The notes under the pieces: generated by a model
Database searches by the model: none
Seen by the model: the letters and a program-made list of their open reading frames with translations, nothing else
Told to the model about the DNA's origin: nothing
Part shown: positions 1 to 35,112 of the stretch, piece by piece
Position numbering within the stretch: the first letter of the stretch is position 1
How the letters are laid out: each line of letters begins with the position of its first letter
Translations under genes and position numbers: made by a program
Assembly: GCA_021782315.1 (NCBI GenBank)
Contig: JAJXVG010000012.1
Location: forward strand, 1-35,112
DNA length: 35,112 bases
Source: Pseudomonadota bacterium
Lineage (GTDB): Bacteria; Pseudomonadota; Gammaproteobacteria; Burkholderiales; Rhodocyclaceae
Direction: 5' to 3'

Positions 1-591
1 CAGGGTGGTCAGGCAAAGGGTGTCGACGCCGCCGACAATGGCCGCATCGATGCTGCCGAGCTCGAGTTGGCGGGCGGCGGCGGCGAATACCTTGGCGCTC
101 GACGAACAGGCGGTTGAAATGGCCATGGCCATGCCTTCGAGGCCAAAATAATCGCGTGTGAATTCGGCCAGCGAGAAGGAGTTGTGCGTCGTGCGGTAGT
201 GAAAATCGTCGGGCAGGGCGCCGGTTTCTGGGTTGCGGCGGCGATAGGCCAGTTCGGTCTGCAGGATGCCGGCCGTACTGGTGCCGAGAAATACTCCGAC
301 CCGGGTCCTGCCGTAGCGGGCGATCGCCGTGCGTACGCGCTCGGCGAAGCCGTCGGTTTCCAGGCCCATTTGCGTTAGTCGATTATTACGGCAGTCGTAG
401 TCACCCAGCGATGCCGGCAGTTTTTCCGCATCGACCGCTGCCACCTCGCCTACCCAGGTATCGAGTCGAACGGTTTCGAAAGTGCAGGGCTGCAGCCCGC
501 TTCTTCCCGTGCGCAGGGCCTGGCTGGTGGCGTCAAGTCCGCGACCGAGACAGGTGGTGGCGGTATAGGCGGAAAGCAGCAGCGGATTCAC
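1..591 (-). CDS. Beta-ketoacyl-ACP synthase, partial (C-terminus outside window)
   Basis: This is a thiolase-fold ketoacyl synthase of the aryl-polyene cluster, expected to catalyse decarboxylative Claisen condensation on ACP-bound chains in the cytoplasm. I read 197 residues from a GTG at 591 (VNPLLLSAYTATTCLGRG); no in-frame ATG lies close upstream, so GTG is the best start. The nucleophile cysteine is visible at about residue 162 in ISTACSSSAK, followed by the usual GGVDTLC stretch. The catalytic histidines (HGT and KSxxGH motifs) would lie beyond the window edge, so activity cannot be fully judged. It follows the DUF1615 lipoprotein gene after an 80-bp gap and is probably in the same operon. 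It differs clearly from the second synthase at 10460-11710, consistent with the two or more KS types used in these clusters. Confidence 0.9.
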   Translation of the reverse strand, partial: MNPLLLSAYTATTCLGRGLDATSQALRTGRSGLQPCTFETVRLDTWVGEVAAVDAEKLPASLGDYDCRNNRLTQMGLETDGFAERVRTAIARYGRTRVGVFLGTSTAGILQTELAYRRRNPETGALPDDFHYRTTHNSFSLAEFTRDYFGLEGMAMAISTACSSSAKVFAAAARQLELGSIDAAIVGGVDTLCLTTL

Positions 592-671
592 GATGGCACT
601 CGAAATGGGTGATCGTGAATTTTAAGCGGAATTCTCCGGATTTCCCGATGTGATGTATGCGGCGCTGTTTT

Positions 672-1868
672 TCACCCGCCGTTTCCGTGCGAACCGCCGC
701 GTGCCAGGCAATTCCGGTAACGTCCTTCGACCTTTTTGGCGAACCATTCGGTGGTCAGCTTGCGGCTGATCTTGGGACTCTTCAGGTCAATTTGCGGAAG
801 GGCTTGCCGGGGCAGCGACCGGCCATCCTTTTCGGCCAGTTCGAAGACCTTGATATAGAGCGGGCTGCGGCCGAAGGCCATGGTTTTTTCCAGCAACAGG
901 TCGCGACGAATCTGCGGGCGGCTCATATCGAGCTGCTTGGCGATCGCGATGCTGGCTTCCTCGATGTCGCTCGACTGGCTTGACGGTTTGCCGTCCTCGT
1001 AGCGCAGCAGGTCGCCATCCGGCGCCAGCTGTTTGCCGGTTATTTTGCCGAGAGCCAACTGGAAGGCGGCATTGCGGCTGCTGTAGCGTCCGGCGTTGAA
1101 ATCCGCGAAGCGATAGACGATACGGTCGTAAGGCACCTCGTAGTCGAGCAGGATGGCGCTGCCGAAATAGACGCCGCCGCGTCGGGTGAATACCTCGTCG
1201 CGTACCGTTTTCGGCATCGGATAGGGGTAGCTGTGTTCCTTGACGTTCTGGGCGGCGAATTCGACACTGACCTGCATCGGGCCGCCGGTGCGGATCGGAT
1301 TGCGGTCGGCGAAGAGCCGGCGGCCGAAAGGGAGCTCGCCGCTCATGTCCTCGAACAGCGTGTTGAGCTGCTTTTCGGTTTTCAGCGCATCGATGCGTTC
1401 ATTGTAGCTTCGTCCATCGGGCGAATTCTTGCCGAGGGCGGCATTGACGATCAGCGACGGCACGCCGTAGCGACCGGCCCGGCTTTCCAGTTCGCGGCGA
1501 ACGATGGCGGGCAGGCCGGGTACCGTGGGGTCGGCCTGGAAGCTCGACTCCTGCTCGATGATGGCGATGCTGGCGCAATAGGTCTGTGTGGCGTGCGGAA
1601 TTTCCAGTGTCTTGAAAGCGCTATGCAGGTCGTCGGCCCAGCCTTGCCTATCCTTGGCGTAGCCGGGAATCAAGCGGACGATACGTTTCCTGATCTCGGC
1701 TTCGGATAGTGAGGTCGGCCAGGCGGTGGCCGTCTTGCCGTCGGCTCGCCGGGACATGTCGGAAGGCAGTGCGTCGCCCTCCTCTTCCCCGTCGTCCACG
1801 AGCGAACAGCCGGCCAGGGCGATGAGCAGGACGGCGGCAAGGAGCGCAAGACGGCTAGTGAGGGACAT
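672..1868 (-). CDS. DUF1615 family lipoprotein
   Basis: This is a 398-residue predicted lipoprotein. Starting at ATG 1868 gives MSLTSRLALLAAVLLIALAGC, a classic lipoprotein signal peptide with lipobox LAGC (cysteine about residue 21). The longer in-frame start at 1904 would add 12 residues inside the methyltransferase gene and spoil the signal. The mature part carries the conserved YCASIAIIEQESSFQADP and VPGLPAIVRRE stretches that I recognise from the DUF1615 family; EQESS recalls lysozyme-like/transglycosylase folds, but no activity is assigned here. The family is often found beside aryl polyene genes, and a periplasmic or outer-membrane role in placing the product is an inference. It overlaps the upstream methyltransferase stop by 14 bp, indicating one operon. 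Confidence 0.85.
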   Translation of the reverse strand: MSLTSRLALLAAVLLIALAGCSLVDDGEEEGDALPSDMSRRADGKTATAWPTSLSEAEIRKRIVRLIPGYAKDRQGWADDLHSAFKTLEIPHATQTYCASIAIIEQESSFQADPTVPGLPAIVRRELESRAGRYGVPSLIVNAALGKNSPDGRSYNERIDALKTEKQLNTLFEDMSGELPFGRRLFADRNPIRTGGPMQVSVEFAAQNVKEHSYPYPMPKTVRDEVFTRRGGVYFGSAILLDYEVPYDRIVYRFADFNAGRYSSRNAAFQLALGKITGKQLAPDGDLLRYEDGKPSSQSSDIEEASIAIAKQLDMSRPQIRRDLLLEKTMAFGRSPLYIKVFELAEKDGRSLPRQALPQIDLKSPKISRKLTTEWFAKKVEGRYRNCLARGGSHGNGG

Positions 1869-2595
1869 TCGATGATTCCGGGAGGCGGCAGACGAGCATG
1901 ACATTGGCGAAGGGCTTGCCCTGGTTCATCGAATCGGTTTCGACGACGAAGCCAAGGTCTTCCAGGATGGTGACCCAGTCGGCCAGCGGCCGGCAATACA
2001 GCTGCGGCAGGCGGTGGCCGCGGCTGTAGGTGACGGCATGGTCGACCCAGTTGCAGACGCGGTGGCGCAGGCCGGCCGAGGCATCGCCGACCCGGGTCAG
2101 GAACAGGCCGCCGGCTGGAAGGGCGGCGCGGATTCGCTTCAAGACATCCTGTTGGCAGGCGTGATCGAAATAATGCAGGGCATCGAGAATGGTGATGACA
2201 TCGACGCTGCCAAAATCGACCCGGGTCATGTCGCCCTGCTCTATGTGCACGAGCGGATGTTCGCGACCGAAGGCGCGGGCGGCCCGATCGACATCCTTCT
2301 GCATCAGTTCGATGCCGCGCAATTGCAGTGGCTCGGGGGCGGCCGGCCAATGCCCCGGCCAGTTGCCTTGCTCATAGAGCTTGCGGGCGGCAAGCAGCCA
2401 GGCGAACAGGCTGCCCTGGCCGCAACCGAGATCGAGATAGCGGCCACTGGCCGGGAGCAGGCCGCGCTTGAGAATTTCGCGGAAGATGCTGTCGGAGGAC
2501 AGCTTGCCGCGCGAGTAGTGATAGGCGAAACGGTTGCCGCCGGCAAAGGGGCGGCTGGCTTCGTCGATCAGGCTGCGCAGGAAGTGCCGGGTCAT
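1855..2595 (-). CDS. Class I SAM-dependent methyltransferase
   Basis: This is a 246-residue cytoplasmic methyltransferase. Motif I YLDLGCGQG is at about residues 53-61, followed by an acidic residue in the RGIELMQKD segment and VDVITILDALHYFD (motif IV-like) near residues 130-145, the normal Rossmann-type layout. ATG 2595 overlaps the stop of the upstream deacetylase gene (ATGA), so translational coupling fixes this start; longer readings run through the deacetylase gene. In aryl polyene clusters a methyltransferase modifies the aryl head group, and that is the likely role here. The substrate cannot be read from the sequence. Confidence in fold is high; confidence in substrate is low. Confidence 0.9.
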   Translation of the reverse strand: MTRHFLRSLIDEASRPFAGGNRFAYHYSRGKLSSDSIFREILKRGLLPASGRYLDLGCGQGSLFAWLLAARKLYEQGNWPGHWPAAPEPLQLRGIELMQKDVDRAARAFGREHPLVHIEQGDMTRVDFGSVDVITILDALHYFDHACQQDVLKRIRAALPAGGLFLTRVGDASAGLRHRVCNWVDHAVTYSRGHRLPQLYCRPLADWVTILEDLGFVVETDSMNQGKPFANVMLVCRLPESSNVPH

Positions 2596-3392
2596 GGGAC
2601 GGGGTCGGGGAGCGCAACGGCATTGAGTCGATCTTCGCGCAGCCTGGCGAGCAGGCGTGGCAGGACGGCGAGGATGACCGGTTGGCCTGCCGCCGTGCGG
2701 GCGGCATGGCCGTCGTGCAGGAGCAGGATGTTGCCAGGACCCAGGTCCTGCGTCAGGCGCTGGAAAACGGTATCGGGGTCGCCGCAGCGCGTATCGTAGG
2801 CGCGGCGCGTCCAGCTGGCCAGCTTCAACCCGAGGCGGTGCAGCACGGCGTCCAGGAAGGGGTTGCGCAGGCCCGCCGTGGCGCGGAAATAGCGCGGCGA
2901 TCGACCGGTTATTTCGCTGAGGGTGGCCTGGGCGGCGGCGATGTCGGCCTGCATGCGGACTGGCCCGAAGGTGGCGAAGGCCTTGGCATGCGAATCGCCG
3001 TGATTTTCGACGCGATGGCCACGAGCGACGATTTCGCGGCACAGTTCGGGATTTTCGCGGGCGCGCCAGCCGATGCAGAAAAATGTGGCCGTGGCGCCGG
3101 CTTCTTCAAGCAGGTCGAGGACGGAGGGGGTGACTACCGGGTCAGGACCGTCGTCGATGGTCAGGGCCACCTCGCGGCGGGCGACGGCGGCCGCCGGCAG
3201 GCGGGTCAGGTTGGGGCCGAGCAGGGTCGAGCGCGGGAGCAGGCCGGCGGTGGTGATCACCGCGTGATTGACCAACAGGATGCCGAGCGCCCAAGGCCAG
3301 AAATGCGGCAGGAGCAGGCAGCCGGCCAGCGCCGCAAGATGCGCGGCAATGGTTATCTTGATGGCGGGGGTCGGCGTCCAGGGTGTCGGCAT
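2592..3392 (-). CDS. Polysaccharide deacetylase family protein (NodB fold), membrane-anchored
   Basis: This is a 266-residue protein of the CE4/NodB-homology family. Two hydrophobic stretches (about residues 14-30 and 33-52) precede the catalytic domain, so it is probably anchored in the inner membrane. Motif 1 TIDDGPD (about 78-84) supplies the base/metal aspartates; the metal-binding histidines fit NHGDSH (H131, H135); the C-terminal LLLHDGH supplies the last catalytic histidine. All key residues are present, so it looks active. ATG 3392 is used because it lies just downstream of the hydrolase gene stop (3394-3396) and gives a sensible N-terminus. The family removes N- or O-acyl groups from sugars. 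In this cluster it may trim a sugar on the polyene glycolipid or its lipid anchor, which is an inference. Confidence 0.88.
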   Translation of the reverse strand: MPTPWTPTPAIKITIAAHLAALAGCLLLPHFWPWALGILLVNHAVITTAGLLPRSTLLGPNLTRLPAAAVARREVALTIDDGPDPVVTPSVLDLLEEAGATATFFCIGWRARENPELCREIVARGHRVENHGDSHAKAFATFGPVRMQADIAAAQATLSEITGRSPRYFRATAGLRNPFLDAVLHRLGLKLASWTRRAYDTRCGDPDTVFQRLTQDLGPGNILLLHDGHAARTAAGQPVILAVLPRLLARLREDRLNAVALPDPVP

Positions 3393-3393
3393 G

Positions 3394-4023
3394 TCAGATG
3401 GAAAAATGGGCGAGAGCGAGGAAATGTTCCCACAATAGCAGCCAGGCCGGCCAGTCGTGCCCGCCGGGCACGACCTGACGGGCGGCGGCCGGGAAACGGG
3501 CGGCGATGAAGTCCATGCCTTCGGCGAATCGATCTGCCTCGCCATAACCGAGGTATACCGGAAAGTCGGTCGGCGGCGCCTTGAGCCAGTTGTAGGCGCG
3601 ATACTCCGGATCGCTCATCTCTTCGGCCGTCGGTTGCCAGCTGTCGAGACCGCCGGCCCGCTCGATGGCATTGGTGGTCAGGCGGCTGCCCGGATAAGGC
3701 GCGAGCAGGCACAGACCGTCGGCAAGTCCCGGGAAATCGGCATTCAGGCTCAGCGCGAGCAGGCCGCCGAGCCAGAGACTGGCGTAATCAGCGCGGGCCG
3801 GGCGAAGGATCTGGTCGACGATGGCGGGAATGGCCTTGCCGCTGGAAAGCGCGTCGAGTTCGAGATCGACGGCGAGCAGACCGAGTTTCGATGCGTGGTG
3901 ATCGACGGCGGCAAAGAAGCCGTTTTCGACGTAGTGTTCGGGCTGCATGCCGGCGCCCGGCAGCAGCACCAGCAGGTTTTCGGCCGCGCACCTATGGCGC
4001 AGGGTGCGAAGCGCGGGACTCAT
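3394..4023 (-). CDS. Alpha/beta-hydrolase-like protein lacking the nucleophile serine
   Basis: This 209-residue protein has an alpha/beta hydrolase outline: LLVLLPGAG (oxyanion-side strand, residues 17-25), a nucleophile-elbow-like segment SLWLGG at 82-87, an acid-bearing strand YLGYGEADRF (D about 166) and a late histidine in GGHDW. At the elbow, where GxSxGG is expected, the serine position is W84, encoded TGG (complement of 3772-3774). A single base change from TCG would restore serine. It may therefore be a non-catalytic member, a recent loss of function, or a sequencing error. It sits mid-operon between the exporter and deacetylase genes. The start is ATG 4023; the ribosome-binding region is occupied by the parS-like site 3 bp upstream and no good Shine-Dalgarno is seen. 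Function is unknown; thioesterase or esterase is the family-based guess. Confidence 0.75.
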   Translation of the reverse strand: MSPALRTLRHRCAAENLLVLLPGAGMQPEHYVENGFFAAVDHHASKLGLLAVDLELDALSSGKAIPAIVDQILRPARADYASLWLGGLLALSLNADFPGLADGLCLLAPYPGSRLTTNAIERAGGLDSWQPTAEEMSDPEYRAYNWLKAPPTDFPVYLGYGEADRFAEGMDFIAARFPAAARQVVPGGHDWPAWLLLWEHFLALAHFSI

Positions 4024-4026
4024 GCG

Positions 4027-4040
4027 GTTTCACGTGAAAC
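4027..4040. other. parS-like ParB binding site 1
   Basis: The sequence GTTTCACGTGAAAC is a perfect palindrome identical to the core of the bacterial parS consensus (tGTTTCACGTGAAACa). It is intergenic, in the 48-bp gap between the MMPL exporter stop and the hydrolase-like start codon. The flanks (GCG on the left, GCGGC on the right) are shared with the second site at 21279-21292. ParB binds such sites, spreads, and recruits ParA and SMC near the origin. Identification is by consensus match. Confidence 0.85.
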
Positions 4041-4071
4041 GCGGCCAGTCGAAGAGGATCGTTCTTTTCGC

Positions 4072-6393
4072 TTAGGCACGAGGCCGTCCGACGAAGCTGG
4101 CCGAGAGCAGCAGCGCGAGGACGGCGCCGGGACCGACGGTGATGCCGATGGCGTGCAGCACCGGCACGTTCGACAGGGCCAGCGTGCCGAAACCGATGGC
4201 CGTGGTCAGGTTGGCGACGGCCATCGAAACCAGCGTCTGGCTCTCCAGATTCTCCCCGTTGTTGGTCCGGTCGAAAAATAGGGCGTAATTGGAGCCGACG
4301 GCAACGATCAGCAACATGCCGATCAGATGCAGCAGATGCAGTCGCTCACCGGCCAGATGCAGGCCGGCGATGACCAGGAGGACGGATATCAGCAGCGGCA
4401 ACAGCACGGTGGCCAGCCGCCGGAGCGAGCGCAGGGTGACGGCAAGCAGGGCGACGATGGCGACGAAACCGGCAAACGAGAGTAGTGTCGCTTCGCGCAG
4501 GTAATCGTTGTACAGCGTGTCGAATTCGCTTTTCAGGTCGACGAACAGCGCGCCGCTGCCGGTCAGCGCAGTGCGTACCGATTCGATCTCGATGCCCCTG
4601 TCGCCTTCGGGTGGGCGCAAGGGCAACAGTACGCTCCAGCCGCTCGGGCGCCGCAGCAGCAGAGAATCGACGGCCAGCGCCAGGCTTGTCCCGGTCAGCT
4701 CCTGGCGTGTTATGTTGCCCTCTTCCCGCGTCTTGCGGACGTCTTCGAGGAATCCGCCGAGCTTGCCGGCGGCCAGCGGCGAGTCGGCCTGCGCGGTGCG
4801 CAGGCGGGCCTGCAATTCGTCGTCGGTCGGCAGGCAGGCGCGACGGGCCGCCTGCATGGCCTGGCTGGGCAGGAAGCGGGCCGGACTGTCGTAGCCGCCG
4901 ATGACGCCCCGGGTAATCAGGCCGTCAAGCTGCAGTCCGGCCCGTTCGGCAGCCTGGAGGGCCGCTTCGCGGTCGGCGGCGGTGATGACGGCCATGTAGC
5001 GGGCGTCCGGGGCGGCGATATCGGCCCGCAGCGCCGCATCGGTGGCCGAATCCTCGGCGCTGATCGTGCTCAGGGCCGAGAGGTCGGGATGCCACAGGCG
5101 GTCGTGATCGAAGGCGAGCAGGCCGGCGGCGAGCAGTGCGAGGACGAGGATCGGCCGGCGCAGGTCTTGCAGTATCGCGATGCTGTGCTTGAGAAGGGGA
5201 CCGAGATGGCTCAGGTCGCGCATGGCGAACTGACTGCCGGCCAGCGGTGGCAGGATGAAGCGGGTGACGGTGGCGGCGGCCAGTACGCCGCTCAGCGCAT
5301 AGAGGCCAAGTTGGGAGAGGCCGGGGAAACCTGAAAACAGCAATGCCGCGAAACCGAAAGTCGAGGTCAGGACACCGAGCCTGATGGTGGGCCAGAACCG
5401 CTCGCGCCACTGGCTGACTCCTAGCCGACTGGACTGTACGAAATAGTAGATCGAGTAATCGACCGCTTCGCCGATCAGGGCCGAACCGAAACCGACGGTG
5501 ATGCCGAAGACCGTGCCGTAGACGAGACTGACGGCGACGATGCCGGCCAGCGCGCCGCTGACGACCGGTAGCAGACCGAGAACCATCAGGCGGGGCGAAC
5601 GATAGACGAAGAACAGCACGGCGACGATGGCGAGACTGCTGATACCGGATAGCCGGCTGACTTCGCTCTTGATGGTCGCCCGCGATTTGACGGCGAACAG
5701 GCCGGGACCGGACAACTGCATGCTTAGCCGGCTAGCCGGCGCAACTTCCGAGAACTGGCTGTGGATCAGTGCGATGGCCTGTTCCTGGCCGTCGGTATCG
5801 GAACCCAGGGCTGCGGTCTGCAGCAGGAGCATGGCCCGTTCGCCGTCGCGGGAAGCCCAGACGCCGTCGCGGATATTGGGTTGGGCGCCGGCATTCAGGC
5901 CATTGAGTATTTCGATCATTTCGCCGGTCGGATCGCGCGGCAGCAACTTTTTGATCAACATGCCGGTCGGCGAGGCCAGGCTCTCTATGCTATCGGCAAT
6001 GCTTGTCCGCAGGCCATCGACGGTGAAGCGGGCGGGGGTGATTGACGGGCTGAGCAGGTAGCGGTGGCGGAAAAGGAAGTCGCGGTCGGCGTCCAGACTA
6101 CCGGTTTCGCCGTTCTGCACGGCAACGAATACCGACGATTTTTCGAGTCGACTGCGCAGTTCGCGGGAAGCGCCGGCCCGTTGGCCGGCGTCGCCGCCCG
6201 CGATGGCCACCATCAGCAGTCGTGAGACGACCCCTTCTTTCAGCTGGTCGACCAGCACCTGTTGCTCGACGCTTGGCTTGGCCGGCAGGAAAAAGGACAT
6301 GTCGGCCGAAAAGCGGCTGTTCCAGACGATGGCCGCACCGGCCAGCATGGCCAGCAGCCAGATCAGGAAAGCGCGTACGGCCGATCGTTTCAT
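4072..6393 (-). CDS. MMPL/RND-type exporter of the polyene cluster
   Basis: This 773-residue inner-membrane protein is of the MMPL (RND superfamily) type. A first transmembrane helix at about residues 8-25 is followed by a large periplasmic domain, then a block of helices around residues 240-400 (including FGSALIGEAVDYSIYYFVQ, with charged residues in the membrane as in proton-driven RND pumps). A second periplasmic domain and a second helix block near the C-terminus (GMLLIVAVGSNYALFFDRT) complete the duplicated layout. ATG 6393 overlaps the upstream LolA-like stop (ATGA). In aryl polyene clusters this exporter works with the LolA-like carrier to move the lipid-linked product from the inner to the outer membrane. 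The position directly after that gene supports this role. Confidence 0.92.
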   Translation of the reverse strand: MKRSAVRAFLIWLLAMLAGAAIVWNSRFSADMSFFLPAKPSVEQQVLVDQLKEGVVSRLLMVAIAGGDAGQRAGASRELRSRLEKSSVFVAVQNGETGSLDADRDFLFRHRYLLSPSITPARFTVDGLRTSIADSIESLASPTGMLIKKLLPRDPTGEMIEILNGLNAGAQPNIRDGVWASRDGERAMLLLQTAALGSDTDGQEQAIALIHSQFSEVAPASRLSMQLSGPGLFAVKSRATIKSEVSRLSGISSLAIVAVLFFVYRSPRLMVLGLLPVVSGALAGIVAVSLVYGTVFGITVGFGSALIGEAVDYSIYYFVQSSRLGVSQWRERFWPTIRLGVLTSTFGFAALLFSGFPGLSQLGLYALSGVLAAATVTRFILPPLAGSQFAMRDLSHLGPLLKHSIAILQDLRRPILVLALLAAGLLAFDHDRLWHPDLSALSTISAEDSATDAALRADIAAPDARYMAVITAADREAALQAAERAGLQLDGLITRGVIGGYDSPARFLPSQAMQAARRACLPTDDELQARLRTAQADSPLAAGKLGGFLEDVRKTREEGNITRQELTGTSLALAVDSLLLRRPSGWSVLLPLRPPEGDRGIEIESVRTALTGSGALFVDLKSEFDTLYNDYLREATLLSFAGFVAIVALLAVTLRSLRRLATVLLPLLISVLLVIAGLHLAGERLHLLHLIGMLLIVAVGSNYALFFDRTNNGENLESQTLVSMAVANLTTAIGFGTLALSNVPVLHAIGITVGPGAVLALLLSASFVGRPRA

Positions 6394-6959
6394 TTGACAT
6401 CGACCGGGTCGATGCTGATAACCGAACGATCGCCGTCGGCCTGCAGGTATTCGATATTGCGCACCTGATTTCTCTGGCCGCTGACGGTGATGCGCAGGAT
6501 GATGGCGGCTATTTTTTGGTCGCTGGGCAACAGTGTAAGCACCCACTTGTCTGAGTTGCCAGATAAGTGGAGGGCATAATTTTTTTCCAGCGCGAGCCGA
6601 TTGCCCGACAGCGTACCGCGGATGCTGTCGACGAAGGCCAGCGCTTCCGGCTGGTTGGCCAGATTGATGCTCAGTTTCTGTTTTTCGCGTTCGATCGACA
6701 GGGTGTCCCCGTCGAGCCGCAGGGTTTCGATTTTCGGCGCCAGCGTGCGCTTTTCCAGCCGATTGGGTGCGGTATAGGTCATTTCCCCGGAGGAGACGAC
6801 CGGCTTGTCGAGTAGCGAGATGTATTTCTTCTCGACGAATTTCGCCTTGCCGCCCTTGTGAGTGGCCAGGTCGTTCATCAACTGGCCGATATCGAAGGCG
6901 GCGCTGGCCGGCAGGGCCAAGGTGAGCAGGATGAGGCTGCCGAAAAGTCTTTTGATCAT
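6390..6959 (-). CDS. LolA-like outer-membrane lipid/lipoprotein carrier
   Basis: This is a 189-residue periplasmic protein with a clear Sec signal peptide (MIKRLFGSLILLTLALPASA, cleavage about residue 20). The mature part follows the LolA fold signature: a FVEKKYISLLDKPVVSSGEM strand pair, YTAPNRLEKRT and a repeating beta-strand pattern that forms a hydrophobic cup. It is a cluster-specific paralogue rather than the housekeeping LolA, judged by its context between the acyltransferase and the MMPL exporter. It is expected to carry the hydrophobic polyene lipid across the periplasm. Both ends overlap neighbours by ATGA, so translation is coupled. Confidence 0.85.
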   Translation of the reverse strand: MIKRLFGSLILLTLALPASAAFDIGQLMNDLATHKGGKAKFVEKKYISLLDKPVVSSGEMTYTAPNRLEKRTLAPKIETLRLDGDTLSIEREKQKLSINLANQPEALAFVDSIRGTLSGNRLALEKNYALHLSGNSDKWVLTLLPSDQKIAAIILRITVSGQRNQVRNIEYLQADGDRSVISIDPVDVK

Positions 6960-7855
6960 TTTTTCTGCCAGAAATCGAAGAAATTGAACCAGTTGTAGGG
7001 GGCCTGGTGGCAGAAGTGCGTCAGGCGGTCTGCGTAGCGCTGCATGGCATCTCGAATGGCGGCATCGCGCAGCTCGCGCGGCGTTTGCGAAAAATCGGCC
7101 AGCGCTTCGAAGTGTAGCTGGTAGCGGTTGTCACCGAGATAGAGTCCGGTCATGAAGAAAACGGGGCGGCGCAGCATGGCCGCCATGCGGAAAGGGCCGA
7201 CCGGAAAAGGCGCCGGTTTGCCGAGGAAGTCGCAATCGAGTGTGGTGTCGTCGCTCAGGCTGCGGTCGCCCAGCATGCCGACGACGTAACCCGCATCGAG
7301 CTTGTCGCGGGCCTGCAGCATCGAATCCATGCGGCCGAGCGGAATGATGTCCTGGCTTGCCGCCGGGTTGATCGCCTCCAGCGTGGCGTTGATCTTGCGG
7401 GCGTTTTCTTCGTACATCAGCATGGCAACCTTCAGCCCTTCCCTGCCCCGGCCAACGGCGCGCAGCACTTCGAAACTGCCGAGATGGGCACCGATGAGCA
7501 GGGCGCCGGGATACTGGCGAGCGGCTTCATTGACGGCTTCGGCGCCGATGATCTCGATGTCGAAGAGATCGAAGCGGTCGTTGAGCAGGTAGATGCGGTC
7601 GTGGATGGTGCTGGCGAAGCTGAATACATGGCGAAAGCCGTCCGACCATTCGGCCCAGCGGCCCAGCGCCAGGTGCAGGTAGTCGCGACTGAAGCGCCGG
7701 GCGCGTGGCGAGAAGAGGACAAAGTAGGCGGCAATTCCATGGAGCACGATACGGCCGACGGTTCGACCGAAGGTCAGCGAGATCCAGACCATCAATTTCA
7801 GGATGGCGAGATTGCTGCGCTCTTGCTGGCGCAGCCATTCGGCTTCGCTTTTCAT
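6956..7855 (-). CDS. LpxL/LpxM-like lysophospholipid acyltransferase
   Basis: This is a 299-residue membrane-associated acyltransferase of the HtrB/LpxL family. An N-terminal hydrophobic segment is at about residues 20-48; the catalytic HX4E motif is H124-E129 in GAHLGSFE; LGDRS with the downstream DFLGKPAPFPVGPF stretch is typical of the second conserved block. All catalytic residues are present. The likely job is to transfer the ACP-bound polyene chain onto a lipid acceptor, as proposed for the acyltransferase of aryl polyene clusters. It starts at ATG 7855, overlapping the dehydratase stop (ATGA), and ends overlapping the LolA-like start. Confidence 0.9.
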   Translation of the reverse strand: MKSEAEWLRQQERSNLAILKLMVWISLTFGRTVGRIVLHGIAAYFVLFSPRARRFSRDYLHLALGRWAEWSDGFRHVFSFASTIHDRIYLLNDRFDLFDIEIIGAEAVNEAARQYPGALLIGAHLGSFEVLRAVGRGREGLKVAMLMYEENARKINATLEAINPAASQDIIPLGRMDSMLQARDKLDAGYVVGMLGDRSLSDDTTLDCDFLGKPAPFPVGPFRMAAMLRRPVFFMTGLYLGDNRYQLHFEALADFSQTPRELRDAAIRDAMQRYADRLTHFCHQAPYNWFNFFDFWQKK

Positions 7856-8157
7856 GGTGCCGGCGCTTTCAGGCTACCCGATGCGACATCGCGATCGGCG
7901 GTACGAACGTTGAATGAAATCGACCCGCTTGCCTTGGCCTGAAAAACAAAAGTAAGCGCTTCACCCGGCCGGACGGGGCTGAAAAACTTGCTGTTGCCGA
8001 CCTGCCACTTCAACTGGCTGCGTCCGATCATTTTCTCGGCGAAAAGAATCGCCCGGTCGAGCAGGACGACGCCCGGTACGATCGGATTGCCGGGAAAATG
8101 CCCGCTGAAGGCCGGATGGTCGGCCGGGAACGTCCAGCGGAATTCAGCTTCTGCCAT
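7852..8157 (-). CDS. ApeI-type 3-hydroxyacyl-ACP dehydratase (hot-dog fold)
   Basis: This is a 101-residue single hot-dog protein with the FabZ/FabA-type motif HPAFSGHFPGNPIVPGV; the catalytic histidine is H20, and the GNPIVPG loop is intact. It would dehydrate 3-hydroxyacyl-ACP to the trans-enoyl chain during polyene extension. It is shorter than housekeeping FabZ (about 145 residues), as is usual for the cluster-associated small dehydratase. ATG 8157 gives MAEAEFRWTF and overlaps the ligase stop by 14 bp; earlier in-frame starts lie inside the ligase gene. Confidence 0.88.
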   Translation of the reverse strand: MAEAEFRWTFPADHPAFSGHFPGNPIVPGVVLLDRAILFAEKMIGRSQLKWQVGNSKFFSPVRPGEALTFVFQAKASGSISFNVRTADRDVASGSLKAPAP

Positions 8158-9499
8158 GGGCGATCTTTTCGGCATACAGTGCCTGCAATTCGGCGCGAGG
8201 CAGTTTTCCGGTGCTGTTGCGCGGCAGTCCGTCGACCAGAACCAGCGGCCGGGGCAGGAAGATGGCATCGATGCGCTGGCGCAGGGCGATGCCGAGCTGC
8301 CGGGCGGTCAGGCCGGGGGCGACGACGAAGGCACTCAGCCGGGTCACCCCGTCCGCAACCTGGTCGTCGGGCAGGAAGAAAGTGCCGTCGACCACACCGG
8401 GAATGGCGCAGAGCTGGTGATTCAGGTAGGCCAGCGAGGTGCGTTTGCCGGCGATATTGATCAGGTCGGCGTGGCGGCCGTGCAGTAGGAAACGGCCATC
8501 CGGCAGCAATTCGATCCGGTCGCCGAGCGGTACGCGGCCCTCAACATGGCCGTCGCAGGCGACGGTCTCGTCGGCGGCCTGTTCGAGTCGAACGTCGGAC
8601 AGCAGGGTCCAGGCGGCACCATCGGTGGTGCGGCGGCTGGCCAGTTGACCGGACTCTGTCGAGCCGTAGATCTCCAGCAAGGGCGCACCGGTACGCGCTT
8701 CGGCTTCGTTGGCCAGCGTTGCCGACAGCGGCGCGGTGGCCGAGAGCAGCAGATCGAGCGGCGGCAGCTCGATGCCGGCGGCGAGCAGTGTCGACAGGTG
8801 GAAAGGCGTGCTGACCAGCAGGCGCGGCTGCGGCACAGCGGCCAGCGCGCCGGCGATATCCTGCGGGAAGAACGGCTTGCCGGCCCAGAAAGAACAGGCG
8901 CCGTGCAGGGCAAGCAGGAAGGTCGATTCGAAACCGTAGCTGTGTTGGACCGGCACGGTCCCGACGATGGTGTGCGGACGGTCAAGCAGCCCCAGGGCGA
9001 CTGCTTCGGCCCGGCCGTTGGCGGCCAGTTTGCCCCAGGTCTTGCGCTGAGCCTGCGGCAAGCCGGTCGAGCCCGAGGTGAACAGGATGGCGGCGAGATG
9101 ATCGAACGGAATGGCCGGGACGCAAATATCCGCTGTCTGTTTCCTTCGTCCGGCGAGCAGGTCACGTGCGGGGAAATCAAAGCGCGGCAGATCCTGCGTG
9201 TCGGTACTGCCGTCGCAAAGGCAGACGAGATCCGGGTATCCGGCTTGCAGGCGGCGAAAGGTCGTTGTCGATTGTGAGGAAGGTTGCAGGCTGGTCATGC
9301 CGCGGAGCAGACCGGCGGCAAAACCGACCGCGAAATGGTAGCGGTCGTGGCACAGGTTGAGCAGATATCCGGTGGCCGGTAGCTGCTCGGCCAGCGCAGT
9401 TGCGTCGGCCAGATAGGCGGCGACGCTGACCGGGCCGTCCGGGCGCCAGGCGACGATGGCGGCGGGGTTGTCGTGGGTGAGCAGGGGCGCGGTGCTCAT
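8144..9499 (-). CDS. AMP-forming acyl/aryl-CoA (or ACP) ligase
   Basis: This is a 451-residue adenylate-forming enzyme. The phosphate-binding motif FTSGSTGLP is at about 140-148, the adenine-binding IYGSTESGQ near 275-285, the hinge aspartate region DGRFLLHGRHADLI follows, and the C-terminal catalytic lysine is K432 in RNSTGKLPR. It is slightly shorter than typical acyl-CoA synthetases (500 or more residues), matching the cluster-specific type. It would activate the aryl starter (for example a hydroxybenzoate or cinnamate) with ATP and load it on an ACP. Two ACPs lie just upstream. ATG 9499 overlaps the COG4648 stop by ATGA, which decides the start. Confidence 0.9.
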   Translation of the reverse strand: MSTAPLLTHDNPAAIVAWRPDGPVSVAAYLADATALAEQLPATGYLLNLCHDRYHFAVGFAAGLLRGMTSLQPSSQSTTTFRRLQAGYPDLVCLCDGSTDTQDLPRFDFPARDLLAGRRKQTADICVPAIPFDHLAAILFTSGSTGLPQAQRKTWGKLAANGRAEAVALGLLDRPHTIVGTVPVQHSYGFESTFLLALHGACSFWAGKPFFPQDIAGALAAVPQPRLLVSTPFHLSTLLAAGIELPPLDLLLSATAPLSATLANEAEARTGAPLLEIYGSTESGQLASRRTTDGAAWTLLSDVRLEQAADETVACDGHVEGRVPLGDRIELLPDGRFLLHGRHADLINIAGKRTSLAYLNHQLCAIPGVVDGTFFLPDDQVADGVTRLSAFVVAPGLTARQLGIALRQRIDAIFLPRPLVLVDGLPRNSTGKLPRAELQALYAEKIAHGRS

Positions 9500-10161
9500 C
9501 ACGGCGTGGCCGGCGGTTTCTGCTTGCCGTGCATGTGATAGGCGCGGACGATCTGGGCGAAACTGGGTCTTTCTTCCGGTGGCAGGACACGGATGCGCCA
9601 GAAATGCTCGCCGACGAACATGGCGGCGAGCAGGGGCATCGACAGCAAGTTGGCAAAGATCGACCATAGCGCGGCCGGCGCAAAGGTCCAGAGAATGGCC
9701 GAAATCAGCGCATTGATCAGGAAAAACAGCGTCCAGGCGACGGTTACCCGCCGGGTGTGGCGTTGTTTGCGCTCGGAAATATTGCCGTGATGCATGGCGC
9801 GGGCCAACTGGGTGATCAGGGCCTCGCCCTTGCCGAGCAGGCTGCGTCCGAACAGGGCGGCGAGCGCCAGGTTGGTGCCGAGGTGCTGAATGAAGAAGAG
9901 GAGCGCGACATTCCGGTGCAGGGTCGGCCACAACCTGGCCAGGGCGCCGAGCATGAGGAGGATGCCGCAGGCGGTGAGCGCCGGATGGCTGGCGCGCCAG
10001 AGCAACAGGACAAGGGTGGCGATAATCGGCGAGACGCCGAGCAGGACGGATAGGTCGGTATGACTGTTGCCGGCACTGCCGACGTGGGCAAGCGCAGCCC
10101 AGACGACGACGAAGACAAGCACAGCCAGGCCGCGCAGTAGCTGGGCCGGGCTGATGGTCAT
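9499..10161 (-). CDS. COG4648-family integral membrane protein
   Basis: This is a 220-residue protein of the COG4648 family, which I recognise from aryl polyene clusters. Several hydrophobic helices are evident: residues 8-26, 38-55, 60-78, about 83-105, and two more around 140-185. The segment LFFIQHLGTNLALAALFGRSLLGKGEALITQ is conserved in the family, and a cytoplasmic-looking tail (PPEERPSFAQIVRAYHMHG) ends the protein. No biochemical function is established from sequence. Its place between ACP and ligase suggests a role at the membrane in handling the growing chain. ATG 10161 overlaps the ACP stop (ATGA). Confidence 0.85.
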   Translation of the reverse strand: MTISPAQLLRGLAVLVFVVVWAALAHVGSAGNSHTDLSVLLGVSPIIATLVLLLWRASHPALTACGILLMLGALARLWPTLHRNVALLFFIQHLGTNLALAALFGRSLLGKGEALITQLARAMHHGNISERKQRHTRRVTVAWTLFFLINALISAILWTFAPAALWSIFANLLSMPLLAAMFVGEHFWRIRVLPPEERPSFAQIVRAYHMHGKQKPPATP

Positions 10162-10442
10162 TTGGTTCGCCGGCTGACGATATGTTCGGTCAATGCCCGC
10201 AGCGACGAAAAGATGCGGATGTTGTCTTCGCTGTCCGATTTGAGCTGGAAACCGTATTGCTTGGAAATGACCAGGGCGATTTCGAGGACGTCGATCGAGT
10301 CCAGGCCGAGGCCGTCGCCGAACAAGGGGGCGTCGGCTTCGATTTCGCCCGGGGCCAGGTCGAGATTGAGGGCCGTGACGATCAGCTGGGCAACTTCGGG
10401 TAAGAGGGCGGCGACGGCTTCCTGGGAAATGGCTTGAGACAT
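10158..10442 (-). CDS. Acyl carrier protein 2 of the polyene cluster
   Basis: This is a 94-residue acyl carrier protein. The phosphopantetheine site is S49 in GLGLDSIDVLE, a normal four-helix ACP motif, and the protein is acidic. It lies 17 bp after the ketoacyl synthase gene and its stop overlaps the COG4648 start. Two distinct ACPs (this one and that at 11714-11953) are typical of aryl polyene systems, one for the starter and one for chain extension; which is which cannot be told from sequence alone. Confidence 0.93.
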   Translation of the reverse strand: MSQAISQEAVAALLPEVAQLIVTALNLDLAPGEIEADAPLFGDGLGLDSIDVLEIALVISKQYGFQLKSDSEDNIRIFSSLRALTEHIVSRRTK

Positions 10443-10459
10443 GGCGATACTTCCGTGGA

Positions 10460-11710
10460 TTATTGGCTAAGGGTGCGGAACGCGAGGACCGCGTTGCTGC
10501 CGCCAAAGGCGAAGGAATTCGAGAGGGCGGCACGCAAGGGTTGAGCGCTCCGGAGCGCGGTGACATGGTCGACCCCGCTGCATTCCGGGTCGAGCGCGTC
10601 GAGATGGGCGGTCGGCGGAATGGCCCGGTCGCGCAGGGCAAGCACGGTGATGATGGCTTCGATGGCGGCCGAAGCACCGAGCATGTGACCGTGCATCGAT
10701 TTGGTGGAACTCACCGCAAGCCGGTTGGCATTGTTGCCGAAAACGGCCTTGAGGGCGGATATTTCGACCGGGTCGCCCTCGGGAGTCGCGGTGCCGTGGG
10801 CGTTGACGTAATCGATATCGCTTGCCGCCAGGCCGGCATCGGCCAGGGTCAGTTCGATGGCGCGAATCTGGCCTGCGGCCTCCGGGCGTACGAGGTGGCT
10901 GTGATCGCAGGTCGTGCCGTAGCCGATGATTTCGCCATGGATGCGGGCACCGCGAGCGACGGCATGTGCCCAGTCTTCAAGCACCAGGGCCGCCCCGCCC
11001 TCGCCCAGCACCAAGCCGTTCCGGTTCCTCGAAAAGGGGCGACAGGCGGATGGCGAGCTCTCGGCGTCGCCGGGGGCCATGACACGCAGCGCCTCCCAGG
11101 CGCGGGCAACGCCGTAGGTCTGCGGCACGTCCGAGCCGCCGGTCAGCATGACGGTCGCTTCACCGCTCCGTACGCGGCGGAAAGCCTCGCCGATGGCGAT
11201 TGCCGACGAGGCGCAGGCGACAGTGTGGGTCATGCTGACGCCACCCAGGCCAAACTGGATGGACATGTGGGCGCTTGCCCCATTGTTCATGCCGAGGACG
11301 ACGGTCAGCGGCGACAGGCGTTCGCGGTATTTTTGCCATAACTCGCGGTAACCTTTTTCGTAGGTCAGCGTCCCGCCGAGGGCCGTACCCCAGGCCACGC
11401 CCCAGTCATTGCGCATCCCCTGTCCGACCTGGCGAGGCAGGCCGGCGTCGTTCCAGGCATCGAATGCGGCAGCCATGCCGAGTTGGGCAAAGCGGTCCAT
11501 CATGCCGGCCAGCGGCTTGCCGAGTGCGATATCGGGGTCGAAGGCGGTACAACTGACGAAGGGCATGGACAGCGGTCGCGGCGCATCGTCGGTTTGCAGG
11601 TGACCGACGGCCGACTGGCCGGCACACAGACGTCCGAAGAAATCGGCAAGGTCGCCGCCATAGGGGCTGACCAGCCCCAGGCCAGTTATTGCAACCCGCC
11701 GCCGTTTCAT
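10460..11710 (-). CDS. Beta-ketoacyl-ACP synthase (KAS II-like)
   Basis: This is a complete 416-residue FabF-like condensing enzyme. The nucleophile is C166 in TVACASSAIAIGE; the two active-site histidines are H305 (NAHGTATPEGD) and H342 in KSMHGHMLGA, with K337 present. Length matches FabF. It should catalyse condensation of malonyl-ACP with the growing aryl-polyene chain. It begins 3 bp after the first ACP gene, in the same order as in other aryl polyene clusters. Whether it pairs with another KS subunit as a heterodimer cannot be seen here. Confidence 0.95.
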   Translation of the reverse strand: MKRRRVAITGLGLVSPYGGDLADFFGRLCAGQSAVGHLQTDDAPRPLSMPFVSCTAFDPDIALGKPLAGMMDRFAQLGMAAAFDAWNDAGLPRQVGQGMRNDWGVAWGTALGGTLTYEKGYRELWQKYRERLSPLTVVLGMNNGASAHMSIQFGLGGVSMTHTVACASSAIAIGEAFRRVRSGEATVMLTGGSDVPQTYGVARAWEALRVMAPGDAESSPSACRPFSRNRNGLVLGEGGAALVLEDWAHAVARGARIHGEIIGYGTTCDHSHLVRPEAAGQIRAIELTLADAGLAASDIDYVNAHGTATPEGDPVEISALKAVFGNNANRLAVSSTKSMHGHMLGASAAIEAIITVLALRDRAIPPTAHLDALDPECSGVDHVTALRSAQPLRAALSNSFAFGGSNAVLAFRTLSQ

Positions 11711-11713
11711 GTT

Positions 11714-11953
11714 TCAGCTCTTAGACCGGGCAATCAGCCCGTTCATCAGCGTTGCAATTTCGCCGACCGTCCGGGGTGTTTTCAGGTCACGGGGAAGCTT
11801 GATGCCGAACCGGTCTTCGAATTCAAACATCAGTTCGAGCATCATCAGGGAGTCGACGCCAAGTTCGGCCAAGAGCGCCCCGGAAACGACTTTTTCCGGT
11901 TCGGCGCCAAGGCGGTTCTTGAGAAATTCGCGAATCAGGTCGATAGATTCCAT
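11714..11953 (-). CDS. Acyl carrier protein 1 of the polyene cluster (first gene of operon)
   Basis: This is a 79-residue acyl carrier protein. The phosphopantetheine site is S35 in LGVDSLMMLELMFEFED, followed by a standard helix III and a basic C-terminus. It is the first gene of the long minus-strand operon. The start ATG 11953 is the only methionine available before the ACP fold begins. A putative promoter lies only 9 bp upstream, so the leader would be very short or absent. Confidence 0.92.
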   Translation of the reverse strand: MESIDLIREFLKNRLGAEPEKVVSGALLAELGVDSLMMLELMFEFEDRFGIKLPRDLKTPRTVGEIATLMNGLIARSKS

Positions 11954-11962
11954 AGGCTTGCG

Positions 11963-11990
11963 ATTTTAGCTGAAAGCCCATGTTTTCCAA
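11963..11990 (-). promoter_or_regulatory. Putative sigma-70 promoter of the polyene operon
   Basis: On the minus strand a -35 TTGGAA (complement of 11985-11990) and a -10 TAAAAT (complement of 11963-11968) are separated by 16 bp. Transcription would begin about 11956, within a few bases of the ACP start codon at 11953, implying a nearly leaderless message. The call rests on consensus match and on being just upstream of the first gene. Confidence 0.45.
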
Positions 11991-11999
11991 AGATTTACA

Positions 12000-12020
12000 C
12001 CGCCGGCACCTTGCCGGCGG
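12000..12020. repeat. GC-rich perfect hairpin between divergent genes
   Basis: CCGCCGGCA and TGCCGGCGG form a 9-bp perfect inverted repeat with a 3-base loop. It lies between the divergent polyene operon (start 11953) and the PAP2 gene (start 12097), 10 bp upstream of the putative -35 of the operon. There is no U-run, so it is not a standard terminator; an operator or structural repeat is possible. Confidence 0.5.
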
Positions 12021-12096
12021 GGTGTTAGCCCATGCGAAACGCGTCGTTTGTTACCATGTCGCCACCTTTCTTCATTTGCCAACCGCGGAGCCGCGC

Positions 12097-12765
12097 ATGC
12101 AACTCTTTTCCAGACCGCACTGGGCCCGGCAGATTGTCTCCCGGGTAATCATCCTTTGGCCCCTCAAAGCGGTTGGCACGATGCTGTTCATGCTCCTGTT
12201 TTTCTGGGGCTATTTCGGCGTGCTGCGCAATCCGTTGTTTCCGACCACGACCATGCCGCTGATCGGGCTCGACGCCTGGATACCCTTCACGCCGCTGGCC
12301 TTTCCGGCCTATGTTTCGCTATGGGTCTACGCTTCGCTGGCGCCGGCCCTGCTGCGTGATTTCCGCATGTTGGCCCTGTTCGGAACGTGGATGGCGGGCC
12401 TATGCCTGTTTTCCCTGGCCATTTTCTGGCTGTTTCCCACCACCGTCCCCGCAGCCGGGATCGACTGGAGTCTTTACCCGGAGATGGCGCTGATCAAGAA
12501 TGCCGACCCCGGAGGCAACGCCTGTCCCTCGCTGCATGTCGCGGCGGCGGTGTTTTCGGCATTCTGGCTCGACCGGGTCTTCCGCTCCGTCGGCGCGCCT
12601 TTCGCCCTGCGCTGCCTGAGCGGCTTGCATTGCCTGGCCATCCTGTGGTCCACGGTCGCCACGCGCCAGCATGTGATGCTCGATGTGCTGGCCGGCACGG
12701 TGCTCGGCGTGAGCTTCGCCGTCTTGTCCCTGCGCCGCGCGCGGGCGGTCGGTGGGGAAATCTAG
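12097..12765 (+). CDS. PAP2-superfamily membrane phosphatase
   Basis: This is a 222-residue inner-membrane protein with about six hydrophobic helices. The PAP2 core is visible: PSLH at residues 144-147 and a variant of the third motif, STVATRQHVMLD, with H192 and D196. ATG 12097 is chosen because it follows a GGAG (within 12084-12090) and starts before the first helix; longer readings enter the hairpin region. Members dephosphorylate lipid phosphates such as undecaprenyl or phosphatidate phosphates, or are related to inositolphosphotransferases. It is divergent from the polyene operon, so a link to pigment lipid handling is possible but unproven. Its stop is only 4 bp from the convergent dsbD stop. 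Confidence 0.85.
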   Translation: MQLFSRPHWARQIVSRVIILWPLKAVGTMLFMLLFFWGYFGVLRNPLFPTTTMPLIGLDAWIPFTPLAFPAYVSLWVYASLAPALLRDFRMLALFGTWMAGLCLFSLAIFWLFPTTVPAAGIDWSLYPEMALIKNADPGGNACPSLHVAAAVFSAFWLDRVFRSVGAPFALRCLSGLHCLAILWSTVATRQHVMLDVLAGTVLGVSFAVLSLRRARAVGGEI

Positions 12766-12769
12766 CGAA

Positions 12770-14521
12770 TCACACGCCCAGTTGCCGCAGCGTTTTCTGG
12801 AAGCGGGCGGCATCCTGGAAGCCGACGATGCGCACCGCCTTGATTTCCTCCCCTGCCGCATCGTAGAAAATGATGCCGGGCGGGCCGAAAAGATTGAATT
12901 TGGCCAGTAGTGCCTTGTCTTCGTCGGTATTGGCGGTGACATCGGCCTGCAACAGCGTGAAGCCGGCCAGTTTTGCCCGAACGGCCGCATCGGCAAAGGT
13001 GTAGCGTTCCATTTCCTTGCACGAAACGCACCAGTCGGCATAAAAATCGAGCATGACCGGCCGCCCGGCCGCCTTGATCCTCGCTTCGAGTTGTGCCACC
13101 GAGGCGATGCGTTCGAAAGGGAGCGGCTTTGCTTCGCCGGCGACGGCTTGTCCGCGTAGTCCGGCCAGCGGTTGCAGAGGGTCGCGGTTGCCGGCCAGGG
13201 CGCCGATCAGCAATGCGGCGCCGGTGAGCAGCATGACGATGCCGATGCCCTTCCAGAATCGTTGCCAGCCCTTGGCGTGCGGCGGCAGGGGGTCGAGGGC
13301 GTGCAGGTAGATGGCCGGAATGACGAGCAGGGCGGCCCAGGCCAGCATCGGGACGACCGGCGGCAGTACCGGCGAGACGAGCCAGACGGCGGTGGCCAGC
13401 AGCAGTACGCCGAAAGCCTTCTTGACCCCCTCCATCCACGGCCCCGTTTTCGGCAGCAGTGAGCCGCCGGCAACGCCGACGGCGATGAGCGGGGCGCCCA
13501 TGCCGAGCGCCATGACGAAGAGCGCCGTACCGCCGAAAACGGCGTCCCCGGTCTGGCCGATATAGAGCAAGGCGCCGGCCAGCGGCGCTGCGACGCAGGG
13601 GCCGACGATCAGCGCGGACAACGCGCCCATCAGGAAAACGCCGATGCCGCGCCCGCCTTGCAGATGACCCGATTCTTCCGACAGCTTGCTTTGCAGCGCG
13701 GTCGGCAGTTGCAGTTCGTAGAAACCGAACATCGAGAAGGACAAGACGACGAAAACCAGCGCAAAACAGCCGAGCACCCACGGATTCTGCAAGGCGGCGG
13801 AGAGCAGCGTGCCGGTCAGGCCGGCGGCGACGCCGGCTGCCGCGTAGGTGACGGCCATGCCGAGGACGTAGGCGAGCGACAGCGCGAAACCCCGGGCATG
13901 CGAGTTCTTGTCGCCTTGCCCGGCGATGATGCCGGAGAGAATGGGAATCATCGGAAAGACGCAGGGAGTCAGCGACAAACCCAGGCCGGCGATGAAGAAG
14001 AAGGCCAGGTTGGCCCAGAAGCCTGCCTGTTTGAGCGTTGCCGCGATTTTTCCGCTTTCGTCGCCGTCGGCTGCCTTGGAAGCCGGCGGCAGGCCGGTCG
14101 GGTCGGGCAGTTCGACGCTCAGCGGCTGGGTTTGCGGCGGATAGCAGACGCCGGCGTCGGCGCAGCCCTGGGAAGTCACCCTGAGTTTCAGTGGCAGCGG
14201 GCCGGAACTGATGCGTTCGACCGGGACGCGGATGGCGACGGTCTTGTAATAGACCTCGACATCGCCGAAATTCTCGTCCTTGTGCGCCTTGCCCTTGGGG
14301 AAGCTCGGCGTGCCGAGCGTGGCCGCATCGCCGTCGACGGCAAAGCGGAACTTGTCGCGGTACAGGTAGTAGCCCTTGGCGATCTCGTAGCGGATTTCCA
14401 GGGTCTGGCCGTCGACGGCCTTGACCGACGGCTTGAAGGCGACGGCCGGGTCGAGGAATTCCTCGGCATGGGCGAGGGAAACGAAAAAGGCGAAGAGGAG
14501 GAAGAGCAGGCGCATGGTCAT
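12770..14521 (-). CDS. dsbD: Thiol:disulfide interchange protein DsbD
   Basis: This is a 583-residue protein with all three DsbD parts. After a signal peptide (about residues 1-19) comes the periplasmic alpha domain with C120 and C126 (CADAGVC). The eight-helix transmembrane domain has cysteines in LTPCVFPMIP (about residue 184) and VGPCVAAPLAG. The C-terminal thioredoxin-like domain carries the WCVSC site (C498, C501). It passes electrons from cytoplasmic thioredoxin to periplasmic DsbC/DsbG and cytochrome c maturation partners. ATG 14521 overlaps the cutA stop (ATGA); an alternative ATG lies 6 bp downstream. Length matches family norms (about 570-600). Confidence 0.97.
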   Translation of the reverse strand: MTMRLLFLLFAFFVSLAHAEEFLDPAVAFKPSVKAVDGQTLEIRYEIAKGYYLYRDKFRFAVDGDAATLGTPSFPKGKAHKDENFGDVEVYYKTVAIRVPVERISSGPLPLKLRVTSQGCADAGVCYPPQTQPLSVELPDPTGLPPASKAADGDESGKIAATLKQAGFWANLAFFFIAGLGLSLTPCVFPMIPILSGIIAGQGDKNSHARGFALSLAYVLGMAVTYAAAGVAAGLTGTLLSAALQNPWVLGCFALVFVVLSFSMFGFYELQLPTALQSKLSEESGHLQGGRGIGVFLMGALSALIVGPCVAAPLAGALLYIGQTGDAVFGGTALFVMALGMGAPLIAVGVAGGSLLPKTGPWMEGVKKAFGVLLLATAVWLVSPVLPPVVPMLAWAALLVIPAIYLHALDPLPPHAKGWQRFWKGIGIVMLLTGAALLIGALAGNRDPLQPLAGLRGQAVAGEAKPLPFERIASVAQLEARIKAAGRPVMLDFYADWCVSCKEMERYTFADAAVRAKLAGFTLLQADVTANTDEDKALLAKFNLFGPPGIIFYDAAGEEIKAVRIVGFQDAARFQKTLRQLGV

Positions 14522-14835
14522 TTGATCGTTTCCGCCGTCACCCAGTTCAGGTAGGCGGGCAAGCCGCGGCTGATCGGCAGGGCGATGATTTCGGGCAACT
14601 CGGCAGGATGGAGCTGGCGAATCCTGGTTTCGAGCGCCGGGTAGCCGGCTGCGGTGGACTTCAGGAAAAGCGGAATTTCGGAGGTCGATTCGACCTTGCC
14701 CTGCCAGCGGTAGAGCGATTGGACGCGCGGCAGGATATTGACGCAGGCGGCCAGCCTTTCTTCGATGACGGCGAGCGCGATGGCATTGGCGCTTTCTTCG
14801 TCCGGGCAGTTGGTGATGACGAGCAGGGTTTCCAT
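14518..14835 (-). CDS. cutA: Divalent cation tolerance protein CutA
   Basis: This 105-residue cytoplasmic protein has the CutA1 signatures ITNCPDEESANAIA, EERLAACVNI and YRWQGKVESTSEIPLFLKS, and the C-terminal LNWVTAET. The family forms very stable trimers and is linked to copper/divalent metal tolerance, although the molecular role is unsettled. cutA directly upstream of dsbD with ATGA overlap is a common proteobacterial arrangement and supports both calls. Confidence 0.96.
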   Translation of the reverse strand: METLLVITNCPDEESANAIALAVIEERLAACVNILPRVQSLYRWQGKVESTSEIPLFLKSTAAGYPALETRIRQLHPAELPEIIALPISRGLPAYLNWVTAETIK

Positions 14836-14844
14836 GGGCGAATT

Positions 14845-15663
14845 CTACTTGAGCAGGCGACGACGGGTCAGGTGCAGGGCGATGGCGAAGGCTATGCCGG
14901 CAGTGGCGAGCAGGGCCATGATGTGGATCAGGGCATTGGCCGGAACCTGACCGGCGAGCAGCGGCCGGACCAGCGCGACACCCTGGGCCAGCGGCAGCCA
15001 GCCGCCGATCAAGGCCAGCCAGCCGGGCAACTGGGCGGTCGGGAAGAAAACCCCGGAAATCAGCGTCATCGGCGTGATGAAGAGGGTGAAGTAATACATG
15101 AAAAAGTCGTAGGAAGGGGCCAGGGCGTTCCAGATCAGGCCGAGCGCGGCGAAGGCCAGGCCGGTGAGGACGATGGCCGGCAGCGCCCAGAGCATCATGG
15201 GACCGTGGGTGAGGCCCATGGCGGTGACGACGACAAGGATGGCGGCGCCGGAAAAGAGCGATTTGGTCGCCGCCCAGAACAGTTCGCCGGCGACGACGTC
15301 GGCCAGGCCGAGCGGCGTGTTGAGGATGGCATCCCAGGTTTTTTGCACATGCATGCGCGAAAAGGCCGAATACAGTGCTTCGAAGGTGGCGGCGTTCATG
15401 GTCGAGGCGCAGACGGTGCCGGCGGCAAGAAAGGCGACGTAGGGCTGGCCCTCGATGCTCGGCAGCATGGCGCCCAGGCCGTAGCCGAGACCGAGCATGT
15501 AGATCAGGGGGTCGGCCAGGTTACCGAGGATGGACGGCAGGGCCAGTTTTTTCCAGACCAGGAAATTGCGCCGCCAGACCGGCAGGAAGCCGAAGAGTCG
15601 GGGCTGGGCGACGGCAAGGGAGGAAGGCATCGGATCGCTCGGGGCGGTGAATGGATCGTCCAT
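14845..15663 (-). CDS. ABC-2 type transporter permease, NodJ-like
   Basis: This is a 272-residue inner-membrane permease with six hydrophobic segments and the NodJ-type stretches VWRRNFLVWKKLALPS, ADPLIYMLGLGYGLG and FFYYFTLFITPMTLISGVFF-like (written here as family pattern; the actual sequence is FMYYFTLFITPMTLISG). ATG 15663 is used; it lacks a Shine-Dalgarno because it begins 2 bp from a palindromic repeat (15666-15829). An ATG at 15630 (MPSSLAVAQP) is a good alternative with GAGCG upstream. No ATPase is adjacent; the likely partner is the NodI-like gene at 19357-20301. NodIJ-type pairs export lipo-oligosaccharides in rhizobia; in non-symbionts the substrate is unknown. Confidence 0.88.
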   Translation of the reverse strand: MDDPFTAPSDPMPSSLAVAQPRLFGFLPVWRRNFLVWKKLALPSILGNLADPLIYMLGLGYGLGAMLPSIEGQPYVAFLAAGTVCASTMNAATFEALYSAFSRMHVQKTWDAILNTPLGLADVVAGELFWAATKSLFSGAAILVVVTAMGLTHGPMMLWALPAIVLTGLAFAALGLIWNALAPSYDFFMYYFTLFITPMTLISGVFFPTAQLPGWLALIGGWLPLAQGVALVRPLLAGQVPANALIHIMALLATAGIAFAIALHLTRRRLLK

Positions 15664-15665
15664 TT

Positions 15666-15829
15666 TAGTGTAGTGTTGCACGCTCTCTGGCACTTAAAAC
15701 CTTGTCTTTTCGGCCATGACGGCGTTGCAAATCCTCGCGATACCACTGGGTATCGCTGTGGTTTGCGCCTTGCCCCGACCAAAAATCCATCGGTTTTAAC
15801 TGTGCCGCCAAGAGTGCAACACTACACTA
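15666..15829. repeat. 164-bp MITE-like palindromic element
   Basis: The ends are perfect 16-bp inverted repeats, TAGTGTAGTGTTGCAC (15666-15681) and its complement (15814-15829). The centre is an 8-bp hairpin GCGATACC-ACTG-GGTATCGC (15737-15756), extended by GCAAA/TTTGC arms, and TTAAAACC/GGTTTTAA pairs lie in between, so the whole element is an imperfect palindrome centred near 15747. It has no coding capacity. TA dinucleotides at both ends would fit TA target duplication as made by IS630/Tc1-type transposases. It lies between the permease start and the HDOD gene stop. Confidence 0.8.
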
Positions 15830-15854
15830 GCGCCGCCGCGATCCAGGCCGGAAC

Positions 15855-16751
15855 TCAAGCGCCCCTTGCACTCCGGCAATACTCGTCCAGTTCGGGCAGG
15901 TCGTCGGGGTCGAGTTCGAGACAGGCCAGGCAATCCGCCCCCAGCTTGCCCCATTCGTTGCTCTGCCGCTGCGTGGAATTCAGTTCGATCAGGTATTCGG
16001 CCAGTTGGGCGATGGCGATCAGCTGGCGCGAACGATGCGGGATGGTCAGGGTGCCGTTCAATGCCTCGCGGTCATGGTGATGGCGGATTGCCTGACAGGT
16101 TTCTTCGGGTAGCAGCCAGTCTTCCGCCAATTGCGCGCCGAGTGTCGCATGGTTGAGCCCGATGCCCTCCTCTTCGACGGCGGTGAATGACAAGGCACTC
16201 TCCTTGTTGGCCCGGGCCAGCACCGTACGGTATTCCGGGAAGGGGTTCATCAGCATCGGAATGCCGCAATCGCGGAACAGTCCAAAGGTATAGGCGTCTT
16301 CCGGGCGAATGCCGGCCACCTTGCCGAGTCGTTTCGCCACACAGGCCGCCATTTCCGCGGTCATCGCGGAGGCGTCCCAGAAGCGCTCCATGTGCGGTAC
16401 ATGCTTGAATACCTGGTGCAAGGCCAGGCCGGCGACGGTCCTGGTGACCAGATTCAAGCCGAGCACGAGCAGGGCTTCCTGGATGCTCGGCACCTTCTTG
16501 CCGAAGGAAAAATAAGGTGAATTCGCTACCTTGATCATGCCGGCGGCCAGCCCGACATCCTGGCTGAGTAGCTTGGCCAGGCGAATGAAGTCAGGATCGT
16601 CTTTGGTCGTTTCCTGCTCGATCTGGATGAGAATGCTCGGGCGGGGCGGAATGCCGATTTCCCGCATCTCGATTTTCATCTTGTTCTCGAACGTGTTGTC
16701 CTCGGAAGGCGTGTTTGCCAAGACCTCTTCGCTCGTTCGGTGTTCATCCAT
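15855..16751 (-). CDS. HDOD domain signalling protein
   Basis: This is a 298-residue soluble protein. The HDOD domain spans about residues 28-225, with PPRPSILIQIEQE, LAKLLSQDVGLAAGMIKVANS and VPSIQEALLVLGLNLV as typical segments. Unlike true HD phosphodiesterases, an HD pair at the metal site is not evident, as expected for HDOD. Family members act in signalling and stress regulation with unclear biochemistry. A TATACT element lies about 37 bp upstream of ATG 16751 on the minus strand and may be its -10. It is a stand-alone gene with the repeat element downstream. Confidence 0.9.
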   Translation of the reverse strand: MDEHRTSEEVLANTPSEDNTFENKMKIEMREIGIPPRPSILIQIEQETTKDDPDFIRLAKLLSQDVGLAAGMIKVANSPYFSFGKKVPSIQEALLVLGLNLVTRTVAGLALHQVFKHVPHMERFWDASAMTAEMAACVAKRLGKVAGIRPEDAYTFGLFRDCGIPMLMNPFPEYRTVLARANKESALSFTAVEEEGIGLNHATLGAQLAEDWLLPEETCQAIRHHHDREALNGTLTIPHRSRQLIAIAQLAEYLIELNSTQRQSNEWGKLGADCLACLELDPDDLPELDEYCRSARGA

Positions 16752-16943
16752 CGCAGGCCCGGTAGTGCTTCAAAGCGCTCAGTATATTGCTAAGGTCATA
16801 GTTTGGCTTGGTCGCGGCGCGTGTATTTTCATATTTCTATGATATTCCTGTGAAAGAATGCCTATCGGTAGACTGGCACTAAACTTTGTCGACCGGCGAT
16901 AATCGAATCAAGGTTGGGTTTGCCGATGGAAAGGACTCCTGTC

Positions 16944-17711
16944 ATGAATACGAAGCGCACCCCCAAGGCCGTCCTGATCGATCTGGCCGGCGTCATGCAT
17001 ACCGGCGACGACCCGCTGCCGGGTGCGGTCCGGGCCCTTGACCGGCTGCGCGCAGCCGGTCTGTCCCTGCGCTTCCTGACCAACACGACCCGAACACCGA
17101 GCCATACGCTTTACGCCAAGCTCCAGCGCATGGGATTCTCCCTGGCCCGAGCCGAAATACAGACGGCAGCGCTGGCTGCCCGCACGCTGGTGCATCACCG
17201 GAAACTCCGGCCCTTGTGGCTGGTCCATCCGGATATCGCCGACGAGATGGGAAAAAGCGCCCGCGACCCGGATATCGTCGTCCTCGGCGACATGGGCCCC
17301 TACTTCACCTATCCCCTCCTCAATCATGCTTTTCGCCTGCTGATGGAGGGGGTTCCGCTGATGGCCATGGCCCGTAACCGCTATTTCATGGAGCCGGATG
17401 GCCTGTCGATGGACATGGGCGCCTTTGTCGCCGGGCTGGAGTATTCGGCCGGGGTGAGCGCCGAAATTACCGGCAAGCCGGCAGCGTCCTTCTTCAGCGC
17501 TGCCCTGGCCGAACTGGGGCTGGCGGCGGCCGACACGGTGCTGATCGGCGACGATTTGCGCGACGACATCGGCGGCGCGCAGGCGGCCGGCATTCCCGGC
17601 ATACTCGTGCGGACCGGCAAGTTCAGGGCCGGCGACGACGCCGATCCCGAGATTCGTCCGGCCGCGGTGTACGACGACTTCGCGGCGGCGGTCGACGCGA
17701 TTCTCGCCTGA
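16944..17711 (+). CDS. HAD-IIA hydrolase, LHPP/TIGR01458-like phosphatase
   Basis: This is a 255-residue HAD-superfamily phosphatase with a C2 cap. Motif I is AVLIDLAGVMHTGD (nucleophile D13; the second Asp of DxD is A15), motif II FLTNTT, and motif IV VLIGDDLRDDIGGAQAAG. The replaced second aspartate is also seen in LHPP-type proteins (DISG), so the family TIGR01458 fits. ATG 16944 is chosen for the AAAGGA Shine-Dalgarno at 16930-16935; earlier ATGs at 16914 and 16926 have none. A GATAAT at 16898-16903 may be the -10. The substrate is unknown; LHPP enzymes act on phosphohistidine/phospholysine and pyrophosphate. Confidence 0.87.
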   Translation: MNTKRTPKAVLIDLAGVMHTGDDPLPGAVRALDRLRAAGLSLRFLTNTTRTPSHTLYAKLQRMGFSLARAEIQTAALAARTLVHHRKLRPLWLVHPDIADEMGKSARDPDIVVLGDMGPYFTYPLLNHAFRLLMEGVPLMAMARNRYFMEPDGLSMDMGAFVAGLEYSAGVSAEITGKPAASFFSAALAELGLAAADTVLIGDDLRDDIGGAQAAGIPGILVRTGKFRAGDDADPEIRPAAVYDDFAAAVDAILA

Positions 17712-17775
17712 GAACTGCCTGTCGCCCGATGCGGTGCGGCATCCCGCCTGGCCGCGAAGCTGTCAAAATGGCGGC

Positions 17776-19335
17776 ATGTCGACAGCCATCGTCCTGACCA
17801 CCCTCAACGCCAAATACATTCATGCCTCCCTCGGTCTGCGCTACCTGCTGGCCAACATGGACCGGCACGGCGGGGCCGGCCTGCGCCAACGAACGCGCCT
17901 GCGCGAATTCACCGTTGCCCGGCCGGTGCAGGACATTGCCGATGCCCTGCTGGCCGAACTGGGGGCGCCGCTTGACGGAGTTCCGCAGATTATCGGTTTC
18001 GGCGTCTACATCTGGAATGTGGAGCAGAGCACCGAAGTCATCCGCCGCCTCAGGTTGCTCCGCCCCGCCCTGAAAATCGTCCTCGGCGGTCCGGAGATCA
18101 GCCACGAATGGGAAGACAGAGAGATCGTCGGGATGGCTGATCACCTGATTACCGGCTGGGGCGATGTCAGTTTTCCCCGGCTCTGCCAGGCACTGCTTCA
18201 CGGACCGCGGCCGCTGACGAAGGTGATTCCCGGCGAGCAGCCGGCGCTGGCCGACATCGTGCTGCCCTATGCCGAATTCGGCGCCGACGACCTGGCCCAT
18301 CGCCTGCTTTACGTCGAAGCCTCGCGTGGCTGTCCATTCAGATGCGAATTCTGCCTCAGCTCGCTCGACAAGACCGCCCGGGCCTTTCCGCAGGACAGCC
18401 TGCTGGCCGCGTTGGATACGCTCTACCGGCGCGGGGCGCGCAACTTCAAATTCGTCGATCGCACATTCAACCTGAAGATCGACGCTGCGCTGGCCATCCT
18501 GCAGTTTTTCCTCGACCGTCTGACGCCGGATCTCTTCCTGCATTTCGAGGTCATCCCGGACCATCTGCCCGAACGCCTGAAGGCGGCGATCGTCCGCTTT
18601 CCGCCCGGTACGCTGCAGTTCGAAATCGGTGTCCAGACTTTCAATCCGGCGGTCCAACAAGCCATTTCGCGGCGCCAGGACAACGCCATGACCTGTGAAA
18701 ATATCGACTGGCTGGTCAGACACAGCCAGGCCCATCTGCATGCCGACCTGATCTTCGGCCTGCCCGGCGAAACGCTGGAAAGTTTCGCCGCCGGTTTCGA
18801 CCGTCTTCATGCCCTGCAGCCGCACGAAATCCAGCTCGGCCTGCTGAAACGCCTGCGCGGTACCCCCATCGCCCGCCATAGCGAGGCCCACGGCATGGTC
18901 TACGACGCCCTGCCGCCCTACACCGTCCAACATACCGCGGCCGTCGATGCGCTCACCGTCCAGCGCTTCACCCGTCTCGCCCGCTACTGGGAGCTGTTGG
19001 CCAATTCCGGCCGCTTCAAGGCAAGCCTGGCCGACCTCCTCGACGCGCCTTCGCCCTTCGCCGCCTTTCTCGACTTTGCCGACTGGCTGTGGCTGACCGT
19101 CGCCCGGACCAGCCGCCTGACGCCGGAAGCCCTGCTCGATGCCCTGTTCGACTATCTGACCGGCGTCATCGGCCGGAATCGGGAAAGCACCCGGCAAACC
19201 CTGCTCGCCGACTACCTGTCGAGTGGCGCCCGTGCCAACCCGCGCTGCCTGCAGGGCTGTCTGAAGGACCGGGAAAAGCCGGCACCGCGCGAGTCGAGGG
19301 CGCGGCTGCAACGCCAGGAGCGGCACGGCGGCTGA
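17776..19335 (+). CDS. B12-binding-domain radical SAM protein
   Basis: This is a 519-residue protein. The N-terminal cobalamin-binding-like domain (about residues 1-145) shows a Rossmann-type IIGFGVYIWN and VLGGPEIS but lacks the DxHxxG cobalt-ligating histidine. The radical SAM domain (about 175-390) has the 4Fe-4S motif C186-C190-C193 (RGCPFRCEFC). A C-terminal helical extension ends in a CLQGC pair. The start ATG 17776 gives MSTAIVLTTLNAKYIHASLG, the conserved family N-terminus. The family is widespread in proteobacteria, with unknown methylation or rearrangement substrates. It lies 64 bp after the HAD gene and converges on the NodI-like gene with a 21-bp gap. Confidence 0.92.
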   Translation: MSTAIVLTTLNAKYIHASLGLRYLLANMDRHGGAGLRQRTRLREFTVARPVQDIADALLAELGAPLDGVPQIIGFGVYIWNVEQSTEVIRRLRLLRPALKIVLGGPEISHEWEDREIVGMADHLITGWGDVSFPRLCQALLHGPRPLTKVIPGEQPALADIVLPYAEFGADDLAHRLLYVEASRGCPFRCEFCLSSLDKTARAFPQDSLLAALDTLYRRGARNFKFVDRTFNLKIDAALAILQFFLDRLTPDLFLHFEVIPDHLPERLKAAIVRFPPGTLQFEIGVQTFNPAVQQAISRRQDNAMTCENIDWLVRHSQAHLHADLIFGLPGETLESFAAGFDRLHALQPHEIQLGLLKRLRGTPIARHSEAHGMVYDALPPYTVQHTAAVDALTVQRFTRLARYWELLANSGRFKASLADLLDAPSPFAAFLDFADWLWLTVARTSRLTPEALLDALFDYLTGVIGRNRESTRQTLLADYLSSGARANPRCLQGCLKDREKPAPRESRARLQRQERHGG

Positions 19336-19356
19336 CGCGGAGACAGACGCGGGCGG

Positions 19357-20301
19357 CTAATCCCGCAGTTCCCGTCCGGTCAGCTTGATGAAGACATCTT
19401 CGAGGTTGGAGGCGCGGTGTACGTAGCGCAGGCCCTCAGTGTCGGCCAGCCTGGCGAGCAGGGGGCGCGGCTCATGGCAGTAGAAGAAGGCGGTTTCGCC
19501 GCTGGTTTCGACCCGCTCCGCCAGCCCCCTGTGGTCATCGACGAATCTTTCCAGTCGGTCGGGCGACCAGCCATTGCCGGTATGGTCGTGCGCATCGTCG
19601 AAGATCTCCACTACCTGCGGCTCTATCTGTTCGGCGATGAGCCGGCGCGGACTGCCTTCGGCGATCTTGCGGCCGCGGTCGATAACGATCAGCCGGTCGC
19701 ACAGGCGCTCGGCTTCGTCCATGAAATGGGTGGTCAGGATCAGTGTCTTGCCGGCCGATTTCAGTTGTTTCAGGCGATCCCAGATGAGGTGGCGGGCCTG
19801 TGGGTCGAGGCCGGTCGTCGGTTCGTCGAGGAAGATGATGTCGGGGTCGTTGACCAGCGCCCGGGCCAGGGTCAGGCGGCGTTTCATGCCGCCGGAAAGG
19901 GTGGCGATCCTGGCCTCGGCCTTGCCGGTCAGGCCGGCGAATTCGAGCAATTGCGGAATGCGGGCGCGGATGTCGGCATCGGGAATGCCGAAATAACGGC
20001 CGAAGACGAGCAGGTTTTCGGCACAGGTGAAATCGGGATCGAGGTTGTCGAACTGCGGGACGACGCCGACCCGTGCCCGCGCCGCCCGGGCGTCGGCCGG
20101 AATGGCCCGGGCATTGAGGACGATGTCGCCGCTGTCCGGCGTGGTCAGGCCGAGGCAGAGGCGCAGTGTCGTCGTCTTGCCGGCCCCGTTCGGGCCGAGC
20201 AGGCCGAAACAGGTAGCGGGCTCGACCGCGAACGACAACCCGGCGACGACCTCGGTACTGCCGTAGGTCTTGCGCAGCTCGCTGGCGCTTAGTGCCGCCA
20301 C
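19357..20301 (-). CDS. ABC transporter ATP-binding protein, NodI-like
   Basis: This is a 314-residue ATPase: Walker A GPNGAGKT (residues 36-43), signature [15 protein letters not shown], Walker [15 protein letters not shown] and the H-loop [12 protein letters not shown], all intact, with the NodI-type C-terminal extension ([14 protein letters not shown]). GTG 20301 ([14 protein letters not shown]) is the likely start; it overlaps the COG2945 hydrolase stop by 13 bp and no ATG lies in frame nearby. It probably energises the NodJ-like permease at 14845-15663, from which it is separated by three unrelated genes and a repeat element. Confidence 0.9.
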
Positions 20302-20927
20302 GCGCGGGTCACGATGTCGCGAATCAGGTGCAGGCGACGGTGGAAGAAATGATCGGCGCCGGGCACCACCACCACCGGCAGGTCGTTCGGCTGCGCCCAT
20401 TCGAGAACGTTGGCGAGCGGTACCGTTTCGTCGGCCGAGCCGTGGATGACGATGGTGTCGTGCGGCACGGCCTCGGTGTCGTAGCGGCGGGTACCCTCGA
20501 CGAAGCCGGCGGCGGTGCCGACCAGCACCAGGCGCTGGGCCGGATGTTCGGCTTCGCTCAGGCGCCGGGCGACACGGGTCTGGCAATAGGCGCCGAAGGA
20601 GAATCCGGCCAGTGCGACGGGCAGGTTGCCGCAACGGCATTTGGCGTCTTCGAGCACGGCGAGCAGATCGTCGGTCTCGCCGACCCCATCGTCATGGATA
20701 CCTTGGCTGGCGCCGACGCCACGGAAATTCGGCCGGAAGGCGGCGTAGCCCAGGGCGACGAAGGTCCGGGCCAGGGTGTAGGCGACCTTGTTGGTGTTGG
20801 CGCCGCCGCCGATCGGGTGCGGGTGGGCGATCAGCGCGATGCCGCAGGGAGCGTCCGGGCGTTCCATGATGACGTCGATCTTGCCGACCGGGCCATCGAC
20901 GAGGATTTTTTCTTCAATGACGCGCAT
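20289..20927 (-). CDS. COG2945 alpha/beta hydrolase
   Basis: This is a 212-residue cytoplasmic hydrolase. The nucleophile S110 is in [10 protein letters not shown], the acid is probably D166 in HGSADETVP and the base H193 in PGADHFFH; the oxyanion strand is [12 protein letters not shown]. All three catalytic residues are present, in contrast to the hydrolase-like protein at 3394. The COG2945 family is small and its substrates are unknown. It follows the ferredoxin gene by 3 bp and overlaps the NodI-like gene, forming a ferredoxin-hydrolase-nodI operon. Confidence 0.9.
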
Positions 20928-20930
20928 GGT

Positions 20931-21239
20931 TCAGATCTTCAAACGTTCGACGACCTTGCCGCCGATCAGGTGTTTCTGGATGATTTCCTCGACATCTTCC
21001 CGGTCGACATAGGTGTACCAGACGGCTTCCGGGTAGACGACCATGACCGGTCCCTGGTCGCAGCGATCGAGGCAGCCGGCCTTGTTGATGCGGACCTTGC
21101 CCGGCCCCTTCATCTTGAGCTGGGCGATACGGTCCTTGGCATAGGTCTGCATTTCGCTGGCGCCCAATGCGTTGCAGCAGGTCTCGCCGGGTTCGCGTTG
21201 ATTGCAGCAGAAAAAGACGTGATGCTTGAAGTGGCTCAT
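20931..21239 (-). CDS. Thioredoxin-like 2Fe-2S ferredoxin
   Basis: This is a 102-residue thioredoxin-fold [2Fe-2S] ferredoxin. The N-terminal FFCCNQREPGETCC segment gives cysteines near positions 11-12 and 21-22, and AGCLDRCDQGP gives C56 and C60, the ligand pattern of the Shethna/NuoE-like (2Fe-2S) group. ATG 21239 has a strong AGGAGAG upstream. The role is electron transfer; the partner is not known. A parS-like site sits 39 bp upstream. Confidence 0.92.
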   Translation of the reverse strand: MSHFKHHVFFCCNQREPGETCCNALGASEMQTYAKDRIAQLKMKGPGKVRINKAGCLDRCDQGPVMVVYPEAVWYTYVDREDVEEIIQKHLIGGKVVERLKI

Positions 21240-21278
21240 GCGAACTCTCCTGTGTGGTCCGCCATTATAGGCGAGGCG

Positions 21279-21292
21279 GTTTCACGTGGAAC
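21279..21292. other. parS-like ParB binding site 2 (one mismatch)
   Basis: GTTTCACGTGGAAC matches 13 of 14 bases of the parS core (one A to G in the right arm). It lies in the 67-bp intergenic gap between the ferredoxin start and the P-type ATPase stop. The surrounding bases GCG-GTTTCACGTG-(A/G)AAC-GCGGC are shared with site 1 over about 22 bp, which argues against a chance match. Confidence 0.72.
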
Positions 21293-21306
21293 GCGGCGGC
21301 CCGATT

Positions 21307-24027
21307 TCAAATGCCGGCGCGCTTGCCGTCGGCGCGGGAAAGTCGTTTCTCGATCCCGATCACGAGGGAGCAGAGCACGGCAACCGCCGCGATTTCCGTC
21401 CATTCCCCGATGCCGATCGGTGCCGTCTGGAACAGGCGATTCATGGCCGGCAGGTAGGTAAGCAGCAGTTGCAGGACAAGGGTGAGGCCGATGCCGCCCC
21501 AGATCCACGGGTTGGAAAACAGGCCCTGGCGCCAGAAGCCATGGTTCAGGGAGCGGCAATTGAAAAGGTAGGCGGCTTCGACCATGACGAAGACGTTGAC
21601 GGCGATGGTCCGCGCTTCGGCCAGACCGTGGCCGTTCTCCAGGCCGCGCAGGAAGAGGCCGAAGGAGCCGGCGAGGAGCAGCAGGGAAACGAGGACGATA
21701 CGGCGAATCAGGCTGCCGTCGAGAACCGGCATGTCGAGGCGGCGCGGCGGACGGCGCATGATGTCGCACTCGATCGGCTCGAAGGCGAGCGGCAGCCCGA
21801 GCAGTACGGCGGTGGTCATGTTGATCCACAGGATCTGCAAGGGAGTGATCGGCAGGGTGGTGCCGAAGAGGACGGCGGTGACGATGACCAGCCCTTCGCC
21901 GAAGTTGGTCGGCAGGGTCCAGGTGATGAACTTGACCAGGTTCTCCCAGACCCCCCGCCCCTCCTCCACAGCCGCTTCGATGCTGGCGAAATTGTCGTCG
22001 GTGAGCACCATGGCCGCCGCTTCCTTGGCGACTTCCGTGCCGGCCAGCCCCATGGCGATGCCGATATCCGCCTGCTTGAGGGCCGGCGCGTCGTTGACGC
22101 CGTCGCCGGTCATCGCGACGACCTCGCCGTGCGTCTGCAGGGCGCGGACGAGGCGCAGTTTCTGTTCCGGCTCGACCCGGGCGAAAAGGTCGGTTGCCTG
22201 GGCCGTCTCGGCCAGGGCCCGGTCGTCGAGGTCGCCCAGTTCGCGGCCGGTCAGGATAGTTCCGGCGTTCAGGCCGAGCAGGCGCGCCACTGCGCTGGCC
22301 GTGACGGCGTGGTCGCCGGTGATCATCTTGACCCGGATGCCGGCCGTATGGCAACTGCGGATGGCTGCGATGGCCGCCTGGCGTGGCGGATCGATCATGC
22401 CGACCAGGCCGATCAGGGTCAGCTTGTCGATGTCCTGCCCGGACAGCCGAAAATCCGGTGCGCCATCGATATCCTTGCGGGCGAGCAGCAGGACCCGCAT
22501 GCCCTGCCCGGCGTAGCCGAGGGCCGCCGCTTCGACGGCGACGGGGTCTACCGGGCGGCTCCGTCCGTCGGCGGTCAGTTGCGCCACGCAACGGGGCAGC
22601 AGGCGTTCGAGCGCACCCTTGACGAAAACGACCATCCTTTCGCCACGACGATGGGCGGTGGCCATGAACTGGCGGTTGGCGTCGAAGGGGAGAAGGTCCT
22701 GGCGCGGCAGGGATGCGCCCAGTGCATGCTCGTTCAGGCCGGCCTTGCGGGCGGCGACGATCAGCGCCGCTTCGGTCGGGTCGCCGGTGATGGTCCAGCC
22801 GTCATGTTCGTGGCGCAGCGAGGCATCGTTACAGAGGGCACCGGCGACCAGGCATTCCCGGCCTGCCTCGTCCCCGTCGACCGGCCTGCCGTCGCAACTG
22901 ATGGTGCCGGCCGGGTCATAGCCTTCGCCGCTCACTTGGTAATGCCGTTCGGCGCACCACAGGGCGCGGACCGTCATCGCATTTTCGGTCAGGGTGCCGG
23001 TCTTGTCCGAACAGATGACGGTCGTGCTGCCCAGGGTTTCGACGGCCGGTAGATGGCGGATGATGGCCCGGCGCCTGGCCATCCGGGCGACGCCGATGGC
23101 CAGGGTGACGGTGACGGCGGCCGGCAGCCCTTCCGGAATGGCACCGATGGCCAGGGCGACGGCCGCCATGAACATGTCGAAAGCCGTTTCGCCGCGCAGC
23201 AGACCGACGCCGAAGGTGAGCAGCGCCAGACCGCCGATGGCCCAGAGCAGCCAGTTGGAAAAGGTCGCCATCTTGCGGGTCAACGGTGTCGCCAGGTTGG
23301 GGGCGGCAGCGATCATTTCTGCGATGCGTCCGGTCTCGGTGGCGTCACCGGTGGCGACGACCAGGCCGCAACCCTGCCCGGCGACCACTGTCGTACCGGC
23401 ATAGGCCATGTTGAGACGGTCGGCGAGCAGGGTATCGGTCGGCAGGGGGGCGGTCCGTCTGGCGCTTGCCAGCGATTCGCCGGTCAGCATCGAATCGTCG
23501 GTGTGCAGTCCGTACTGTCTGATCAGGCGCAGATCGGCGGGAACGCGGTCGCCTGCGGCGAGGAGTACGACATCGCCGGGGACCAGCAGACTGGCGTCAA
23601 TTTGCCGGCGATGGCCGGCGCGGCGAACGGTGACCGTTGTCGCAACGCTTCGCGCCAGCGCGGTCAGCGCCCCTTCGGCCTTGGCCTCCTGCCAGTAGCC
23701 GATGACCGCGTTGACCAGGACGACGCCGAAAATGACGCAGGCGTCGACCGTTTCGCCGAGGGCGACAGTGATCAGTGCGGAGGCGATCAGGACCAGGACA
23801 AGCGGTTCCGCCAACTGCGCGACAAAGCGTCGCCAGACCGGGTTGCCTGGCATTTCGCCCAGGCGGTTGGGGCCGTGCCGGGCCAGTCTGGCGGCGGCTT
23901 CGTCGGCGCTCAGGCCGCTGTCGCCGTCGACGGCGAGGTACCGGGCGACAGCTTCCGCCGATTCGGCGTGCCAGGTCAGTTCCGGCGTGCGGTCAACAGG
24001 AGGAAGGGCAGGGTCAGGAAGGGCCAT
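21307..24027 (-). CDS. Cation-transporting P-type ATPase (P2A, Ca2+-ATPase-like)
   Basis: This is a 906-residue P-type ATPase. Cation-ATPase N-terminus at about 15-75, actuator motif TGES (182-185), the membrane motif PEGLPA (298-303, typical of P2 Ca2+/Na+ pumps), the phosphorylation site D341 in CSDKTGTLT, and the hinge TGDGVNDAPALKQADIGIAMG are all intact, with about ten membrane helices. ATG 24027 is taken from the start of the conserved N-terminal domain and overlaps the VanZ gene end by 52 bp; longer readings enter that gene. Ca2+ or Mn2+ is a likely substrate, but the ion cannot be fixed. Confidence 0.93.
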   Translation of the reverse strand: MALPDPALPPVDRTPELTWHAESAEAVARYLAVDGDSGLSADEAAARLARHGPNRLGEMPGNPVWRRFVAQLAEPLVLVLIASALITVALGETVDACVIFGVVLVNAVIGYWQEAKAEGALTALARSVATTVTVRRAGHRRQIDASLLVPGDVVLLAAGDRVPADLRLIRQYGLHTDDSMLTGESLASARRTAPLPTDTLLADRLNMAYAGTTVVAGQGCGLVVATGDATETGRIAEMIAAAPNLATPLTRKMATFSNWLLWAIGGLALLTFGVGLLRGETAFDMFMAAVALAIGAIPEGLPAAVTVTLAIGVARMARRRAIIRHLPAVETLGSTTVICSDKTGTLTENAMTVRALWCAERHYQVSGEGYDPAGTISCDGRPVDGDEAGRECLVAGALCNDASLRHEHDGWTITGDPTEAALIVAARKAGLNEHALGASLPRQDLLPFDANRQFMATAHRRGERMVVFVKGALERLLPRCVAQLTADGRSRPVDPVAVEAAALGYAGQGMRVLLLARKDIDGAPDFRLSGQDIDKLTLIGLVGMIDPPRQAAIAAIRSCHTAGIRVKMITGDHAVTASAVARLLGLNAGTILTGRELGDLDDRALAETAQATDLFARVEPEQKLRLVRALQTHGEVVAMTGDGVNDAPALKQADIGIAMGLAGTEVAKEAAAMVLTDDNFASIEAAVEEGRGVWENLVKFITWTLPTNFGEGLVIVTAVLFGTTLPITPLQILWINMTTAVLLGLPLAFEPIECDIMRRPPRRLDMPVLDGSLIRRIVLVSLLLLAGSFGLFLRGLENGHGLAEARTIAVNVFVMVEAAYLFNCRSLNHGFWRQGLFSNPWIWGGIGLTLVLQLLLTYLPAMNRLFQTAPIGIGEWTEIAAVAVLCSLVIGIEKRLSRADGKRAGI

Positions 24028-25034
24028 AGAATGCCGATCAGTCGGGTCAGGCCGTTGAAGTTGAGAAAGTGCCCCTGTCGCCAGGTGGCCAGCGCGGCCG
24101 CCGAATAGGGGTTCGGCGGCGCCATGTTGACCAGCACGGTGCCGGCCATCAGTGCCAGGGCGGCGATGATCAGGCGGGGTGTGGCGGGCAGTGCCATGGC
24201 GACGCCAAGGCCGGCGATGCCGACGATCAGGCCGAGGCGGGCACCGGGCGTCAGCCAGGCGAAGGCGTCGCCCGGGCTGACCAGGGCGGCGGCGGCAACG
24301 GTGGCAACGGCCAGGCAGAGGAGCAGAAAGATGGGCACGACAAGGTAGGCGGTGCTCAGCCTGGCGCACAGCATGCGGACGATCAGGCCGACGGCGAGAA
24401 GGTTGAAGGCGGTAATGCCGGCTTCGATGACGATGAAGCTATCGGCGGCGAAAGGCATGGCGCCGGTCAAGCCGAAAATCTGCCGCAGATCGCCGGCACC
24501 GAAGAGCAGTATTTCCGGCGAAAGCGGGACGAGCAGCCATAGGCCGAGCAGGGTTAGGCCCAGCTCGGCATGCGGAATGGGCGCGACCAGGCGTTGTTCG
24601 AGGGCGGCGATCCGGATGAAGATGCGCGGCCCGACTGCTTGCGCCCAGAGGGCGCCGAGCAGCCCGCCGAATGAATTGCAGGCCAGGTCGAGATTGGAGG
24701 GTACGCGCGAGGGGAGCCAGGTCTGCAAGGTTTCCATGCAGAAACTGACGCTGCCGGCGAGCAGGGTCGCCAGCAGCAGTCCGCTGAAGCGGCCGGGCAG
24801 GCTGCTCAAGGCCAGGGCCAGGAAGAAGCCGAGCGGCAGATAAACTGCAACGTTGGCGACCAGGTCGAAGGTGGTCCAGTAGCGCGGCCAGCCGCCTTCG
24901 AGAAAAGCGATCGGCGAGACACCGGTATCGCGCCAGCCGGAGAAGGGATGCAGGCTGCCGTAAACGACCAGGCCGCACCAGGCGAGCGCTAGATAACGGG
25001 AGAGCAGGATGGGGCCGCGACCGTGATGGAGCAT
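23976..25034 (-). CDS. VanZ-family integral membrane protein
   Basis: This is a 352-residue protein with about nine hydrophobic helices. The N-terminal half has the VanZ-like pattern: YGSLHPFSGW, TTFDLVANVAVYLPLGFFLAL, FCMETLQTWLPSRVPSNLDLACNSFGGLLGA. The ME...R.P...D..N block is the family hallmark. The C-terminal half is an extra membrane domain without clear similarity. VanZ homologues are linked to teicoplanin resistance in enterococci, but functions in proteobacteria are unknown. ATG 25034 opens the only good N-terminus. Its 3' end overlaps the ATPase start, so the two may be co-expressed. Confidence 0.87.
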   Translation of the reverse strand: MLHHGRGPILLSRYLALAWCGLVVYGSLHPFSGWRDTGVSPIAFLEGGWPRYWTTFDLVANVAVYLPLGFFLALALSSLPGRFSGLLLATLLAGSVSFCMETLQTWLPSRVPSNLDLACNSFGGLLGALWAQAVGPRIFIRIAALEQRLVAPIPHAELGLTLLGLWLLVPLSPEILLFGAGDLRQIFGLTGAMPFAADSFIVIEAGITAFNLLAVGLIVRMLCARLSTAYLVVPIFLLLCLAVATVAAAALVSPGDAFAWLTPGARLGLIVGIAGLGVAMALPATPRLIIAALALMAGTVLVNMAPPNPYSAAALATWRQGHFLNFNGLTRLIGILWPFLTLPFLLLTARRN

Positions 25035-25155
25035 GGCTTGATTTTAGGGGCGATTGCTCAGTCCGTCAGCCCAAACTTGTTGCATCGTGCATGCGTGTGG
25101 TTCGACCGCACTGCCGGTTGCGGTGCGCCGAATCGCCGGCCGGTATTTTTCCGGC

Positions 25156-26703
25156 TCAGCGATGATGCGGGTGATCGGCGGTGTGGCCGGTGGCCGCTGC
25201 GGCTCTGTGGTGCTGTGCGGCGTGTATTTCGGCCGGCACCCGTCGATGACCGACCCATTGCGGCAGCAGCGAGCCGGCGATCATGCCGGCGATGCTGACG
25301 CACAGGCCGATGAGCTGCGGCGGCACGGCCTGCCCGAAGCCGACCAGCGCGTAGGCATAATCGGGCGTTGCGTCACCTGTACCGGAGAGGCCGATCAGCG
25401 CTTCCACCAGTATCCAGGCCGTCAGTCCGCCAAAAATGGCGGCCAACGCACCCTGCGTCGTCGCCCGTTTCCAGAATGCGCCGAAGAAGAGAGGTACAAA
25501 GGCACCGGCCAGCGTGATCTTGTAGGCGTTTTCCACCATCTTGAAAATGCTGGCGTTGGAATACAACGCAAATCCCAGGACGACGCCGGCAAAGATCACG
25601 ATGGCAACGCGCATGACGAGCAGGAACTGGTGATCGCCCATTTGCGGAAAGAAGCCGCGGACGATGTTTTCCGAGAAGGCTACCGAGGGGGCGAGCAGGG
25701 TGGCCGACGAACAGCTCATGATCGCCGACAGCACGGCGCCGAAGAAAATGGCCTGGGCGAAGACCGGGGTGTGCTGGAGCACCAGCGTCGGCAGCACCAG
25801 TTGCGAATCGGCCTCCATCAGGCCGTTGAACAATTCCGGGTCGATCAGCGTCGCCGAGTAGGCGATGAACATCGGCACGAAAGTGAAGCAAAAATAGATC
25901 GAAGCGCCGAGAACGGACCCCCACAGTGCGATCTTCCGGCTCTTGGCCGAGGTGATGCGCTGGAAAACGTCCTGTTGCGGGATCGACCCCAGCATCATGG
26001 TGATCCAGGCGCCGAGGAAGGTCAGCCATTGCCACGGATCGGCGGCCGGAAAGAAATCGAGCTTGCCGGCGCCGGCCGCATGCCGCACGACGGTGTCGAT
26101 TCCGCCGGCCGGATCGGAAACGATCCAGGCGATGAACAGCATGCCGCCCATGATGACGCCCATCTGGACGAAATCGAGAATGGCCACGGAGAGCATGCCG
26201 CCGAAGGTGGTGTAGGTGAGGACGATGACGGCGCCGAGGATCATGCCCGCCGCCTGGCTGATGCCGTCGTTGGTGACGACGTTGAAGACGAGGCCGAGTG
26301 CCTTGATCTGGGCCGATACCCAGCCCAGGTAGCTGGCCACGATGCACAGGGTGGTCAGGACCTCGACCGTGCGGTCGTAGCGCAGCCGGAAATAGTCGCC
26401 GAGGGTCAGGATGTTGAGCTTGTAGAGTTTCCGCGAGAAGAAGATGCCGGCGATGATCAGGCACATCGACGAACCGAAGGGATCGGCGACGACGCCGCGC
26501 AGGCCGTCCTTGACGAAGGTGGCGGAGACGCCGAATACCGCCTCGGCGCCGAACCAGGTGGCGAATACCGTCGCGGTGACCACCGGCAACGGCAGGTGGC
26601 GGCCGGCGACGGCAAAATCCTTGGCGCTGTGCACCCGGGTTGCCGCGAAGAGGCCGATGCCAACGGAAACCAGCAGGTAGAGGACGACGAACCAGATCAG
26701 CAT
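25156..26703 (-). CDS. Sodium:solute symporter (SSS family) with His-rich tail
   Basis: This is a 515-residue transporter with about 13 transmembrane helices in the LeuT-like SSS arrangement: start MLIWFVVLYLLVSVGIGLFAA, ATWFGAEAVFG in helix 2, GWVSAQIKALG, and the Na+-site-like region FFGAVLSAIMSCSSATLLAPS near residue 330. The last 30 or so residues are unusually rich in histidine (about nine), possibly a cytoplasmic metal-binding or disordered tail. The substrate (proline, acetate or another) cannot be told. It is a single gene flanked by short gaps of 120 and 71 bp in which I see no other gene. Confidence 0.92.
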   Translation of the reverse strand: MLIWFVVLYLLVSVGIGLFAATRVHSAKDFAVAGRHLPLPVVTATVFATWFGAEAVFGVSATFVKDGLRGVVADPFGSSMCLIIAGIFFSRKLYKLNILTLGDYFRLRYDRTVEVLTTLCIVASYLGWVSAQIKALGLVFNVVTNDGISQAAGMILGAVIVLTYTTFGGMLSVAILDFVQMGVIMGGMLFIAWIVSDPAGGIDTVVRHAAGAGKLDFFPAADPWQWLTFLGAWITMMLGSIPQQDVFQRITSAKSRKIALWGSVLGASIYFCFTFVPMFIAYSATLIDPELFNGLMEADSQLVLPTLVLQHTPVFAQAIFFGAVLSAIMSCSSATLLAPSVAFSENIVRGFFPQMGDHQFLLVMRVAIVIFAGVVLGFALYSNASIFKMVENAYKITLAGAFVPLFFGAFWKRATTQGALAAIFGGLTAWILVEALIGLSGTGDATPDYAYALVGFGQAVPPQLIGLCVSIAGMIAGSLLPQWVGHRRVPAEIHAAQHHRAAAATGHTADHPHHR

Positions 26704-26774
26704 AATTGTGCGATCAACGACGCTAAGAGGTTGAAAACGCGGGGATTATAAAATCATTGACAGGGTCTGCGCGA

Positions 26775-27428
26775 TCAAAATGGTGGATCGCTGTGAAATC
26801 GCACGGGCACATCGGTGCGCGGGTGAAAGAGTCCGAGGTCCATGGCGTGCAACAGCAGGCGCCCGGCCTTGGCGCAGGCCTCGCCGCCGTAGAGGTCGTC
26901 GCCGAGAATCGGATGGCCGAGCATCATCATGTGCACGCGCAACTGGTGCGAGCGGCCGGTAATCGGTTCCAGTTCAACACGCGTGGTGTTGGCCTGCAGG
27001 TCGCGGCCGACGACGCGAAACCGGGTTTGCGAGGGTTTGCCGATATCGTGATCGACCTTTTGCCGCGGCCGGTTCGGCCAGTCGCAGATGAGCGGCAGGT
27101 CGATTTCCCCGCCCTCGTCGGCAATCAGGCCGTCGACCACGGCGAGGTAACGCTTGTCGATCCGGCGCTCCCTGAAAAACCGTGAAAGTTGTCGGTGCAT
27201 TTCCGCGCCGCGAGCCAGCACCAGCAGGCCCGAGGTCGACATGTCGAGACGGTGGGCGATCAGCGCGTCGGCAAAGCGGGCCTGGACGCGGGATGCCAGG
27301 CAATCGTCCATGCCCGCGCCGCGCCCCGGCACCGAAAGCAGTCCGGCCGGCTTGTCGACGACGACGATTTCAGTGTCGACATGGATGACGGTCAGGCCGA
27401 GGTCGGGTGGTGGCGAATAGGCACTCAA
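26775..27428 (-). CDS. rluA: RluA-family pseudouridine synthase (23S rRNA/tRNA)
   Basis: This is a 217-residue pseudouridine synthase. Catalytic aspartate motif HRLDMSTSGLLVLAR (D near residue 60), the VVVDKPAGLLSVPG strand and EPITGRSHQLRVHMMMLGHPILGD are RluA-family hallmarks. Length matches dual-specificity RluA (23S U746 / tRNA U32), the best fit. A TTG start at 27428 is inferred: it overlaps the preceding small gene stop (TTGA), has a GGGTGA-like site upstream, and gives the expected N-terminus; no ATG is available. Longer readings run through the small secreted protein gene in another frame. Confidence 0.88.
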   Translation of the reverse strand: MSAYSPPPDLGLTVIHVDTEIVVVDKPAGLLSVPGRGAGMDDCLASRVQARFADALIAHRLDMSTSGLLVLARGAEMHRQLSRFFRERRIDKRYLAVVDGLIADEGGEIDLPLICDWPNRPRQKVDHDIGKPSQTRFRVVGRDLQANTTRVELEPITGRSHQLRVHMMMLGHPILGDDLYGGEACAKAGRLLLHAMDLGLFHPRTDVPVRFHSDPPF

Positions 27429-27661
27429 AACGGCTTCACCCGGATGCTGCAGTGGCTGTCCCTGAAGGCCCTGTCTTCCCTGGACCAGCCCGTACCGGGC
27501 GAGGTCTGGGCGCAGATACGCTGGTCGCCGGCCCGGTTCGCCCACCAGTACCAGGGGGCGGGTCGTGCCGACGCCTGGTCGACCAGGAGGCTCAGCGAGA
27601 GCAGCAGCAACAGCTTCCGGGGGCTTGTTTTATATGCAGAATCTACTTGCAAAGCGGCCAT
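27425..27661 (-). CDS. Small secreted protein with PWYWW motif
   Basis: This is a 78-residue predicted secreted protein. A signal peptide (KLLLLLSLSLLVDQASA, cleavage about residue 32) is followed by a 46-residue mature part with APWYWWANRAGDQRICAQTSPGTGW and two cysteines, likely one disulfide. The aromatic-rich PWYWW...CAQTSPGPGW pattern resembles hypothetical proteins I recall from other betaproteobacteria; no function is known. ATG 27661 is preferred over ATG 27685 because the latter lies inside the LexA box. The stop overlaps the TTG start of rluA. The gene diverges from recA. Confidence 0.6.
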   Translation of the reverse strand: MAALQVDSAYKTSPRKLLLLLSLSLLVDQASARPAPWYWWANRAGDQRICAQTSPGTGWSREDRAFRDSHCSIRVKPF

Positions 27662-27690
27662 TGTAAATGTACTGTATTTATACACAGTAT
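27661..27690 (+). promoter_or_regulatory. Putative recA promoter overlapping SOS box
   Basis: TTGTAA (27661-27666) and CAGTAT (27685-27690), 18 bp apart, are reasonable -35 and -10 elements for recA. The LexA box fills the spacer, so LexA would block polymerase. The implied leader to recA is about 165 nt. Confidence 0.4.
27670..27689. promoter_or_regulatory. LexA (SOS) box upstream of recA
   Basis: TACTGTATTTATACACAGTA has the canonical CTG-N10-CAG core with AT-rich centre (27672-27687) and outer TA/TA. It lies 174 bp upstream of recA and 9 bp upstream of the divergent small secreted protein start, so LexA could control both directions. Confidence 0.9.
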
Positions 27691-27710
27691 CGAGGTGAAA
27701 CGGAGCGAGT

Positions 27711-27746
27711 ATGGAATATACCCCGCCCTCTTCGAGAAATCGCTAA
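27711..27746 (+). other. Possible 11-codon leader peptide before recA
   Basis: An ATG at 27711 has a GGAG at ideal spacing (5 bp) and opens MEYTPPSSRNR followed by TAA. It is just downstream of the proposed recA promoter. It may be translated in the recA leader or be chance; no downstream attenuator hairpin is obvious. Confidence 0.2.
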
Positions 27747-27862
27747 AATCGATACTTGCCAATGGCATATTGAGGCCAGTTGGGTAGCGAATCGGACTCA
27801 GCAATTTCTATTCCATCTTTGGCCCCTGTGCCATAATTCAATCAAATTATCGAGGTATGCCC

Positions 27863-28891
27863 ATGGACGACAACAAGGCAAAGGCGCTTGCCGCTGCGCT
27901 GCAGCAGATTGAAAAACAATTCGGCAAAGGCTCCATCATGAAGATGGGCGAGGCCGATATCGATGAAGGTATCCAGGTGGTTTCGACCGGCTCGCTCGGT
28001 CTGGACATCGCTCTCGGCGTCGGCGGTTTGCCGCGTGGTCGCGTGGTCGAGATCTACGGACCGGAATCGTCCGGCAAGACCACGCTCTGCCTGCAGGTTG
28101 TTGCCGAAATGCAGAAACTCGGCGGCACGGCCGCCTTCATCGACGCCGAACACGCGCTCGATCCGCAATATGCCCAGAAACTCGGCGTCAATGTCGGCGA
28201 CCTGCTGATTTCCCAGCCGGACACCGGCGAACAGGCGCTGGAGATCGCCGACATGCTGGTCCGCTCGGGTTCGGTCGACATCATCATCATCGACTCGGTC
28301 GCCGCCCTTACCCCGCGCGCCGAAATCGAAGGCGAAATGGGCGACCAGATGGTCGGTCTGCACGCCCGACTGATGAGCCAGGCCCTGCGCAAGCTGACGG
28401 CCAATATCAAGAAGACCAACACGCTGGTCATCTTCATCAACCAGATCCGCATGAAGATCGGCGTCATGTTCGGTTCGCCGGAAACCACCACCGGCGGCAA
28501 TGCGCTCAAGTTCTACGCTTCCGTCCGCCTCGACATCCGCCGTATCGGCGCGATCAAGAAGGGCGACGAGGTCATCGGCAGCGAAACCAAGGTCAAGGTC
28601 GTCAAAAACAAGGTTGCGCCGCCTTTCCGCGAGGCGATTTTCGACATCCTCTATGGCGAGGGCATCTCCCGTCAGGGTGAGGTGGTCGAAATGGGTGTTG
28701 CTCACAAGCTGGTCGACAAGTCCGGCGCCTGGTATGCCTACAAGGGAGAAAAAATCGGCCAGGGCAAGGACAATGCCCGCGAGTTCCTGAAATCCCATCC
28801 CGAGATCGCCCAGGAAATCGAAGCGAAGATTCGCGAAGCCGCCAGCACAACCGTCATCAAGCCGACCAAGGCGGCTGCGGCGGATGCCTGA
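27863..28891 (+). CDS. recA: Recombinase RecA
   Basis: This is a 342-residue RecA. Walker A GPESSGKT is at residues 66-73, the Walker B/ATP-site region [22 protein letters not shown] follows, with loop 2 around [29 protein letters not shown] and a normal C-terminal domain. ATG 27863 ([13 protein letters not shown]) has GAGG at 27852-27855 with 7-bp spacing; the ATG at 27857 is too close to that site. It drives strand exchange and LexA autocleavage. Transcribed with recX (8-bp overlap) and probably lptB. Confidence 0.99.
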
Positions 28892-29315
28892 CCTGCGCAT
28901 CCGCGCCCTGCAATTGCTCACCCGGCGTGACTACAGCCGGGCGGGCCTGCAGGCCAAGCTTGCGCCCCACGCCGAATCGCAAGAAGAACTCTCCACCGTA
29001 CTCGATGTCCTGCAATCCGAGCGCCTGTTGTCGGATGCCCGCTACGCGACGCAAAGGGTCGCGGCGAGGGGCCGTCGCTATGGTAATGCCCGTCTGCGCC
29101 AGGAATTGCGCCAGCAGGGTGTCGGTGACGACGACATAGCGCGGGCCTTGCCGGAAGCCGGTGACGAGAGCGAACGCTGTCGGGCCATTTGGACGAAAAA
29201 ATTCGGCCGATCGCCGGAATCTGCGGAAGAGCGTGCCAAACAGATGCGTTTCCTGCAATATCGCGGTTTTTCCGGCGAAGCCATTCGTCGGGCGATAGGC
29301 GGAGTAGACGAATGA
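28884..29315 (+). CDS. recX: Regulatory protein RecX
   Basis: This is a 143-residue helical RecX with [19 protein letters not shown] at the N-terminus, [24 protein letters not shown] in the middle and [17 protein letters not shown] at the end. It binds RecA filaments and limits their growth. It overlaps recA by 8 bp and lptB by 4 bp (ATGA), so the SOS-driven message reads on into lptB. Length is close to the usual 150. Confidence 0.96.
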
Positions 29316-30046
29316 ACATGCCGGTATCCAAACTCTCGGCCCACAATCTGAAGAAACGCTACAAGGCGCGGACCGTTGTCGAGGATGTTTCCTTCGAGGT
29401 CAAGTCCGGCGAAGTGGTCGGCCTGCTCGGTCCGAACGGCGCCGGCAAGACAACCTGTTTCTACATGATTGTCGGCCTGGTCGCTGCCGATGGCGGCGAG
29501 GTTTATATAGACGAGGACAAGTTGACTCACCTGCCGATGCACAGCCGGGCTCGTCTTGGCCTGTCTTACCTGCCGCAGGAAGCGTCGGTCTTTCGCAAGC
29601 TCAATGTCGAGGAGAATGTCCGGGCCATTCTCGAATTGCTCGATTTGCCGGCAGCCGAACTGAACGATCGCCTGGAGGGTTTGCTTAACGAACTGCATGT
29701 CAGCCATGTTCGCCATATCAACGCAGCGGCCCTGTCCGGCGGCGAGCGCCGACGCGTTGAAATCGCCCGGGCCCTGGCCACCAATCCCCGTTTTATCCTG
29801 CTCGACGAGCCCTTTGCCGGGGTCGATCCGATCGCCGTGCTCGAAATCCAGAAAATCATCCGCTTTCTGAAGGAGCGCGGCATCGGTGTCCTGATCACCG
29901 ATCACAATGTCCGCGAAACGCTCGGTATTTGCGACCATGCCTACATTATTAACGCGGGCAATGTGCTGGCTGCTGGACGGCCGGATGAAATCGTCGATAA
30001 TGAAAGCGTCCGAAAGGTTTATCTCGGCGAGCACTTCAAGCTCTGA
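29312..30046 (+). CDS. lptB: LPS export ABC transporter ATPase LptB
   Basis: This is a 244-residue ATPase. Walker A GPNGAGKT (40-47), signature LSGGE (141-145), Walker [14 protein letters not shown] (161-173) and the H-loop [14 protein letters not shown] are all LptB-typical. It powers LptFG extraction of LPS from the inner membrane with LptC. ATG 29312 overlaps the recX stop and has GGAG upstream; ATG 29318 is a weaker alternative. The usual upstream partners lptC and lptA are absent here, replaced by recA-recX. Confidence 0.95.
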
Positions 30047-30073
30047 CCGGAAGACAAGGACCCTCCCCTACCG

Positions 30074-31546
30074 ATGAAGCCGGCACTCCAGCTAAAACTC
30101 TCCCAACACCTGGCGCTGACGCCTCAGCTGCAACAGTCGATCAAGCTGCTGCAATTGTCGACGATAGAAATGCAACAGGAAATCGAGCGCTACCTGCTCG
30201 AAAATCCGATGCTCGAACGCGAGGACGAAGCGGGCGGGGAAAACTACGCCAGTGCGCAGCAGTTCGATTCGCCCCGGACGAGCGAGGGCGAGCGCGAACA
30301 AAAGACCGAACGCGAAGAGCGGGATGCCCGCGAAGAACGCGAGCAGGATGTTCCATCGGCCCCGGCCGATGTCGACGATGATCGCTGGGCCGCCGACGCC
30401 GGGACTTTTACCGGCGCCGGACGCGATGAGGACGACGATAGCGATTCGCAGGATATCCATGGCACGACCGTCAGCCTGCGCGACCATCTCGGTTGGCAGT
30501 TGGGCATGACCCAGGTTTCCGAGCGCGACCGCAGTCTGGTCCGTTTCCTCATCGAGGCGCTCGATGACGACGGTTATCTGTCGGCGCCGCTGCTCGAACT
30601 GTGGGAAACACTGCCGCCCGAATACGAAATCGAGATCGAGGAGCTGGAAATCGCGCTGCGCCTTATCCAGAACTTCGATCCGGTCGGTGTCGGCGCCCGC
30701 AACCTGCAGGAGTGCCTGGCCCTGCAATTGAGGGCTCTGCCGGACGGCGATCCGGACCGGGCGCTGGCCCTGGTCATTGTCGAAAAACATCTCGAATTGC
30801 TGGCTGCCCGCGATTTTGCCAAGATTCGCCGTCTGACCGGTTGTGACGATGAGGCGCTCAAGGCCGCCAACGCGGTGATTATCGGTCTCGATCCCCGGCC
30901 GGCAGCAGGCTACGCCCAAATCGAAGCGCGCTACATCACGCCCGACGTGATCGTGAAGAAGCTGAAGGGCAAGTGGACGGCCTATATCAATCCGGATGCC
31001 TATCCGCGCCTGCGCATCAATCGCCTGTATGCCGAAATCCTGGCCAAGCAGCGCCGCGGCAACGGCAACTTGTCGACGCAACTGCAGGAAGCCCGCTGGC
31101 TGATCAAAAACGTCCAGCAGCGCTTCGACACCATTCATCGGGTCACGCAGGCGATTGTCGATCGTCAACGCCAGTTTTTCGAGCACGGCGAAGTGGCTAT
31201 GAGGCCGCTGGTCCTGCGCGAAATCGCCGATATTCTCGGTTTGCACGAATCGACGGTATCGCGTGTGACCAGCCAGAAATACATGGCGACGCCGCGCGGT
31301 ATTTTCGAACTGAAATATTTCTTCGGCAGTCATGTCTCCACCGATACCGGTGGTGCTTGTTCCGCCACAGCCATCCGTGCCTTGATCAAGCAATTGATCG
31401 GGGCGGAGGACGGCAAGAAGCCCTTGTCGGATAGTCAATTATCCGAAATACTAGGCCAGCAGGGAATCGTAGTTGCCCGACGGACGGTTGCAAAATACCG
31501 CGAGTCGCTCAACATCCCCCCGGTCAATTTACGCAAGACCCTGTAG
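30074..31546 (+). CDS. rpoN: RNA polymerase sigma-54 factor RpoN
   Basis: This is a 490-residue sigma-54. Region I (residues 1-50, LKLSQHLALTPQLQQSIKLLQLS) is the activator-interacting glutamine/leucine-rich part; an acidic region II linker spans about 55-135; the core-binding domain, an HTH (LREIADILGLHESTVSRVTSQKY near 378-400) and the RpoN box ARRTVAKYRE (468-477) follow. All domains are intact. lptB-rpoN-hpf-ptsN is the standard proteobacterial order, with a 27-bp gap after lptB. Confidence 0.98.
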   Translation: MKPALQLKLSQHLALTPQLQQSIKLLQLSTIEMQQEIERYLLENPMLEREDEAGGENYASAQQFDSPRTSEGEREQKTEREERDAREEREQDVPSAPADVDDDRWAADAGTFTGAGRDEDDDSDSQDIHGTTVSLRDHLGWQLGMTQVSERDRSLVRFLIEALDDDGYLSAPLLELWETLPPEYEIEIEELEIALRLIQNFDPVGVGARNLQECLALQLRALPDGDPDRALALVIVEKHLELLAARDFAKIRRLTGCDDEALKAANAVIIGLDPRPAAGYAQIEARYITPDVIVKKLKGKWTAYINPDAYPRLRINRLYAEILAKQRRGNGNLSTQLQEARWLIKNVQQRFDTIHRVTQAIVDRQRQFFEHGEVAMRPLVLREIADILGLHESTVSRVTSQKYMATPRGIFELKYFFGSHVSTDTGGACSATAIRALIKQLIGAEDGKKPLSDSQLSEILGQQGIVVARRTVAKYRESLNIPPVNLRKTL

Positions 31547-31561
31547 AGAGAGGAGAAAAAA

Positions 31562-31888
31562 GTGAATCTGCAGATTAGTGGTCACCACATCGAAGTCACC
31601 CCGGCCCTTCGCGAATACGTCGAAAACAAGCTGGACCCCGTGATCCGTCATTTCGACAAGGTAACCGGGGTTAGCGTCGTTCTGTCCGTCGAGAAACTGA
31701 AGCAGAAGGCGGAAGTGACCTTGCACGTTCCGGGCAAGGATATGCACGTCGAGGAATCCGGTGACGATCTCTACGCTGCCATCGATGCCATGTTCGACAA
31801 ATTGGATCGCCAGGTTCAGAAGTACAAGCAAAAGGTCCAGGATCACCATCGCGGTGACAAGCCTGGGTTGCACGGCGCTGCCGAATAA
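31562..31888 (+). CDS. hpf: Ribosome hibernation promoting factor (short HPF)
   Basis: This is a 108-residue ribosome-associated protein: [49 protein letters not shown] and a short basic tail, matching short HPF. It binds the 30S decoding region and promotes 100S dimers in stationary phase. The start is GTG 31562 after a strong GAGAGGAG site. It lies 15 bp after rpoN. Confidence 0.95.
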
Positions 31889-31897
31889 GCGTGAACG

Positions 31898-31918
31898 GGC
31901 CGCGGCACCGCCGCGGCC
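31898..31918 (+). terminator. GC-rich hairpin between hpf and ptsN (attenuator?)
   Basis: GGCCGCGG and CCGCGGCC (8 bp, 5-base loop) form a strong stem followed by only TT, so it is at best a weak terminator or an mRNA-processing/stability hairpin within the operon, 16 bp before the ptsN start. Confidence 0.4.
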
Positions 31919-31933
31919 TTCGATCCCTTTCCT

Positions 31934-32380
31934 ATGAATCCCCTAGCCAACCTTCTCTCTTCCCAACAGGTCCTGCTCGGCCTTGAGGCCAGCAGTAAAA
32001 AACGTGTCTTCGAACAGGCCGGCATACTTTTCGAGAACCAGCTCGGCCTTGCCCGATCGACGATTTTCGACAGCCTGTTTGCTCGCGAAAAGCTGGGCTC
32101 TACCGGCCTGGGCCAGGGCGTGGCCATCCCGCACGGCCGGATCAAGGGGCTTAAGCAGGCCGTCGGCGCATTCATGCGCCTGGCGACACCGGTGCCCTTC
32201 GATTCGCCCGACGGGCGTCCCGTCGATCTGTTGTTTGTCCTGCTCGTTCCCGAACAGGCGACGGAGCAGCATTTGCAAATATTGTCGGAGTTGGCCCAGT
32301 ATTTTTCCGACCGGGCATTCCGCGAAAAACTGCAGGCCGCGGTCGACCCTGCCGCCGTCGTCGCACTTTTTCAGAGCTAG
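31934..32380 (+). CDS. ptsN: Nitrogen PTS EIIA component PtsN
   Basis: This is a 148-residue EIIA-Ntr. The phosphorylatable histidine is H67 in GVAIPHGRI; REKLGSTGLGQG and LLFVLLVPEQATEQHLQILSELA are family motifs. It takes phosphate from NPr and regulates potassium transport and other processes. It lies upstream of hprK, a combination found in many betaproteobacteria. Confidence 0.97.
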   Translation: MNPLANLLSSQQVLLGLEASSKKRVFEQAGILFENQLGLARSTIFDSLFAREKLGSTGLGQGVAIPHGRIKGLKQAVGAFMRLATPVPFDSPDGRPVDLLFVLLVPEQATEQHLQILSELAQYFSDRAFREKLQAAVDPAAVVALFQS

Positions 32381-32389
32381 GTTGCCGTC

Positions 32390-33325
32390 GTGCGTCACGT
32401 CAGTCTGGTACAGCTTTACGAGGATAACCGCGAAAAGCTGCTGCTGAACTGGAATGTCGCCCCCCAGGTCGACCGCCGGGTCGAGATAAAGGGGTCCAAC
32501 AATTATGGGGCGGACCTGGTCGGTCACATCAATATCATCCACCCGGAACGCCTCCAGGTTCTCGGCCAGGCCGAGTACGAATGGACCATGCGTATCGGCG
32601 AACGCCGTTTTGGCCAAATGTTCAGCGACCTGCTCAGTGCCTTGCCGCCGGCGGTCATCGTCGCCGACGGGCTGACCCCGCCGCCTGCCGTGGTCGATAT
32701 CTGCACCCAGTCGGGCACGCCGCTGATCTTTTCGCCAAAGCCCTGTTCGGCGATCATCGACCTGTTGCGTATCTATCTGTCGGCGCGCCTGGCCGATACG
32801 GTGAGCCTGCATGGCGTATTCATGGATGTCCTGGGTATGGGGGTCCTGATCACCGGAGATTCCGGCGTCGGCAAGTCGGAACTGGCGCTGGAATTGATCT
32901 CTCGCGGCCACGGTCTGGTCGCCGACGACGTTGTCGAAATGGCGCGCATCGCCCCGACCACCATCGAAGGGCGTTGCCCCGGCATGCTGCGCGACTTTCT
33001 CGAAGTCCGCGGGCTGGGCCTGCTCAATATAAGGACCATTTTCGGCGAAACGGCATCGCGCCGGAAAATGAAACTCAAGTTGATGGTCCATTTGCAAAAG
33101 ACATCGACTGCGGCCGATGCCCCCCGTTTGCCGCTCGATGCCCAGACCCATGAAGTCCTTGGCGTACCCGTCCGTAAGGTGGTCATTCCCGTCGCAGCCG
33201 GTCGAAACCTGGCGGTGCTGCTGGAGGCAGCGGTCCGAAACACCATCCTGCAACTGCGGGGAATCGACAGCATGCAGGATTTCATGGATCGTCAGCAAAG
33301 GATGATGCTTGACGATGATGCATGA
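32390..33325 (+). CDS. hprK: HPr kinase/phosphorylase
   Basis: This is a 311-residue bifunctional kinase/phosphorylase. Walker A GDSGVGKS is at 156-163, the catalytic His at about H141 in SLHGVFMDV, and the signature VRGLGLLNIRTIFGE near 207-221. It (de)phosphorylates a serine of HPr. Start is GTG 32390, 9 bp after ptsN. The usual next gene, rapZ, is not here; a psiF-like gene follows. Confidence 0.97.
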   Translation: MRHVSLVQLYEDNREKLLLNWNVAPQVDRRVEIKGSNNYGADLVGHINIIHPERLQVLGQAEYEWTMRIGERRFGQMFSDLLSALPPAVIVADGLTPPPAVVDICTQSGTPLIFSPKPCSAIIDLLRIYLSARLADTVSLHGVFMDVLGMGVLITGDSGVGKSELALELISRGHGLVADDVVEMARIAPTTIEGRCPGMLRDFLEVRGLGLLNIRTIFGETASRRKMKLKLMVHLQKTSTAADAPRLPLDAQTHEVLGVPVRKVVIPVAAGRNLAVLLEAAVRNTILQLRGIDSMQDFMDRQQRMMLDDDA

Positions 33326-33374
33326 ATGGCTGATAGTACATCGGTCTTATCAATCGACCTCTGGGGGATATCAA

Positions 33375-33632
33375 ATGAAGAAACTGATTGCACTGATGCT
33401 CGTCACCTTTGCCGCCGGCACCACTGCCTACGCCGCCGATGATTGTGCCGCCAAGGCGGCCGAAAAGAAGCTGGCCGGCGCAGCCAAGAACAGCTTTATG
33501 AAAAAATGCACCCGCGAGGCCGGCGCTGCGGGTGAGGAGGCCTGCGCTGCAAGCGCCAAGGAAAAGAAACTGGCCGGCGCAGCCAAGAATAGCTTCATGA
33601 AGAAATGCGTTGCCGACGCGGCCGCAAAATAA
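33375..33632 (+). CDS. PsiF-repeat secreted protein
   Basis: This is an 85-residue protein with a signal peptide (MKKLIALMLVTFAAGTTAYA, cleaved after about residue 20). The mature part contains two PsiF-type repeats, each with EKKLAGAAKNSFMKKC, plus extra cysteines (DDCAAKAAEKK and EEACAASAKEKK), so four cysteines. ATG 33375 follows GGGGGAT. Function is unknown; E. coli psiF is phosphate-starvation inducible. It lies 49 bp after hprK. Confidence 0.88.
   Translation: MKKLIALMLVTFAAGTTAYAADDCAAKAAEKKLAGAAKNSFMKKCTREAGAAGEEACAASAKEKKLAGAAKNSFMKKCVADAAAK
33462..33608 (+). repeat. Two 48-bp direct repeats inside the psiF-like gene
   Basis: The copies at 33462-33509 and 33561-33608 differ at few positions, mostly third codon positions, with 99 bp (33 codons) between starts. 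They encode the duplicated EKKLAGAAKNSFMKKC unit. Confidence 0.85.
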
Positions 33633-33647
33633 GCGCTTGCCGGACAA

Positions 33648-33673
33648 AGTCGGCCATCTGCGGATGGCCGACT
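33648..33673. terminator. Terminator hairpin between convergent psiF-like and cyclase genes
   Basis: AGTCGGCCATC and GATGGCCGACT form a perfect 11-bp stem with loop TGCG. On the plus strand it is followed by CTCGTTTACTTT, on the minus strand by TTTGTCC, so it can serve both convergent genes (33632 end and 33684 end). Confidence 0.75.
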
Positions 33674-33683
33674 CTCGTTTACT

Positions 33684-34583
33684 TTAGAGGTATTCGAAAT
33701 CGGCAATGTCCGCCAGCGGGTCGCTGATCGAATTGCCGAAACTGATTTGACCGCGATTTTCCAGCTGAATCTCATGGCGACGGACCATGATTTCCTGGCG
33801 CCCGGACAGCGTGACAAAACAGCCATTGGTGCTGGTGTCGACCAGGAAAAAGCCATCCTCCCTGCGCTCGATCCGCGCATGCTGACGAGAAGCCTTGCGG
33901 TCCCCGACGAGCAGTTTGCAGCCAGGGTCCCGGCCGATGGTCAGGACCGGCGTCTTGTCGTCAAGCAGGAAGGCTTTGCCTCGATGCCGGACGCACAGGC
34001 GATCGACTGGCATCGTGCTGCTTGGGCCAAAGGTCGACAGCGTGGATGGGTTACCGCCCTGGTAGCTTGGCCAGTTGATCTGATAAAGGGAAAGCTCGGT
34101 GCCATCTTCCGGTACGGTACCCAGAGCAGGCATGGGGTCGGCCATGATGACCCCCGGTTGAGGCAACTCATCGTATAAGAGGGAACTGCACAGTATCTGG
34201 TCACGGCGGGCAATACCCGCGATGCGGGCGGCGCCTGTGATGACCGGACCGGAGTGCTTGTCGCCGTCAACCGAAAGGGTGCCGCAGTGCAGGCCGATGC
34301 GTATGGTCAACTTGAGGCCGGAAACGGGCGGCAGGTCGGCGATGCGCTGCTGCATGTCGATAGCCGCCAGGCAAGCTTCTTCCGGTGATTCGAAGGTGGC
34401 CAGCAATTCGTCGCCGGCGACCTGGACAGTCCGTCCCTTGTAGCCGTCGATGGAGCGTTTCATGCGTTTCAGGCAGCGTTCGACTGCGTGCATGGCCTCC
34501 TTGTCTCCCAGCCGTTCGAACAGTGCTGTACTGCCGAAGACGTCGGCAAACATCACGATCGATTTGTGTTGCATGCTTCTCAT
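33684..34583 (-). CDS. Class III cyclase-like domain plus FHA domain protein
   Basis: This is a 299-residue cytoplasmic protein. The class III nucleotidyl cyclase domain (about 7-170) keeps both metal aspartates (D14 in FADVFGS, D58 in AGDELLATF) and R120, but the substrate-lysine position is Q54 and the transition-state Asn position is T116 (GPVITGAAR). The FHA domain (about 205-285) has TIGRDPGCKLLVG, SRQHARIE and STNGCFV, typical of phosphothreonine binding. Cyclase activity is therefore doubtful; it may be a sensor or scaffold tied to Ser/Thr kinase signalling. Start ATG 34583 is used; ATG 34574 is equally possible. Confidence 0.88.
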   Translation of the reverse strand: MRSMQHKSIVMFADVFGSTALFERLGDKEAMHAVERCLKRMKRSIDGYKGRTVQVAGDELLATFESPEEACLAAIDMQQRIADLPPVSGLKLTIRIGLHCGTLSVDGDKHSGPVITGAARIAGIARRDQILCSSLLYDELPQPGVIMADPMPALGTVPEDGTELSLYQINWPSYQGGNPSTLSTFGPSSTMPVDRLCVRHRGKAFLLDDKTPVLTIGRDPGCKLLVGDRKASRQHARIERREDGFFLVDTSTNGCFVTLSGRQEIMVRRHEIQLENRGQISFGNSISDPLADIADFEYL

Positions 34584-34645
34584 TGGCTAGCGGCGGCTAA
34601 AAAAATGCAAATGAATGATTGTATGACAATTGTCTGCGCAGAGCA

Positions 34646-35112
34646 TTAGGTCAAGGGGCTAATGGGTATTGTGCGGCTGATCGGCATTTCCATGCTGTCG
34701 AAAACAATATCTCCCTCTTCGACCGGCGTGTCCAGTGTCAGGCCCGGAAAGTCGAATAACTCGATATCGGCGAGATGGGACGGAACGACGTTTTGCATAG
34801 CGGTGAACACGGATTCCGTGCGCCCCGGAAAACGCCTGTCCCACTCCTGCATCATTTCCTTGATTTTCTGGCGCTGCAGGTTGTCCTGCGAGCCGCACAG
34901 GTTGCAGGGAATGATCGGAAACGCCATGCCGCGCGCGAACCTGGCGATGTCGGATTCGGCGCAATAAGCCAGGGGCCGGATGACGACATGGGCCCCGTCG
35001 TCGGTGACGAGCTTGGGCGGCATGGCCTTCAGCTTGCCGCCGAAGAGCAGATTCAGGAACAGGGTATGGACCAGGTCGTCCCGGTGGTGGCCGAGTGCGA
35101 TCTTGTTGGCGC
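34646..35112 (-). CDS. ttcA: tRNA 2-thiocytidine(32) synthetase TtcA, 5' part outside window
   Basis: The C-terminal 155 residues of TtcA are seen. From the edge: [31 protein letters not shown], then [13 protein letters not shown], the downstream CxxC that helps ligate the Fe-S cluster, and [14 protein letters not shown]. It installs 2-thiocytidine at tRNA position 32. The PP-loop and first CxxC lie beyond the window. The C-terminal tail after [11 protein letters not shown] is about 35 residues. Confidence 0.95.

Follow-up and report, generated by a model that had tools for sequence, protein, structure and literature searches.

The 14-base palindrome GTTTCACGTGAAAC found in a pigment operon of the window, the whole analyzed stretch of 35,112 nucleotides from a Rhodocyclaceae genome, is very probably a chromosomal parS site belonging to an array of 4–15 sites around oriC of Azonexus/Dechloromonas. 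In ParABS systems, ParB loaded on parS forms a CTP-dependent clamp that slides outward, and ParA separates the new origins. ParB would accordingly bind the parS of the pigment operon, load there as such a clamp, and slide outward, and movement of this ParB–DNA complex by ParA would lead to separation of the new origins. The comparisons described below support the parS interpretation proposed in the initial annotation.

As that annotation claimed, the exact GTTTCACGTGAAAC is present at precisely 4027–4040, and only three bases (4024–4026) separate it from the ATG of the ORF 3394–4023(−). The short gap in which it was said to lie is the 48-base segment 4024–4071, bounded on its other side by the ORF 4072–6546(−). 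Its rarity in 35 kb was also reproduced; the base composition predicts 4.6e-5 occurrences of the exact GTTTCACGTGAAAC per window and 0.0044 in the whole genome. When ≤2 mismatches were allowed, the window gave 2 matches against 0.04 expected, and 0 of 100 dinucleotide shuffles reached 2. The site is flanked by G...G and fits the GTTNCACGTGAAAC core of chromosomal parS. A plasmid origin of the locus was rejected, since 3394–4071 gave no plasmid match at blastn sensitivity.

The host assembly is a 3.39-Mb draft of 291 contigs that is 89% complete. Many random copies in it would have spoken against parS, and the search gave 2 exact copies (4027–4040 and C18:6545) together with one 1-mismatch copy (21279–21292), the latter being an additional site of the window beyond the one annotated initially. 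A search for the perfect palindrome undercounts, as many sites of the genus carry one or two G/C changes, so that the genome was searched again with GTTYCACGTGRAAC. This gave four sites, C18:6545, C56:4027, C56:21279, and C214:2674, all of which fall at positions carrying a site in relatives (Table 1). The genes on C18 encode a 3-oxoacyl-ACP reductase (FabG), a halogenase-like flavoprotein, and an FkbO/Hyg5-like chorismatase, and in G047, the one relative read for this slot, a site lies between homologues of the halogenase/chorismatase pair. For the C214 type, the site was inside slt in 3 of the 4 loci read (G046, G029, and G042), and no slt match was obtained in the 2 kb fetched from G018 (L223). 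Separately, in a distant relative, G098 (L013, C1:396580-397760), the exact parS core occurs four times at intervals of exactly 389 bp, suggestive of a tandem-repeat array.

Table 1. Positions of the parS sites of the host genome and of the features around them (window coordinates unless a contig is named).
Feature	Position	Strand	Remark
209-aa ORF	3394..4023	-	directly downstream of the site at 4027
parS site, exact GTTTCACGTGAAAC	4027..4040	.	in the exporter/209-aa ORF gap of the pigment operon, 3 bp from the start codon of the latter ORF
MMPL-family exporter ORF	4072..6546	-	upstream of the site; mechanical start
Pigment-operon ORFs: LolA-like, acyltransferase, FabA/ApeI-like dehydratase, AMP ligase, ketosynthase	6390..11710	-	
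2Fe-2S ferredoxin-like ORF	20931..21239	-	below the curated cut-offs of two ferredoxin models
TATAAT, predicted -10 box of the ferredoxin gene	21264..21269	-	9 nt from the second parS; sequence reading only
Second parS, GTTTCACGTGGAAC	21279..21292	.	one base off the palindrome; upstream of the ferredoxin-like gene
Cation-transporting P-type ATPase ORF	21307..24369	-	mechanical start too early; ATPase profile from residue 137
parS, exact copy	C18:6545		5' end of a chorismatase ORF (mechanically called)
parS, GTTCCACGTGGAAC	C214:2674 (L170)		inside the lytic transglycosylase (slt) coding region

A genome lacking parB had been named as a reason to abandon the parS reading; instead, a parA–parB pair was found beside two genes that we take to be gidB and atpB, with ParA and ParB themselves backed by profile matches. 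The parB product scored 193.6 bits for TIGR00180. Ten of its residues were compared, with positions counted without gaps from the GRSR motif and numbered after the excerpted text of PMC7383237. S172, R173, N178, G201, and R204 of the parS-reading set are kept, positions 179 and 184 are of the variable kind, and positions 162 and 171 deviate, carrying H162 and R171 where that excerpt describes Q and K as conserved. A second ParB-family gene (318-aa frame) was observed on C193 (L005), a contig other than that of the parAB operon.

The metabolic operon mentioned in the initial annotation was recovered as well. The minus-strand ORFs of 672–11710 read as a pigment cluster, presumably of the aryl-polyene type, and include, in addition to those listed in Table 1, a DUF1615 protein, a methyltransferase, and a polysaccharide deacetylase. 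The 209-aa ORF gave no Pfam or NCBIfam match, and a thioesterase-like protein is presumed by analogy with aryl polyene clusters. Near the pigment region, at 17734–19335, the window also encodes a B12-binding radical SAM protein with a DUF4080 domain. The loci with the nearest exporter genes are labeled mostly Dechloromonas, Azonexus, or Rhodocyclaceae, and from these labels we infer Azonexus/Dechloromonas as the genus of the host.

Clustering near oriC, which was expected of genuine parS sites, was observed in the ten single-contig congeners. These have 4 to 15 sites each, and all 88 sites with listed positions lie ≤145 kb from dnaA with a median distance of 39 kb, the count being 93 when 5 sites without listed positions, all of G042, are included. 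Multi-contig congeners were also searched; some of their sites are on dnaA-less contigs, and these genomes were left out of the distances. The exporter gene and dnaA are on one contig in 32 congeners, and the distance between them is 17–32 kb in 31; it is because of this closeness of the operon to dnaA in the genus that a parS site lies inside a pigment operon. The exception is G024 (C1:1750624), whose exporter homologue is 1.5 Mb from dnaA and showed neither a site nor a recognizable 209-aa ORF in the 2 kb read. The exporter cluster of this genome would have been either relocated or separately acquired. For the window site, we infer a distance of ~26 kb from dnaA by synteny with single-contig G047, whose exporter is 79% identical, because the host assembly consists of 291 contigs and the present one is unlinked to dnaA or parAB.

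The junction between the exporter and the 209-aa ORF was compared over 60 genomes of the genus, own included, of which 50 gave an exporter match and 45 a readable junction. This junction is filled with GTTYCACGTGRAAC in 36 of the 45, own included (25/30 plus 11/15). Five further exporter loci have no recognizable 209-aa ORF, one of them (G041) with an exporter only 24% identical. Among the 9 empty junctions, 7 were measurable, and in all of these the cluster stays near dnaA, indicating that this single site is dispensable. In a set of 71 named loci, which overlaps the genus set, 35 bear a site and each of them exactly one. No site was detected in the 3.6–22 kb of DNA fetched for each of 18 loci of other genera (Hydrogenophaga 11, Accumulibacter 3, Thiobacillus 2, Thauera 1, and Rhodoferax 1; 209-aa ORF unrecognizable in three), and the junction site is absent from D. 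agitata too. Where the exporter overlaps the next gene, as found in congeners whose exporter genes are more distant, the site supplies the final codons of the exporter, read as FVPRET or FVPRGT. Most of these codons are rare; in six loci whose frame is sound and whose start is GTTCCA, the product of codon frequencies is 3e-5 to 1.5e-3 at GC3 of 0.76–0.88. The computation also covered two other loci, of which one has a doubtful frame. In the window and the relatives nearest to it, the stop codon of the exporter precedes the site, which is non-coding yet present and would have been retained as such. The 20 nt upstream of the site are 54% identical over 17 junctions that were chosen as site-bearing. 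As read from this comparison and from the 36 filled junctions, the site is kept by descent beyond its surroundings. The 36 filled junctions comprise 13 GTTTCACGTGGAAC, 10 GTTCCACGTGAAAC, and 7 and 6 palindromes.

A second slot is provided by the site at 21279–21292. In the window, its first arm occupies the −35 position with a 17-bp spacing to TATAAT. A ferredoxin homologue with an upstream site was identified in 8 congener loci, all of them selected for bearing a site. In 6 of these 8, as in the window, the site and TATAAT are 9 nt apart; of the other two, one has 10 nt to a TATAAA, and the other is arranged differently. The neighboring gene gave ATPase domain matches in 3 of the 8 loci, four match only the initial part of the mechanical ATPase ORF that precedes the ATPase domain, and one gave no match. 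The second slot is associated with the ferredoxin gene regardless of whether the P-type ATPase adjoins.

A similar regularity was found before gyrB. The dnaN–gyrB junctions (L171–L219) were fetched from 49 congeners, and gyrB was recognized in 47. The leader contains GTTTCACGTGGAAC in 41 of the 47, always with GGAAC facing the ATG across a spacer of 5–8 nt, which is 7 nt in 30 of the 41. Four more gyrB sites have one or two changes each, and TGGAA is spared by all five substitutions. The leader of G024 offers a doubtful four-change candidate followed by no in-frame ATG, and that of G022 is siteless with AAGGAAG before the start. The host's own gyrB gave no match over the cut-off in the draft assembly. 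The same layout was detected in two other families of the order (L247, L253–L259). No report of a parS site upstream of gyrB was found in the open-access literature. At these slots and at the junction described above, parS sites keep a fixed spacing to gene-expression signals, which is suggestive of parS doubling as leader or promoter DNA.

Several explanations other than a plain member of the origin array were considered. A chance 14-mer, or a site of another CACGTG-binding protein, has only the small size of the motif in its favor and is exceedingly improbable in view of the ~5e-5 occurrences expected per window, the dnaA clustering, and the slot conservation. A somewhat unlikely alternative is a parS with a second role, in which the arm nearest the start codon also acts as leader or ribosome-binding segment for the next gene, as perhaps at gyrB. 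Two selections would then fix the position of the site and, at gyrB, its orientation as well. Such dual use agrees with the spacer between site and ATG of the 209-aa ORF, which is exactly 6 nt in 34 of the 36 filled junctions although the length of the upstream DNA varies; the two exceptions are the window (3 nt) and G010 (14 nt). It also agrees with the uniform GGAAC orientation and narrow spacer at gyrB, with the sparing of TGGAA in the changed gyrB sites and the AAGGAAG that stands in siteless G022, and with the recurrence of the gyrB layout in other families. Furthermore, among 17 non-coding junctions, of which 6 are palindromic, all 11 asymmetric ones turn GGAAC to the ATG. When all 36 pigment junctions are taken, however, the asymmetric forms are divided into 13 with GGAAC and 10 with GAAAC facing the ATG. 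A search of 399 genomes of the order for sites 4–9 nt before an ATG gave 35 GGAAC versus 24 GAAAC, which became 27 versus 22 after removal of the genus, so that a general bias of the arm toward start codons was found neither outside the genus nor over the 36 junctions. When 30 GGAAC and 21 GAAAC cases were examined, recognizable gene starts numbered 13 versus 3 and other ATGs 17 versus 18, a gene-start contrast with Fisher p=0.035 over rows that are related by descent and not independent. Ten of the 13 GGAAC gene starts are gyrB, from three families with seven from one genus, and 2 of the 3 GAAAC gene starts are coding-locked pigment junctions of Azonexus/Dechloromonas; starts that we take to be of MnmG are also among the gene starts. 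The arms are predicted to pair weakly with the 16S tail, whose sequence was assumed (−3.3 to −4.0 kcal/mol versus −6.6 and −5.8 in two siteless leaders), and a stronger Shine-Dalgarno sequence was rejected as the cause of the orientation since the duplex energies do not favor the GGAAC arm. In addition, the fifth gyrB candidate (G024) is doubtful, the sparing of TGGAA cannot be proven from as few as five substitutions, and the window itself has the 3-nt spacer and a symmetric arm. The spacing is also inheritable without selection, because the spacer is short.

An operator function, with transcription of the next gene lowered by ParB bound at this site or at the ferredoxin promoter, is unlikely. 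The ferredoxin slot speaks for it, with the first arm at the −35 position, the 9 nt to TATAAT in the window and 6 of 8 loci, and a site that keeps to the ferredoxin gene while ATPase domain matches occur in only 3 of 8 loci, as does the repression of PA0011 and PA0013 by the intergenic parS3 and parS4 of P. aeruginosa, described in an excerpt of PMC7022226. The same excerpt states that, in B. subtilis, loss of Spo0J left the expression of genes near its sites unchanged, and the pigment site is intra-operonic, away from any recognized promoter. The reading as a chromosomal parS in the origin array is the one we adopt. A wider version, in which the centromere array is fused to expression signals, with parS forming the leader or ribosome-binding segment of gyrB and the pigment gene and the −35 region of the ferredoxin gene, is quite unlikely on the sequences compared. 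If it were true, the position and orientation of centromere sites would be under joint selection with the transcription and translation of genes near the origin, and the expression of gyrase and pigment could be tied, through ParB occupancy, to origin copy or segregation state.

The parS itself is of a known kind; what merits further attention is its locked spacing at several slots. Several dozen congeners make up a natural series of parS sites whose positions are tied to start codons and a promoter, so that the influence of a chromosomal ParB site on its neighbors becomes directly testable at gyrB, the ferredoxin gene, and the pigment gene. Moreover, a lone parS in a metabolic operon can flag origin proximity, even in a fragmented metagenome assembly.

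The window site resembles chromosomal parS (TGTTNCACGTGAAACA) in its 14-base core, the presence of several copies, their proximity to the origin, and a parAB pair in the genome. It differs from the textbook 16-mer in its flanks, which are G...G instead of T...A, and the genus departs from it by mixing GTTTCACGTGAAAC, GTTTCACGTGGAAC, and GTTCCACGTGGAAC. The 4–15 copies of single-contig congeners exceed the 2 of B. cenocepacia chrI and fall below the 22 of M. xanthus given in the excerpt of PMC7022226. Like parS3 and parS4 of P. aeruginosa, which that excerpt places upstream of PA0011 and PA0013, the site is intergenic and directly before a gene; unlike them, it lies between genes of an operon and away from a recognized promoter. 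The Noc-binding sites (NBS) are likewise palindromes read by a ParB-family protein and, in the excerpt of PMC7383237, differ from parS at positions 1 and 6. Unlike NBS readers, the ParB of the present host has the parS-type residues R173 and G201.
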